54,157 nucleotides of DNA, taken from assembly GCA_023151275.1 (NCBI GenBank), contig JAKLJI010000013.1, positions 57,066 to 111,222 of the forward strand, in the 5' to 3' direction. The stretch comes from Bacteroidia bacterium (lineage in GTDB: Bacteria; Bacteroidota; Bacteroidia; UKL13-3). Under the pieces are notes generated by a model. That model saw nothing but the letters and a program-made list of their open reading frames with translations, made no database searches and had not been told where the DNA came from. Numbering within the stretch: position 1 is the stretch's first letter; each line of letters opens with the position of its first letter. Positions 1-54,157 of the stretch are shown here, one piece after another. A program made the translations under genes and the position numbers.

Positions 1-1181
1 TTGCCTCCTTTTCCTCCACCTTTAGCGGAAACCTCAACTTGTGAGGTATCCTTGGCGGAACCCGTCTGTCCTGTTTTCAATGCCGCCAAGGCAGATATCT
101 CTCCCAAGGTTGTAGTCTCTTGTTTAGGCTTGGGATTATTCTGCTTGCTATTGTAAGTACTTGTATGAATTCCTTCTTGCTCCAGACCTATAAAGGATGG
201 TTTTGCTTGTATTGTATCTTGGGAAGAATCAACTCCTGTTCGATAACTTACTAAATCTCCCAAAGTCTTTACTTCTGCTCTGGGTTTATTTTGATTGGAT
301 TGATTGGAAATCCCTTTTTCCTGTCCACTTGTTTGGCCTTGTGCAGATGTGCTTTGCTCTTTACCCGGCGTTGGAGGAGCATCACTTCTTAAGCCCGGTT
401 TATTGCGGGTACTTGGAATGGCGCTGCGGTTGCCGGCGCCGTTGCCTTCTTGTACCAGGGTATCAGTGAGGTCTTCTCCCAAGCCAGCAACTCCGCTTGC
501 ATTCCCTGGACTTGAAACAGGCTGAACAAACCCCTTTTTATCTTTCCTGAATAATTTTTTATCTATCACCACTCCTCGAATGGATGGCGGGACTCTTAGT
601 CCATTCACCGAATTGGTATCTGCACGTTCTGCTCCCGTTTGCTGTCCATTTATTTCAGTAGTTTCATACGGTTCAGGTTGCGGAACTCCTTCCCTGCGCA
701 ATCCCGGCTTATTCCGCGTACTTGGAATGGCGCTCCTTGTGCCGGCACCATTTGCAGCTTGAATGGAAGTATCCTTGTTTAACGCCTTACATCCACTTTC
801 ACAATCAAGCCCCTGGATACTGTAAAGAACCTGATTCTGACATGTGCACTTAACAAGTGAACTCGCTAATTCAGCAGGAATCAAAAACATCCCTGATGCG
901 AATTTGCCACCCAAAGGTAACTTCCCTACCAACAACTTTCGCCCTTGCACTTGTATGATCCACCTTTCAGGTAATGAAAATGCTGCAAGAATTTCTTTGC
1001 AATTCCGAAAGCCAAAACCTTTCAATCCGCCTTCACAATCAAGCACCCCGACTGTAGATGACTGAACCTGAATAGAAACAGGCTCAGCTTCTGTTCCCAG
1101 GTTAATTAGTTTCCCCTGCCCTTGAGCCTTGACCCCTATCCATAGAAAACAACAGACTAAACTAAAAATTGCACTTCTCAT
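1..1181 (-). CDS. Secreted repeat-containing protein, 3' part off the window
   Basis: Reading the minus strand from the ATG at 1181 gives an open frame of 393 codons that runs off the left edge, so only the N-terminal part is visible. Residues 1-19 form a signal peptide (basic start, hydrophobic core, end at VKA before QGQGK). Two related short segments follow, each with a LDCE(G/S)G core and a further Cys, around residues 47-61 and 126-133. The rest is low-complexity, rich in Pro, Ser, Gln and Gly, and carries two near-identical 19-residue blocks (NGAG.RSAIPSTRNKPGLR). I do not recognise a family. The export signal and disordered repeats suggest a cell-surface or periplasmic protein. It is convergent with nothing visible and diverges from the sensor kinase at 1539. 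Two plus-strand ORFs in this region are shadows. Confidence 0.72.
   Translation of the reverse strand, partial: MRSAIFSLVCCFLWIGVKAQGQGKLINLGTEAEPVSIQVQSSTVGVLDCEGGLKGFGFRNCKEILAAFSLPERWIIQVQGRKLLVGKLPLGGKFASGMFLIPAELASSLVKCTCQNQVLYSIQGLDCESGCKALNKDTSIQAANGAGTRSAIPSTRNKPGLRREGVPQPEPYETTEINGQQTGAERADTNSVNGLRVPPSIRGVVIDKKLFRKDKKGFVQPVSSPGNASGVAGLGEDLTDTLVQEGNGAGNRSAIPSTRNKPGLRSDAPPTPGKEQSTSAQGQTSGQEKGISNQSNQNKPRAEVKTLGDLVSYRTGVDSSQDTIQAKPSFIGLEQEGIHTSTYNSKQNNPKPKQETTTLGEISALAALKTGQTGSAKDTSQVEVSAKGGGKGG
387..443 (-). repeat. 57-bp coding repeat, copy 2
   Basis: This encodes the second copy of the NGAG.RSAIPSTRNKPGLR block of the partial secreted protein. It differs from the copy at 696-752 mainly at third codon positions, so the amino-acid sequence is better conserved than the DNA. 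Confidence 0.8.
696..752 (-). repeat. 57-bp coding repeat, copy 1
   Basis: This is the first copy of the 19-residue block in the partial secreted protein. The synonymous differences from the copy at 387-443 suggest selection on the peptide rather than a fresh duplication. Confidence 0.8.
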
Positions 1182-1538
1182 TCCAATTAGTTTTCCTGCA
1201 AATTTTGAGTAGCGAGCAAATGATTTGGGCTATACTTTACAAGACAACATCCTCATTTAACCAAAGTCTTGTTTCACATGAGGAACTCCCAAATCCACGA
1301 AACAGAAAATCAGAATTAGCAAATTCTTTATTAATACAACCTGTAGGTAAATAATCAACCAAAAACCAAAGCCAATGACGGTTGAAACATCCATTACCCG
1401 GACCAATTTCCAAATTCACTATTTATTAAAATGAACGCGTTCCTGCCCTAACCTGCCCTTTCCTTAACTCAAAGTACCGATTCATTAATCCAATCCGGTA
1501 TCTTAGCAGCTATTGGTCTAATTTCCCCTGCTTTTTCA
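1182..1538. other. Divergent intergenic region, 357 bp
   Basis: This A+T-rich spacer separates the minus-strand secreted protein from the plus-strand sensor kinase and should hold both promoters. I see no convincing TAnnTTTG box at the right distance from either start, no strong hairpin and no RNA gene. The short ORFs on both strands here have no recognisable protein features. Confidence 0.5.
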
Positions 1539-4487
1539 ATGCTTATCACCAAAAATATAATTGCAAGCATTCACTGCTTAGGTGTCATACTTAGTGTGTT
1601 CTGGACAAATTCTGCCCATTCTCAAGCTCCTGGAAATCCCATAAAGGTTACTCCTCTTGCAATTACCTATTCCAAATTAAATGGTCTTCCGGACCAAACC
1701 ATCTACGACCTACTCCAAGACAAACAAGGCTTTATATGGCTCGCCACAGAAAAAGGCATTTTCAGATTCGATGGTAAACAATTCAAACCGTTCCGCTCCG
1801 ATTTCCAAAACTCCTTAGCCGGGGCTAGCCTAAGACAAGATGCAAAGGGTAGAATTTGGTACGAGAATTTTGATGGCTACCTCTTCTATGTCGAAAACGA
1901 TAGCCTGAAAACCATCCCAAATCAACAACCTTCTGGCTTCTACGCCATTGCCATGAACCGGAAGTTTGTTTACATCCACCGAAAAAAAGCTTTGCTTGCT
2001 TACGACTTATCCCAACTTAAACCTAGCCATTTTTTAAAGTTAAACGACGAGTTAATTAGCGATGTAAGCACAAAAGATTCCACCTTGGTTTTCGCAGATT
2101 ACAACCAAATTCTCTTACTCAACAATGAATCCTCCCCTTCGCTCAAAAAGATCATAACGCCTTCCATTAACGCTCCTCTGCGCATTCACGCCACCCCGAG
2201 TTCAATCTTTTTCTGTCCTAAGAACAATGAAACAGGAAAAATCTATGAAGCAAAAAATAACCGAATCACCGCAATTCCTAACAGTCTAAAAAAGGGGCTG
2301 ATAAATAGAATAACGGTTGAAAACAACAGACTTTTTCTTCTTACTACCGATGGCGTATTTGTATTCGATTTCGATGGTAAATTGTGGCAGGAAAAAGAAC
2401 ACTGGCTTCCTGGTACCAGCATACTCTCTTTGTTAAAAGATGCATCAGGCTCCATTTGGCTTGGCACACAAAACAAAGGTTTACTCGCCATTCCAGACCC
2501 TTCAAAACAATTAATCTTCAACCCTCCTTACCTGCAACTTCAGAAAATTATCCCTACGCAAAAGGGCTTTCTGGGAGCCGGTGCTCAAGGGCAAGTGTAT
2601 CTATTCAACCCACAGCTTCAGCTGCTCGAACAAATCTACCAAGACCCGGATTCCCTACCCTTTATCTCGATTAAACTGGATGAACAAAATCAACTGCTTT
2701 TCCTAAGTGCAAAGCACTCCAGTATTTACCATATTCCCAGTAAAAAGACCCTTTCTCAAAATGCCTATTCACAAAAGGACATTTGTAAAATCGACGACCA
2801 TTTTTATCTAATTGGTACTAGCAACAATGCCTACTTACTTAAAAATCCAGTCCCTCCAAATTCAGCACCTGGCTCCAATTGGAACGCACTATACGAGCAA
2901 AGCGCTTCAATTGATTTTCTCAACCACAGTGGCTTGCAAAGCAATATTCGTGTCCGTGCGGTAAGTGCGCTCAACTCCCTCAATCTTGCATTTATTGCGA
3001 GCAACAGGGGCTTATTCATACATAGCCCCAAACAAAAAGGAGAACTTAAATTCAGAAAAAACGGCCTATTTCTTCAAACCCTTTTGCAAGACAACAATGA
3101 GATTTGGGGACTTAGTCAAAAAGGAGAACTCCTGCTTATTGAACCTTTGGATGCCCAAACATTTAAAATCAGCCAGATTCGTAAAAACACCTCTTATACA
3201 GCAATCAAATTAGGCCCAAAAGGAGTAGTTTTAATCGACCCCGTTGCTTGCCTTTATCTCGAAAAAGAAACCCACAACGTATTAGCTGAAGTTAACCTCA
3301 ACCATTTCGGTCTTCAATTGCTTGATGCTTTTGCAAGCAATGAAGAACTCTATATGCTTACCAACCAGGGCTGGCTTGTTAAAAACCTTTCAAATAAAGA
3401 ACCGGCACGACCGGGCCGTTTTCATGTGTATGGGCTAAATGGGAACCAAAAAAACTTTACCCCGAAACAACCCATAAGGCTACCCTGGAATAAAAACAGC
3501 CTCGATATTCACTTTTACTGGTTCCCGGGAATTGGTCCAAACGAGGATGGCATCGCCTATAAAATCAACCAAAGCAATTGGAACTACATCGAAAACGAGG
3601 CCCGAAATATTCACCTTGAAGCACTTAACCCGGGCGACTATCAAATTACCTTCAAAACAGGTTCCAAAATTTGGACCAATGAAGCAGTGTATTTTTCCAT
3701 TGAACAACCCTTCTGGCGCGAACTCTGGTTCATTCTAGGCTGCGCCCTTGCCGGAATTGGCCTCATTAGCTGGTTTTACTTCAAACGACTGAAGTCCATC
3801 GAATTCAAGAACAAACTTTCTACCGAAAAACTCATCCTCGAAAAGGAATTAAACCATTCCCGACTCTCCTCCATCCGGGCTCAAATGAATCCGCATTTTT
3901 TCTACAATGCACTCAATACCATTCAAGCCTATATCTTCCAAAAGGACCCCGAAAACGCAATCGACTACCTCAATAAATTTTCAAAATTGACACGCATGAT
4001 TCTCGATTTTTCAGACAAGGAATCGGTAAGTCTCGAAAATGAATTGGAATCGCTCCGCATGTACCTCGACCTCGAAAAAATGCGCTTCACCGACCAATTT
4101 GATTTTTCATTAACCTGCGATGTTCGGGATACTGAAATGATAAAAATTCCATCCATGATTATTCAGCCTTATGTTGAAAATGCCATCAAACACGGCTTAA
4201 TGCATCTCAAAAATGGACGGAAACTAATCGTTTCAATTACCGAAAAAGACCAATTCCTGGAAGTGCGTGTTGACGACAATGGAATCGGTCGAAAAAAAGC
4301 AGGCGAACTCAATCAAATCAAACAAAATCGACACCAAAGCTTCTCTACCATGGCCAACGAAAAAAGACTGCAAATTCTCAATCGTGGACTAAACAAAAAA
4401 GTACTGGTGGAATACATCGACAAAACAAATCCCTCTGGCGCCGCCTTAGGAACAACCGTTATTCTTAGAATCCCCTTATTCCAATGA
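1539..4487 (+). CDS. LytS-type sensor histidine kinase with periplasmic propeller sensor
   Basis: A membrane histidine kinase of 982 residues. Residues 1-29 are a signal peptide. From about 40 to 625 lie repeated blade-like segments (for example IWLATEKGIFRFDG and SIWLGTQNKGLL) typical of the two-component regulator propeller. A Y_Y_Y-like Ig domain follows at about 627-725, and one membrane helix at about 728-750. The cytoplasmic part is a His_kinase (LytS/YehU) module: the phospho-acceptor motif MNPHFFYN has its His at 786, the N-box PYVENAIKHG has Asn 881, and DDNGIG lies near 911. The stop codon overlaps the start of the LytTR regulator (ATGA), so the two form a cognate pair. The ligand is not visible. 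Carbohydrate or envelope sensing is common for this architecture but is inference here. Confidence 0.95.
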   Translation: MLITKNIIASIHCLGVILSVFWTNSAHSQAPGNPIKVTPLAITYSKLNGLPDQTIYDLLQDKQGFIWLATEKGIFRFDGKQFKPFRSDFQNSLAGASLRQDAKGRIWYENFDGYLFYVENDSLKTIPNQQPSGFYAIAMNRKFVYIHRKKALLAYDLSQLKPSHFLKLNDELISDVSTKDSTLVFADYNQILLLNNESSPSLKKIITPSINAPLRIHATPSSIFFCPKNNETGKIYEAKNNRITAIPNSLKKGLINRITVENNRLFLLTTDGVFVFDFDGKLWQEKEHWLPGTSILSLLKDASGSIWLGTQNKGLLAIPDPSKQLIFNPPYLQLQKIIPTQKGFLGAGAQGQVYLFNPQLQLLEQIYQDPDSLPFISIKLDEQNQLLFLSAKHSSIYHIPSKKTLSQNAYSQKDICKIDDHFYLIGTSNNAYLLKNPVPPNSAPGSNWNALYEQSASIDFLNHSGLQSNIRVRAVSALNSLNLAFIASNRGLFIHSPKQKGELKFRKNGLFLQTLLQDNNEIWGLSQKGELLLIEPLDAQTFKISQIRKNTSYTAIKLGPKGVVLIDPVACLYLEKETHNVLAEVNLNHFGLQLLDAFASNEELYMLTNQGWLVKNLSNKEPARPGRFHVYGLNGNQKNFTPKQPIRLPWNKNSLDIHFYWFPGIGPNEDGIAYKINQSNWNYIENEARNIHLEALNPGDYQITFKTGSKIWTNEAVYFSIEQPFWRELWFILGCALAGIGLISWFYFKRLKSIEFKNKLSTEKLILEKELNHSRLSSIRAQMNPHFFYNALNTIQAYIFQKDPENAIDYLNKFSKLTRMILDFSDKESVSLENELESLRMYLDLEKMRFTDQFDFSLTCDVRDTEMIKIPSMIIQPYVENAIKHGLMHLKNGRKLIVSITEKDQFLEVRVDDNGIGRKKAGELNQIKQNRHQSFSTMANEKRLQILNRGLNKKVLVEYIDKTNPSGAALGTTVILRIPLFQ

Positions 4488-5239
4488 AAACTTCTGCTAT
4501 CATTATCGACGATGAATCCATGGCGCAAAACCTGCTTAAAGGCATGCTCGAAACCTATCACCCCGAAATTGAAGTACTCGCGCTTTGCGATGATTTGCCT
4601 TCGGGAATCCGCGCCATCAAACGAAATCAGCCCAAACTCATCTTCCTGGATATTGAATTGCCTGGCCACAACGGACTTGAACTGGTAGATTTTTTTGATG
4701 AAGATGAACTCAATTTCAAAATAATTTTCACCACGGCTTATAACCAATATGCGCTGCAAGCCTTCAAACTTTCGGCCATAGATTACCTGCTCAAACCAAT
4801 CGACCGTAAAGAACTCGCCTCGGCCATCGAAAAGTTCCAAAAATCAAACGACGATAAGCAATACCTCCAGGTGCTGAAATCGAACTTGATGCCCGAAAGG
4901 CCGAAGGTCCTGGCCGTTTCAACCGCAAGCAGTATTCATTATATTCCCGTTGAACACGTGCTATACATGAAGGCGGAAGGAGCCTATACCAAAATCATCT
5001 ATTCCGGCTCAGACGGTATTCTATCCAGCAAAAACCTGGGCTTCTACGAAGAAAACCTCAGCGTATTCGGCAACTTTTTCCGATGCCACAAATCCTACTT
5101 AATCAACCTCAGAAAAGTAAGCGATTTCATCAAAGCCGACGGAGGAACTGTCATCATCGATAAACAAATCAACATACCCGTAGCCCAGGATCGCAAAGAA
5201 GAATTTCACCGCCTCATGCAACAAATCGCCATTCAATAG
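4484..5239 (+). CDS. LytTR-family response regulator
   Basis: A two-domain regulator of 251 residues that pairs with the kinase just upstream (4-bp overlap). The receiver domain spans about 1-125, with the acidic pair Asp 9/Asp 10, the phospho-acceptor Asp 56 in FLDIELPG, the TTA switch near 83-85 and conserved Lys 104 in LLKPIDR. Residues of about 145-250 form a LytTR DNA-binding domain (IHYIPVEHVLYMKAEGAYTK and FFRCHKSYLINL). This architecture belongs to the AlgR/LytR class, which binds paired direct repeats in target promoters. I could not assign a target. The long spacer downstream suggests that the operon ends here. Confidence 0.95.
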   Translation: MKTSAIIIDDESMAQNLLKGMLETYHPEIEVLALCDDLPSGIRAIKRNQPKLIFLDIELPGHNGLELVDFFDEDELNFKIIFTTAYNQYALQAFKLSAIDYLLKPIDRKELASAIEKFQKSNDDKQYLQVLKSNLMPERPKVLAVSTASSIHYIPVEHVLYMKAEGAYTKIIYSGSDGILSSKNLGFYEENLSVFGNFFRCHKSYLINLRKVSDFIKADGGTVIIDKQINIPVAQDRKEEFHRLMQQIAIQ

Positions 5240-5294
5240 CTGGGGTCCCTGCCTTGCAAACCAAATCCTACCCAATCCCATTTCCGTGCAGCAA

Positions 5295-5415
5295 GGCAGC
5301 CGGGCCATCCGCTTTAGCCTTCCCTAAACTAACCATGCCTGTAGCGCAAAAAAGAGCTTCCGCTGGTCGCTTTTTTTCCTGCACAGGCATTGGCTAGTTT
5401 AGCATCAGGGCTGCC
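5295..5415. repeat. Large imperfect palindrome
   Basis: The arms 5325-5342 and 5383-5401 are complementary apart from one mismatch and one bulge. An outer 7-bp pair lies at 5295-5301 and 5409-5415. The centre contains A-rich and T-rich tracts (5348-5353 and 5361-5369) that extend the stem. It lies about 55 bp after the LytTR stop codon, so it could act as a terminator for that operon or be a dispersed intergenic repeat. Confidence 0.65.
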
Positions 5416-5721
5416 GCTCCTGTCCCTGGCCCAAATTCCACCAAGAACTTAAGTGGCAAGCAAAAACAAAATCCCTTGCAATTCTGTGCCAATAACAAGT
5501 CCATCTTCAAACATTACCCTATCAACTGAAAGGCATTTTGTGAAGTAAAAAAAGTCACAAGCAGTTTAAAAAGAAATCAAGGGAATACAAAAAAACTTAC
5601 AAACTAGTTAGTCTACCCTCAAAAAGTCTTCGAGCAACTGAATTTCATTTTCTTAGGTCAAAAAGTAATACCACTAGTTTGCAAGGAAATCAATCGATTA
5701 ACAAAAAACCTTGCAAATTAC

Positions 5722-5752
5722 TTAACAAAAACGGATCCTATTATTGATTGGA
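5722..5752 (+). repeat. 31-bp direct repeat, copy A
   Basis: It shares TTAACAAAAACGGA followed by CCTA and TTGA.TGGA with the copy at 6119-6149, with about four to five mismatches. The two copies bracket the second palindrome and are about 400 bp apart. Confidence 0.6.
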
Positions 5753-5824
5753 AAAAAGTGAGTTAACCGATATAGAATTCCAGAATTTAAAAAAGGAAAC
5801 TTCCCTTAAGTTGTGTGACGGAAC

Positions 5825-5950
5825 TTTCCTGTTGGCAGTGCGTGCGGGCAAAATCCGCGGGCAGGACTGTTCCGCACGTGCGGAAAAAAGGCAGGGAGGG
5901 ATTTTGACCGAGGTTGGCCTGTAGGGAAAGCAGGCACCTCCAACAGGAAA
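5825..5950. repeat. Nested palindromic element
   Basis: Three nested complementarities can be read directly. The outer arms 5825-5835 and 5940-5950 pair perfectly over 11 bp. The middle arms 5849-5856 and 5899-5906 pair over 8 bp. The centre 5870-5885 is a perfect 16-nt palindrome. The element is more G+C-rich than its surroundings, which suggests a structured RNA or a non-autonomous repeat rather than background sequence. Confidence 0.65.
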
Positions 5951-6118
5951 AGCTTTTGGTGACTTTTGGCTACAAAAGTTACAGCAGAAAAAAACTAAAC
6001 ACCTCAGAAGTTAAATGTCATCAATAAGTAACTAAATGGATATCGATATTTTTAAGACGAGTTAAAATCTGAATGAGAAATTCAAAACGTAAATAAAGAC
6101 TTTTTGAGGAACAACTAG

Positions 6119-6149
6119 TTAACAAAAACGGACCCTAATTTTGAATGGA
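6119..6149 (+). repeat. 31-bp direct repeat, copy B
   Basis: Partner of the repeat at 5722-5752. It could be a footprint of an insertion or a duplicated end of a decayed element. Confidence 0.6.
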
Positions 6150-6386
6150 GCAAGGCGTTTCCAATGTTCTTTGATTCTAGAATCTCAAAATTGCAGCAGA
6201 ACAAAATCGTGAACGAAATGTGCAATTCAATCGAAATGACTTTCTGAACGAAAACGTTTCCTCGGCAGGCCTTCTCCTGAACGAGAACTTGCAATTGAGA
6301 AAGAACCACATTCTTACCGAGAGAAAGGAAATAGTTTTCAAATCGGGAAAAGAAAAAAGGACCGAATTCCTATATTAGCGAATAAG

Positions 6387-6551
6387 ATGACTACCCCATT
6401 GACAACTTACTTGAACGAGTATAAGCCAATGCGCTCGCTTATTGAAAGAGCAGAATGCTGCCCTTTCTCAGCCCGCAGTAGTATTCAACAAATTTTCAGA
6501 AAAGCTGTAGCTGATTCGGGAATAAAACAACCGGCCTACGTGCATTCATAA
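6387..6551 (+). pseudogene. Tyrosine recombinase (integrase) fragment
   Basis: A 54-codon open stretch ends in PFSARSSIQQIFRKAVADSG followed by IKQPAYVHS and a stop. This matches the segment of tyrosine recombinases just before the HxLRH active-site box, where intact proteins read (Y/F)S.RS.Q.(I/V)F..A...GI..P..VH(S/T)LRHS. The frame stops exactly where LRHS should follow, and nothing upstream resembles the N-terminal half. It is therefore a remnant, not a functional enzyme. It directly abuts the four-helix-bundle fragment, which marks a deletion or recombination joint near 6550. Confidence 0.7.
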
Positions 6552-6552
6552 A

Positions 6553-6711
6553 CTTGCAATAGCTCAGAAAGAATGTGATGAAACCATTTATTGGTTGGAG
6601 CTTTTGAAAGAAACTGGTTTGATGAACGAATCAGAATTTTGCAGCATGAACAACGATGCAAAGGAAATACTCAAAATCATTCGCTTCATTATTCTCACCA
6701 CAAAACAATAA
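6553..6711 (+). pseudogene. C-terminal fragment of a four-helix-bundle (S23-type) protein
   Basis: Read from CTT at 6553, the frame gives 52 residues to a TAA with the pattern KECDETIYWLELLKETGL and later AKEILKIIRFI. This is the C-terminal half of the four-helix-bundle proteins related to those encoded in 23S rRNA intervening sequences (ECxETxYWLxLL is their hallmark). There is no start codon, and the N-terminal helices are missing. The integrase fragment is joined directly upstream, so both are debris from a past rearrangement. Confidence 0.72.
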
Positions 6712-6749
6712 TCTAATAATTCTATACTCATCATTCATAACTCAGAAAC

Positions 6750-7589
6750 ATGAAATCAGAAGAAATAAAAGCACTTTTTGCCCAATTTGAATCAGCAGCA
6801 GCCGAACTGGAAGGCGTAGAATGTTGGAGTGCCCGTGAATTGCAAGATTTACTGGGTTACAGTAAGTGGGAAAACTTTGAAAAAGTGATCCAAAAAGCCA
6901 AAGATGCCTGCAAAAATGCGGGTGAGGAAGTGGATTATCATTTTCCTGACGTCAGGAAAACGATACCAATGCCAAAAGGAGCTGAAAAAGAAATAGATGA
7001 CATTCTTTTAACTCGCTATGCCTGCTACTTGATAGCACAAAATGGCGATAGCCGAAAGCAGGAAATTGCCTTTGCACAAAACTACTTTGCCGTGCAAACC
7101 CGCAGGGCTGAGTTGGTGGAACAACGACTTTTAGAATTTGAACGGGTTAAGGCAAGAGAGAAACTTAGCCAAACTGAAAAACAACTTTCTGGCATCTTGT
7201 ATGAAAGAGGTGTGGATAATCAGGGGTTTGCAATCATCCGTAGCAAGGGCGACCAAGCATTATTTCGCCTGAATACGCAAATGTTGAAACGAAAAATGGG
7301 TGTGCCTGATAGCCGACCTGTGGCTGATTTCCTGCCTACCATTAGCATAAAAGCAAAGGATTTGGCGGCAGAAATGACGGGCTTGAATGTCCAGAGTAAA
7401 GACCTGAAAGGACAAAGCAAAATTGAAAAAGAGCACATTGACAACAATTTGGCTGTAAGAGATATGCTCACCAAAAGAGGTATCATACCCGAAAATCTGC
7501 CAGCAGCGGAAGATGTGAAAAAATTGCAACGCAAATTGGATGGTGATGAAAAGAAAGTATTGAAAGGCACTAAGAAGAAAAAGTCTTGA
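6750..7589 (+). CDS. dinD: DNA-damage-inducible protein D homologue
   Basis: A 279-residue protein close in length to E. coli DinD (about 274 residues). The N-terminal half carries the family signature (WSARELQDLLGYSKWENFE, then a segment DYHFPDVRKTIPMPKGA and LTRYACYLIAQNGD.RK). A charged helical stretch (RRAELVEQRLLEFERVKARE) and a basic Lys-rich tail follow. In E. coli, DinD is SOS-induced and modulates RecA filaments; whether that holds here is inference. It is the first intact gene of the island, and relatives often accompany type I R-M genes. The stop codon TGA lies inside a short dispersed repeat that begins at 7583. No LexA-type operator is obvious upstream. Confidence 0.9.
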   Translation: MKSEEIKALFAQFESAAAELEGVECWSARELQDLLGYSKWENFEKVIQKAKDACKNAGEEVDYHFPDVRKTIPMPKGAEKEIDDILLTRYACYLIAQNGDSRKQEIAFAQNYFAVQTRRAELVEQRLLEFERVKAREKLSQTEKQLSGILYERGVDNQGFAIIRSKGDQALFRLNTQMLKRKMGVPDSRPVADFLPTISIKAKDLAAEMTGLNVQSKDLKGQSKIEKEHIDNNLAVRDMLTKRGIIPENLPAAEDVKKLQRKLDGDEKKVLKGTKKKKS

Positions 7590-7631
7590 ACCATGATTTT
7601 AATGGACTAGAAGATTACCAGGATTATGAAG
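7583..7631 (+). repeat. Short dispersed repeat related to the GxxExxY cassette ends
   Basis: It begins GTCTTGAACCATGATTTT and continues with spaced GATTA/GGATTATGAA units. It resembles the terminal inverted repeat of the cassette at 12393-12854 (GTCTGAAC..TGATTT). It supplies the dinD stop codon, so the element probably inserted at, and slightly altered, the dinD end. Confidence 0.5.
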
Positions 7632-7877
7632 CGTAAAGATTTATACACCATTTTCCAAACCCCTAATTCTAGTTGCAGCCATTTGCTTCCTTTGATAGAT
7701 TTTATAACGCTTGCCTGAAACAAATTTAAAAATAATCAAACTTGCTATTCTCTCGGTATACCCACATATTTTATGTTGAAGATTGCGAATTGTTTTTGTC
7801 AAAACGCTACAACTTTGTGACATTATAAAGCAACGCAAAAAAGATAAAAGAACTTATTAATAGAGAGAGCATATTTC

Positions 7878-8888
7878 ATGAACATGGAAGAAAACAAAAT
7901 CATCATATACAACACAGCAGACGGTAAAGCTGCCGTTTCGCTTTATGCCAAAGATGGTTCTGTATGGATGAACCAAAACCAATTGGCGGAACTTTTTGAC
8001 ACCTCTAAACAAAATATTGGCCAACACATTAAAAGCATACTGGAAGATAATGAGTTAGATAAAAATTCAGTTGTAAAGAATTACTTTACAACTGCCACAG
8101 ATGGCAAAAATTATGACGTAGTGTTCTATAGTCTCGAAATGATTCTTGCCATTGGATTCAGGGTGCGCAGTAAACGTGGTACACAATTCAGGCAATGGGC
8201 CAACCTCAATCTGAAAGAATATATCGTAAAGGGGTTTGTGATGGATGATGAACGCTTGAAAAACCCTGACGGCAGACCAGATTACTTCGATGAACTCCTG
8301 AATAGAATCCGCGATATTCGGGCATCTGAAAAACGATTTTATCAAAAGGTAAGAGATCTGTTCGCATTGAGTAGCGATTATGACGCTACCGACAAAGCCA
8401 CGCAAATGTTTTTTGCTGAAACACAAAACAAGTTACTCTTTGCCATCACCGGTAAAACAGCAGCCGAAATTGTGGTGAGCCGAGCCAATGCCTTAGAACC
8501 CAATATGGCATTGACAAGTTGGAATGGAACAGTTGTAAGAAAACAAGACATTTACATAGCCAAGAACTACCTTACTGAAGATGAAATTGACAGTCTCAAC
8601 CGCTTTATTGTCGTATTCTTAGAAACTGCCGAACTACGGGCAAAAAATCGCCAAAACATCACGATGGATTTTTGGCGAGAAAATGTAGACAAGATTATTA
8701 ACCTCAACGACAAACCCTTGCTCACACACAAAGGCAGCATAAGCAATGCTCAAATGGAAGCCTTGATCGAAAAAGTGTATGATCTGTTTGACAGTAACAG
8801 AAAAAAAACAGAAGCCACACAAGCGGATGAACAAGACCTCAATGAATTGAGTGCCTTGGAACAAAAAATCAAAACCAAGAAGAAATAG
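7878..8888 (+). CDS. RhuM-family virulence/accessory protein
   Basis: A 336-residue protein of the RhuM family. The N-terminus has the typical run (IIIYNTADGKAAVSLYAKDG, then VWMNQNQLAELFDTSKQNIG and HIKSILEDNEL), an HTH-like segment. The core YSLEMILAIGFRVRSKRGTQ and FRQWA follows, shared with the KilA-N/BRO-like region of this family. A helical region contains FYQKVRDLFALSSDYD, and the Lys-rich tail ends EQKIKTKKK. The biochemical role of RhuM proteins is unknown. They are repeatedly found inside type I R-M loci, as here just upstream of hsdM. The start could be the ATG at 7878 or the one at 7884. A 288-bp spacer without a clear gene separates it from dinD. Confidence 0.9.
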   Translation: MNMEENKIIIYNTADGKAAVSLYAKDGSVWMNQNQLAELFDTSKQNIGQHIKSILEDNELDKNSVVKNYFTTATDGKNYDVVFYSLEMILAIGFRVRSKRGTQFRQWANLNLKEYIVKGFVMDDERLKNPDGRPDYFDELLNRIRDIRASEKRFYQKVRDLFALSSDYDATDKATQMFFAETQNKLLFAITGKTAAEIVVSRANALEPNMALTSWNGTVVRKQDIYIAKNYLTEDEIDSLNRFIVVFLETAELRAKNRQNITMDFWRENVDKIINLNDKPLLTHKGSISNAQMEALIEKVYDLFDSNRKKTEATQADEQDLNELSALEQKIKTKKK

Positions 8889-9219
8889 CCCAGAGATAAT
8901 TAAAGAAATAAATCCAGCATCCGTTTTCAAGAGTTTTAAAGACGATTGGCAACATACCAAGCGGAGTGAACTATTAAGCGTAGCAAAAAAGCGGAATGAA
9001 GATTTGAAATACTGCAAAGAAGAAGTACTTTAGGTTTCAAATGAATTGCGCATTGTAACCAAATTGAATATATGGGCTTTTAGCCAACCGCACAAACCGC
9101 ATATTTTGTTTTACCAAGTGCGCAATTTACCCCTTCGCAAACCCCAAAAGAGCCAATTTTTGCCAACGCACCGATAAGAATTATAAATTTGACCTATCAA
9201 CAAGACATTGAAAGAATAA
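8889..9219 (+). other. Spacer before hsdM with a possible gene remnant
   Basis: After the RhuM stop, another frame stays open to 9033 and gives a plausible charged helical peptide (ASVFKSFKDDWQHTKRSELL, then KKRNEDLKYCKEEVL). It has no start of its own outside rhuM, so it may be a leftover C-terminus of a lost gene. The remaining 186 bp contain the hsdM promoter and no other feature I can name. Confidence 0.4.
9159..9191 (+). promoter_or_regulatory. Bacteroidota-type promoter of hsdM
   Basis: TTTG at 9159-9162 is followed after 21 nt by TAAATTTG at 9184-9191, a full match to the -33/-7 form TTTG-N19..21-TAnnTTTG. Transcription would start about 20 nt before the hsdM ATG. Confidence 0.7.
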
Positions 9220-11298
9220 ATGCAAGGAAAACAACTTAGAAAATTAGAAGCAGAACTGTGGAGAGCAGCAGACCAACTTAGGGCAAACAGTAAACTGACT
9301 GCTTCGGAATACTCAATGCCGGTGTTGGGACTGATATTCTTACGACACGCCTATAACCGTTTTCAAAAAGTAAAAATTGAAGTTGAAAAGGATTTGCCCG
9401 TGCATCCGCAACGGGGCAGACGACCTGTGACTAAAAAAGATTTTGAGGAACGTAATGCCATGTTCCTTCCCGAAAAGTCCCAGTTTGACTATCTGGTTTC
9501 ATTGCCCGAAAGTGTCGACACTGGCGAAGCGATTGACAACGCAATGAAACTGATTGAGGAGGAATATGAGAACCTCAAAGGTGTATTGCCGAAGAACTTT
9601 TCCATGTTTAGCAAAGACCTGTTGCGGGAACTGCTCCGCATTTTCAATAAAGAAGTATTGCAAAAAGCCGAAGGCGATTTGTTCGGGAAGATTTACGAAT
9701 ACTTCCTCAACAAATTTGCAATGACAGGAGCACAGGAAGGTGGAGAGTTTTTTACGCCTATGAGTTTGGTGCAAACCATTGTCAACGTGATTGAACCCGA
9801 CCACGGCATTGTGTTTGACCCTGCCTGCGGCAGTGCAGGTATGTTTGTGCAAACGGGCTATTTCATAGAGAGCGAAGGACTGAAACCCGCAGAAAAAGTT
9901 ACTTTTTACGGACAGGAGAAAGCCGAACTCAATACCAAATTGGCCAAGATGAACCTTACCGTTCACGGACTGGAAGGAAAAATTTTTGAAGGCAATACGT
10001 TTTACGAAGACAAACACAATCTTGTAGGCAGAGCTGACTTTGTAATGGCAAATCCTCCATTTAATGTGGACGGAGTGGACAAAGCCAAAGATGCTGTAAA
10101 GAAAGACCCACGCCTGATATTGGACGGCAAAGTAAACCTGCCGAAAAACGACAACGCCAACTATTTGTGGATTCAGTATTTCTACAATTACCTGAAACCA
10201 ACAGGCAGAGCAGGTTTTGTAATGGCTTCGTCTGCAAGCGATGCAGGACACAGCGAAAAGGACATTCGGGAGAAGCTGGTAAAAACAGGAGCGGTAGATG
10301 TGATGATGGCGATTGGCAACAACTTTTTCTATACCCGTTCATTGCCTTGCACCTTGTGGTTTTTTGACCGTGCCAAAGAAAAAGACGAAGCTAAAAAAGA
10401 TAAAGTGCTGATGTTGGATGCCCGAAAAATTTACCGCAAAGTAACCAGCAAGGTAAACGACTTTAGCCCCGAGCAACTGCAAAACCTGATTTGCATAGTA
10501 AACTTGTATAGAGGCAATGCCCAGAAATTTGAAAGCACAGTAAAAAACTATTTGCAAACAGCTACGGAATTATCCATAGAAACAGCCGAAGCCACCACCG
10601 AATTGCAAAAGCAATTGCAAAAGGTTTTTGAAACACTTAGCAAATTCCGTCTAAAACAAGATTCGCAAGATTTGGGGATAGACAAGATTATGCCCGAATG
10701 GAGTGAATTACAAAATGAATCTAAAATCATTTTTGACTTACAAAACCAATTGATTGAAACCGTAAAGAAAAATCAAGGCAATCAGTTAATCACAGAAATC
10801 ACGGCTCAGACAAAAGCCTTACGCAAACCGCAAGACAAACTCATTAAACAATTACTGGATGCCATAAGCACAGCCGCCAAAGAATACCAACTGAGCAAAA
10901 ACAAAGATTGGAAAGCATTGGATGTACAGGCGCAATGCATTGCGCCTCTTAAAGCCCTGCAACAACAACTGAGCGGCAACCCCGAAGAGGAGGAACCAGG
11001 ATTGCTGCACGAAACCGAATATTTTTACAAACAAGCCCATTGGCTTACAAGTCGTTTCCCCGGTGGCGTTTATACCGATGTGGAAGGACTGTGCAAGGTT
11101 GTAACTCAAAAAGAAATAGAAGCTAAAGACTGGAGCTTAAGCCCTGGCAGGTATGTAGGCGTTGACACCACTACCGATGAAGATTTTGACTACGAAGAAC
11201 GCCTGAACGAAATACATATAGAGTTGCAAGGATTGAACCAAGAAGCTATTGCCTTGGCAAAAACCATTTCAGAAAACTATAAAGCGTTGGCGATATGA
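9220..11298 (+). CDS. hsdM: Type I R-M methyltransferase subunit HsdM
   Basis: A SAM-dependent adenine-N6 DNA methyltransferase subunit of 692 residues. The N-terminal helical HsdM domain (LEAELWRAADQLRANSKLTA, with MPVLGLIFLRHAYNRF) precedes the catalytic domain. SAM motif I is DPACGSAGMF (Asp 200), and the catalytic motif IV is NPPF (Asn 278-Phe 281). Residues of about 400-640 are an unusually long, helix- and coiled-coil-rich extension containing the Gln/Leu/Lys-rich run around 450-550. The total is longer than the roughly 500-530 residues of enterobacterial HsdM. The gene ends in an ATGA overlap with hsdS. With HsdS it should methylate a bipartite target, and with the distant HsdR it should cleave unmethylated DNA. 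Confidence 0.95.
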   Translation: MQGKQLRKLEAELWRAADQLRANSKLTASEYSMPVLGLIFLRHAYNRFQKVKIEVEKDLPVHPQRGRRPVTKKDFEERNAMFLPEKSQFDYLVSLPESVDTGEAIDNAMKLIEEEYENLKGVLPKNFSMFSKDLLRELLRIFNKEVLQKAEGDLFGKIYEYFLNKFAMTGAQEGGEFFTPMSLVQTIVNVIEPDHGIVFDPACGSAGMFVQTGYFIESEGLKPAEKVTFYGQEKAELNTKLAKMNLTVHGLEGKIFEGNTFYEDKHNLVGRADFVMANPPFNVDGVDKAKDAVKKDPRLILDGKVNLPKNDNANYLWIQYFYNYLKPTGRAGFVMASSASDAGHSEKDIREKLVKTGAVDVMMAIGNNFFYTRSLPCTLWFFDRAKEKDEAKKDKVLMLDARKIYRKVTSKVNDFSPEQLQNLICIVNLYRGNAQKFESTVKNYLQTATELSIETAEATTELQKQLQKVFETLSKFRLKQDSQDLGIDKIMPEWSELQNESKIIFDLQNQLIETVKKNQGNQLITEITAQTKALRKPQDKLIKQLLDAISTAAKEYQLSKNKDWKALDVQAQCIAPLKALQQQLSGNPEEEEPGLLHETEYFYKQAHWLTSRFPGGVYTDVEGLCKVVTQKEIEAKDWSLSPGRYVGVDTTTDEDFDYEERLNEIHIELQGLNQEAIALAKTISENYKALAI

Positions 11299-12398
11299 GG
11301 TGGGAGAAAGTTGAAATAGGCCAACTAGGCGAAGTGGTAACTGGCAATACCCCTCCAAGGAAAAATCCCGAGTTGTATGGTGACTTTATCCCATTTATTA
11401 AGCCAACAGATATAGAAATTGATAGGCGATTCACTCCGCATCCAGAGGAGTGCTATTCAGAACTTGGTTTTGAGAAATATAGAAAATCATTAATCCCGAA
11501 AGGAGCAACTTGCGTTGTAACGATTGGAAGCATTGGGAAGAAAATCACACAGGCAATTACAGATTGTTTTATAAACCAGGCGGTGAACGCTGTTATTCCA
11601 AATGAAAACTATGATGCTGACTTCGTATTTTATCTACTGAAAAATAATCTTGATAAGGTTAAAGGTTTAGATTCAGGCACATCTTCTGGAAGAGAGAATG
11701 TTTCTAAATCATCCTTCTCTAGCATTGAAGTTAAAGTTGTAAAGCATCTCCCCACCCAACGCCGCATCGCTTCCATTTTATCGGCTTATGATGATTTGAT
11801 AGAGAATAATTTGAAGCGGATAAAGTTGTTGGAGGAGAAGGCGTTTTTGAGGTATAAGCAGATTGTTAGGGAGGAGAAGATGGAAGTTGAAGACAAATTG
11901 GAAAACCTAATCCAGACGGTAAAAAGAAAATTCAAAATACCAAAATCTGATTATAAAGAAAAAGGAGATATTCCAATTATTGACCAAAGCACAGATTTTA
12001 TTGGTGGCTACACAAATGAAAAAGATGCCGTTTATGAGGATGTGCCAATGATTGTTTTTGGCGACCATACAAGAATATTGAAATATATAAATTTCCCATT
12101 TGCTTGTGGTGCTGACGGTACTCAATTAGTTAAGCCTGAAAACTCAAGTCTTTCTGTTGCCTACCTATATTTTGAATTAATAAGTTGTAATCTATCAAAC
12201 TATCACTATGCGAGACATTTTAAATTCCTGAAAGAGCAAGTAATTAAATTACCAAGCGAAAAGGTAATGCAAGAATACCAAGAAGAAGCAGATAAGATTT
12301 TTAATCTAATTCAAATCTTTCGATTACAAAACACCAAACTCCGGGAGGCACGGGATATATTGTTGCCGAGGTTGATGAGTGGGGAAATAGAAGTCTGA
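11295..12398 (+). CDS. hsdS: Type I R-M specificity subunit HsdS
   Basis: A 367-residue specificity subunit translated from the ATGA overlap with hsdM. It has two target-recognition halves. TRD1 is about 1-150 (VEIGQLGEVVTGNTPPRKNP to IEVKVVKHLP), followed by the conserved helical spacer LPTQRRIASILSAYDDLIEN. TRD2 starts near 197, and a second helix ends LREARDILLPRLMSGEIEV. The two TRDs would define the two half-sites of the recognition sequence, which cannot be predicted here. The last codons overlap the left end of the GxxExxY cassette (12393), which supplies the TGA stop. Two short copies of the HsdS coding end recur downstream (12862 and 14153). Confidence 0.93.
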   Translation: MRWEKVEIGQLGEVVTGNTPPRKNPELYGDFIPFIKPTDIEIDRRFTPHPEECYSELGFEKYRKSLIPKGATCVVTIGSIGKKITQAITDCFINQAVNAVIPNENYDADFVFYLLKNNLDKVKGLDSGTSSGRENVSKSSFSSIEVKVVKHLPTQRRIASILSAYDDLIENNLKRIKLLEEKAFLRYKQIVREEKMEVEDKLENLIQTVKRKFKIPKSDYKEKGDIPIIDQSTDFIGGYTNEKDAVYEDVPMIVFGDHTRILKYINFPFACGADGTQLVKPENSSLSVAYLYFELISCNLSNYHYARHFKFLKEQVIKLPSEKVMQEYQEEADKIFNLIQIFRLQNTKLREARDILLPRLMSGEIEV

Positions 12399-12854
12399 AC
12401 GGTGATTTCTGTGATTAAATGATTGATATGATAAATGAGCAGTATAAATATTCTGAATTGACATCCAAGATCATTGGCTGTGCTATAACCGTTCATAAAA
12501 CTTTGGGTAATGGCTTTCAAGAAGTTATTTATCAACGTGCCCTTGCAATTGAAATGGGATTGGCTGGTATTAAATTTAGCAGAGAGTTTGAAATGCCTAT
12601 CTTTTACAGAGAAGAACAAATAGGAACAAGAAGGGTAGATTTTTTGGTGGAAGGAGTTATTTCGGTGGAGTTGAAGGCTATCACGAAATTGGAAGATGTT
12701 CATTTTGCTCAGGCCATTAATTACCTTGAGGCGTATAATTTGGAAATTGGATTGCTCATCAATTTTGGTGAGACAAGTTTGAATTTTCAACTCCTCACAA
12801 ACAAGAAATATAAATCACCTGAATCCCAAAAATCAAACAAATCATAGTTCAGAC
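12393..12854 (+). mobile_element. GxxExxY cassette bounded by terminal inverted repeats
   Basis: The left end 12393-12416 and the reverse complement of the right end 12831-12854 match at 20 of 24 positions, starting with the identical GTCTGAAC. One gene (GxxExxY) fills the interior, and its stop codon lies in the right repeat. The left repeat replaces the last bases of hsdS. Just outside the right end, a copy of the hsdS coding end appears (12862-12883). This arrangement looks like a small insertion element or mobile cassette. No transposase is encoded, so mobilisation in trans is inference. Confidence 0.6.
12419..12847 (+). CDS. GxxExxY family protein
   Basis: A 142-residue member of the GxxExxY family: the naming motif is Gly 32-Glu 35-Tyr 38 in LGNGFQEVIYQRAL. 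Residues 70-88 read RRVDFLVEGVISVELKAI, giving Asp 74 ... Glu 84-x-Lys 86, the spacing of a PD-(D/E)xK nuclease core. Family members are small and widespread, lack an assigned function, and sit as isolated genes in Bacteroidota, often inside R-M loci. Here it is the only gene of a TIR-bounded cassette inserted at the 3' end of hsdS. Whether it helps the element move or has a host role is unknown. An internal ATG at 12428 is an alternative start. Confidence 0.85.
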   Translation: MIDMINEQYKYSELTSKIIGCAITVHKTLGNGFQEVIYQRALAIEMGLAGIKFSREFEMPIFYREEQIGTRRVDFLVEGVISVELKAITKLEDVHFAQAINYLEAYNLEIGLLINFGETSLNFQLLTNKKYKSPESQKSNKS

Positions 12855-12861
12855 AATTGAT

Positions 12862-12883
12862 GAATGGGCAACTAGAAGTGTAA
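12862..12883 (+). repeat. Duplicated hsdS coding end, copy 2
   Basis: GAATGGGCAACTAGAAGTGTAA, read in frame from the TTG before it, gives LMNGQLEV-stop, the usual HsdS C-terminus. It matches the true hsdS end (12377-12398) at 17 of 22 positions and copy 3 at 14153 at 21 of 22. Confidence 0.7.
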
Positions 12884-12885
12884 TT

Positions 12886-13437
12886 ATGGCAAAAGTTATT
12901 TTTCTTTTACATAGCAAGCTGGAAGATATTGATTTCTCAGACTTGAAAGAGCTAAAGTGCGAATACTTTATGCTTCTGGAAAGAAATAAATTTCCTATAC
13001 CTCCCACGGGGCACTACAGCAAGATGATAGGATATTTGAAGCGTAAAGATGAGAGCAATCAAGAATCAATTGGTCCTTACAAAAACATCACCCTCTTCGA
13101 AGCTGCCAATAGAATTGCATCTGATTTGGTAATTATTAATGGCTTAATACAGTTGACGCAAGAAAAAAAGTTGAATGAGCCTCGATTCACCCTTAGGTTA
13201 GGTACTACGCATATCAGCGGTAAAGGAGATTTTAGCATAAAAATTGGTGATGAAGAGATGGAAGGAGAGGCATTTAATGTGGCACCCAGTTTTTTGAAAG
13301 GAAAGCTCTATAAAACAACAACCAAATGGAAAGAAAAAAATCTCAGCTACATACTGATTAATGATGATGCATTTGAAGGTTTCAAGGGGAGGTTGGACGG
13401 GCGGATTTTTAAAGTGAAAAATTGGATTAATCCTTAA
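12886..13437 (+). CDS. Uncharacterised protein in the hsdS-hsdR interval
   Basis: A 183-residue soluble protein that I do not recognise. The N-terminal third is charged (LEDIDFSDLKELKCEYFMLL), the middle is predicted mixed alpha/beta (ASDLVIINGLIQL), and the C-terminal half contains GDFSIKIGDEEMEGEAFNVA followed by PSFLKGK. The GDF ... EGEAFNV ... K order is reminiscent of PD-(D/E)xK nuclease variants with a displaced lysine, but this is weak. There is no signal peptide or membrane helix. The gene begins two bases after the duplicated hsdS end and is separated by 11 bp from the broken nuclease-like gene, so the two may be a unit. A real gene is supported by length, by this context and by the absence of competing frames. 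Confidence 0.7.
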   Translation: MAKVIFLLHSKLEDIDFSDLKELKCEYFMLLERNKFPIPPTGHYSKMIGYLKRKDESNQESIGPYKNITLFEAANRIASDLVIINGLIQLTQEKKLNEPRFTLRLGTTHISGKGDFSIKIGDEEMEGEAFNVAPSFLKGKLYKTTTKWKEKNLSYILINDDAFEGFKGRLDGRIFKVKNWINP

Positions 13438-13448
13438 ATCAAGCAACT

Positions 13449-14123
13449 ATGAAAAGCAAACTGGCATTTACAAAATCTGAAGCCGAAGAGATTATTCGGT
13501 TGATTAAAGAAAAACTCAAAGCCTCTACCACAAAGCAAAAAGGCATCAGGGATAAAATTCGTAAGCTTGGTTTTTATGCCAGTGATTATGGTTTTAGAGA
13601 TGGCTACACTGTTGAGCAATTTTTGAGTGTTGCAAAAATTATTGGTGGTCAGCCATTACCAGTAAAAAAAGAAGCGCAAAAAGTTGGGGTAGTGCCTACA
13701 AAAAAAACATCTACAACAAATAATTCCAGAAGCAATAGTGATGAAAGTTATGTGATTGATTTGTGTGATGAGATATTAAAGCAAATGGCTTTTCGGCAGC
13801 ACCGATTTGATTTTCTTAGGGGTGATTCAGGGGCTAAGTTGCCAGTTGACGCCTACTATCCTTCTTTAAATTTGGTGATTGAATTCAAGGAAAGACAACA
13901 CACCGAAGAGGTGAAACTATTTGATAAAAGACAAACAGTAAGTGGAGTTGGCAGAGGTGAACAAAGAAGAATTTAGGACCAAAGAAGACGAGATGTTTTG
14001 CCCCAATTTGGCATTAAACTTATTGAGTTGGATTATTCGGAATTTGAACACACAAAGGGTAAAAAGCTAATAAGAAATAAATTGGAGGATTTGAAGGTGT
14101 TGAGGGAGAGATTGAAGAAATGA
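13449..14123 (+). pseudogene. Nuclease-like gene interrupted by an in-frame amber codon
   Basis: The frame from 13449 meets TAG at 13974-13976 after 175 residues, yet continues open in the same frame for 48 more codons (DQRRRDVLPQFGIKLIELDY, then a charged helix) to TGA at 14121. The full product would be 224 residues. The visible part has a helical N-terminal domain (1-65), a polar linker (about 80-100), then a restriction-endonuclease-like core: Asp 134 in LPVDAYYP, Glu 145-Phe-Lys 147 in VIEFKER, and RGEQRRI just before the stop. The segment after TAG looks like the remaining core strands, so the codon most simply replaced a sense codon such as Tyr (TAT or TAC). It is called a nonsense pseudogene. 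Readthrough or a still active short form cannot be excluded. Confidence 0.75.
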
Positions 14124-14152
14124 GTGGCAAAAGAAGAAAAGATTAAACTAAA

Positions 14153-14174
14153 GAATGGGCAAATAGAAGTGTAA
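14153..14174 (+). repeat. Duplicated hsdS coding end, copy 3
   Basis: Differs from copy 2 (12862-12883) at one of 22 positions and reads KNGQIEV-stop in frame. It lies between the broken nuclease gene and the small-protein/RecQ/DprA block, marking the end of a second inserted or exchanged segment. Confidence 0.7.
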
Positions 14175-14239
14175 AAGATATTTTTTCTGAAAATCTGTCT
14201 TTTTAAGTTTTTTAGACTATTTATTATAAAACAAAGATT

Positions 14240-14452
14240 ATGAAACAAGAAATTGACAACAGAATTAACGAACTAAAAGAATACGTTGACAAACAACGTG
14301 AACTGATTATTGGAATTAACAATGCCATTGAAAATGATGGTTTCGTTCCTTCTGAATTGCAGCAAGTAACTATTGACTATATCTGTCAACAAGGCAAATT
14401 TGGATTAAAAGAAATAGAACGATTGGAAGGACTTAAAAAGAAATATGAATAG
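14240..14452 (+). CDS. Small charged helical protein
   Basis: A 70-residue acidic/basic protein that is predicted almost entirely helical, probably coiled coil (NRINELKEYVDKQRELIIGI and then GLKEIERLEGLKKKYE). No signal peptide, metal site or known family is visible. Its TAG stop is immediately followed by the ATG of the RecQ-PRTase gene with no intervening base, so the two are almost certainly translationally coupled. That coupling is the main reason for accepting such a short frame. A role as an adaptor or regulator of the helicase is inference only. Confidence 0.7.
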   Translation: MKQEIDNRINELKEYVDKQRELIIGINNAIENDGFVPSELQQVTIDYICQQGKFGLKEIERLEGLKKKYE

Positions 14453-16468
14453 ATGACAAGACAACAAGCAGAAATACAACTCCAAAAACTGTTTGGTTTC
14501 AGACAATTTCACGATTTGCAATGGCAAGTAATTGAAAATCTGTTGCATGGCAGACGTGTGTTGTTTATTGAGAAAACCGGTTTTGGTAAGTCACTTTGCT
14601 TTCAGTTTCCTGCTACCCAGTTAGAAGGCGTAACGATCGTATTTTCTCCGCTGATTGCTCTGATGCGAGACCAAGTAAGAAGCATGCAGGACAAGGGCAT
14701 TCGTGCCGCAGCCATCAACTCCAATCAGGAAGCTGATGAAAATGCCGCCATAATAGCCAAAGCCCAGAAGAACCAGTTAGATATTCTTTACATTGCCCCT
14801 GAACGCATGGAGAATGCTGCTTGGATAACAGCAGCAAGGGAAATGAAGATTGCTATGGTGGTGATTGATGAAGCCCATTGTATTTCTATGTGGGGTCAAA
14901 GTTTCCGTCCTAATTACCGAAGGATTGTAAACCTTGTTCGTTTATTACCAAAGAATTTTCCTGTGTTGGCGACTACTGCCACAGCCACACCAAGAGTACA
15001 GGAAGACATTATTGAACAAGTGGGTACAGACTTGATTCCCATTCGTGGGCAATTGATGCGTTCGAATATCCGCTTATTTGTGGTGCATGTGGAAAGCGAG
15101 GATGAAAAGTTCTTCTGGCTGGCTGAATATTTACCAAAACTAAAAAAAACAGGAATAGTCTATACCGGAACACAAGCCAACACAGATATTTTCTCTAACT
15201 GGTTACAATTCCTGAAATTTAATTCGGCAGCTTACAGTGGTCGTCTGGATGCAGAAAGTCGGATGCGTGTAGAATCAGACTTCATCAATAACAAATACGA
15301 TTGCGTGGTTTCTACCAATGCCTTGGGAATGGGAATAGACAAACCCGATATTCGGTTTATCATTCATACCCAAATACCGCCATCACCTATTCATTATTAC
15401 CAAGAAATTGGGCGTGCCGGACGTGATGGAAATTTGGCTTTTGCCATTCTTTTGTACAATCCACAAGCAGATGCCGATTTACCTAAAGCATTTATTGAAG
15501 GAAGCAAACCGGCTTTATCAAAGTATGAAAAGGTAATTGCCGTAATTAAAAAAGCATTGCTTGGCAGGAACGAAATCATCAAAGAAACCAATCTGAAACA
15601 AACGCAGGTCGGGGTTATCCTTGCTGACCTGATTGACCAAAAGATTGTCAATGAGCAATTAATAGGCAATAGCAAAAAATACTTCTTCAACCCTGATGCC
15701 CCTGCTTTTGATTTTTCGGCATTTGAACTATTAAGGAATGCTCAGCATCAGGAATTGGAAAAAATGCTTGAATACACAGCTACTTCCAAATGTAGGATGC
15801 AGTACCTGTGTAATTATCTGGGTGATGAAAGGCTGGGAGCTTGTGGCGTTTGCGATAATGATGCTCGACTACATATGCGTATTGTACCAACAGAAGCCAT
15901 GAAAAAGAAATTGCAGGATTTCAGGGAAACCTTTTTCCCTGTATTGGAAGTGGAAACACAACGCAGCAATATCGTAAATGGTGTAGCGGCATCCTATTAT
16001 GGTGTTTCCAACGTGGGAGCAGCACTTCGACACTCAAAATACGAAGGAGGTGGAGATTTTCCAGATTGGCTCCTTAGCATAACACTCAAAGCTTTCAGGA
16101 AGTATTATGGAAACAAGAAATTTGACAGGATACTTTATGTTCCGCCAACGGAATCAGGAGAGTTGGTTAAGAACTTTGCAGAGAAAATTTCCCGAACACT
16201 GAATATCCCGATATCGCATAAACTGGTAAAAACATCCGCTACATCACCACAAAAAATGTTTCAAAGCGGCATTTCCAAAAAGGACAATGTTCACGGTAAG
16301 TTTGCGTATCAAAAACCTGAGGAAATTTCAGGAAAAAGTATTTTACTGATTGATGACATCTTTGATAGCGGCTATACCATCAAGGAGATTGGACACTATT
16401 TGACAACCCTAGGAGCTACCACCATTGCACCGCTTGTAATTGCAAGAACCGTTGGAGGCGACATTTAA
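14453..16468 (+). CDS. RecQ-family helicase fused to a phosphoribosyltransferase-like domain
   Basis: A 671-residue fusion. The helicase core (about 10-345) has the RecQ motif 0 (FGFRQFHDLQWQVIENLL), Walker A TGFGKS (42-47), DEAH (139-142) followed by the RecQ aromatic loop CISMWGQSFRPNY, and motif VI QEIGRAGRDG. A winged-helix-like segment (about 360-400) and a cysteine cluster (Cys 447, 453, 464, 467) follow. No HRDC domain is present. Instead residues of about 500-671 resemble a ComF-like PRTase, with the PRPP loop LLIDDIFDSGYT at 631-642 and RILYVPPTESGE before it. 3'-5' DNA unwinding is expected, and the substrate of the PRTase part is unknown. It is packed directly between the small protein and dprA, inside the hsdS-hsdR interval. 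Confidence 0.9.
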   Translation: MTRQQAEIQLQKLFGFRQFHDLQWQVIENLLHGRRVLFIEKTGFGKSLCFQFPATQLEGVTIVFSPLIALMRDQVRSMQDKGIRAAAINSNQEADENAAIIAKAQKNQLDILYIAPERMENAAWITAAREMKIAMVVIDEAHCISMWGQSFRPNYRRIVNLVRLLPKNFPVLATTATATPRVQEDIIEQVGTDLIPIRGQLMRSNIRLFVVHVESEDEKFFWLAEYLPKLKKTGIVYTGTQANTDIFSNWLQFLKFNSAAYSGRLDAESRMRVESDFINNKYDCVVSTNALGMGIDKPDIRFIIHTQIPPSPIHYYQEIGRAGRDGNLAFAILLYNPQADADLPKAFIEGSKPALSKYEKVIAVIKKALLGRNEIIKETNLKQTQVGVILADLIDQKIVNEQLIGNSKKYFFNPDAPAFDFSAFELLRNAQHQELEKMLEYTATSKCRMQYLCNYLGDERLGACGVCDNDARLHMRIVPTEAMKKKLQDFRETFFPVLEVETQRSNIVNGVAASYYGVSNVGAALRHSKYEGGGDFPDWLLSITLKAFRKYYGNKKFDRILYVPPTESGELVKNFAEKISRTLNIPISHKLVKTSATSPQKMFQSGISKKDNVHGKFAYQKPEEISGKSILLIDDIFDSGYTIKEIGHYLTTLGATTIAPLVIARTVGGDI

Positions 16469-16479
16469 ACAAAATACGA

Positions 16480-17652
16480 ATGAACGAATATATTGATAAA
16501 ACATACTGGATTGCTGTATCGCATTTGCCCAAGTGGTCTATTGAACGTACAAATCGCTTTATCATTCAAATCATTCACGAGAATAAAATGTCGTGGGCCG
16601 ATTTCTTTTCCTTAGACAAAAAAGGATGGAAAGAACTATTTGCCTTTACAGACAAAGAACTGGCAGATTTGGAGTATGTTAAATCCGATATGCCGAGGTT
16701 AGCTTTTATTGCAGAACAATTGCAAAATGAAGGCTTTCAAATCATCCCGATTAATTCTCCCGATTATCCTGTGGTTTTAAAAGAGAACTTGAAAATTAAA
16801 AGTTCACCTCCTGTTCTTTACATCAAAGGCAGAAAAGGTTTATTACAGGAAGATGCGGTAGCAATTGTAGGTTCCAGAAAGGCCGGTGATAAAGCATTAT
16901 TGTTTACTGACCATGTGGCAAAGAAAAGTGTAAAAGAAAATAAAGTTGTAGTAAGTGGCTTTGCAAAAGGAGTTGACAAACAAGCACTAGACAGCACTAT
17001 AGAAGCCAATGGTAAAAGCATCATTGTTTTGCCGCAGGGTATATTAACCTTCCAGTCCGGATTCAAAAAATATTATGAGCCAATTGTGAACGGTGATGTT
17101 TTAGTATTGAGTACATTTTTCCCAAATGCCGGTTGGGATGTGGGTTTGGCAATGGCAAGAAACGTCTATATTTATGGTTTGGCCAAAGAAATTTTTGTAG
17201 CAGAATCAGATAGTAAGGGTGGCACCTGGGAAGGAGCAATGGATGGATTAAAAAGAGGTCGAAAAATATTTGTTCGTTTACCCGAGCCCAAAGAGAAGAA
17301 TGCAAATTTGAAACTGGTTGAATTAGGTGCATTGGCAATAAACATGGACGGCGATACAGTTGATTCAAAAATTATTTCTTCTTCTGAGTTAATTGAAGCA
17401 ACATCCGAACCCGTATTGAATGACCCAGACACTAAGTATGAAAACGGAAAAATTACCATTGAGAAAGACATCTTGGAATTTTTAAAAAAAGGAACATTTA
17501 CCTCAAAAGAAATTTTGCTTGGCTTGAAATTAGATTGGGAGAGCAGGAAATTAAGCAGTTTCTTAAAGAAGAATCCGAATGTAAAAACGATTGCAGGAAA
17601 GCCCGTAAAATATACCAGTACTAATTTAGAAGCTCCAACTTTATTCGGATAG
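16480..17652 (+). CDS. DprA-like (SLOG superfamily) protein
   Basis: A 390-residue DprA/Smf-family protein. A helical N-terminal region (1-85) precedes a Rossmann-like core: PVLYIKG near 111-117, AIVGSRKAGD at 128-137, VVSGFAKGVDKQALD at 157-171 and IIVLPQGI at 181-188, followed by the GGTWEGAMDGLKRGR segment. Residues of about 330-385 form a C-terminal winged-helix-like module. Classical DprA loads RecA on single-stranded DNA in transformation. This copy lies 11 bp after the RecQ-PRTase gene and 1 bp before hsdR, which favours a role in DNA processing or defence rather than competence. Key core motifs are intact. Whether a second, housekeeping dprA exists elsewhere in the genome cannot be seen here. 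Confidence 0.9.
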   Translation: MNEYIDKTYWIAVSHLPKWSIERTNRFIIQIIHENKMSWADFFSLDKKGWKELFAFTDKELADLEYVKSDMPRLAFIAEQLQNEGFQIIPINSPDYPVVLKENLKIKSSPPVLYIKGRKGLLQEDAVAIVGSRKAGDKALLFTDHVAKKSVKENKVVVSGFAKGVDKQALDSTIEANGKSIIVLPQGILTFQSGFKKYYEPIVNGDVLVLSTFFPNAGWDVGLAMARNVYIYGLAKEIFVAESDSKGGTWEGAMDGLKRGRKIFVRLPEPKEKNANLKLVELGALAINMDGDTVDSKIISSSELIEATSEPVLNDPDTKYENGKITIEKDILEFLKKGTFTSKEILLGLKLDWESRKLSSFLKKNPNVKTIAGKPVKYTSTNLEAPTLFG

Positions 17653-17653
17653 T

Positions 17654-20600
17654 ATGACTTGGGAATACTCAGAAGACAAGCTCATTGAACAAACCGCCAT
17701 TGATATATTTTATAATCAATTGGGCTGGGACACGCTATTGGCTTACAACAAAGAAGGCTTTGGCGAAGGCAGCACTTTGGGGAGACTGAACAAAAAAGAA
17801 GTAGTGCTAAAAAAGATATTCTTCGAGAAGCTAAAACAGTTCAATCCCAATTTGCCCGAACAAGCCTACAATCAAGCGTATGAAAAACTGATTGAAGAAA
17901 GTATTACAAAGTCATTAGCTGAAATCAATTTTGAGAAACATCAACTTTTAAGAAACGGAATACCTGTTGACTTTATCAACGAAAAAGGCGAACAGGTAAA
18001 AAACAAAACACTCAAAGTTTTTGATTTTGACAACGCAAACAACAACAACTTCTTAGCCGTTCGCCAATTGTGGATTCAGGGCAAAAGCAACCGTGAACGC
18101 AGACCCGATATAATCGGTTTTGTAAATGGTATTCCGCTACTGTTTATTGAATTAAAAGCTGCCCACCGCAAATTAGAAAACGCATACAACGATAATTTTA
18201 CCGATTACAAAGACGTAATTCCCAAACTCTTTTATTACAACGCATTCGTAATGCTTAGTAATGGCATTGGAAGCCGCATTGGTAGCGTTACAGGCAAGTA
18301 TCAGCATTTTCACGAATGGAAACGCATTACAGAGGAGGACGAAGGGATAGTTGCCTTAGATAGAATTATTGTAGGTGTTTGCGAGAAAAAACGCTTTTTA
18401 GATTTATTCGAGAACTTTATTCTCTTTGATAACTCTTTAGGCAAAGTGGTAAAACTTATTGCCCGAAACCATCAGTTTATTGGCGTTAACAAAGCCATTG
18501 AAAACATTCAGCACAAAGAGCAACTTTACAAACTTGGCAAAATCAGTTTAGAAGAAAAGCAAAAACTCGGTGTGTTTTGGCATACACAAGGAAGCGGAAA
18601 ATCCTATTCAATGGTTTTCTTCTGTCAAAAAATCCATCACAAGTTTACAGGTAGTTACACTTTCCTGATTGTAACAGATAGAAACGAATTAGATACACAG
18701 ATTTATGGCACGTTTAGCGGGGTAGGTGCAGTACCTCAAGTAAAAGCAGGTGCAAAAGATTCATTGAAAGCCAATAGTGGAAAGCATTTACGAGAATTAC
18801 TTAGTTCAGAACATCGCTATTTGTTTACACTCATTCACAAATTCAACTTTGAAGAAGAAATAACCAAGCGAGATAATATCATTGTCATTTCAGACGAAGC
18901 ACACCGAACACAAGGCGGAAATTTAGCAATGAACTTGCGTAATGCCTTGCCAAATGCTTCATTTATTGGCTTTACAGGAACTCCTCTTTTCAAAGACGAT
19001 GAAATCACAAAACGGATTTTCGGTGATTATGTTTCCCGATACGATTTTAAACGAAGTGTGGATGATGGTGCAACTGTTCCCTTGTTTTACGAAAACCGAG
19101 GTAACTATTTAAAGCTAGATAATCCAAAAATCAATGATAACATCCGAACACTTTTAGAAAAGGAAGAATTGGAAAGCGATGAACGAAGTAAAATTGAAAA
19201 GTTGATTGCAAGAGAATATCCAATACTTACTGCTAAGAAAAGGTTAAATGATATTGCCAAAGATGCTGTTTGGCATTTCTGCAACAGAGGTTACAAAGGC
19301 AAAGGAATGTTTATCGCATTGGATAAACTCACTGCCGTAAAAATGTATGATTTAATCACACATCATTGGAAGCAGACCGTTGAACAATTGGAAAAAGAGG
19401 TTGCTAAAGGGAAATATGGCGATCAGGAATTATTGGAGAAAAGTCGAGAACTACAATGGATAAAGGAAACAGAGATTTGTGTGGTGGTCAGTTCGGAACA
19501 AAACGAAATTCAGAAGTTTCAGAAATGGGATTTGGACATTGAGCCACATCGGGAGAAAATGAACACCCAAGACCTTGAAACAAGGTTTAAAGATGAAGAC
19601 GACCCTTTCCGTTTTGTAATAGTTTGTGCAATGTGGATTACAGGTTTCGATGTTCCTACCCTTTCTACTTTGTATTTAGACAAGCCTTTGAAGTCGCATA
19701 CACTAATGCAAGCCATCGCAAGAGCCAACCGAATCAGCGAAGGCAAAAACAACGGTTTAATAGTTGATTATATTGAAACTTACACTGCCTTATTGGATGC
19801 TTTGGCCATTTACGGTTCAGGCGGTGAAGAAGGTGGAAGTGGCGGTGGAGAAAAACCCGAACCACCCGTAAAACCGAAAGAAGAACTCATCAAACAATTG
19901 GAAGAAGCATTAGAAGCGACTGAAACATTTTTGAAAGACGAAGTAAATTTTGATTTGCAGGAACTCTTCAATGCTGACGGCTTACACAAATTGGCGGCAA
20001 TGGAAAAGGGGGTGAATGCTGTTTATACCAATGACGAAACCAAACGCAAATTTCAGGTTTTGGCGAGAGAAGTTTTCAAAAAATACAAAGCACTTCAGCC
20101 CGACAAAGTGCTAAACCTGTATGCACCAAGCAAGAACGCCATTGATGTAATCTACTCCGCTATTGAAGACAATATTGAAAGTGCTGATGTAGCAGACATA
20201 ATGCGTAAAATTCAAAATGTGGTGGACGAATCCATAGAAAATATGGTTGCCGAACCAAGCCACAACGAAGGTAAAATCATTGACCTAAGCGGTCTAGACT
20301 TTGGCTTGTTGGAGCAATATTTCCTAAAGACAAAGAATAAAAATGCAGCAGTTCAATCTCTAAAAGACAAAATTGAAAAGCAACTGAAACAAATGGTAGA
20401 ACGCAACCCATTGACAGTTGACTATTACAAACGCTATCAGGAAATTATTGAAGAATACAACAGAGGCAAAGACGAGGTTGTAATCAAGGAGACCTTCAGA
20501 AAATTGATTGAACTCGTAAACTCCTATTCAGAAGAAGAAGCCGACACCAAGCGAGAAGGTCTGACAGACGAGCAAAAAGCAATTTTCGACATTCTTAGAC

Positions 20601-20878
20601 ACGGAAAGAAGTTAGAGGAAAAAGAGAAAAACGAAATCAAGAAAATATCCATTGAACTACTTGAAGAACTGAAAAAAGACAAATTGAAAGTTGAACAATG
20701 GTCAGACAAATCGGTAACAGCAGCAGCCGTTTTCAATACCGTAAGCAAGACTTTGTTTGAAACCTTGCCCTACCCGACTTATCAAACAGACGACATTGAC
20801 TTAAAAACAAACTTAGTATATGAACATTTAAAACATCAATATTTTGGAGGAGGAATAAGTATTTACGGACAATATTAG
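17654..20878 (+). CDS. hsdR: Type I R-M restriction subunit HsdR
   Basis: A 1074-residue restriction/translocase subunit. The N-terminal nuclease has the PD-(D/E)xK core Pro 151-Asp 152 (RRPDIIGF) and Glu 166-x-Lys 168 (FIELKAA). The SF2 translocase carries Walker A GSGKS at 313-317 (QGSGKSYSMVF) and DEAH at 414-417, then FTGTPL, and helicase domain 2 with WITGFDVPTLSTLYLDKPL and QAIARANR. A Gly/Pro-rich linker near 720-740 leads to a long helical C-terminus that should bind HsdM/HsdS. All catalytic motifs are intact. It starts one base after the dprA stop, so the restriction subunit is expressed behind the RecQ/DprA block instead of next to hsdS. The last gene of the island. Confidence 0.95.
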   Translation: MTWEYSEDKLIEQTAIDIFYNQLGWDTLLAYNKEGFGEGSTLGRLNKKEVVLKKIFFEKLKQFNPNLPEQAYNQAYEKLIEESITKSLAEINFEKHQLLRNGIPVDFINEKGEQVKNKTLKVFDFDNANNNNFLAVRQLWIQGKSNRERRPDIIGFVNGIPLLFIELKAAHRKLENAYNDNFTDYKDVIPKLFYYNAFVMLSNGIGSRIGSVTGKYQHFHEWKRITEEDEGIVALDRIIVGVCEKKRFLDLFENFILFDNSLGKVVKLIARNHQFIGVNKAIENIQHKEQLYKLGKISLEEKQKLGVFWHTQGSGKSYSMVFFCQKIHHKFTGSYTFLIVTDRNELDTQIYGTFSGVGAVPQVKAGAKDSLKANSGKHLRELLSSEHRYLFTLIHKFNFEEEITKRDNIIVISDEAHRTQGGNLAMNLRNALPNASFIGFTGTPLFKDDEITKRIFGDYVSRYDFKRSVDDGATVPLFYENRGNYLKLDNPKINDNIRTLLEKEELESDERSKIEKLIAREYPILTAKKRLNDIAKDAVWHFCNRGYKGKGMFIALDKLTAVKMYDLITHHWKQTVEQLEKEVAKGKYGDQELLEKSRELQWIKETEICVVVSSEQNEIQKFQKWDLDIEPHREKMNTQDLETRFKDEDDPFRFVIVCAMWITGFDVPTLSTLYLDKPLKSHTLMQAIARANRISEGKNNGLIVDYIETYTALLDALAIYGSGGEEGGSGGGEKPEPPVKPKEELIKQLEEALEATETFLKDEVNFDLQELFNADGLHKLAAMEKGVNAVYTNDETKRKFQVLAREVFKKYKALQPDKVLNLYAPSKNAIDVIYSAIEDNIESADVADIMRKIQNVVDESIENMVAEPSHNEGKIIDLSGLDFGLLEQYFLKTKNKNAAVQSLKDKIEKQLKQMVERNPLTVDYYKRYQEIIEEYNRGKDEVVIKETFRKLIELVNSYSEEEADTKREGLTDEQKAIFDILRHGKKLEEKEKNEIKKISIELLEELKKDKLKVEQWSDKSVTAAAVFNTVSKTLFETLPYPTYQTDDIDLKTNLVYEHLKHQYFGGGISIYGQY

Positions 20879-21016
20879 CCCAAGCTGACCCCATCCGACA
20901 CCATCCCAAAGTGTGTGTCAATTAACTTAATTCTTACCTAAAGGTCCATGTAAAATCGCGGCATCTTCTTCCTAAAATCTCAAGTGGCGCTGTTAATTCC
21001 CCCCACCCCAAAACAA

Positions 21017-21050
21017 AACAAGGGATTGTGCTTTGGCACAACCCCTTGTT
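21017..21050 (-). terminator. Terminator of the rpoBC operon
   Basis: The arms 21017-21031 and 21036-21050 pair over 15 bp with one mismatch and a 4-nt loop. On the minus strand the stem is followed by a T-rich run (TTTTGTTTT) just after rpoC. The stem may also stop readthrough from hsdR in the other direction. Confidence 0.85.
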
Positions 21051-21073
21051 TATACTAGAATCTAAAGGCTTGA

Positions 21074-24000
21074 TTAATCTTCTTTCGAAGCCATCAGCGC
21101 AGCAAATTCTTCTTTAGAACCTACAATCAGTTTTTCAAAGTCCCTGCTTCCAGTACCGGCAGGAATCAAATGACCTACGATTACGTTCTCTTTCAGGCCT
21201 AACATGGTGTCAACCTTACCGGAAATCGCAGCTTCATTCAACACTTTGGTAGTTTCCTGGAACGATGCAGCACTCATGAAGCTATGTGTACCCAAAGAAG
21301 CTTTGGTAATACCCATAATAATCTGAGTAGCTGTTGCAGGGTTTGCGTCCCTCACTTCAACCAGCTTCTGGTCCTTACGTCTCAATTGAGAATTCTCATC
21401 ACGTAATTTCCTTACACTGATAATCTGTCCGGCTTTCACATTTGGAGAATCTCCCGGATCTGTAACAACTTTCTTATCAAAAATCCAGTCGTTCATTTCC
21501 TTGAAATCCCAACGGTCAACAGTTTCGCCTTCCAGGAAGGTGGTATCACCCGGATCAACAACTTCAACATGCTTCATCATCTGACGAATGATGGTTTCTA
21601 CGTGCTTGTCGTTGATTTTTACACCCTGCAAACGGTAAACTTCCATAATTCCGTTCAAAATATAACGCTGAACGGCCAATGGTCCCTCAATACGCAAAAT
21701 ATCTTGTGGACTGATAGATCCGTCTGAAAGTGGAGAACCTGCTTTTACGAAGTCGTTCTCCTGAACCAAGATATGCTTAGAAAGTGGAACCAGGTATTTC
21801 TTCTGCTCACCGTCTTTCGAGGTAATCATAATTTCACGGTTACCACGCTTAATGCCACCAAAGCTTACAACACCATCAATCTCGGTAACAATAGCCGGGT
21901 TAGATGGGTTACGTGCTTCAAACAATTCAGTTACACGTGGCAAACCACCGGTAATGTCTCGGGTTTTTCCAACAACACGTGGAATCTTCACAAGAATTTC
22001 ACCGGCTTTAACAGTATGGCCTTCTTCAATTACGATGTGAGCTCCTACTGGTAAGTTGTATTCTTTTTCAGTGCCTGCTTTTGAATCAGCAATAACAATC
22101 GAAGGAATCTTCGTTTTATCACGACTCTCAACAATCACTTTTTCTTTGTGACCGGTTTGCTCATCACTTTCCTCTTTAAAGGTAACGTTCTCAATGATGT
22201 TCAAGAAGCTAGCTTTACCGGAGAATTCAGAAATAATAACCGCGTTGTATGGGTCCCAGGTACAAATAGGTTGTCCTTTTTCAATTTTCTGACCAGGCTT
22301 AACCATCAAGTGTGCACCGTAAGGAATGTTCACAGTAATGATTGGATTTCTGGTTTTCTCATCCAAAATCCTAACCTCACCCTGACGTCCCAATACTACA
22401 GTTACTACTCCATCTTCAGTTCCAAGCTCAGTTGTTCTGATTTCTTCAAACTCAAGAATACCACCAAATTTAGCTTGCATTTGAGATTCAGATGCAATGT
22501 TTGATGCAGTACCACCCACGTGGAAGGTACGAAGTGTAAGCTGTGTTCCTGGTTCACCAATCGACTGTGCGGCAATTACACCTACAGCATCACCTTTTTG
22601 TGAGCCACGGCCAGTTGCCATACTGCGTCCGTAACACTTGGTACAAACTCCATAACGGGTTTCACAAGTCAGCGCAGAACGGATTTCAACCGTTTCAATT
22701 GGTGATTCTTCAATAACACTTGCAATCTCTTCTGTAATATCAGCACCCGATTTGCAAATCAACTCTCCTGTTAATGGATTGTAGATATCGTGCAAACTGG
22801 TACGTCCCAAAATACGTTCGTAAAGTGTTTCTACAACCTCTTCATTGTCTTTCAATGCAGAAATTGGAATTCCGCGAAGTGTTCCGCAATCTTCTTCACT
22901 TACTACAACGTCTTGAGCTACGTCATGCAAACGACGAGTGAGGTAACCTGCGTCAGCTGTTTTCAAAGCCGTATCCGCAAGACCCTTACGAGCACCGTGG
23001 GTTGAGATAAAGTATTCGATAACCGAAAGCCCTTCTTTAAAGTTTGAAAGAATTGGGTTCTCGATAATCTCACCGGTACCACCACTTAGGTTTTTCTGTG
23101 GTTTTGCCATCAGACCCCTCATACCACCAAGCTGACGAATCTGCTCTTTAGAACCCCTCGCACCAGAATCCAACATCATGTAAATTGGATTGAATCCTTG
23201 CTGGTCGTCTTTCAACTGACGAAGTAAGGTATCGGCAAGACGAGAGTTGATACGTGTCCAGATGTCAATTACCTGGTTATAACGTTCGTTATTGGTAATG
23301 AAACCGTTGTTGTAGTTATCCCAAATTTCATCAACCTCAGCTTGCGCTTGTTTGATAAAGGTATCTTTTTCAGAAGGGATATTTACATACGATAAGTTAA
23401 ACGATAGTCCACCACGGAAAGCGTATTGGAAACCAAGGTACTTGATATCGTCTAGGAACATGGCACAACGGTCTTGTCCAACCTCTTTGTACATGTTACC
23501 AATGATATCACGCAATGATTTCTTGGTCAACAATTCGTTGATGTATCCGTGCTCCTCAGGTACAACCTGATTGAACAAAATACGACCCATTGTGGTATCA
23601 ATCAAACGGGAAACAAGTTCACCGTTTTCTTTCACTTTTACACGGCATTTAACCAAGGCGTGCAAGGCAACTCTTCCTTCGTTGTAAGCAATAATTGCTT
23701 CTTCAGCCGAATAGAATACGAGTCCTTCACCTTTGATTTCATGTCCTTCAACTGATTTACGGCCTTTGGTAATGTAGTACAAACCAAGAACCATGTCCTG
23801 AGATGGAACCGTAATAGGCGCTCCGTTGGCAGGGTTCAGGATATTGTGTGGTGCCAGCATCAGCATCTGGGCTTCCAGAATTGCTGCGTTTCCAAGCGGT
23901 ACGTGAACCGCCATCTGGTCACCGTCAAAGTCGGCGTTAAAACCGGTACAAACCAATGGGTGAAGTTGAATTGCTTTTCCTTCTACCAATTTAGGTTGGA

Positions 24001-25351
24001 AAGCCTGAATACCCAATCTGTGAAGTGTTGGGGCCCGGTTCAGAAGAACAGGATGTCCTTTCAAAATATTTTCAAGAATATCCCAAACTACTGCCTCTTT
24101 GCGGTCAACGAGTTTCTTGGCAGATTTAACCGTTTTTACGATGCCTCTTTCAAGAAGCTTACGGATAATGAATGGCTTAAACAGCTCGGCTGCCATATTC
24201 TTAGGAATACCGCATTCGTGCAGTTTCAGGTTTGGTCCCACCACAATTACCGAACGACCCGAGTAGTCAACACGTTTACCAAGCAAGTTCTGACGGAAGC
24301 GACCTTGTTTACCTTTGAGCATATCGCTTAAAGATTTCAAGGGTCTGTTACCTTCAGTTTTTACAGCACTTACACGGCGAGTATTGTCAAACAAAGAGTC
24401 AACAGCTTCTTGTAACATACGCTTTTCGTTACGTAAAATTACTTCAGGAGCTTTGATCTCAATCAGGCGCTTAAGACGGTTGTTACGGATAATTACCCTT
24501 CTGTACAAATCGTTCAAGTCGGAAGTCGCAAAACGACCGCCTTCTAATGGAACGAGTGGACGCAATTCCGGTGGAATTACAGGAAGAATTTTCACAACCA
24601 TCCATTCAGGACGGTTTTCGCCATGAACCTGAGCATTTCTAAATCCTTCAACAACTTTCAACCGTTTCAAAGCTTCGTTTTTACGTTGTTGTGAAGTTTC
24701 AGTATTGGCTTTGTTACGCAAATCGTAACTCAGGTTATCAAGGTTGATGCGCGATAGTAAGAACCAAAGCGCATCTCCACCCATTTTAGCAATGAACTTA
24801 TTCGGATCATTGTCATCCAGGTGCTGGTTATCTTTTGGAAGTGAATCCAAAATATCCAGATATTCTTCTTCAGTAATTAAATCTAAGTTGCCAACACCAT
24901 CAGCTGCCTTAATTCCTGGTTGACATACTACGTATCTTTCGTAGTAAACAACCATGTCGAGCTTCTTGGAAGGAATACCCAACAGGTAACCAATTTTATT
25001 TGGCAATGAACGGAAATACCAGATATGTGCAACTGGAACAACCAGGTTGATATGGCCCATGCGTTCGCGACGCACTTTTTTCTCAGTAACTTCAACACCG
25101 CAACGGTCACAAACAATTCCTTTATAACGAATGCGCTTGTACTTTCCGCAATGACATTCGTAATCCTTCATAGGACCAAAAATGCGCTCGCAGAACAATC
25201 CACCCATTTCCGGTTTAAAGGAACGGTAGTTAATTGTTTCCGGTTTGGTTACTTCTCCAAATGAACGCTGAAGAATGCTCTCTGGTGAGGCAAGTCCAAT
25301 GCGAATTTTGGTGAAATTTGCTTTTATTTTTTGCTCTTTTTTCAAAGACAT
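21074..25351 (-). CDS. rpoC: RNA polymerase beta' subunit
   Basis: The largest subunit of RNA polymerase, 1425 residues, in the usual range for Bacteroidota. The N-terminal zinc ribbon ([20 protein letters not shown]) is near 66-85. The catalytic Mg2+ loop NADFDGD lies at 472-478, with Asp 474, 476 and 478. The second zinc cluster is visible at [14 protein letters not shown], and the trigger-loop region ([10 protein letters not shown] is nearby, then [16 protein letters not shown]) is intact. It is the last gene of the rplKAJL-rpoBC operon, separated from rpoB by 46 bp that hold a hairpin, and followed by a strong terminator. Nothing unusual is visible in the catalytic parts. Confidence 0.99.
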
Positions 25352-25368
25352 AATGCTGCTATTTGTAA

Positions 25369-25388
25369 AGCCCGGGTTGCCCCGGGCT
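25369..25388 (-). other. Hairpin in the rpoB-rpoC spacer
   Basis: An 8-bp perfect G+C stem (25369-25376 with 25381-25388) and 4-nt loop lie between the rpoB stop and the rpoC start. No run of T follows on the minus strand, so it is more likely a processing or stability element than a terminator. Confidence 0.55.
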
Positions 25389-25397
25389 CATTTTTTA

Positions 25398-28300
25398 TTA
25401 TTCCAATGTGATATCTAATCCCAATCCGCGTAACTCATGAACCAATACGTTGAACGACTCAGGCAATCCGGCTTGTGGTAGGTTATCCCCTTTCACAATA
25501 GCCTCGTAAGTCTTCGCTCTTCCAACAATATCATCTGATTTAATGGTCAGGATTTCCTGAAGAATATTGGCTGCACCAAATGCCTCCAGCGCCCAAACTT
25601 CCATCTCACCAAAACGCTGACCACCAAACTGGGCTTTACCTCCCAATGGCTGTTGCGTAATCAAGGAGTATGGTCCGATAGAACGTGCGTGCATCTTATC
25701 ATCAACCATGTGACCCAGTTTAATCATGTAGATTACACCTACAGTTACAGGCTGATCAAAACGCATACCGGTCAATCCATCGTTTAGGTAAGTTTTACCC
25801 CAATCAGGAATACCTGCTTTACGGGTAAACTCAAGCACTTGGTCATCGCTGGCTCCATCAAAAATTGGAGTTGCAAATTTAACACCAAGCTCTTTTGCAG
25901 CCCATCCAAGAACAGTTTCGTAAATCTGTCCCAAGTTCATACGTGAAGGTACACCCAATGGGTTCAACACAATATCAACTGGTTTACCGTTCTCCATAAA
26001 TGGAAGGTCTTCTTCACGTACAATACGGGCAACAATACCCTTGTTACCGTGACGTCCTGCCATCTTATCACCCACTTTCAGCTTACGTTTGTTCGCCAAA
26101 TACACTTTAGCAAGCTTCAGAATTCCTGTTGGTAATTCATCACCTACTGAAATGGCGTACTCTTTTCTTCTGTAGTCGGCAACTTCCTGGTTGTATCTGT
26201 TTTTGTAATTGGTAAGGATTGAACGAACCAATTCATTTTTCTCAGGATCTGTGGTCCAATTGGTAGCATTTACATTGGAGTAATCTATGTCTGCCAGGTT
26301 TTTCTGACTAAACTTCGATCCTTTAGCAATCAGCTCCTCATTGTACACGTTGATAATACCTGCAGAGGTTTTGCCTGAAAGTACAGTAAACAATTTGTCT
26401 ACCAGGATATCCTTGATGTCTTTCAGGTTCTTCTCGTGCTCGTCTTTCAAACGGGCCAACTTGGTTTTGTCATCGGCCTTAGCTGTTTTCTCTTTCTTAG
26501 CGCGAGCAAACAATTTCTTGTCAATAACAACACCGCTGGTTGAAGGAATTGCTTTCAAAGAAGCGTCTTTAACGTCACCTGCTTTGTCACCAAAGATGGC
26601 ACGCAATAACTTCTCTTCAGGTGAAGGTTCAGTTTCTCCTTTTGGTGTAATTTTACCAATCAGAATATCGCCTTCGCCAACCTCACATCCAATGCGGATT
26701 AAACCGTTTTCATCCAGATTTTTGGTTGCATCCTCACTTACGTTTGGAATATCATTGGTCAACTCCTCTTCACCACGCTTGGTATCCCTAACTTCAAGTT
26801 CGTACTCAGTAATGTGAATAGAAGTAAAGATATCTTCTTTAACTACTTTTTCACTGATTACAATCGCATCCTCAAAGTTGAAACCTTGCCAAGGCATGAA
26901 GGCTACTTGCAAGTTACGACCCAATGCAAGTTCTCCTCCTTGGGTTGCATATCCTTCGCACAATACAGTTCCTTTTTCAACTTTCTGCCCTTTGCGAACA
27001 ATAGGCTTCAAGTTGATACAGGTATTTTGGTTGGTACGACGGAATTTAATGAGTTTATACGATTTGGTATCTGTACCGAAACTCACCAAACGGTCATTTT
27101 CAGTTTGCTCGTAGCGAATTCTGATTTCGTTGGCATCAACATACTCAACGGTTCCGTTTCCTTCAGCAACCAAAAGTGTTCTTGAGTCTTTAGCAACACG
27201 ACCTTCCAGTCCGGTTCCTACAACAGGAGCCTCAGGACGCAACAAAGGAACAGCCTGACGTTGCATGTTCGATCCCATCAGCGCACGGTTCGCGTCATTG
27301 TGTTCAAGGAACGGAATCAAAGAAGCTGCAATGGATACAATCTGGTTTGGAGCAATATCCATAAACTCCAACTTCTCAGCTTCTACCATCGGGAAGTCAC
27401 CTTCGTAGCGAGCTTTAATTCTTGTTTCAGCAAAATTACCATGTTCGTCGTAACGGGCATTCGACTGGGCAATTACTTTACCGTCCTCGTCTTCCGCACT
27501 TAAATAGGTAACAGGATCATTCACATCAACCTTACCATTGGTTACCTTCAGGTAAGGAGTTTCAATGAATCCCATGCTGTTAATTTTAGCATGAACACAC
27601 AGTGAAGAAATCAAACCAATGTTTGGACCTTCCGGTGTTTCAATGGTACACAAACGTCCATAGTGAGTATAGTGAACGTCACGCACCTCAAAACCTGCGC
27701 GGTCACGACTCAAACCACCTGGACCCAGGGCCGACATACGGCGCTTGTGGGTAATCTCAGCCAATGGATTTGTTTGGTCCATGAACTGCGATAACTGGTT
27801 GGTTCCAAAAAACGAATTGATAACGGAAGACAAAGTCTTAGCATTAATCAAATCAGTTGGAGTAAACACCTCGTTATCGCGAATATTCATACGCTCACGA
27901 ATGGTACGAGCCATACGAGCCAAACCAACACCAAATTGAGCATACAATTGCTCTCCAACGGTTCTAACACGACGATTTGACAAGTGGTCAATATCATCCA
28001 CGTCAGCGCGGGAGTTTGAAAGCTCAATCAAATATTTAATGATAGATACGATATCGTCTTTAGATAAAACACGATTGCTCAACGGTTCGTTTTTGTTAAG
28101 CTTTCTGTTAATCCTGTAACGACCTACATCTCCCAAATCATAACGTTTGTCTGAGAAGAACAACTTCTCAATAACACCACGTGCTGTTTCTTCATCCGGT
28201 GGATCAGCATTTCTCAACTGACGATAGATATGCTCGTGAGCTTCTTTTCCGGAGTTTGCAGTATCTTTTTGAAGGGTGTTCAAAATGATAGCAAAATCAT

Positions 28301-29213
28301 TGTGGCTGGATTCATTCTTGTGAAGTAGGATTGTTTTAACCTCAGCTTCAACAATCAAATCAATATGATCATCTTCAAGAATCGTATCACGCTCAATGAT
28401 TACTTCATTTCTTTCGATGGAAACTACCTCACCGGTATCTTCATCTACGAAATCTTCAACCCAAGTTCTCAGAACCCTTGCAGCCAGCTTACGTCCTAAA
28501 ACGCGCTTTAATCCGGCCTTGCTAACTTTAACTTCTTCAGCAAGGTCGAACAGGTTCAAAATTTCTTTATCCGTTTCGTAACCAATGGCACGCAACAAAG
28601 TAGTAACAGGGAACTTTTTCTTACGGTCGATATACGCATACATGACGTTGTTTACGTCTGTTGCGAATTCAATCCAGCTACCTTTAAATGGAATTACCCT
28701 GGCAGAATAAAGTTTGGTTCCGTTGGTATGGTAGCTTTGACCAAAGAATACACCTGGTGAACGGTGAAGTTGACTTACAATTATCCTTTCAGCACCATTA
28801 ATAACAAAAGTACCGCGAGGAGTCATGTACGGAATAGTACCCAAATACACATCCTGTACAATTGTTTTGAAATCCTCGTGCTCAGGATCATTACAAGAAA
28901 GACGCAACTTGGCCTTCAGTGGAACTGAATAGGTCAAACCACGTTCAATGCACTCATCAATGGAGTAGCGAGGTGGATCTACGAAATAATCCAAAAATTC
29001 AAGGACGAAAATGTTCCTTGTATCCGTTATCGGAAAGTTCTCCAGAAATACTTTAAAAAGTCCCTCATTGGTGCGACTTTCTGAAGTAGTATCCAACTGG
29101 AAAAACTCCCTGAACGACTGCAATTGAACATCGAGAAAATCAGGATAATCAATTACAGGTTTGACAGAAGCGAAACTGATTCTTTCTCCTGTCGTATTAT
29201 TAATATTGGCCAA
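25398..29213 (-). CDS. rpoB: RNA polymerase beta subunit
   Basis: The second-largest subunit of RNA polymerase, 1271 residues. The rifampicin-binding region is recognisable around the stretch [20 protein letters not shown] and [20 protein letters not shown]. The C-terminal clamp-binding part [18 protein letters not shown] and the conserved [20 protein letters not shown] are intact. At the Rif-pocket positions I can compare (Asp and His equivalents in FMDQTN and ITHKRR), wild-type residues are present. It lies downstream of rplL, with a 102-bp spacer that holds a stable hairpin, and upstream of rpoC. Confidence 0.99.
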
Positions 29214-29264
29214 TGTTTAATTAGAATTAAAGGTTACCGAATCTTCGATTTCCATAAACAGGAA

Positions 29265-29292
29265 TGTGACCCACGGCTCCGCCGGGGTCACA
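29265..29292 (-). other. Stable hairpin between rplL and rpoB
   Basis: TGTGACCC (29265-29272) pairs with GGGTCACA (29285-29292), and CGGC/GCCG extend the stem inward to a 3-nt loop with one unpaired base. On the minus strand no T-run follows. The position matches that of the attenuator/RNase III site between rplL and rpoB in Enterobacteria. A similar role here is inference. Confidence 0.6.
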
Positions 29293-29315
29293 GACGCTAA
29301 TGAACTGAGTTCAAA

Positions 29316-29693
29316 TTACTTAAGCTCAACTTCAGCTCCGGCTTCAGTAAGCTTGGCTTTCAAATCTTCAGCAGTGGCTTTATCAACGCCTTCTTTAACT
29401 GGCTTTGGAGCACCATCTACTAATTCTTTAGCTTCTTTCAATCCTAAGCCGGTAAGGTCTTTAACGATTTTTACAACGTTAAGTTTGTTTGCACCAGCAC
29501 TTTTCAGGATAACATCAAAAGATGTTTTTTCAGCAGCGGCTTCACCGGCACCGGCAGCAGCAGGAGCTGCAACGGCTACTGCAGCAGCAGCAGGCTCAAT
29601 ACCGTACTCGTCTTTCAAAATTTTAGCTAACTCGTTAACTTCTTTTACTGTCAAGTTAACTAACTGTTCTGCGAACGCTTTTAAATCTGCCAT
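29316..29693 (-). CDS. rplL: 50S ribosomal protein bL12 (L7/L12)
   Basis: Stalk protein of 125 residues. A helical N-terminal dimerisation domain ([20 protein letters not shown]) is followed by an Ala-rich flexible hinge at about 33-52 ([20 protein letters not shown]), then the globular C-terminal domain ([20 protein letters not shown] and [20 protein letters not shown]). It recruits translation GTPases to the ribosome and binds L10, which is encoded just upstream. The strongly hinged shape and order L10-L12-RpoB are canonical. Confidence 0.98.
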
Positions 29694-29738
29694 TTTTCTA
29701 AGATTAAATTGTTATTGTTTCTGTGATTGATTTTTTTA

Positions 29739-30260
29739 TTATTCCGGACGCTCCGATAATGTTTTTACTACACCGGCGATGGTATTTCCGCCCGATTGAA
29801 GGGCACTAATAACATTTTGAGCTGGTGATTGAAGCATACCAATGATTTCTCCGATAAGCTCATTTTTAGTTTTAAGATTTACAAGAGCTTCTAGTGAACT
29901 GTCACCGATGAAGATATCAGCATCAATTGCTGCACCTTTCAAACGAGGAATTTCACCTTTCTTGCGAAAATCTTTGATAACTTTAGCAGGTGCTTTCATG
30001 TCTTCACAAAACATCAGGGCTGAATTGCCTTTCAATGTGTCAACTAGTCCACCAAAGTCACGACCTGATTTTTCAAATGCTTTTTCAATCATGGTGTTTT
30101 TTGCAACTTGCATAACGATACCATTTTTGAATAGCTCTCTTCTCAACTTGCTGGTTTGCTCTGCATTCAAGGATGCAATATCTGTAATGTAGATATTCTT
30201 GTATTGACCAAACTTCTCCGCAAGCGAATCTATTAATGCTGATTTTTCTTCCCTATTCAT
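29739..30260 (-). CDS. rplJ: 50S ribosomal protein uL10
   Basis: Stalk base protein of 173 residues. The N-terminal rRNA-binding domain (LIDSLAEKFGQYKNIYITDI and LNAEQTSKLRRELFKNGI) precedes the C-terminal helix that carries the bL12 dimers (IIGMLQSPAQNVISALQSGG). It lies 10 bp after rplA and 45 bp before rplL in the operon. In many bacteria the L10-L12 complex represses its own mRNA. I see no obvious kink-turn leader in the short spacer upstream. Confidence 0.98.
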   Translation of the reverse strand: MNREEKSALIDSLAEKFGQYKNIYITDIASLNAEQTSKLRRELFKNGIVMQVAKNTMIEKAFEKSGRDFGGLVDTLKGNSALMFCEDMKAPAKVIKDFRKKGEIPRLKGAAIDADIFIGDSSLEALVNLKTKNELIGEIIGMLQSPAQNVISALQSGGNTIAGVVKTLSERPE

Positions 30261-30270
30261 CGCTTCTCAA

Positions 30271-30969
30271 TTAAATGCCAGGTACAGACTTCGTGTCAAC
30301 AGTAATACCTGGGCTCATTGTACTGCTGATGTGAATACTTCTAAAATAAGTGCCTTTAGCTGATGATGGTTTCAATTTGGCGATGCTCTGAATTAACTCA
30401 ACTGCATTTTCATACAATTTTTCAGGTGCAAAGCTCGATTTACCAATTGAAGTGTGGATGATACCTTCTTTATCAACTTTGAAATCGATTTTACCAGCTT
30501 TTACTTCTTTAACAGTTTTACCTACTTCTTGAGTAACGGTACCACTCTTAGGATTAGGCATTAAGTTGCGTGGTCCAAGGATTTTACCAAGCTTACCCAA
30601 CTTAGCCATAACAGCAGGCATAGTGATAATGATATCAATATCAGTCCAACCTTGCTCAATTTTTTGAATATACTCATCCAATCCCACAAAATCAGCACCC
30701 GCTTCTTTAGCTTCTGCTTCTTTATCGGCAGGTACCAACGCAAGAACTTTTAAAGTCTTACCTGTACCGTGTGGAAGAGCTACTACTCCACGAACCATTT
30801 GATTGGCTTTCTTTGGATCTACACCTAGACGAACATCAATATCAACTGATGAATCGAACTTTGTGTAAGAAATTTCCTTAACCAATTTTGATGCTTCTGT
30901 TAAAGTATAGGACTTATTGCCGTCAACTTTTTTCAGAACCTCTTTTCTTTTCTTACTTATCCTTGCCAT
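30271..30969 (-). CDS. rplA: 50S ribosomal protein uL1
   Basis: L1 stalk protein of 232 residues, the usual bacterial length. Typical segments are [36 protein letters not shown] and the [20 protein letters not shown] loop. It binds 23S rRNA helices 76-78 near the E site and, in many bacteria, its own operon mRNA. It starts 12 bp after the rplK stop, consistent with coupled expression of the L11-L1 pair. Confidence 0.98.
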
Positions 30970-30981
30970 TTCCTGTTAATT

Positions 30982-31425
30982 TTAGTTTGTGAAAGGATTT
31001 TCGCCGGTAACTGTTAGGCCCATGCTGCGTGCGCTTCCTGCAACCATTTTCATAGCTGATTCAACTTTGAAGCAATTCATGTCAACAATTTTATCCTCTG
31101 CAATCTTGCGAATCTGTTCCCAGGATACGCTACCAATTTTTTTACGATTGGGTTCTGCTGATCCTTTCTGAATCTTTGCGGCTTCAATTAACTGTGCAGC
31201 TACAGGAGGAGTTTTGATTACGAAATCAAAAGATTTGTCACTGTAAACTGAAATTACCACCGGCAAAATTTTGCCAGCCTTGTCCTGAGTACGAGCATTG
31301 AACTGCTTGCAAAACTCCATAATGTTCACACCTTTCGAACCCAAAGCTGGACCGATTGGAGGAGCAGGATTTGCAGCACCGCCCTTAACCTGTAGTTTAA
31401 TAAAACCTGTTAGTTCTTTAGCCAT
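30982..31425 (-). CDS. rplK: 50S ribosomal protein uL11
   Basis: A 147-residue protein with the classic L11 pattern: [20 protein letters not shown] near the N-terminus (Pro-rich thiostrepton/EF-G contact region) and the RNA-binding C-terminal domain ([15 protein letters not shown] and [13 protein letters not shown]). It organises the GTPase-associated centre. First ribosomal gene of rplKAJL-rpoBC, 39 bp after nusG. Confidence 0.98.
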
Positions 31426-31464
31426 AACCTTTAATTTTTCCGCCCAAGGCGGATATACTCATTT

Positions 31465-32019
31465 TTAACTTTCTTTCTCTACTTGTACGAAATTGAGTTC
31501 CAATGGTGTTCTTCTTCCGAAGATTTTTACCATAACCTTCAATTTCTTTTTATCATCCATTACCTCTTCGATGACACCGCTAAATCCACTGAAAGGACCA
31601 TCGATAACTTTCACGCTCTCGCCAACAATGTAAGGCTCAAGCAAGGTTTCGCCCTGTTCGCTGATGTCGTCAACATTACCCAAAATCCGGTTCACTTCAG
31701 AAATTCTCAGCGGAGTTGGAGTAGCTTTTCCACCAAGGAAACCAACCACACCATTAACCGAATCAATGATATGACCCACTTCACCTGAAACATCTGCATG
31801 AATCAAAATATAACCCGGTAGGTAAGCTTTCTCCTTAGAGGTTTTTTTTCCGTTCTTTACCTGATAAATCTTTTCAGTAGGAATCAGAATTTGAGGCACC
31901 TGAGCAAGCAAACCGGCACGCTCGAGTTCAACCTCGATTTGGGCCTTCACCTTCTTCTCCTGACCGGTAATGGCTCTCACCACATACCACTTGAATTGAT
32001 CTGTTTGTTGTTCAGACAT
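31465..32019 (-). CDS. nusG: Transcription termination/antitermination factor NusG
   Basis: A 184-residue NusG. The NGN domain (about 8-115) starts KWYVVRAITGQEKKVKAQIE and includes YLPGYILIHADVSGEVGHII and NGVVGFLGG. The KOW domain (about 130-184) contains VGESVKVIDGPFSGFSGVIE. It links RNA polymerase to ribosomes and modulates pausing. It lies 17 bp after secE in the standard secE-nusG-rplK order. Confidence 0.98.
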   Translation of the reverse strand: MSEQQTDQFKWYVVRAITGQEKKVKAQIEVELERAGLLAQVPQILIPTEKIYQVKNGKKTSKEKAYLPGYILIHADVSGEVGHIIDSVNGVVGFLGGKATPTPLRISEVNRILGNVDDISEQGETLLEPYIVGESVKVIDGPFSGFSGVIEEVMDDKKKLKVMVKIFGRRTPLELNFVQVEKES

Positions 32020-32036
32020 TTGATTCTACCGATTTT

Positions 32037-32237
32037 CTACTGATTTTGAAAAATCTGATAAAAGAAGCCTAAAGCTCCACTACTTGCTAAGTCAATTACG
32101 TAAATAACCAAGGCAATGATCAGGGAGGCAATCATTACAATAATGGTACTCTCCTGAAGATCTTCCCAGCTGGGCCATGAAACTTTGTTCATTAGCTCAT
32201 CGTAAGAGGCTTTTATGTATTCAGATAATTTGTTCAT
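32037..32237 (-). CDS. secE: Protein translocase subunit SecE
   Basis: A short (66-residue) SecE with one membrane helix near the C-terminus (STIIVMIASLIIALVIYVID) preceded by the amphipathic segment SYDELMNKVSWPSWEDLQES typical of the family. The start is placed at the ATG at 32237 (MNKLSEYIK). The longer frame that begins at 32261 would overlap the tRNA-Trp gene and adds eight residues not seen in SecE. It stabilises the SecY channel in the inner membrane. Its place before nusG is canonical. Confidence 0.95.
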   Translation of the reverse strand: MNKLSEYIKASYDELMNKVSWPSWEDLQESTIIVMIASLIIALVIYVIDLASSGALGFFYQIFQNQ

Positions 32238-32252
32238 TGCTTTATCAGCTTG

Positions 32253-32323
32253 CACGGGCACCAGGATTCGAACCTAGATCGGAGGTTTTGGAGACCACAA
32301 TTCTACCATTGAACTATGCCCGT
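32253..32323 (-). tRNA. tRNA-Trp (CCA)
   Basis: Minus-strand cloverleaf with acceptor arms ACGGGCA/TGCCCGT, the D-arm region TAGTTCAATGGTAGAA, anticodon loop with CCA and T-loop GGTTCGAATCC. The CCA end is not encoded. It lies between tuf and secE, the usual Bacteroidota position. Confidence 0.95.
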
Positions 32324-32383
32324 TTGTTTGTTTTTGTTGGACTTCAAACGTAAAGTCCTGATTTTATTAACTCTATTAGACAC

Positions 32384-32415
32384 CAAGTGTTGGCTAGCTT
32401 CCTAGCCAACACTTG
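32384..32415 (-). terminator. Stem-loop after tuf
   Basis: A perfect 14-bp stem (32384-32397 with 32402-32415) with a 4-nt loop lies 16 bp after the tuf stop. On the minus strand the bases after the stem (GGTGTCTAATAG) are not a T-run, so it may be a partial terminator or an mRNA 3'-end stabiliser rather than a classical intrinsic terminator. Confidence 0.6.
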
Positions 32416-32430
32416 AATGTCAAATGGATA

Positions 32431-33618
32431 TTAGTCTAGGATTTCAGTTACCTGACCAGCACCTACTGTACGACCACCTTCACGGATAGCGAAACGGAGG
32501 TTTTTCTCCATCGCAATTGGAGCGATCAATTGTACAGTGATAGTGATGTTATCACCAGGCATAATCATCTCAACACCTTCAGGAAGGATAACCTCACCTG
32601 TTACGTCAGTTGTACGGAAGTAGAACTGTGGACGGTATTTGTTGAAGAAAGGAGTGTGACGTCCACCTTCGTCTTTTGAAAGAACGTAGATTTCAGCTTT
32701 GAACTTGGTGTGAGGAGTTACTGAACCTGGTTTGCAAATTACCATACCACGACGGATTTGGTTTTTGTCGATACCACGAAGCAACAAACCTACGTTGTCA
32801 CCAGCTTCACCACGGTCAAGAAGTTTACGGAACATTTCTACTCCGGTTACTACTGACTTCAATTTCTCAGCACCAAGACCGATGATATCAACCTCTTCAG
32901 AAGAGTTGATTACACCACGCTCAATACGACCTGTAGCAACAGTACCACGACCAGTGATTGAGAATACGTCTTCGATTGGCATCAAGAAAGGAAGATCTAC
33001 TGCGCGAGGAGGAACTGGGATGTAGCTATCAACAGCTGCCATCAATTCCATAATTTTCTCAACCCATTTAGCGTCTCCGTTCAATCCACCCAAAGCAGAA
33101 CCTTGGATAATTGGAATTTCGTCACCAGGGAATTCGTATTTGCTCAACAAATCACGGATTTCCATTTCAACGATTTCCAACAATTCTGGATCGTCAACCA
33201 TGTCAACTTTGTTCATGAACACAACGATACGAGGAACACCTACCTGACGAGCAAGAAGGATGTGCTCACGAGTTTGTGGCATTGGTCCGTCTGTAGAAGC
33301 TACTACAAGAATAGCACCGTCCATTTGAGCAGCACCAGTTACCATGTTTTTAACATAGTCGGCGTGACCAGGACAATCTACGTGAGCGTAGTGACGGTTA
33401 GCAGTTTGGTACTCAACGTGAGCAGTGTTAATAGTAATACCACGCTCTTTTTCTTCAGGAGCAGAGTCGATTGAATCAAAAGAACGAGCTTCAGACAAAC
33501 CTGCATCAGCAAGAACTTTGGTGATTGCAGCTGTCAAAGTAGTTTTACCGTGGTCTACGTGACCGATAGTACCGATGTTTACGTGCGGTTTACTACGGTC
33601 AAATTTTTCTTTAGCCAT
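32431..33618 (-). CDS. tuf: Elongation factor Tu
   Basis: A 395-residue EF-Tu. The P loop GHVDHGKT is at about 19-26, the switch region [13 protein letters not shown] follows, then [12 protein letters not shown] and the guanine-specificity motif NKVDM. Domains 2 and 3 (for example [15 protein letters not shown] and the C-terminal [18 protein letters not shown]) are intact. It delivers aminoacyl-tRNA to the ribosome. Position after four tRNA genes mirrors the thrU-tyrU-glyT-thrT-tufB order of Enterobacteria, which suggests shared transcription from the promoter at 34294. Confidence 0.99.
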
Positions 33619-33691
33619 TTTGTTTAATTGTTTATGTTTTTAATTTCAGTTTGTTCCTCCGAACAAGCTCACTTATCAACTTCACTTCCAG

Positions 33692-33763
<72 letters not shown>

Positions 33764-33842
33764 TTAATTTCGCTCAGAACTTCGTTCTTTACGGAATCTC
33801 GCAAAACAAGCATAACCCCTTTCGGAGTTATGCTCATTTCTG

Positions 33843-33915
33843 AGCGGGAGACGAGGCTCGAACCCGCGACCTACAGCTTGGAAGGCTGTCGCTCTACCAA
33901 CTGAGCTACTCCCGC
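33843..33915 (-). tRNA. tRNA-Gly (TCC)
   Basis: Minus-strand cloverleaf with acceptor arms GCGGGAG/CTCCCGC, D-arm TAGCTCAGTTGGTAGAGC, anticodon loop with TCC between CAGCC and GGCTG-type arms, and T-loop GGGTTCGAGCC. Third in the four-tRNA run. Confidence 0.95.
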
Positions 33916-33976
33916 AATACGGTAATTTAAAAGGATTGCTGTTACGCTTTGCTTTTCAGTTTACCTGAACTGATGG

Positions 33977-34059
33977 TGGGGAGAAAAGGATTCGAACCTT
34001 TGAAGTCGTAAGACAACGGATTTACAGTCCGTCCCAGTTGGCCACTTTGGTATCTCCCC
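33977..34059 (-). tRNA. tRNA-Tyr (GTA)
   Basis: A class II tRNA of 83 nt on the minus strand with acceptor arms GGGGAGA/TCTCCCC, anticodon stem GACGGACTGTAAATCCG (anticodon GTA), a long variable arm and T-loop AGGTTCGAATCC. Confidence 0.95.
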
Positions 34060-34113
34060 GATTTTAAAGAACAACGTCTTTCAGTTTGTGTTGAACATCG
34101 TCAGCAATACTGG

Positions 34114-34186
34114 AGCCACTTGCCGGAATCGAACCAGCGACCTACTGATTACAAATCAGTTGCTCTACCAGCTGAGCTAAAGTGGC
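34114..34186 (-). tRNA. tRNA-Thr (TGT)
   Basis: Minus-strand cloverleaf with acceptor arms GCCACTT/AAGTGGC, D-arm TAGCTCAGCTGGTAGAGC, anticodon TGT and T-loop TGGTTCGATTCC. The three bases after the discriminator read CCA, unlike the other tRNAs of the cluster. First gene of the tRNA-tuf run. Confidence 0.95.
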
Positions 34187-34293
34187 ATCGATACTAAACT
34201 ATGCCTTGCATGACCCCTTTTTTTGGGTGGATGCTCAACCAAACCTGCAAAGAACTTTTACTTTTGAAGCCCTTCTCTTTCGGAAAAGGACTG

Positions 34294-34323
34294 CAAATGT
34301 AGCGCTTTACAGGACATTTGCAA
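34294..34323 (-). promoter_or_regulatory. Promoter of the tRNA-tuf operon
   Basis: On the minus strand TTG (34323-34321) is followed after 19 nt by TACATTTG (34301-34294), a full match to the Bacteroidota -33/-7 form. It lies about 110 bp upstream of the first tRNA. Confidence 0.75.
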
Positions 34324-34458
34324 TAATGGAAGCAATTTTTTTTCTGTTAAAGACGTTGGAAGCGTAACAGCGGGTGCGAAGGTAATTATTTTTGAGGTTA
34401 ATGCTAATTCTCCCCTCCTTCATTTCTCTAAATTTCTCAGATACAAGTAAAAAAAATG

Positions 34459-34486
34459 AAAAGGGAGGTCATATGCCTCCCCTTCC
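34459..34486 (-). terminator. Terminator of hpf
   Basis: On the minus strand AAGGGGAGG and CCTCCCTTTT form a short G+C-rich stem that runs into a T tract (the A-run at 34449-34456 on the plus strand), directly after the hpf stop. Confidence 0.7.
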
Positions 34487-34503
34487 TTTTTTATTTTCTT
34501 AGA

Positions 34504-34809
34504 TTAGTTGGTCTTTGCTTGCAACTTCTCTTTGTATCGTTTTACCTGAGATACCAATTTATCTAATACCAAATCGGTTGCTGCTTCAAAAGTAGTAGAT
34601 TGCTCTTTGGCAAAAATTGGATTACCATTCAGATTTAGCTTAATCTCCACAACTTTGTTTTCTCCTCCTTGGTCTTTTTCCAGTTTGAGATAAACATCGG
34701 CGCTACGGACATTTTCAGCAAAAGTCTCGGTTTTCTTTACTTTCTGTTCAACAAATTCAAGCAACTTTTGATCTGCTTTGAAATGGATTGATTGAATGTC
34801 AACTTGCAT
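34504..34809 (-). CDS. hpf: Ribosome hibernation-promoting factor, short form
   Basis: A 101-residue protein of the HPF/YfiA (RaiA) family, short form without the C-terminal dimerisation domain. The beta-alpha-beta pattern is visible (DIQSIHFKADQKLLEFVEQK, then SADVYLKLEKDQ, and TTFEAATDLVLDKLVSQVKR). It binds the 30S decoding region and silences ribosomes in stationary phase. It lies 77 bp downstream of xerC and ends in its own terminator. The family is well conserved, so this call is firm. Expression control cannot be read here beyond a small inverted repeat in the upstream gap. Confidence 0.93.
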   Translation of the reverse strand: MQVDIQSIHFKADQKLLEFVEQKVKKTETFAENVRSADVYLKLEKDQGGENKVVEIKLNLNGNPIFAKEQSTTFEAATDLVLDKLVSQVKRYKEKLQAKTN

Positions 34810-34886
34810 AATTCTGATATTTATTTAGGCTCAACCATTACCTGCCTGAATGGTCTTGCCCGGTTGGGTTCATGTTTTGGCAGGAT

Positions 34887-35807
34887 TTAAGCTCTCGGAT
34901 GTTTATTTTTATAAACCTCTTTTAATCGTGTAATACTGTTGTGCGTATAAACTTGGGTGGCTGATAAATTTGCATGTCCCAACAATTCCTTAATAGCATT
35001 CAAATCTGCCCCTTTGTTTAAAAGGTGGGTAGCATAACTGTGGCGCAATACATGTGGGCTCCTTTTTTCCAAGGTACTCACACTTCCTAACTCATCCTTT
35101 ACCATCTGATAGATTTTCCGCGGGTTCAACTCGTTACCTTCTTGGTTGCACAATAGGCCTGAACTAAACAATCCGGCCCCTAGTTTTTCTGCCCTAAAAT
35201 TAGCAATATCCTCAAGGACCTCGCGATTTACAGGCACAATTCGCTCTTTTTTACGCTTTCCAAACACTTTTATCCGGCTATTGTAGGTGTCGATATCAGC
35301 CTCCTTCAACCCTAACAATTCAGATAAGCGAATTCCACTGCCATACAACAAGGAAATGACCAGCTTTTTCAGCGCAGGCTCAAAACCGGCTTCTACAGGT
35401 TTATCCAACAACTCCTGCATGGGTTTTTCCTCAACAAATACAGGTAATCGTTTTGCTACTTTTGGACCTGTAATCTTTAGCATGGGGTTGATTTCTACTA
35501 TCCCCTCGCGCAAAGCAAACTTGTAAAAAGAACGCAAAGCCGAAATCTTCCTGAGTACAGAACGGGAATTGAGTTTTGAATCCATCAGGTGGGCAATCCA
35601 GGAACGGATATGGGTTGATTTTAAATCGCTTAAAGTGCTTAGGGAAAATGATTCTCGTAAGAACTCCTGAAAGGCTGAGAAGTCAGACTCATAAGCATTT
35701 AAGGTATGCTCCGAGTACTTTCGTTCAAACTTCAGCAAAGTTAAAAATTGTCCAAAAGCGGCATTGAGTTCCATAGCTAATCCCTGAACTAAATTAAGCG
35801 ATTTCAC
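34887..35807 (-). CDS. xerC: Tyrosine recombinase XerC-like
   Basis: A 306-residue site-specific recombinase. The N-terminal SAM-like domain (FLTLLKFERKYSEHTLNAYE) precedes the catalytic domain with Arg 160 (YGSGIRLSELLG), a Lys in GKRKKERIVP, His 252 and Arg 255 in HVLRHSYATHLL, His 278 in LLGHANL and the nucleophile Tyr 287 in QVYTHN. All six catalytic positions are intact, unlike the integrase fragment at 6387. It probably resolves chromosome dimers at dif with a partner recombinase. The start could be ATG 35807 or the ATG at 35774 (MELNAAFG), which fits family length slightly better. Confidence 0.9.
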   Translation of the reverse strand: MKSLNLVQGLAMELNAAFGQFLTLLKFERKYSEHTLNAYESDFSAFQEFLRESFSLSTLSDLKSTHIRSWIAHLMDSKLNSRSVLRKISALRSFYKFALREGIVEINPMLKITGPKVAKRLPVFVEEKPMQELLDKPVEAGFEPALKKLVISLLYGSGIRLSELLGLKEADIDTYNSRIKVFGKRKKERIVPVNREVLEDIANFRAEKLGAGLFSSGLLCNQEGNELNPRKIYQMVKDELGSVSTLEKRSPHVLRHSYATHLLNKGADLNAIKELLGHANLSATQVYTHNSITRLKEVYKNKHPRA

Positions 35808-35870
35808 GAATATTCCAACTGATAATTCGCAGCTGGTGGTTTCTATTCAGAAAATCAGGCTAAAGTAAAA

Positions 35871-35903
35871 TAAAAAAAGCCGCTCCAATTCAAGAGCGGC
35901 TTT
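35871..35903 (-). terminator. Terminator of rpsU
   Basis: AAAGCCGCTC (35876-35885) pairs with GAGCGGCTTT (35894-35903) over 10 bp. On the minus strand the stem runs into TTTTTTTATTTTA, a classical intrinsic terminator, 18 bp after the rpsU stop. Confidence 0.9.
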
Positions 35904-35920
35904 CCTGTAATCATAACAAA

Positions 35921-36115
35921 TTAGTTGCTGGCCTGTTGCTGAAGGAAAAGCTTGTAGGCGGCACGGATCTTTTGTTGACGTTTTACAATACAAGGCTTGG
36001 TAAATTGTTGACGGGACCTAAGTTCCTTAACAACTCCTGTTTTCTCGTACTTCTTTTTAAACTTCTTTAGCGCTTTGTCTAAAGATTCGTTTTCTTTAAC
36101 GTTAATCTGGATCAT
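35921..36115 (-). CDS. rpsU: 30S ribosomal protein bS21
   Basis: A 64-residue basic protein typical of bS21 (IQINVKENESLDKALKKFKK, then RQQFTKPCIVKRQQKIRAAY). In Bacteroidota, bS21 together with bS6 and bS18 has been shown to occlude the anti-Shine-Dalgarno end of 16S rRNA. The gene has its own promoter, its own terminator and an unusually perfect Shine-Dalgarno sequence. This is the arrangement expected if low bS21 levels free the anti-SD and raise rpsU translation. Confidence 0.97.
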   Translation of the reverse strand: MIQINVKENESLDKALKKFKKKYEKTGVVKELRSRQQFTKPCIVKRQQKIRAAYKLFLQQQASN

Positions 36116-36122
36116 AATTGTG

Positions 36123-36132
36123 CACCTCCTTT
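36123..36132 (-). promoter_or_regulatory. Strong Shine-Dalgarno sequence of rpsU
   Basis: On the minus strand AAAGGAGGTG lies 7 nt before the rpsU ATG, a full complement of the anti-SD. I do not see comparable motifs before most other genes in this window, for example tuf, rplK or hsdM. It therefore looks like a selected exception. Confidence 0.85.
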
Positions 36133-36165
36133 CCTTGAGTCTCCTGAGGTTTATTTCAGGGACCG

Positions 36166-36195
36166 CGAAAGTAGAACATTTATTTTAAAATTCAA
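36166..36195 (-). promoter_or_regulatory. Promoter of rpsU
   Basis: On the minus strand TTG (36195-36193), 19 nt, then TACTTTCG (36173-36166), one mismatch from TAnnTTTG. It lies just upstream of the 5' leader that contains the Shine-Dalgarno sequence. Confidence 0.65.
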
Positions 36196-37344
36196 TTATT
36201 TGCTTGAATTACTTTTTCCAAGACCAATTAATTCACCGCATAAATATTGCCATGTAAACCGCTTTTTATTTTCACGAATGCCTGAAAGCAGCGTATTCTC
36301 GAGATTCTCCGTAAAAAAACGATTTATTTCGGAGGCAATTTCCTGCGCGTTTACTCCGCAAACTAAACCTGCCACATTATGTGGGACCAGTTCGGCCAAC
36401 CCACCTACCCGGGTAACCAACATTGGTTTTTCATAATAATAGGCAATCTGTGTTACCCCGCTTTGTGTGGCAGATAAATAAGTTTGAATAACCAATTCAG
36501 AGGCAGAAAAAAAGTAAGATACCCTTTCATTTGGAATAAAATCTGTGTTTAGAACCACAGCCTCTTCAAGCCCTAAATCCTTGATTTTTTGAAGATAAGG
36601 CTTTGAGTCTTCATAAAATTCTCCTGCGATAATAAGCTTCAATTTCAAAGCCTTCCAATTGCTTTGGGCGAGACTTTCAAGCAACAATTCCAAACCTTTG
36701 TACTTCCGGATAAATCCAAAAAAAAGCAGATACCGGTAACCCGCATCTAGTCCCAACTCCTGAATGGCCTTTTGCTTTTCGATGGCGGGACCAAACATAT
36801 CGTACATGGGATGAGGGACATAGGTTGAAGGCTTCAAAGGTTGTAATGCTCGAATCTGCCCCAAAACCTCCTCAGACATGGAAAGGTAACCTTGAATGGG
36901 CCTTAAAAAATAGGAAGTAAAGGGTTTGTCGAAGAACTTTTTCTCGTGAGGCACAATATTGTCTGTTATGGCTAAACAGGTAATTCCGGCCTGTGTAAAG
37001 ATGCGAGCAAGGGTTCCATAAGCGGGACCCATAAAACTCATCCAATACCTAAACACCACTAAATTGTAGCCATTTTTTCTAAATTTCAAGCCAACCTTAA
37101 TCCAATTGATTGGATTGATTGAATTCAAATCAGCGTGTATAGTTACTCCTTCCGGAGGGGGTGATTCCGAGTATTGAGTTTTTCCCGGGAACAATAAGGA
37201 AGGATATTGCAAGCTAAAACTTAAAATCTCACACCCATAGCCTTGTTCTTGGAACTCGCGGCATAAGCGTTCATCAAAAGTTGCCAAGCCTCCTCTTAAA
37301 GGCCAACCTGGACCAACGATTAGAACTTTCCCCTTTTTAGTCAA
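36196..37344 (-). CDS. Glycosyltransferase, GT-B fold (group 1 type)
   Basis: A 382-residue GT-B glycosyltransferase. The N-terminal half starts KVLIVGPGWPLRGGLATFDE, a Gly-rich loop for the acceptor side. The C-terminal donor domain contains RYLLFFGFIRKYKGLELLLE and the segment LVIQTYLSATQSGVTQIAYY leading to PMLVTRVGGLAELV, a GT4-like pattern (E..G motif region with QSGV). No membrane helix is evident. It overlaps the preceding GT2 gene by 8 bp and is last in the five-gene operon that starts with the dihydroorotase-like gene. The donor sugar and acceptor are unknown. A cell-envelope or lipid-linked glycan role is inference. Confidence 0.88.
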   Translation of the reverse strand: MTKKGKVLIVGPGWPLRGGLATFDERLCREFQEQGYGCEILSFSLQYPSLLFPGKTQYSESPPPEGVTIHADLNSINPINWIKVGLKFRKNGYNLVVFRYWMSFMGPAYGTLARIFTQAGITCLAITDNIVPHEKKFFDKPFTSYFLRPIQGYLSMSEEVLGQIRALQPLKPSTYVPHPMYDMFGPAIEKQKAIQELGLDAGYRYLLFFGFIRKYKGLELLLESLAQSNWKALKLKLIIAGEFYEDSKPYLQKIKDLGLEEAVVLNTDFIPNERVSYFFSASELVIQTYLSATQSGVTQIAYYYEKPMLVTRVGGLAELVPHNVAGLVCGVNAQEIASEINRFFTENLENTLLSGIRENKKRFTWQYLCGELIGLGKSNSSK

Positions 37345-38332
37345 GACCTATTTTTTTTGTTATGCCATAAACATTGCGTTCTGTGGCATTTCTTGAAATC
37401 ATTTCACCAATAAAACCTGCCAAAAACAACTGTACTCCAATAATTACGGATACTAAGGAGATAAAAAAGAGGGGCTGACTGGTAATATCTCTTGATTTAT
37501 AGCCATCAGGGAGACTGGCTTCCATGTAAACAAACCAAAGTTTCTCACCTACAATGTAAAAGCTAACTAAAAAGCCAAAAATAAACATCAAGGTTCCCAA
37601 CACACCAAAAAAATGCATGGGTCGTTTTCCAAATTTTGAAACGAAGAAAATGGTTAGTAAATCCAAAAAACCATTGATAAATCTGGATAATCCACCAAAC
37701 TTAGTTGAACCATATTTTCTGGCTCTGTGCTGAACCACCTTCTCCCCAATTTTTCGGAAGCCTGCCCATTTGGCAATTACAGGAATGTACCTGTGCATTT
37801 CATTATAAACCTCAATGGACTTCACTACTTCTGAGCGGTAAGCCTTAAGGCCACAATTGAAATCGTGCAACTGAATGCCCGAAATCTTTCGTGTTGCCGC
37901 GTTAAAAAACTTGGTCGGAATGGTTTTGCTGATGGGATCGTAGCGTTTTTTCTTCCAACCGCTAACCAAATCATATCCTTCCTGGGTAATCATCCGGTAT
38001 AGTTCAGGAATTTCATCAGGACTATCCTGCATATCGGCATCCATTGTAATTACTACATTACCATTGGTTGAATGAAATCCAACATTCAATGCTGCGGATT
38101 TTCCATAATTCCTGCGGAATTTTATTCCCTTAACCGAACTATTCTTCCTTGTAATTTCCTCCACCAATTTCCAGGAGTTATCCGTACTTCCGTCATCAAT
38201 CAGCAGTATTTCATACGAAAACTTATTTTCATTCATCACCCTTTCTACCCAAGAGACTAGCTCTGGAAGCGATTCTTCTTCATTTAAAAAAGGGACTACT
38301 ACTGAGATATCAGGATGGAGAGGAGAACTCAT
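37337..38332 (-). CDS. Membrane-bound glycosyltransferase family 2 (DPM/GtrB-like)
   Basis: A 331-residue GT2 enzyme. The GT-A domain starts ISVVVPFLNEEESLPELVSW, with DDGSTDNS near 46-53, the donor-binding Asp 98-x-Asp 100 in MDADMQDSPDEIPE, and GLKAYRSEV. Two C-terminal membrane helices are evident (FFGVLGTLMFIFGFLVSFYI and LFFISLVSVIIGVQLFLAGF). This is the layout of polyprenyl-phosphate glycosyltransferases that charge undecaprenyl phosphate with a sugar. It starts 3 bp after the DUF4199 gene and overlaps the following glycosyltransferase, so both act in one pathway, probably envelope glycan synthesis. Confidence 0.92.
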   Translation of the reverse strand: MSSPLHPDISVVVPFLNEEESLPELVSWVERVMNENKFSYEILLIDDGSTDNSWKLVEEITRKNSSVKGIKFRRNYGKSAALNVGFHSTNGNVVITMDADMQDSPDEIPELYRMITQEGYDLVSGWKKKRYDPISKTIPTKFFNAATRKISGIQLHDFNCGLKAYRSEVVKSIEVYNEMHRYIPVIAKWAGFRKIGEKVVQHRARKYGSTKFGGLSRFINGFLDLLTIFFVSKFGKRPMHFFGVLGTLMFIFGFLVSFYIVGEKLWFVYMEASLPDGYKSRDITSQPLFFISLVSVIIGVQLFLAGFIGEMISRNATERNVYGITKKIGLD

Positions 38333-38335
38333 GGA

Positions 38336-38899
38336 TTAGGATTGCAAATTTGAATAAAAACGATTTGGATCTTCTTTTTTAGTAACTGCTGCAAGAATTA
38401 GATTAATAATCAAACCAAAAAAGAGGCTTCCAAATAAACCAATGAGTGACATTACCCAGGGTTTCATCATTTTCCGACTCATACTAATGGCTTGCTCAAT
38501 TTGGTCTTCCGACATTTCTTTCTTCAACATCTCTTCCTTGGCAAGGTTGAGCGCCTTTTCTACAAACTCTGGATCAATAAAGGTTAAAAATACATACTGG
38601 TACAAGGATGCAACCAATGAACCTGCTAATACAATTAGCATACCGGTTCCTAGTCCTTGGCTGTAACTCATATATCCACCTAAAGTATCATTCTTACGTG
38701 AATTCAGGCCAAAAAACAAAATGGCTGTAGTTAAAACCAGAGAAGGAAGGGCTGCTAACCAACCACTTTGGTTGATATCCATGATGTAAAAAACAAGAGA
38801 AATGCCAATACTTACCAATGCGTAAATAATGGCAAACTTGATTACTACCTGACCTTTGGTTGTTTTGTGCTCGATATCCATTGTATTAAGTTTTAACAA
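38336..38899 (-). CDS. DUF4199 membrane protein
   Basis: A 187-residue membrane protein with four predicted helices: about 22-45 (VVIKFAIIYALVSIGISLVF), 50-70, 85-115 and 150-175. A cytosolic-looking charged segment around 116-145 (NLAKEEMLKKEMSEDQIEQA) separates the third and fourth. The pattern and neighbourhood (dihydroorotase-like gene upstream, GT2 downstream) match the DUF4199 family of Bacteroidota, which has no assigned function. The start may be ATG 38899 or the ATG at 38881 (MDIEHKTTKG), as the first six residues look non-conserved. Gaps to both neighbours are under 10 bp, so it is a mid-operon gene. Confidence 0.82.
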   Translation of the reverse strand: MLKLNTMDIEHKTTKGQVVIKFAIIYALVSIGISLVFYIMDINQSGWLAALPSLVLTTAILFFGLNSRKNDTLGGYMSYSQGLGTGMLIVLAGSLVASLYQYVFLTFIDPEFVEKALNLAKEEMLKKEMSEDQIEQAISMSRKMMKPWVMSLIGLFGSLFFGLIINLILAAVTKKEDPNRFYSNLQS

Positions 38900-38907
38900 G
38901 TATAAAC

Positions 38908-39576
38908 TTATTCCCCATAAAATGCGAGTACAGAATGGTAAACGGCATCTTCAAATGGTGTAAGGGAATTTCCCAGCTCCGGTTCAATTTCTTCGGCAAC
39001 TTGGAAAAACAGCACCATTGGAACAAATAGACTTTTGATTGGATTGTCTTCTTGAATACCTTCCTGAATTTCCTTCAAATCAGAGATTTCTGCGTCCAAG
39101 ATATCTTCATTCACAATAAAGCTTTCATAAATCCGAAGTTCGTCCTGGAATTCAGTTTCCTCAATCAATAGAAACTCCTGTAGAAAATCATCTAAACTAA
39201 TATCCACATCGGTATCAATAGACTCACTGATGTATAAAAACAGGTTGAGCAATTCTGTTCCTCTGTCGATGGTTTTGTTTTCAATTTGTTCCCATTCCGG
39301 AGTATCGAAATAGTCATCCGGCCTATTTTCTGTTGACAAAAACTTTACCAGTAGCAAATCAAACAAGACCTCTTCCAACTCCTGAAAGTCCGGATTTTGG
39401 GCTAAACAGGCATCAAGCCCTTCAACCCGATCAAGAAATTCTCCTGATGAATCACCAATTACCTCCCACACGGCCTCAAAAGGAGATGGTTTATTTATCC
39501 GTGAAGCATAGCTTGTAAGTAACACTTCGGTTGCTTCGTATACAGGAATTTCATCCTGACTTAATGGTCTTTTCAT
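38908..39576 (-). CDS. Conserved acidic hypothetical protein
   Basis: A 222-residue, strongly acidic, mostly helical protein that I cannot place in a named family. It opens with MKRPLSQDEIPVYEATEVLL, has many Asp/Glu pairs (for example SESIDTDVDISLDDFLQEFL) and ends in a helix FEDAVYHSVLAFYGE. There is no signal peptide or membrane segment. It lies 5 bp after the dihydroorotase-like gene and 8 bp before the DUF4199 gene, so it is co-translated with them. A real gene is supported by length, phase with the operon and absence of a competing frame. No function is proposed. Confidence 0.78.
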   Translation of the reverse strand: MKRPLSQDEIPVYEATEVLLTSYASRINKPSPFEAVWEVIGDSSGEFLDRVEGLDACLAQNPDFQELEEVLFDLLLVKFLSTENRPDDYFDTPEWEQIENKTIDRGTELLNLFLYISESIDTDVDISLDDFLQEFLLIEETEFQDELRIYESFIVNEDILDAEISDLKEIQEGIQEDNPIKSLFVPMVLFFQVAEEIEPELGNSLTPFEDAVYHSVLAFYGE

Positions 39577-39581
39577 AGGTT

Positions 39582-40862
39582 TTAATTGATTTGTTGTATC
39601 TTATTTTTTAACACTACCGCTCTCACTTTTCCTTTCAGGTCTTTCCCTAACAGGGGAGAATTTCGGGATTTTGAAAGCGGATTTTGGTATTTCCAATTGT
39701 CGTTATGACTGTAAATGGTGAACTCTGGTTTTTGACCAACAGCCAAAGCTGGCAAATCCCTATTCAAAACAGCTAAAGCCCGCCAACTAATCGCAGGTAA
39801 AATACTGTCCCATTCAATGTTTGCAGGTTTTGATTGAATGAGTAATGGAAGAACTGTTTCCAAAGTACTCATTCCATGCAATGCGTAATCAAATTCAAGC
39901 ACTTTCTCTTCAACGGTTCTCGGCTTATGGTTGCTAACAATAGCATCAATGGTTCCATCGGCAACTGCTTCCCAAAGCGCTTTCTGGTGATTTTTGGAGC
40001 GCAATGGTGGAAGTACTTTGAAATTAGAATCATAGCCTATCAATTGCTCATCTGTAAAAGCTAAATTGGCAATGGCAACATCGCAGCTTACTTTCAATCC
40101 TGCTTTTTTTGCCTTTCGAATTAAATCAACCGAACCTTTGGTGCTAATGCAGCTAAAATGAATGGCAGATCCTGCATATTTAGCAAGTTCTAAATCTCGC
40201 TGCAACCTAATTTCTTCTGAGAGTGCAGGAAATCCTTTCATGCCGAGAAAAGTGCTAACTTCTCCTTCGTGCATTTTGCCGCCTTTACTTAAACTCTCTT
40301 CTTCAGGTCTCGACATAACCAAGCCTTTAAAGATGTTTGAATACATTAAGGCTCGCAAAAGAAGTCCAGCATGATGAACAGGTTGGTCTGCATCAGTAAA
40401 TGCAGCGGCACCCGCTTGGAACATATCAAACAATTCAGCCAACTCCTTTCCTTCCCGATCAATGCTTATGCATCCATAAGGCAAAATTGTAATTGGCAGT
40501 TTGTTTTGACTTGCCATTAACGCTGAAATTCCGGCTCTTGAGATGGGAGCAGGAACCGCGCTTGGTAAAAGGCCCACGTATCCAAATCCACCGCGAATTG
40601 CTGCATTAGAACCAGATTCAAGTGTTTCCCTATCTTCATTTCCAGGTTCAGCAAAATCAGCCCTTAAATCAACAAAAACTGGAGAAAGCAACCCTTTTGC
40701 CGCATCATAAACCTCAATTTTCGATTGAATAGGCGCAAAAAAATTCTTTCCGGAAGATTGAATATCCTTGATAATTCCATCTTGAATAAGAATATCACAT
40801 AGTTTATTGTGGAATGCGGAGCGGTTATCAGAAACCTTGGCATTCAGGATAAGTAAATTCAT
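39582..40862 (-). CDS. Dihydroorotase-like protein without metal ligands
   Basis: A 426-residue member of the dihydroorotase/allantoinase branch of cyclic amidohydrolases. The fold is clear: KGLLSPVFVDLRADFAEPGN at about 56-75, ETLESGSNAAIRGGFGYVGL, KVLPPLRSKNHQKALWEAVA, DGTIDAIVSNHKPRTVEEK and STLETVLPLL. However, the DxHxH metal site reads D65-L-R67-A-D69, the second His region (HAED type) reads SRPEE, and the DHAPH loop reads NHKPR. All usual ligand positions that I can align are substituted. Such copies are known as noncatalytic partners of aspartate transcarbamoylase. Catalysis here is unlikely. It heads a five-gene operon. Confidence 0.87.
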   Translation of the reverse strand: MNLLILNAKVSDNRSAFHNKLCDILIQDGIIKDIQSSGKNFFAPIQSKIEVYDAAKGLLSPVFVDLRADFAEPGNEDRETLESGSNAAIRGGFGYVGLLPSAVPAPISRAGISALMASQNKLPITILPYGCISIDREGKELAELFDMFQAGAAAFTDADQPVHHAGLLLRALMYSNIFKGLVMSRPEEESLSKGGKMHEGEVSTFLGMKGFPALSEEIRLQRDLELAKYAGSAIHFSCISTKGSVDLIRKAKKAGLKVSCDVAIANLAFTDEQLIGYDSNFKVLPPLRSKNHQKALWEAVADGTIDAIVSNHKPRTVEEKVLEFDYALHGMSTLETVLPLLIQSKPANIEWDSILPAISWRALAVLNRDLPALAVGQKPEFTIYSHNDNWKYQNPLSKSRNSPLLGKDLKGKVRAVVLKNKIQQIN

Positions 40863-40879
40863 AAACCGGACAAGTTGCG

Positions 40880-40887
40880 CAAATCTA
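40880..40887 (-). promoter_or_regulatory. Possible -7 element before the dihydroorotase-like gene
   Basis: On the minus strand TAGATTTG fits TAnnTTTG and lies 17 bp before the ATG. No TTG stands at the ideal 19-nt spacing, so only the -7 box is supported. Confidence 0.4.
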
Positions 40888-40927
40888 GCACAAAGCGCTT
40901 AGAAATCCGAGCATTGTTAACACAAGC

Positions 40928-42922
40928 TTAATCCTTCAATCGTTTCAACAACAGAAATTCAATACCTAAAAATAAGATTGCGAGAAGAAGCGACCATTTC
41001 CACAAGGGTTTTCCAGTAGCTGAACTCGCCAGTTCATTGGAAAAAGCGGCTTCATCACTAGAAAACAAGTCAAACCCTTTTTGGGCAAAATCTGATTCCT
41101 CATAAAACTTCAACTCCGATTCGGAACGTGGAAAGTTGAGTCCTAATTGTCCGACAATTTTTGACCCATCAACCTGAATTGCATACCAACCCGCTTTTTG
41201 AATTTCCGGAGACAGCGCAAATCCCCATTTCCCATTTCGGGATTCAACTCCGGCTGCTACTTGAGTCTTTTCCGAAATCAGCTTAACAATTCCTTTGGGC
41301 CTTTCAGAAAGAGGCTCAATAAAATTGCGTTTCCCAAGAGTCCAACTTAGGGGCATTACCCGACGAATTTGAAAGGGCATTTGCAACATTAATGGCACAA
41401 AAAACGAATGGGAAGCAAGGTTTGAATTCTCTGTTTTCAAATCCGATGTCATTAAATACAAAACACCTTTTCCAACGCGCTTCTTCATCAAAAATGGACT
41501 ATTATCGCTTAGGCCCAGTATGGTTGAATATCCAAATAAGTTATTTCTTGAAAGCCTTAAGTAATTGCTTGCTAAAGGGTATTGTAGATTTTCAGGTAAA
41601 CTCGTGAAAACACCTTTGAATAAGCCATCAGACAGCTCAATTTTATTCACTGGAACCGCCTTGTTAATACCTTCCAAATTCTGATTTAATTTGGAATCGA
41701 ACAACCAGATTGAAGATGCCTTTTGCAAATTCGACATGTCGGGAATTTGAAAAATAACGCCACCTTCTTCCAGGTAACTTGAAAGCGATGCAAGTAATCC
41801 TGCAGATAAACCAGATACCCCATCCAAAATAATCAATTGTTGTTCCTGAATTTGCGAAGGATTTAGGCTTAATACTTGTTTCTTTTCCAATTGAACACCA
41901 GGCTCTGTTGAAAATACCCGCTCGATTGCTGGTTCTGGTTTTGTATCAAAAACCTGAAGGACTTTTGCTGATTCAATGGCTTGAAGACTGGCGTACCAAG
42001 TATCATCAAAAGAGATTGGAAAATCCTGAATCTTGAACAAAATGCGCTGAGCATCACCATTGATAGGCATGTAGGTGAATTTCTCGGTAACAGTTCCATC
42101 CGCATTCAGACTGGTGTTTCGGAGTCCCTTTTGAATGCCATCCACATAAAACTGAATTGGGAAATTCGTCAATTTTGAATTGCCCGAGCCTTTAATACGA
42201 ACAAAAAACGTAAGCTCCTGTCCCTTTCGTGCAAAAGGAGCATCCATCCAAACCGTATCAATCCAGCAATTTGATTTTTTTTCGGCTTGAAGTAAAACCA
42301 TTTTATTGGCTTGGGCAGAATCCAAGCTTAGTTTTTCAAGTTGCAAATGAGACTTCTGACCATCGGTAATCCACCAACATTCTACGCCCGGCCCTCCGGC
42401 CATCTTTGAATAAATGGCTGAAGCATCTGATGAAAAGGGGCCAATTTGCAAATCATCTAGTTGTTTTAAAAGGCCATTGTAGTCAATTGACCTTGAAGAT
42501 GAGCTTGATGTGTGATTAGAAATTAGCGAGAACTGTGTTCCTTTTGGTGCTTTAGCAGCAATCATTCGAGCTCGATTTTTCGCCTCTTCAAACAAGGTAG
42601 CGGTTTTACCCTGACCAAGCATAGAAAAACTATTATCCAGGTAAATTTTTACTTCAGACGCCCTGGTTTCTTTTTTTGAATCTGCAGGTAAAAATGGTTG
42701 CGCGAAGGCTGCAATCAGGAAGAAAAAAAACAGCATTCGAACCAAGAGCAAAAGCAAATGCTTAACCTGCCTTTGTTTTTTATTTTGCTCTACAACCCGT
42801 TTTATAAATCGGATATCCGGGAAAACAAGCTTTTTAGGTCTTCTGAAATTGAATAAATGGATAATGACTGGTATTCCCAGCGCCAACAATCCATATAAAA
42901 CCTGAGGTTTAAGAAACTCCAC
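40928..42922 (-). CDS. BatA/VWA-type membrane protein
   Basis: A protein of about 664 residues of the aerotolerance-related (BatA N-terminal domain) family. The start is set at the GTG at 42922, because VEFLKPQVLYGLLALGIPVI is the usual N-terminus. An ATG at 42988 would add 22 non-conserved residues. Two N-terminal membrane helices are followed by a VWA-like domain with the MIDAS-type motif DNSFS at 96-100 (YLDNSFSMLGQG). A long periplasmic or cytoplasmic beta-rich region and a C-terminal helix (LLAILFLGIEFLLL) complete it. The family is common in Bacteroidota, and its function is unsettled. It is separated by 66 bp from the dihydroorotase-like gene. Confidence 0.85.
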   Translation of the reverse strand: MEFLKPQVLYGLLALGIPVIIHLFNFRRPKKLVFPDIRFIKRVVEQNKKQRQVKHLLLLLVRMLFFFFLIAAFAQPFLPADSKKETRASEVKIYLDNSFSMLGQGKTATLFEEAKNRARMIAAKAPKGTQFSLISNHTSSSSSRSIDYNGLLKQLDDLQIGPFSSDASAIYSKMAGGPGVECWWITDGQKSHLQLEKLSLDSAQANKMVLLQAEKKSNCWIDTVWMDAPFARKGQELTFFVRIKGSGNSKLTNFPIQFYVDGIQKGLRNTSLNADGTVTEKFTYMPINGDAQRILFKIQDFPISFDDTWYASLQAIESAKVLQVFDTKPEPAIERVFSTEPGVQLEKKQVLSLNPSQIQEQQLIILDGVSGLSAGLLASLSSYLEEGGVIFQIPDMSNLQKASSIWLFDSKLNQNLEGINKAVPVNKIELSDGLFKGVFTSLPENLQYPLASNYLRLSRNNLFGYSTILGLSDNSPFLMKKRVGKGVLYLMTSDLKTENSNLASHSFFVPLMLQMPFQIRRVMPLSWTLGKRNFIEPLSERPKGIVKLISEKTQVAAGVESRNGKWGFALSPEIQKAGWYAIQVDGSKIVGQLGLNFPRSESELKFYEESDFAQKGFDLFSSDEAAFSNELASSATGKPLWKWSLLLAILFLGIEFLLLKRLKD

Positions 42923-43209
42923 TCCGCAAAATAGGCCTTTTGAATTTACTTCTCCAATTGGAGATTTTGGATTCCGTTCAAAAAACAAAGCTTGACCCTA
43001 CTTCTCTAACAAAGCATTAAGAAAACAGACTTGAATGTAAGCCTACTAAACTTTATTGTTCCAACAAGCAAATTTGCAATGGTATAAACAGATATTCCTA
43101 ATATTGCGAGCGGAGCTTTTGAGGTGAAACTGGTTTATCAAAATTCAAAAAAAATCTCAAACTGCTTACTAGGACAGCTGGTCTAGCTAATGAATAAGTA
43201 AAAACAGGT

Positions 43210-43998
43210 ATGGAAATAAATTTACAGGGTAAGAACGCATTGGTATGTGGTAGTACTAAAGGAATCGGGTTTGCAATTGCCAAACAATTGGCCGCGTGCG
43301 GAGCTCAGGTAACTCTAATGGCTAGGAATCGGGATATCTTAGAAAAGGTAGTAAAAGACCTCTCTGCAGAAAACGGACAGAAGCATGATTTTTTAGTGGC
43401 TGATTTTTCAAAGCCAGAGGCCGTAAAAGCTGCGATTCAAGAAAAAGTGAATGCCCCACAGGTTTACCATATTTTGGTTAATAACAGTGGTGGACCAAGT
43501 CCTGGACCCCTATTAAAAGCGAGAGAAGAAGAGTTTCTTATGGCCTTCAACTCCCATTTGCTGAGCAGTCATATCTTGGTTCAACAATTGGCGGATGGGA
43601 TGAGGCATTCCGGTTATGGAAGAATCATCAATATCATCTCAACATCAGTTAAGTTACCTTTAAAAGGCTTAGGGGTTAGCAATACCATCCGTGCGGCTGT
43701 AGGCAATTGGGCAAAGACCTTGGCCAATGAACTGGGACCACATGGTATTACTGTAAATAATGTATTGCCTGGTGCTACTGCAACAGATAGGTTAACTCAA
43801 ATTATTGAGGGTAAAGCCATGAAAACCAATACAAGTCCAGAAGATGTAAGTCATGAAATGCTAGAGGAAATTCCACTTAATCGTTTTGCTAAGCCGGAAG
43901 AAATTGCCTACGCAGTAAGCTTTTTAGCTTCTGAATATGCAGCATATATCAACGGAATTAATGTTCCTGTTGATGGAGGAAGAACCGGAAACTTGTAA
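43210..43998 (+). CDS. Short-chain dehydrogenase/reductase-like protein with altered active site
   Basis: A 262-residue SDR-fold protein. The NAD(P)-binding motif is GSTKGIGFAIAK (14-25) and NNSGG is at 91-95. The usual catalytic Tyr-x3-Lys is replaced: the segment GLGVSNTIRAAVGNWAKTLA has Ser 157 and Arg 161 in those places, while Ser 144/146 near the first active-site position are kept. The tail PEEIAYAVSFLASEYAAYIN and GINVPVDGGR is typical. This substitution pattern is seen in a recurring SDR subgroup annotated as oxidoreductases of unknown substrate. Reductase activity cannot be assumed. It stands alone, between the divergent BatA-like gene and the convergent WD40 gene. Confidence 0.88.
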   Translation: MEINLQGKNALVCGSTKGIGFAIAKQLAACGAQVTLMARNRDILEKVVKDLSAENGQKHDFLVADFSKPEAVKAAIQEKVNAPQVYHILVNNSGGPSPGPLLKAREEEFLMAFNSHLLSSHILVQQLADGMRHSGYGRIINIISTSVKLPLKGLGVSNTIRAAVGNWAKTLANELGPHGITVNNVLPGATATDRLTQIIEGKAMKTNTSPEDVSHEMLEEIPLNRFAKPEEIAYAVSFLASEYAAYINGINVPVDGGRTGNL

Positions 43999-44024
43999 CT
44001 ATTTATTGTGAAATTTCCTGAATT

Positions 44025-44918
44025 TCAGGAGATCTTCCAATGAAAAAGAAGTCGGTCATCACCAGCACTAACCAATTCCTCATTATTTAACCAAACTACT
44101 TTATTCACGGAATTGGTATGTGCATCCATTTTGAAACGGTCTGCAACTTTTAATAATTTCTGACTTTTTGATTCCCAAATTTTCAGCGTTTTATCCATAC
44201 TCACAGTGGCAGCCAAAGCTCCATCTGGACTGAAAGAAATTGCGTTGATGTGGTAATTGTGAGCCGGAATATCAGCAAGCAATTCGTAGTTTGTATTCCA
44301 CACTTTGAGCATGGCATCTCTTCCCCCACTCCACAGTTCACCTGTTATTGGATTGAACGCGAGTGCAAAAACAGAATTTGTATGAGCCTCCCATTCATGG
44401 ATTTGCAACAATCGTCCGGATTCAATTTTAAACAGTCGAATAAAATTGTCACTGTAGCCTGCGGCAAAAAGGTTTCCCTCTTTGTTTATGGCCATGACTC
44501 TACAAGCTTTATCTGAAGCGGCCCAACTTTGGAGTAATGAAAAATTGGTAATATCCCAGGTATTTATCCTTCCATCCCCACCTGCTGTTAAAAGTAAATC
44601 CCCAGTTTGCTTGATATCAAACAATCCTAAAGTATGTCCTTCAATATTTCTAAGTTCTTTCTTTTCAATCAAATCAATCAAATGGAGATTTCCGGAAGCG
44701 GTTCCTGCTAGCAACTGTTTAGTTTGAGAATCCGAATGAAAAGAATAAACTGGTCTTGGCAATTTACTAATAAGCTGTCCATCAGTTTGCATTGGAATCC
44801 ACTCTACAATAAACCCATCACCACCACCACTCCAAATATGGCCGGTTTGAGGATGAACCCCAAGCGCAAACAATGCATCTTTATGTCCCTGATAACGAAA
44901 TACTGATTCAATTTTCAT
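44025..44918 (-). CDS. WD40-repeat protein
   Basis: About 297 residues from the ATG at 44918 (MKIESVFRYQGHKDALFALG). A longer frame from 44972 adds 18 residues that look untranslated. Around seven WD-like units can be read, each with a GH or AH start and a W/F-x-(I/V)-W-like end: SGGGDGFIVEW, TAGGDGRINTWDI, SGGRDAMLKVWN, SMDKTLKIWES and SAGDDRLLFHWKI. It should form a closed beta-propeller and act as a cytosolic interaction scaffold. No signal peptide is present with the chosen start. It is convergent with the SDR gene and divergent from the phosphopantetheinyl transferase gene. The partner is unknown. Confidence 0.88.
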   Translation of the reverse strand: MKIESVFRYQGHKDALFALGVHPQTGHIWSGGGDGFIVEWIPMQTDGQLISKLPRPVYSFHSDSQTKQLLAGTASGNLHLIDLIEKKELRNIEGHTLGLFDIKQTGDLLLTAGGDGRINTWDITNFSLLQSWAASDKACRVMAINKEGNLFAAGYSDNFIRLFKIESGRLLQIHEWEAHTNSVFALAFNPITGELWSGGRDAMLKVWNTNYELLADIPAHNYHINAISFSPDGALAATVSMDKTLKIWESKSQKLLKVADRFKMDAHTNSVNKVVWLNNEELVSAGDDRLLFHWKIS

Positions 44919-44978
44919 TGGCATCAAATGTAAAGCTGACAAGCTTAAAATAAAACCAATCCTTATATTCACAGCGCT

Positions 44979-45629
44979 ATGCCTTTACATTCAATACAAG
45001 AGCTGCCTGCGGGCTCCAAACTTGCAATTTGGAAAATAAACGAATCAAAAAAGGAACTTACTCAGCTATTAGGAGATCGGGTGGATGATAACAGCAGGCC
45101 AACAAATGCAGCTGAAAATGTGGGAATCCATTGGTTTGCATCTCGGTTATGCTTAAGCGCCATGTTTCCGGGAAAACATGTAAGAGTCCAAAAAGACAGA
45201 TACAATAAACCTACGTTATACATCAACGGAGAACCATGGTTTATTAGCATAACGCATTCATTTGAATTTGCAGGAATTTTAGTTAGCCGACATGCAGAAA
45301 CAGGTATTGATATCGAAAAAATTGACCCTAGAGTAAATCGGGTGAGTCATAAATTTTTAAATGAAGCTGAACAATTAATTGCATTTCACCAAGACGAAAC
45401 CTTCGTGAATACATTAATTTGGTCTGCAAAAGAAACCCTTTACAAAGTATACGGCAGAAAATCCATGGACTTTAAAGAAAACTTGCATATCCATCCTTTC
45501 CTTGCCGATGATTCCGGAATTTTATTGGGAAAAATAACAAATCCCGGAATTGATGTACTCCTTGATATTCATTATTCACGATTAGAAAACTATATCGTAA
45601 CTTTCGCCTTACATTCGGATGACGAATAA
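44979..45629 (+). CDS. 4'-phosphopantetheinyl transferase superfamily protein
   Basis: A 216-residue Sfp-type transferase that would move phosphopantetheine from CoA to a carrier protein. The Mg2+ site is Asp 111-x-Glu 113 in TGIDIEKIDPR, and the second motif is Trp 148-Ser-Ala-Lys 151-Glu 152 ... Lys 156 in WSAKETLYKVYG. The N-terminal half has the usual WFISITHSFEFAGI substrate loop. It is followed after 3 bp by methylmalonyl-CoA epimerase, so the pair may be an operon. The acceptor may be the fatty-acid acyl carrier protein, but this is not visible here. Confidence 0.92.
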   Translation: MPLHSIQELPAGSKLAIWKINESKKELTQLLGDRVDDNSRPTNAAENVGIHWFASRLCLSAMFPGKHVRVQKDRYNKPTLYINGEPWFISITHSFEFAGILVSRHAETGIDIEKIDPRVNRVSHKFLNEAEQLIAFHQDETFVNTLIWSAKETLYKVYGRKSMDFKENLHIHPFLADDSGILLGKITNPGIDVLLDIHYSRLENYIVTFALHSDDE

Positions 45630-45632
45630 CTT

Positions 45633-46037
45633 ATGCTTGATAAAATAGAACATATCGGAATTGCAGTAAAAAACGCAGCTATCTCCAAAGAACTTTTTAG
45701 CAAACTTTTCAATACCCCACCCTACAAGGAAGAAGAGGTTGTTAGTGAAGGTGTGAAGACCATATTCTTCCAAACAGGACCCAACAAAATCGAATTGCTT
45801 GAAGCGAGTAACCCTGAAAGTCCAATTGCTAAATTCATAGAAAAAAGAGGTGAAGGAATCCATCATATTGCCTTTGCTGTAGAAAACATTGAGGCAGAAA
45901 TAGAACGGCTAAAACAAGAAGGATTTCAATTTATTCAAGAGGTGCCCAAGGATGGTGCCGACAATAAACGCATTGTTTTTTTACACCCCAAATCAACCAA
46001 TGGCGTTTTGATTGAATTATGCCAGGAAAAGTCTTAA
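45633..46037 (+). CDS. mce: Methylmalonyl-CoA epimerase
   Basis: A 134-residue glyoxalase-fold enzyme that interconverts the 2R and 2S forms of methylmalonyl-CoA. The metal ligands are in place: His 7 in KIEHIGIAV, Glu 54 in NKIELLEAS, His 77/78 in GEGIHHIAFAVE and Glu 128 in VLIELCQE. The typical LHPKSTNGVL segment precedes the last ligand. It supports propionate metabolism together with methylmalonyl-CoA mutase, which is not in this window. It starts 3 bp after the phosphopantetheinyl transferase stop and 15 bp before the next gene. Confidence 0.95.
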   Translation: MLDKIEHIGIAVKNAAISKELFSKLFNTPPYKEEEVVSEGVKTIFFQTGPNKIELLEASNPESPIAKFIEKRGEGIHHIAFAVENIEAEIERLKQEGFQFIQEVPKDGADNKRIVFLHPKSTNGVLIELCQEKS

Positions 46038-46052
46038 GCTGAAGACTAAACT

Positions 46053-46553
46053 ATGAGACATATATTAAATATTGGAATATTACTTTGCCTGCTCTTACCT
46101 TTTTTGAATACGAGTTGCAATACACCTACCTATTCCCTCGAACAAGAAAAAGAACGATTGAACATTCGCCTAGAACAAGATGTGTTGAATAAAACTCAAA
46201 TTGATTCCATAAAGGATAGATTGGTTGAAATTCAAACCAAAATGGAGGAGGAATCTGTGAAACCTGCAATGTTGAAATGGTTTGAGCACATAACAATGGA
46301 AAAGGGAATTTGGCGGGGATATGATTTAGTGGGATTTCCCCCTGTAACAATTTGGCTTTTGAGTGCTATAATCAACTTAATACTTGGATTTAAGACAGTT
46401 CATACCGACAAATTTCATAAAACACTTTTGTGGTTAATGCCCTTAAGTCTAGCTTCCATGGTTTTTCTTCAAGACCCCTATGACCTGATGTATGGTTATT
46501 GGTTAGCCTTCTTGTTAAGCGCTTTCAAATTATTCAGGCAATACGTTGCTTAG
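46053..46553 (+). CDS. Hypothetical membrane lipoprotein
   Basis: A 166-residue protein of no recognised family. It opens with a lipoprotein-type signal (hydrophobic core to FLNTSC, lipid Cys at 22) and a charged coiled-coil stretch at about 29-70 (LEQEKERLNIRLEQDVL and then LVEIQTKMEEE). Two to three membrane helices follow (about 99-116 PVTIWLLSAIINLILGF, 123-142 and 147-163). A lipid anchor with several membrane helices is unusual, so the Cys may not be lipidated. It lies 15 bp after mce, so it may be co-transcribed, and before a hairpin and the mfd gene. Confidence 0.75.
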   Translation: MRHILNIGILLCLLLPFLNTSCNTPTYSLEQEKERLNIRLEQDVLNKTQIDSIKDRLVEIQTKMEEESVKPAMLKWFEHITMEKGIWRGYDLVGFPPVTIWLLSAIINLILGFKTVHTDKFHKTLLWLMPLSLASMVFLQDPYDLMYGYWLAFLLSAFKLFRQYVA

Positions 46554-46586
46554 CCAAATCCTAGTATTAATAATATTACTTTTGCA

Positions 46587-46612
46587 AAGCCCATTCAAAC
46601 CAGAATGGGCTT
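46587..46612. terminator. Hairpin before mfd
   Basis: AAGCCCATTC (46587-46596) pairs perfectly with GAATGGGCTT (46603-46612) around a 6-nt loop. It lies 33 bp after the lipoprotein stop and 18 bp before the mfd start. A TACTTTTG at 46577-46584 could be a -7 box, in which case the stem would sit in the mfd leader. Terminator or leader structure remain equally possible. Confidence 0.5.
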
Positions 46613-46630
46613 ATTGCGTTTAAAAAGTTA

Positions 46631-49600
46631 ATGAAGATTCAGGAGTTATTCAGCCATATTCAGGATTTAGAACACTTTCAGGATTTCCTTGCAAGTCAAC
46701 GAAAAAATCAAGCCAGAATCCATCTGAATGGACTGGTAGGTTCATCAGCTGCTGTCCTTGCGGCAAGCAGTTGGAGTGTACAAGCCCAATGTGCTGTTTT
46801 TGTGTTGAGTAATCCGGATGATGCAGCATACTTCTATTCAGATTTGAACAATCTTCTCGAAGGCAAAACCATCCTGATGTTGCCCGCTTCTTTTAAAAGG
46901 TCTTTCAATCCTTCAAGCCTAGAAAACCACCGAGTGCTTGAACGTGCTGAAATTTTGAACCGATTAAAACAACGTAACAACAATCCGGAATTGGTTGTAA
47001 CCACTCCTGAAGCTATTGCAGAATGGGTTATCAGTGAATCTGAATTGGAAAGCAATACGTTTGAATTGCGAAAAGGGGCCCAGCTTGACATGGATTTCTT
47101 CATTGAATTTTTAAATGAGCATCATTTTGAACGGGAGGACTTTGTTTATGAAGCAGGAACCTATTCCATTCGCGGTGGCATCATTGATGTATTTTCATTT
47201 AGCAACGAACAACCTTATCGTATTGAATTGGTTGGAGACGAAATTGAATCCATACGCACATTTAATCCTGTAGATCAGTTGTCGGTAAAAAAGGTAGACC
47301 GCTTTTTTATCATCCCCGATGTTCAAAAAAATAAGAATAAGCAGGAGGAGTTGTTTCATTACCTTCCGGAGGATACCATTTTTTGGTTTGATGACCTTAA
47401 CCTGGCCAGAGAGCAATTAAAATCCGGATTTGAAAAAGCTGAAAAATGGTTTTCGGAAAACCATGATCATGAACTAAAGGAGAAAAATCCAGATGAACTT
47501 TGGATGAATTTGGAGTCTTGGCAAAAACAGATTTACAAGTATCGGATTGTTGAATTTGGAACCCGTAAACATTTTAAACAAATTGATGCTTCAATTGCCT
47601 TTCAAGTAGCTCCGCAACCCTTGTTCCACAAAAATTTCAGAATGCTATGTGAAAACCTGAAGGAAAACACAAATAATGGCTATTCCAATTTAATCTTCAG
47701 CGAGAGTTCACGGCAAATAGAACGCTTGTACACCATTTTTGAAGACCTGGACAAGGATGTTAAATTTACTCCTATTTATCATGGCATTAGCAATGGCTTT
47801 CTGTTTCGTGATATTAAACTGGCCTGTTATACCGAACATCAGGTATTCGACAGATTCTACAAGGGCAAAGTCAAAAGTGGATTCAGCAACAATAAACTAA
47901 TAACCTTAAAAGAGCTTAAGGAACTTAAACCAGGAGACTTTGTAACCCATATCGATCATGGAATTGGGAAGTTTGCAGGACTTGAAAAGTTGGAAATCAA
48001 TGGCCATGTTCAAGAAGCTGTAAGGTTAGTTTATAAGAACAACGACCTGCTTTATGTGAGCATTAACTCACTACACAAGATTTCAAAATATGTAGGCAAA
48101 GAAGGAACCGAACCCAGGATGAACAAATTGGGCAGCGATGCCTGGGAGAAATTAAAATCAAACACCAAGAAGAAGGTAAAAGATATTGCACGAGACCTCA
48201 TTAAGCTGTATGCCAAAAGAAAATCACAATCAGGCCACCCCTTCTCACCTGATTCCTACATGCAAGTAGAACTGGAAGCATCTTTCATGTATGAAGATAC
48301 TCCAGACCAAAGCAAAGCCACAATAGATGTAAAAAAGGATATGGAAAGTCCGCATCCCATGGACAGGTTGGTTTGCGGTGATGTAGGATTTGGCAAAACG
48401 GAGATTGCCATTCGGGCAGCCTTTAAGGCAATTGCCGATAGCAAGCAGGTGGCAGTTCTTGTACCAACAACCATTTTAGCCAATCAACATTATAGAACCT
48501 TTCGTGATAGATTGAAAGACTTTCCTTGTCAAGTGGATTATGTCAATCGATTCAAATCAGCAGCTGAGCAAAAAGAAGTATTGAAAAAGGTTGCCGATGG
48601 AAAAGTTGATTTGCTAATAGGCACACATAAAATACTTGGAAAAGAAATAAAATTCAAAGATTTGGGTCTGCTAATTATAGATGAGGAACAAAAGTTTGGT
48701 GTAGCAGCCAAAGAAAAACTCAAAGGCCTAAAAACAAATGTTGATACGCTCACCTTAACGGCAACTCCAATTCCAAGAACCTTGCATTTCTCCCTAATGG
48801 GTGCGCGCGACTTATCAGTAATCAATACTCCTCCACCCAACAGGCAGCCTGTAACAACAGAATTGCACAACTTCAACGAAGAGCTAATTCGCGAAGCATT
48901 GATGCAAGAAATTGAGCGAGGGGGACAAGTGTTTTTTGTCCATCACCGCGTAAAGGATATTTATGAAATTGCAGATTTACTTGCACGCATTTGCCCTGGT
49001 ATTAAAGTTGGTGTAGCCCATGGTCAATTGGAAGGTGAAAAGTTAGAAGATGTGATGATTCGCTTCATTGAAGGAGAATACGATGTCCTTGTAGCAACAA
49101 CCATTATTGAAGCCGGACTCGATATTCCAAATGCCAATACCATTATCATCAACAACGCGCACATGTTTGGTTTGAGCGACCTTCACCAGATGCGTGGTCG
49201 TGTTGGAAGGAGCAATAAAAAGGCCTTTTGTTACCTGTTAGTTCCGGGTATGACAACCTTAACCAATGATGCAAGAAGAAGGCTTCAGGCCATTGAAGAA
49301 TTTAGCGAACTGGGAAGTGGCTTTAATGTTGCCATGCGCGATTTGGACATTCGTGGGGCAGGTAATTTACTTGGTGGCGAACAAAGCGGTTTCATCGCTG
49401 AAATTGGATTTGAAATGTATCACAAGATTTTAGATGAAGCCATTCATGAACTGAAAGAAGATGAATTTGCAGAGTTGTTTAAGGAGGATAGTACTCTTCA
49501 ACGACTTGAGTCGAGGGATTGCAATCTTGAATCGGATTTTGAAGCACTCATACCTGACCAGTATGTACGAAACATAGGGGAACGATTAAGCTTGTACAAT

Positions 49601-49975
49601 ACCTTATCTACACTTTCTACTGAAGAACAACTTGAAAAATTCGGAGAAGAACTAAGAGACAGGTTTGGAGAACTACCTACACAGGTACTTGATTTATTTG
49701 ACTTGATTCGTGTGCGTGAGTTAGGCAAGAAGATAGGCTTTGAACGCATGGTGCTAAAGGCCGGTAAAATGGCAGCTTACTTCCCACCTGAAAGCAAGCA
49801 GTTCTATTATCAATCAGAAAAGTTTGAACGCATTATAACCTATATCCAACAACAACCAAATCTTCTCCGTCTGAAACAAACCGGCACTATTCTATCAATG
49901 CAGGTTCAACCGGTGAATACGATAAAACATGCACATCATATTTTATCTCGCTTGTATCAAACCATAGAAAGTTAA
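46631..49975 (+). CDS. mfd: Transcription-repair coupling factor
   Basis: An 1114-residue Mfd. The N-terminal UvrB-like and UvrA-binding modules (about 1-430) include YEAGTYSIRGGIIDVFSF. The RNA-polymerase-interacting (CarD-like) domain is near 430-500 (LKPGDFVTHIDHGIGKFAGL). The SF2 translocase has Walker A GDVGFGKTE (Lys 589) and the DEEQ motif (IIDEEQKFG), with the conserved ATTIIEAGLDIPNANTIIIN and QMRGRVGRSNKKAFCYLL. The C-terminal TRCF domain follows. It pushes stalled polymerase off DNA lesions and recruits UvrA. The length is normal, and no motif is missing. Confidence 0.98.
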   Translation: MKIQELFSHIQDLEHFQDFLASQRKNQARIHLNGLVGSSAAVLAASSWSVQAQCAVFVLSNPDDAAYFYSDLNNLLEGKTILMLPASFKRSFNPSSLENHRVLERAEILNRLKQRNNNPELVVTTPEAIAEWVISESELESNTFELRKGAQLDMDFFIEFLNEHHFEREDFVYEAGTYSIRGGIIDVFSFSNEQPYRIELVGDEIESIRTFNPVDQLSVKKVDRFFIIPDVQKNKNKQEELFHYLPEDTIFWFDDLNLAREQLKSGFEKAEKWFSENHDHELKEKNPDELWMNLESWQKQIYKYRIVEFGTRKHFKQIDASIAFQVAPQPLFHKNFRMLCENLKENTNNGYSNLIFSESSRQIERLYTIFEDLDKDVKFTPIYHGISNGFLFRDIKLACYTEHQVFDRFYKGKVKSGFSNNKLITLKELKELKPGDFVTHIDHGIGKFAGLEKLEINGHVQEAVRLVYKNNDLLYVSINSLHKISKYVGKEGTEPRMNKLGSDAWEKLKSNTKKKVKDIARDLIKLYAKRKSQSGHPFSPDSYMQVELEASFMYEDTPDQSKATIDVKKDMESPHPMDRLVCGDVGFGKTEIAIRAAFKAIADSKQVAVLVPTTILANQHYRTFRDRLKDFPCQVDYVNRFKSAAEQKEVLKKVADGKVDLLIGTHKILGKEIKFKDLGLLIIDEEQKFGVAAKEKLKGLKTNVDTLTLTATPIPRTLHFSLMGARDLSVINTPPPNRQPVTTELHNFNEELIREALMQEIERGGQVFFVHHRVKDIYEIADLLARICPGIKVGVAHGQLEGEKLEDVMIRFIEGEYDVLVATTIIEAGLDIPNANTIIINNAHMFGLSDLHQMRGRVGRSNKKAFCYLLVPGMTTLTNDARRRLQAIEEFSELGSGFNVAMRDLDIRGAGNLLGGEQSGFIAEIGFEMYHKILDEAIHELKEDEFAELFKEDSTLQRLESRDCNLESDFEALIPDQYVRNIGERLSLYNTLSTLSTEEQLEKFGEELRDRFGELPTQVLDLFDLIRVRELGKKIGFERMVLKAGKMAAYFPPESKQFYYQSEKFERIITYIQQQPNLLRLKQTGTILSMQVQPVNTIKHAHHILSRLYQTIES

Positions 49976-49982
49976 GCATACT

Positions 49983-50125
49983 TTATTTCTTGATTAGGCC
50001 ATGCTTATCAACCCTTGCTCGACCTCTTCTTTCCTGGTCTTCTACACTTGGACAACGTTTAACTTTGCATGCCTGAACAAGGAATAAAACACCTAAAAGA
50101 AAAAGACAAATCCTCAGACTTCTCA
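49983..50125 (-). pseudogene. Possible small lipoprotein with a frameshift
   Basis: On the minus strand an ATG at 50125 gives MRSLRICLFF and stops, but shifting frame by one base in the T-rich run near 50098 continues into LGVLFLVQACKVKRCPSVED then a basic tail to TAA at 49983. Joined, it would be about 47 residues with a lipobox (LVQAC). The homopolymer run suggests a one-base deletion, a sequencing error or phase variation. Without homologues the gene is uncertain. Confidence 0.35.
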
Positions 50126-50157
50126 TCGTATAATTTTAAAAGAAGATAGTGATTAGA

Positions 50158-50188
50158 ATGAAAAAGGCCATGAATACTCACGGCCTTT
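50158..50188 (-). terminator. Terminator of the H1-like gene
   Basis: AAAGGCC (50163-50169) pairs with GGCCTTT (50182-50188) across a 12-nt loop. On the minus strand the stem runs into T residues, 22 bp after the Lys/Ala-repeat gene. Confidence 0.75.
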
Positions 50189-50210
50189 AATTCTTTTGGA
50201 GAAAGCTGAT

Positions 50211-50510
50211 TTATTTAGCGGCTTTCTTGGTTGCAGCTTTTTTAGTAGCGGCTTTCTTAGCAGCAGCTTTCTTTGGAGCAGCCTTCTTAGTTGCAGCTTT
50301 TTTGGTAGCGGCTTTCTTAGCAGCGGCTTTTTTAGGAGCAGCTTTCTTTGTAGCAGCTTTCTTAGTTGCAGCCTTCTTAGCAGCAGCTTTTTTAGGAGCA
50401 GCCTTCTTTGTAGCAGCTTTTTTAGTTGCAGCTTTCTTGGCAGCAGCTTTCTTTGGAGCAGCAGCCTTGCTTGGTGCAGCGGCTTTTTTAGTTTTTTTGG
50501 TTGTTGCCAT
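50211..50510 (-). CDS. Histone H1-like Lys/Ala-rich repeat protein
   Basis: A 99-residue protein composed almost only of Ala, Lys, Thr and Pro. After MATTKKTKKAAAPSK come nearly four tandem copies of a 20-residue unit (APKKAAAKKAATKKAATKKA), encoded by 60-bp DNA repeats. The composition resembles the C-terminal tail of histone H1 and bacterial H1-like proteins such as Hc1/Hc2 or AlgP, which bind and compact DNA. The net charge is strongly positive. It has its own promoter (50540) and terminator (50158). The tandem repeats are prone to copy-number change. The plus-strand ORFs in the same region are its complement. Confidence 0.85.
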   Translation of the reverse strand: MATTKKTKKAAAPSKAAAPKKAAAKKAATKKAATKKAAPKKAAAKKAATKKAATKKAAPKKAAAKKAATKKAATKKAAPKKAAAKKAATKKAATKKAAK

Positions 50511-50539
50511 ACTTATAAAAATTTGATTGATTACGATAA

Positions 50540-50569
50540 CAAAGTTAGAAGGCGCTTGAAGATTTTCAA
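50540..50569 (-). promoter_or_regulatory. Promoter of the H1-like gene
   Basis: On the minus strand TTG (50569-50567), 19 nt, then TAACTTTG (50547-50540), a full match to the Bacteroidota form, about 30 bp before the ATG at 50510. Confidence 0.8.
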
Positions 50570-50803
50570 GTACCTGCTGTCTATCAAGAAAAAAAAATAA
50601 GCACTTACACTGTTGATAACTACAAGCAACAAATGAAGGCCTTTGTATTTACAAGGCTTTCCATGAAACATAGTCATAAACTACATGTGATTAAATTCAT
50701 GAAAGTAAGAAAGACAATCACTTTAACTGACTAGGTAATATTTATGTTATTCATCAATCTATTCTAATGATTAGGTTAAGTTTGCAAGGAAATATTACCA
50801 TTC

Positions 50804-52042
50804 ATGAAAGCTGAAATCATAACCATTGGAGATGAACTATTACTGGGTCAAGTAATCGATACAAACTCAGCGTGGCTGGGCCAGGAGCTAAATGCTTTGG
50901 GTATTCATGTCCATTATAAAACTGCTGTTTCTGATGATGAACAAGCTATACTTGATACACTAAAACTAGCTTCAAACAGAAGTTCAATTATCATCATGAC
51001 GGGTGGACTTGGGCCAACACGTGATGATATAACCAAGCATACCTTATGTAGATTTTTCAATACACATTTAGTACTCAATCAAGACGTGCTTTCATTCGTG
51101 AAAGAGATCTTTACCAAACGAAACTTACCCATGCTTGAAAGCAACAATCAACAAGCCATGTTACCAGCAATTGCTGATGTCTTGTGGAATCGCTCAGGCA
51201 CAGCACCAGGTATGTGGTTTGATCAAAACAACACCATCTACATCAGTATGCCAGGTGTTCCATTTGAGATGAAAACAATATTTAGCGAAGAAGTAATTCC
51301 CAAGCTAAAAAGCAGATTCTCGTTTCCTGCAATCATTCACAGAACGCTTCAAACCTGTTCCATTGGAGAAAGCTTTCTTGCAAAGAAAATTGAACACATA
51401 GAAAACCAACTTCCATCAAACATTAAACTGGCTTACTTGCCAGCTGTTGGAAGTGTAAGACTTCGCTTTAGTGCTTATGGAAATGATGAGATACTCTTGA
51501 AAGAAAGCCTTAATGAAATCATAGCTAAGGTATATAATGAAATAAGCGAATACATCTACGCAGAGGGCGAAGTAAGCTTATCAGAAACCATTGGCAAACT
51601 CCTTAAAGCAAAAGGAAAAACACTCGCAACTGCTGAAAGCTGCACAGGAGGATTCCTTGCACATCAAATCACACTTTCACCTGGAAGTTCAGCTTACTTC
51701 CTTGGGTCTGTTATTGCTTACCACAATTCAATCAAACAAAACGAACTTCATGTTTCATCAACTACATTGAAAGAACATGGAGCTGTTAGTGAAGCTTGTG
51801 TTTTAGAAATGGCACAAGCCATTCGCAAAAAAACCGGTGCTGATTATGGCTTATCAACTTCAGGAATTGCAGGTCCGGATGGAGGCACTGATGCTAAACC
51901 AGTAGGAACCGTTTGGATAGGATTCGCTTCTGAAACCAAATCCTTTGCAAAGGTGTTCAACATGGGCGACAATAGGGAACGCACCATACTTAGAACAGCA
52001 TTGATGGCGATGGATATTCTACGAAAAGAACTAATCGATTAA
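50804..52042 (+). CDS. cinA: CinA-family protein (NMN amidohydrolase-type domain)
   Basis: A 412-residue, two-domain CinA. The N-terminal MoCF-binding-like domain (1-165) begins EIITIGDELLLGQVIDTNSA and includes TGGLGPTRDDITK and PGVPFEMKTIF. The C-terminal PncC/NMN-deamidase domain (about 250-412) contains TLATAESCTGGFLAHQIT, a Ser/Thr-rich active-site region, and STSGIAGPDGGTDAKPVGTV. It may recycle nicotinamide mononucleotide and ADP-ribose. In some bacteria it is induced with competence genes. It starts after a -7-like TAAGTTTG (50777-50784) and is followed by uvrB after 2 bp, so the pair is likely co-transcribed. Confidence 0.95.
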   Translation: MKAEIITIGDELLLGQVIDTNSAWLGQELNALGIHVHYKTAVSDDEQAILDTLKLASNRSSIIIMTGGLGPTRDDITKHTLCRFFNTHLVLNQDVLSFVKEIFTKRNLPMLESNNQQAMLPAIADVLWNRSGTAPGMWFDQNNTIYISMPGVPFEMKTIFSEEVIPKLKSRFSFPAIIHRTLQTCSIGESFLAKKIEHIENQLPSNIKLAYLPAVGSVRLRFSAYGNDEILLKESLNEIIAKVYNEISEYIYAEGEVSLSETIGKLLKAKGKTLATAESCTGGFLAHQITLSPGSSAYFLGSVIAYHNSIKQNELHVSSTTLKEHGAVSEACVLEMAQAIRKKTGADYGLSTSGIAGPDGGTDAKPVGTVWIGFASETKSFAKVFNMGDNRERTILRTALMAMDILRKELID

Positions 52043-52044
52043 GC

Positions 52045-54081
52045 ATGGAATTTAAACTTGAATCGGAGTTTGAACCTACCGGTGATCAACCTCAGGCCAT
52101 TCGTTCATTGGTTGATGGAATCAATAAAGGTGAGCGCGCACAGGTATTGCTTGGTGTTACAGGATCGGGTAAAACATTTACAATGGCCAATGTTATTCAA
52201 CAAGTAAATAAACCTACCCTCATCATTAGCCATAACAAAACATTGGTTGCTCAATTGTATGGTGAATTCAAGCAGTTCTTTCCAGAAAATGCAGTAGAGT
52301 ATTTTGTTTCGTATTATGATTACTATCAACCGGAAGCATTCATACCAACAACGAATACTTACATCGAAAAAGACCTTCAGATAAACGATGAAATTGAAAA
52401 GCTTCGTTTAAAAACAACATCCTCTCTACTCTCGGGACGAAGAGATATTGTGGTGATGGCTTCTGTAAGTTGCATCTTTGGTGCTGGTAATCCCAAAGAT
52501 TATGAGAACTCAATTATTCGAGTTCAAAAAGGTCAAACCTTATCAAGAAACACCTTGCTGTATTCATTGGTTGATTCCTTGTACAGCAGAACAACAGCAG
52601 ATTTCCAACGTGGAAACTTTCGGGTAAAAGGGGATATTGTTGACGTATACCCTGCGTATGCAGACTTTGCTTTTCGCATTTCATTCTTTGGGAATGAAAT
52701 TGAAACCTTAGCGGTAATAGATCCAATCAGTGGTAGAAAACAAGAGGAAGTGGATCATATTGCAATCTTTCCAGCAAACATTTATGTTACACCGAAAGAC
52801 CAATTAAATCGCGCTATCCGAGAAATTCAAGACGACTTGGTTAAACAGGTTGACTATTTTAAATCAATTGGCAAATTTCTGGAAGCAAAACGCCTGGAAG
52901 AACGCACAAACTTTGACCTTGAAATGATTCGCGAGTTGGGCTATTGCAATGGCATTGAGAACTACAGCAGGTACATGGACCAACGCAAACCCGGTGACCG
53001 TCCATTCTGCTTGCTTGATTATTTCCCTAAAGACTTTTTATTAATCATTGATGAAAGCCATGTTACGATGCCTCAATTGCGAGGCATGTATGGAGGCGAT
53101 AGAAGCCGGAAAGAAAACCTGGTTGATTTTGGTTTCCGATTGCCATCAGCATTAGATAATCGGCCTTTAATTTTCAGCGAGTTTGAGCAAATGGTAAATC
53201 AGGTAGTTTATGTGAGTGCTACTCCAGCTGAATATGAAATCCGCGAATCGGAAGGCGTAATTGTTGAACAAATCATTCGACCAACCGGCCTCTTAGATCC
53301 CACTATTGAAGTAAGACCTTGCTTGAATCAGGTAGATGACCTCTTAGGTGAAATAGAAGAGCGAATTCAAATGGGCGATAGGATTCTTGTCACTACGCTT
53401 ACCAAAAGGATGGCTGAGGAATTAAGCAAATACCTCACTCGTGTAAATATCAAATGCAGATACATCCATTCCGAAGTAAAAACACTTGACCGAGTTGAAA
53501 TCTTAAGAGATTTAAGGCTTGGCAAATTTGATGTATTGGTTGGGGTGAACTTATTGCGTGAAGGATTGGACTTACCGGAAGTAAGCTTGGTTGCAATTAT
53601 GGATGCAGATAAAGAAGGATTCTTGAGAAACGACCGTTCACTTACCCAAACGATTGGTCGCGCTGCAAGAAATGAAAATGGAAAAGTAATCATGTATGCA
53701 GATACGGTTACAGATTCTATGCAAAAAACAATTGAGGAAACGAATCGTCGCCGGGATATTCAAATGGCCTACAACAAAAAGCATGGAATTACTCCAAGGA
53801 CCGTTCGAAAAAGCAAAGACGAAATACTTCGCCAAACTTCAGTTGCCGATGCTAGAACCGGTTCAGAAACACATGCCTATATTGAACCGGAAGAACCAAG
53901 TATTGCAGCTGATCCATTAGTAAAATACATGAGCAAAGAGCAATTGGAAAAGTCATTGGAGGAAACGAAAAAAAGAATGTTACAGGCTGCAAAAGATATG
54001 GAATTTATGGAAGCAGCTCGTTTAAGAGACGAGCTTTTTGCCATGCAGAAACAGCTGGAAGGAATGAGCAATTCTAAATGA
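52045..54081 (+). CDS. uvrB: UvrABC excinuclease subunit B
   Basis: A 678-residue UvrB. Walker A GVTGSGKT is at 37-44, the damage-binding beta-hairpin region YYDYYQPEAFIPTTNTYIEK follows near 92, and the DEAD-like motif IIDESHVT is near 334. The helicase motif VI reads QTIGRAARNENGKVIMYAD. The C-terminal UVR domain (about 632-668) is LEKSLEETKKRMLQAAKDM, which contacts UvrC. All key motifs are present and the length is normal. With Mfd in the same region, the window carries two nucleotide excision repair factors. uvrA and uvrC are not visible here. Confidence 0.98.
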   Translation: MEFKLESEFEPTGDQPQAIRSLVDGINKGERAQVLLGVTGSGKTFTMANVIQQVNKPTLIISHNKTLVAQLYGEFKQFFPENAVEYFVSYYDYYQPEAFIPTTNTYIEKDLQINDEIEKLRLKTTSSLLSGRRDIVVMASVSCIFGAGNPKDYENSIIRVQKGQTLSRNTLLYSLVDSLYSRTTADFQRGNFRVKGDIVDVYPAYADFAFRISFFGNEIETLAVIDPISGRKQEEVDHIAIFPANIYVTPKDQLNRAIREIQDDLVKQVDYFKSIGKFLEAKRLEERTNFDLEMIRELGYCNGIENYSRYMDQRKPGDRPFCLLDYFPKDFLLIIDESHVTMPQLRGMYGGDRSRKENLVDFGFRLPSALDNRPLIFSEFEQMVNQVVYVSATPAEYEIRESEGVIVEQIIRPTGLLDPTIEVRPCLNQVDDLLGEIEERIQMGDRILVTTLTKRMAEELSKYLTRVNIKCRYIHSEVKTLDRVEILRDLRLGKFDVLVGVNLLREGLDLPEVSLVAIMDADKEGFLRNDRSLTQTIGRAARNENGKVIMYADTVTDSMQKTIEETNRRRDIQMAYNKKHGITPRTVRKSKDEILRQTSVADARTGSETHAYIEPEEPSIAADPLVKYMSKEQLEKSLEETKKRMLQAAKDMEFMEAARLRDELFAMQKQLEGMSNSK

Positions 54082-54112
54082 ATGAGTTACCTTACCAGCC
54101 AATTGACACATT

Positions 54113-54153
54113 AAAGAAAAGGCCACTTGTAGGTTACAAGTGGCCTTTTCTTT
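54113..54153 (+). terminator. Terminator of uvrB
   Basis: An 18-bp perfect inverted repeat (54113-54130 with 54136-54153) around a 5-nt loop ends in TTTTCTTTTT at the window edge. This symmetric stem could terminate transcription from both sides. Confidence 0.9.
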
Positions 54154-54157
54154 TTAT

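Follow-up and report, generated by a model that had tools for sequence, protein, structure and literature searches.

A putative PsyrTA/RqlHI toxin-antitoxin pair located between hsdS and hsdR of a type I restriction-modification operon in a Bacteroidia bacterium

PsyrTA reportedly goes back to work by Sberro in 2013. Toxin-antitoxin behaviour of PsyrTA/RqlHI has been documented in E. coli and P. syringae; RqlH is genotoxic through its phosphoribosyltransferase (PRTase) domain, the substitution D663A abolishes most of this genotoxicity and RqlI binds RqlH (PMC4670107). The same study (Russell & Mulvey 2015) found RqlH without RqlI in 55.3% of the strains surveyed and left the purpose of RqlHI open. 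According to the available part of a native-host study, PsyrTA expression in E. coli NILS69 led to a growth defect with no detectable phage protection (PMC12409345). Two further systems are related: a DprA plus PRTase pair of P2-like phages, which blocks T7 and lambda in the accessible sections of PMC9122126, and ShosT, a PRTase/pyrophosphatase disturbing purine pools (Pu et al. 2025, as summarized in the available portion of the review PMC12593503).

The window analysed here is the whole stretch of 54,157 nucleotides of a Bacteroidia bacterium (assembly GCA_023151275.1, contig JAKLJI010000013.1, positions 57,066 to 111,222), and it carries a relative of this pair. Like PsyrTA/RqlHI, the locus encodes a RecQ helicase with a C-terminal PRTase domain, followed in the same order by a DprA-like gene, and the PRPP-loop aspartates are kept. 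Unlike the window, the E. coli pair, to which PsyrT is about 32% and PsyrA 38–40% identical (the latter over 187–211 residues), stands alone between gntU and yhgN in the two chromosomes examined. The initial annotation had placed the novelty in the combination of genes and in its position; the RecQ-PRTase plus DprA-like pairing is already known, and what is new is the place of psyrTA within the hsd operon, which recurs and has more than one origin. We consider it probable (about 0.72) that psyrT-psyrA (14453-17652) constitutes a PsyrTA/RqlHI toxin-antitoxin pair docked in the hsdS-hsdR gap as a second layer beside restriction. The features of the locus are as follows:

9220..11298, + strand: hsdM, type I methyltransferase subunit, 692 aa (Pfam N6_Mtase 2.3e-77, HsdM_N; PADLOC MTase_I 8.8e-242)
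11295..12398, + strand: hsdS, specificity subunit, 367 aa (Pfam Methylase_S 6.8e-27)
12419..12847, + strand: GxxExxY protein, cargo (NCBIfam TIGR04256 5.5e-39)
12886..13437, + strand: 183-aa ORF, cargo, no family (0 matches in Pfam, PADLOC, NCBIfam, PHROGs)
13449..13976, + strand: 175-aa ORF, weakly PvuRts1I-type or homing endonuclease-like (weak profile matches)
14240..14452, + strand: 70-aa orphan ORF, no relatives; psyrT starts immediately after its stop codon
14453..16468, + strand: psyrT/rqlH, RecQ helicase with C-terminal PRTase domain, putative toxin, 671 aa (PADLOC PsyrT PDLC03928, E 1.2e-250)
15791..15853, + strand: RecQ zinc-binding cysteines C447, C453, C464 and C467 of PsyrT (Pfam RecQ_Zn_bind 428–469; alignment)
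16340..16378, + strand: PRPP loop ILLIDDIFDSGYT, PsyrT residues 630–642 (alignment; RqlH mutagenesis in PMC4670107)
16480..17652, + strand: psyrA/rqlI, DprA-like (Rossmann) putative antitoxin, 390 aa (PADLOC PsyrA PDLC03927, E 4.8e-83)
17654..20878, + strand: hsdR, type I restriction/translocase subunit, 1074 aa (NCBIfam hsdR 7.2e-144; Pfam HSDR_N 1.5e-38)

The order first described for the 70-aa ORF, psyrT, psyrA and hsdR holds, with gaps of 0, 11 and 1 bp on the plus strand, as does the position of the block inside a type I operon, with hsdM and hsdS upstream and hsdR directly behind. All three hsd genes are open with their domains present (HSDR_N, SWI2_SNF2 and T1RH-like_C in hsdR) and flank a same-strand non-hsd block, the arrangement of embedded cargo; this block also includes three ORFs between hsdS and the 70-aa ORF (GxxExxY, 183-aa and 175-aa) that are absent from the first description. 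The 1-bp psyrA-hsdR gap recurs in seven of the eight other nested Bacteroidota loci and measures 4 bp in the eighth, counting in L009 to the start of a partial hsdR copy, and because of this recurrence the spacing is more than chance. Judged by the gaps, psyrTA and hsdR would share a common transcript, with independent promoters inside the operon possible.

The PADLOC matches of PsyrT and PsyrA are nearly full length, that of PsyrT covering residues 2–670 of 671 and profile positions 2–688 of 689. Pfam domains in PsyrT (DEAD 22–184, Helicase_C 225–326, RecQ_Zn_bind 428–469, Pribosyltran 575–659 at 1.8e-7), with no Pfam match to HRDC, bear out the early description of a RecQ protein bearing a PRTase in place of HRDC. 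A canonical RecQ was rejected, the TIGR01389 equivalog scoring 376 bits vs a cut-off of 640 without an HRDC match. The PRPP loop expected in homologues is real: D634, D635 and S639 are invariant in 26/26 aligned homologues, while G640 is replaced in four of six non-Bacteroidota rows. D635 aligns with D663 of RqlH and, as far as the alignment indicates, the loop is intact, including the residue required for RqlH toxicity. The structural model of PsyrT was poor (mean pLDDT 57, pTM 0.37, the better blocks mostly at residues 541–660), and the structure search returned PDB lists filled by RecQ cores, with VIA-list rows spanning residues 1–345; the PRTase assignment therefore rests on sequence, namely the Pribosyltran match and similarity to HGPRT sequences in the PDB, which is weak (0.018 at best). 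Residues 458–666 and 545–665 also resembled GntX and ComF, respectively, both far below the NCBIfam cut-offs.

In PsyrA, DNA_processg_A (Pfam) lies at residues 81–283, in agreement with the DprA-like character proposed earlier. A canonical competence DprA was discarded, since TIGR00732 gave 116 bits vs a cut-off of 191. The best Foldseek match of the AF2 model, of moderate quality (pLDDT 69), was ShosA (8zva, E 3.0e-13), and the matched PDB entries included DprA homologues that bind ssDNA by their entry titles. A PsyrA-type gene lies directly 3' of psyrT in the window (11 bp) and likewise in all 12 close PsyrT relatives. ShosTA and the P2-like phage pair similarly join a PRTase toxin to a DprA-like antitoxin, as far as the available parts of PMC9122126 and PMC12593503 describe them, whereas ShosT, unlike PsyrT, is devoid of the RecQ part, its 237-position PADLOC profile matching PsyrT residues 572–667 only. 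The competence proteins ComFA/ComFC and DprA also combine a helicase, a zinc finger plus PRT domain and DprA, but are encoded by separate genes with a role in DNA uptake, in the accessible part of PMC9005727.

A three-gene system that includes the 70-aa protein, the trio first proposed, was rejected, as the small protein did not recur beside psyrT in the genomes and loci searched; this is the outcome that had been named at the outset as refuting the trio. At E<=0.01 it had no match in 394 other Bacteroidota genomes (395 with the window's own copy), and among 58 relatives only that own copy appeared; none was detected in the 12 other close or 9 distant psyrTA loci, nor in plasmids, viral contigs, Pfam, PADLOC or NCBIfam. 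Twenty other genomes of the phylum gave matches at E 0.018–0.097 (14.7–17.7 bits), which we read as chance, most of them covering just a small part of a longer frame, and one PHROG match reached 0.092. The best reading is that this ORF and the other hsdS-psyrT ORFs are separate cargo, not components of PsyrTA. By tblastn, three other hsd operons contain relatives of the GxxExxY gene: L008 and L098, where they sit between hsdM and hsdS, and L009/L019. The 175-aa ORF (Pfam 0.0058, below cut-off; PADLOC mREase_II 0.0026; PHROG homing endonuclease 1.8e-6) is stopped by an in-frame TAG, beyond which the same frame continues 48 codons to a stop at 14123; its relatives are open frames of 239–270 aa.

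The order psyrTA followed by hsdR of the same subfamily was found in 8/12 close PsyrT relatives, belonging to three Bacteroidota families. These eight loci represent six different PsyrT sequences besides that of the window, because L010 and L011 share an identical PsyrT and L009 and L019, together with L036, carry the same sequence. L036 (genome G459) is one of two matches among 64 family genomes, and the family of genome G266 gave an uninformative 0 of 8 genomes. The scan of genome contigs relied on short stretches of the window protein as patterns and so detects close relatives only. Some of the loci lie on MAG contigs, which may be misnamed, and those of L016 and L017 end less than 650 bp from psyrTA, leaving the neighbourhood unreadable. 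Several of the nested loci appear damaged: in L008 hsdM is gapped and the hsdR match stops at residue 477, close to where the contig ends, and in L009/L019 codon 5 of hsdR is a stop, the full hsdR of L009 coming after a 1.5 kb insert. The L010 contig ends 94 codons into hsdR. At E 1e-5, the Hsd proteins of the window had no match in any of the eight stand-alone Bacteroidota psyrTA loci with flanks, a search that could miss remote Hsd families. Most PsyrTA seen lie outside hsd operons, and stand-alone copies are common.

Viewed from the side of hsdR, psyrTA was present in 0/20 loci with a related hsdR; hsdS is visible in 16 of these loci, of which 15 contained another co-directional ORF of at least 90 aa in the hsdS-hsdR gap. 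These related slots hold KwaB-like, McrBC, GmrSD, RhuM-Fic or AlbA_2 genes, and the cargo between hsdS and psyrT varies as well (McrBC, KwaB-like, OLD-like, GxxExxY, or none). On an HsdR tree omitting L097, L098 (partial), L008, L009 and L010, with cargo labels assigned by reading, the sister of the window, L095 (support 100/99), has RhuM-Fic and lacks psyrTA; cargo is thus exchanged between related hsd operons. The suggestion that helicase, PRTase and DprA process, check or repair restriction-cut DNA, drawn from the domain content and the position before hsdR, and compatible with ssDNA binding by the DprA homologues in the matched PDB titles, found no support, as the slot accommodates many unrelated defence genes, the pair occurs in many loci without adjoining restriction-modification genes, the published relatives act as toxin and antitoxin, and the trio was not found in the other genomes and loci searched; we regard it as highly improbable. 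The DarTG2 toxin is a DNA ADP-ribosyltransferase. DarTG2, also a toxin-antitoxin pair, occupies the same position between hsdS and hsdR, which its authors consider a potential recombination hotspot; it differs from the window pair in its unrelated toxin, and its operon is headed by the regulator gene rptR. TgvAB of V. cholerae VPI-2 is likewise a two-gene defence module in a type I operon, but provides type IV (GmrSD-like) restriction and is no toxin-antitoxin system, in the portion of PMC11411939 available.

Beyond Bacteroidota, the order hsdM-hsdS-psyrT-psyrA-hsdR occurred in 53/5426 complete E. coli genomes as a 10-kb cassette, located near a tyrosine recombinase gene and once on a conjugative plasmid. 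PsyrT matched 1656 E. coli records, with the neighbourhood read in 3, and 13 plasmid records, read in 5, while the search for relatives of the E. coli hsdR yielded 54 near-identical records and six weak partial matches. In Acinetobacter, a psyrTA copy is embedded in BREX between pglX and pglZ, and a search of 50,697 phage records with this PsyrT found nothing at E 1e-60. The nearest outgroup of the nested clade is L014, whose psyrTA follows a methylase-ResIII (type III R-M) pair at a distance of 122 bp. On the PsyrT tree, from which L009 was left out as a duplicate and L045 for want of a usable ORF, nested rows need at least two changes, 0/200 bootstrap trees having one, with the caveat that long branches meet at the RecQ outgroup. 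The tree therefore points to at least two independent entries of psyrTA into hsd operons, in Bacteroidota and E. coli; one ancient entry with many later losses is conceivable, but would need more changes.

The preferred reading of a docked toxin-antitoxin pair draws on this family identity, the conserved motifs, the co-directional packing and the recurrence, and the defence module initially envisaged is plausible. By analogy with what is published on its relatives, PsyrT would be toxic through its PRTase domain, DprA-like PsyrA would bind PsyrT and restrain its toxicity, and the helicase part would bring PsyrT to DNA. Infection might free or activate PsyrT, leading to DNA or nucleotide-pool damage that stops the cell, behind restriction. 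Toxicity may not carry over from the E. coli proteins, given the low identity to both. The NILS69 result, the frequency of RqlH without RqlI, the predominance of PsyrTA outside hsd operons and the damaged appearance of several nested loci also weigh against this reading. It seems unlikely, though worth weighing, that the pair is instead a selfish addiction module that keeps a mobile hsd cassette stable and contributes little or nothing against phages: the documented behaviour as toxin and antitoxin in E. coli and P. syringae, the recombinase and plasmid associations of the E. coli cassette, the lack of phage protection in the accessible NILS69 data (PMC12409345) and the finding that PsyrT proteins from three Bacteroidota families are 87–92% identical to that of the window, which points to recent spread, would all fit, whereas the blocking of T7 and lambda by the DprA plus PRTase pair (PMC9122126, in the part available) and the defence genes found in related slots, where the family search identified the cargo, speak against it.

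Repeated separate entry into DNA-modification defence operons provides a concrete hypothesis for the purpose of RqlHI. PsyrTA could sense the state of the surrounding modification-based defence (HsdMSR, BREX, type III R-M) and stay quiet while this works. Release of the PRTase toxin would then be triggered either by an anti-restriction protein of a phage or by DNA ends that restriction has made, once these are unwound to ssDNA and PsyrA has bound them. This would follow the logic of PrrC/EcoprrI, with another effector. The separate type I entries in Bacteroidota and E. coli, the BREX embedding, the L014 arrangement and the suitability of helicase and DprA domains for sensing DNA ends or ssDNA are in line with this idea, which nevertheless appears doubtful, since docking alone explains the psyrTA-hsd linkage when related slots hold systems without such a link, the HsdR closest to that of the window has RhuM-Fic instead, and stand-alone PsyrTA is common. 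We would offer only tentatively its broader form, a portable guard of modification-based immunity that docked independently in type I operons, in BREX of Acinetobacter and beside type III R-M, with antitoxin and helicase reading DNA ends, ssDNA or failed restriction and releasing the toxin on breach. The E. coli cassette constitutes a natural test bed, with versus without active restriction.

Finally, partial copies of the hsdR start were looked for in nine nested loci. None was found in the window's own locus; two others contain one, a 50-bp copy (96%) before psyrT in L008 and a 101-bp copy (95%) before the 1.5 kb insert in L009. These copies are likely joints of cargo entry, and could suggest where new cargo joins the hsd operon.

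The initial annotation placed a 70-residue protein, a RecQ helicase with a phosphoribosyltransferase (PRTase) domain and a DprA-like protein inside a type I restriction-modification (R-M) operon. The coordinates of the window confirmed these ORFs, their shared strand and their packing, with gaps of 0, 11 and 1 bp from the 70-aa ORF through psyrT and psyrA to hsdR, all four on the + strand:

9220-11298: hsdM, upstream of the 70-aa ORF/psyrT/psyrA block
11295-12398: hsdS, upstream of the same block
14240-14452, + strand: 70-aa ORF
14453-16468, + strand: psyrT, 671-aa protein
16480-17652, + strand: psyrA, 390-aa protein
17654-20878, + strand: hsdR

Three further ORFs (GxxExxY, 183 aa and 175 aa) lie between hsdS and the 70-aa ORF. 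The block is a known toxin-antitoxin pair at a new, repeated address, together with an orphan neighbour.

The 671-aa protein contains DEAD, Helicase_C, RecQ_Zn_bind and Pribosyltran domains and no HRDC domain was found in it, in agreement with the proposal of a RecQ helicase carrying a C-terminal PRTase-like domain instead of HRDC. It matched the PADLOC PsyrT over residues 2-670 (E 1.2e-250), while the 390-aa protein matched PsyrA (E 4.8e-83) and ShosA (2e-34). Judged by these matches, the pair is PsyrTA, of the same kind as RqlHI of E. coli, in which rqlH likewise lies upstream of rqlI where both are present, according to excerpts of PMC4670107. The same excerpts name a P. syringae PsyrT/PsyrA pair and report that RqlH is bound by RqlI, that its genotoxicity stems from the PRTase domain and that D663A removes most of its effects. 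Passages of other reports describe a DprA and PRTase pair conferring protection from T7 and lambda, with DprA suggested as sensor (PMC9122126), ShosT as a PRTase and pyrophosphatase disturbing purine pools (review PMC12593503), and PsyrTA as a listed phage-defence toxin-antitoxin system (11/100 P. aeruginosa strains; PMC10855318). Given the PADLOC matches and this literature on RqlHI, PsyrTA and ShosT, the combination of RecQ-PRTase and DprA-like protein was already known, and the novelty claimed for it did not hold.

The 70-aa ORF is an orphan. Its product had no family match in Pfam, PADLOC or NCBIfam and no plasmid or viral-contig match, and at E<=0.01 it retrieved only itself in 58 relatives and in 395 phylum genomes. 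A three-gene system including it was rejected, since it was absent from all the other psyrTA loci searched (12/12 close and 9/9 distant); the recurrent trio thereby failed the co-occurrence test proposed with it.

A genome scan for PsyrT yielded 18 loci, 12 of them with full-length PsyrT (67-92% identity) and, in all 12, PsyrA directly next. In eight of these (L008, L009, L010, L011, L012, L013, L015 and L019) psyrA is followed by an hsdR of the window's subfamily, whose start lies 1 bp away in seven and 4 bp away in L013. Not every one of them is whole: in L009 a 1.5 kb insert separates a partial hsdR copy from hsdR; in L010 the contig ends within hsdR, and in L008 hsdM is gapped and hsdR is broken off close to the contig end. 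The named sources of the nested loci are Chitinophagaceae, Weeksellaceae and Lentimicrobiaceae. No hsd match appeared in the wide flanks of L014 and L018, and the contigs of L016 and L017 do not reach far enough to tell whether hsd neighbours are present. In an even draw across the phylum, PsyrT was present in 10 of 395 genomes, window included; the other nine were 51-60% identical, and none of the eight such loci with flanks matched the window's hsd proteins. As for details of single loci, hsdM of L008 (Parafilimonas terrae, 3439-4829) is without the region matching window residues 166-391, so that this operon, with psyrTA retained, is possibly methylase-dead. The hsdR starts at 13202 in L009 and 12262 in L019 are followed by an in-frame TAG at codon 5, so that hsdR may be inactive there or use a later start. 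In L018, at 11853-18417, genes for a UvrD-type helicase-nuclease and a RecC-like protein (Exonuc_V_gamma, RecC_C) run convergently to psyrTA.

The same order, hsdM-hsdS-RecQ-PRTase-DprA-hsdR, occurs in E. coli, both on the conjugative plasmid NZ_OX030731 and on the chromosome of E. coli 2/0. Of 5426 complete E. coli genomes, 53 hold at least 80% of this 10-kb cassette; identity is >=99% throughout, and a few copies carry an inserted IS3-type element. The PsyrT tree (IQ-TREE, 28 rows) pairs the nested PsyrT of E. coli with chromosomal RqlH as its sister (100/99) and places the eight nested rows of the window type in one clade (97/97) inside Bacteroidota. Location inside hsd requires at least two changes on this tree, a single change being allowed by 0/200 bootstrap trees, and at least three on the HsdR tree (25 rows); psyrTA has most likely entered hsd operons separately, at least twice. 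The HsdR proteins of the window and E. coli are 46% identical. In L014, the nearest outgroup of the window-type clade, 122 bp separate psyrTA from a preceding methylase and ResIII gene, which by Pfam make up a type III R-M pair, and the Acinetobacter plasmid NZ_CP090068.1 (L115) carries RecQ-PRTase and DprA with a DUF262 gene between pglX and pglZ of a BREX operon. The two other E. coli chromosomes opened have rqlHI on its own, flanked by gntU and yhgN, and the annotation of one marks rqlH as frameshifted; the Nostoc plasmid pair also stands alone, and the Sinorhizobium and Halanaeroarchaeum copies lie outside R-M and BREX operons. Embedded psyrTA was seen in two of the five plasmid contexts opened.

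The hsdS-hsdR slot is a dock for cargo. In the nested loci, the stretch from hsdS to psyrT is occupied by McrB/McrC in L008, by a KwaB-like gene and its 191-aa partner in L012 and L013, by an OLD-like ATPase in L015 and by GxxExxY in L009 and L019; L010 and L011 have no cargo there, hsdS overlapping psyrT. The phylum draw gave another 20 loci with a related HsdR, none of which had psyrTA; hsdS was detected in 16, and 15 of these carried another co-directional ORF of at least 90 aa in the gap, L109 having none. This cargo includes McrBC (L099), GmrSD (L100), an AAA_21 ATPase (L106), schlafen AlbA_2 (L108) and RhuM-Fic (L095, L096). Two loci retain partial copies of the hsdR start: 50 bp (96%) of its own hsdR in L008 (9948-9997), ending 3 bp before psyrT, and 101 bp (95%) in L009 (13205-13305), directly after psyrA. 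These copies look like joints left by cargo entering at the hsdR start; no such copy is present in the window. The L009 insert holds an HTH_3 ORF (137 aa), beside an ORF of ~156 aa that has no Pfam match and appears SecB-like by eye; a TA-chaperone module is possible. The principle of cargo in a type I R-M operon is already published: in excerpts of the respective reports, DarTG2 of EPEC sits between hsdS and hsdR, as psyrTA does in the window, at a site called a potential recombination hotspot (PMC12255303), and TgvAB is similarly embedded (PMC11411939). No report of PsyrTA between hsdS and hsdR was found in searches confined to open-licence PMC papers.

TGxGKS (motif I), DEAH and the PRPP-loop core were present in all 26 PsyrT/RqlH proteins aligned, the PRPP loop having been set beforehand as a check on the PRTase-like part of homologues. 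In the window's loop, ILLIDDIFDSGYT (residues 630-642), D634, D635 and S639 are invariant, and four of the six rows from outside Bacteroidota have another residue in place of G640; E. coli ATCC 25922 RqlH has DIVD at 663, aligning with D635. The zinc cysteines (PsyrT residues 447, 453, 464 and 467) are less constant: the nested clade and its closest sister sequences retain them, but two of the four are substituted in seven of eight homologues of the 51-60% Bacteroidota group, hinting at a functional split. The predicted PsyrA model (pLDDT 69) had the ShosA antitoxin 8zva as top PDB match (E 3.0e-13), DprA proteins ranking slightly behind; the PsyrT model was too poor for reading the PRTase pocket.

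From the observed parts, motifs, order and recurrence, we infer that the PRTase of PsyrT would be a toxin restrained by PsyrA and directed to DNA by the helicase part, that infection or DNA damage would free it, and that psyrTA would be expressed together with HsdR. The embedding of psyrTA in several modification-based systems makes a role as their guard attractive; however, docking alone explains the linkage with hsd, since unrelated systems share the gap and psyrTA has been exchanged near the window's HsdR branch, where the nearest row by path, L095 (100/99), lacks psyrTA and has a RhuM-Fic gene. The excerpt of PMC12409345 speaks against a defence role: no protection was detectable when PsyrTA was expressed in E. 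coli NILS69. The pair itself is ordinary; its convergent embedding and the hsdR-start footprints are useful and testable.

Regarding the surroundings, the 175-aa ORF within 13449-14123 shows weak likeness to PvuRts1I-type or homing endonucleases and looks interrupted, because an in-frame TAG (13974-13976) is followed by 48 codons in the same frame and in three relatives the frame stays open for 239-270 aa. Immediately 5' of hsdM, at 6750-7589 and 7878-8888, are a Bro-N ORF and a RhuM protein (PADLOC PDC-S05); RhuM-Fic genes are part of the slot cargo in L095 and L096. Core genes border the defence block, with rpoC-rpoB (21074-29213) convergent with hsdR and tRNA genes at 32-34 kb.
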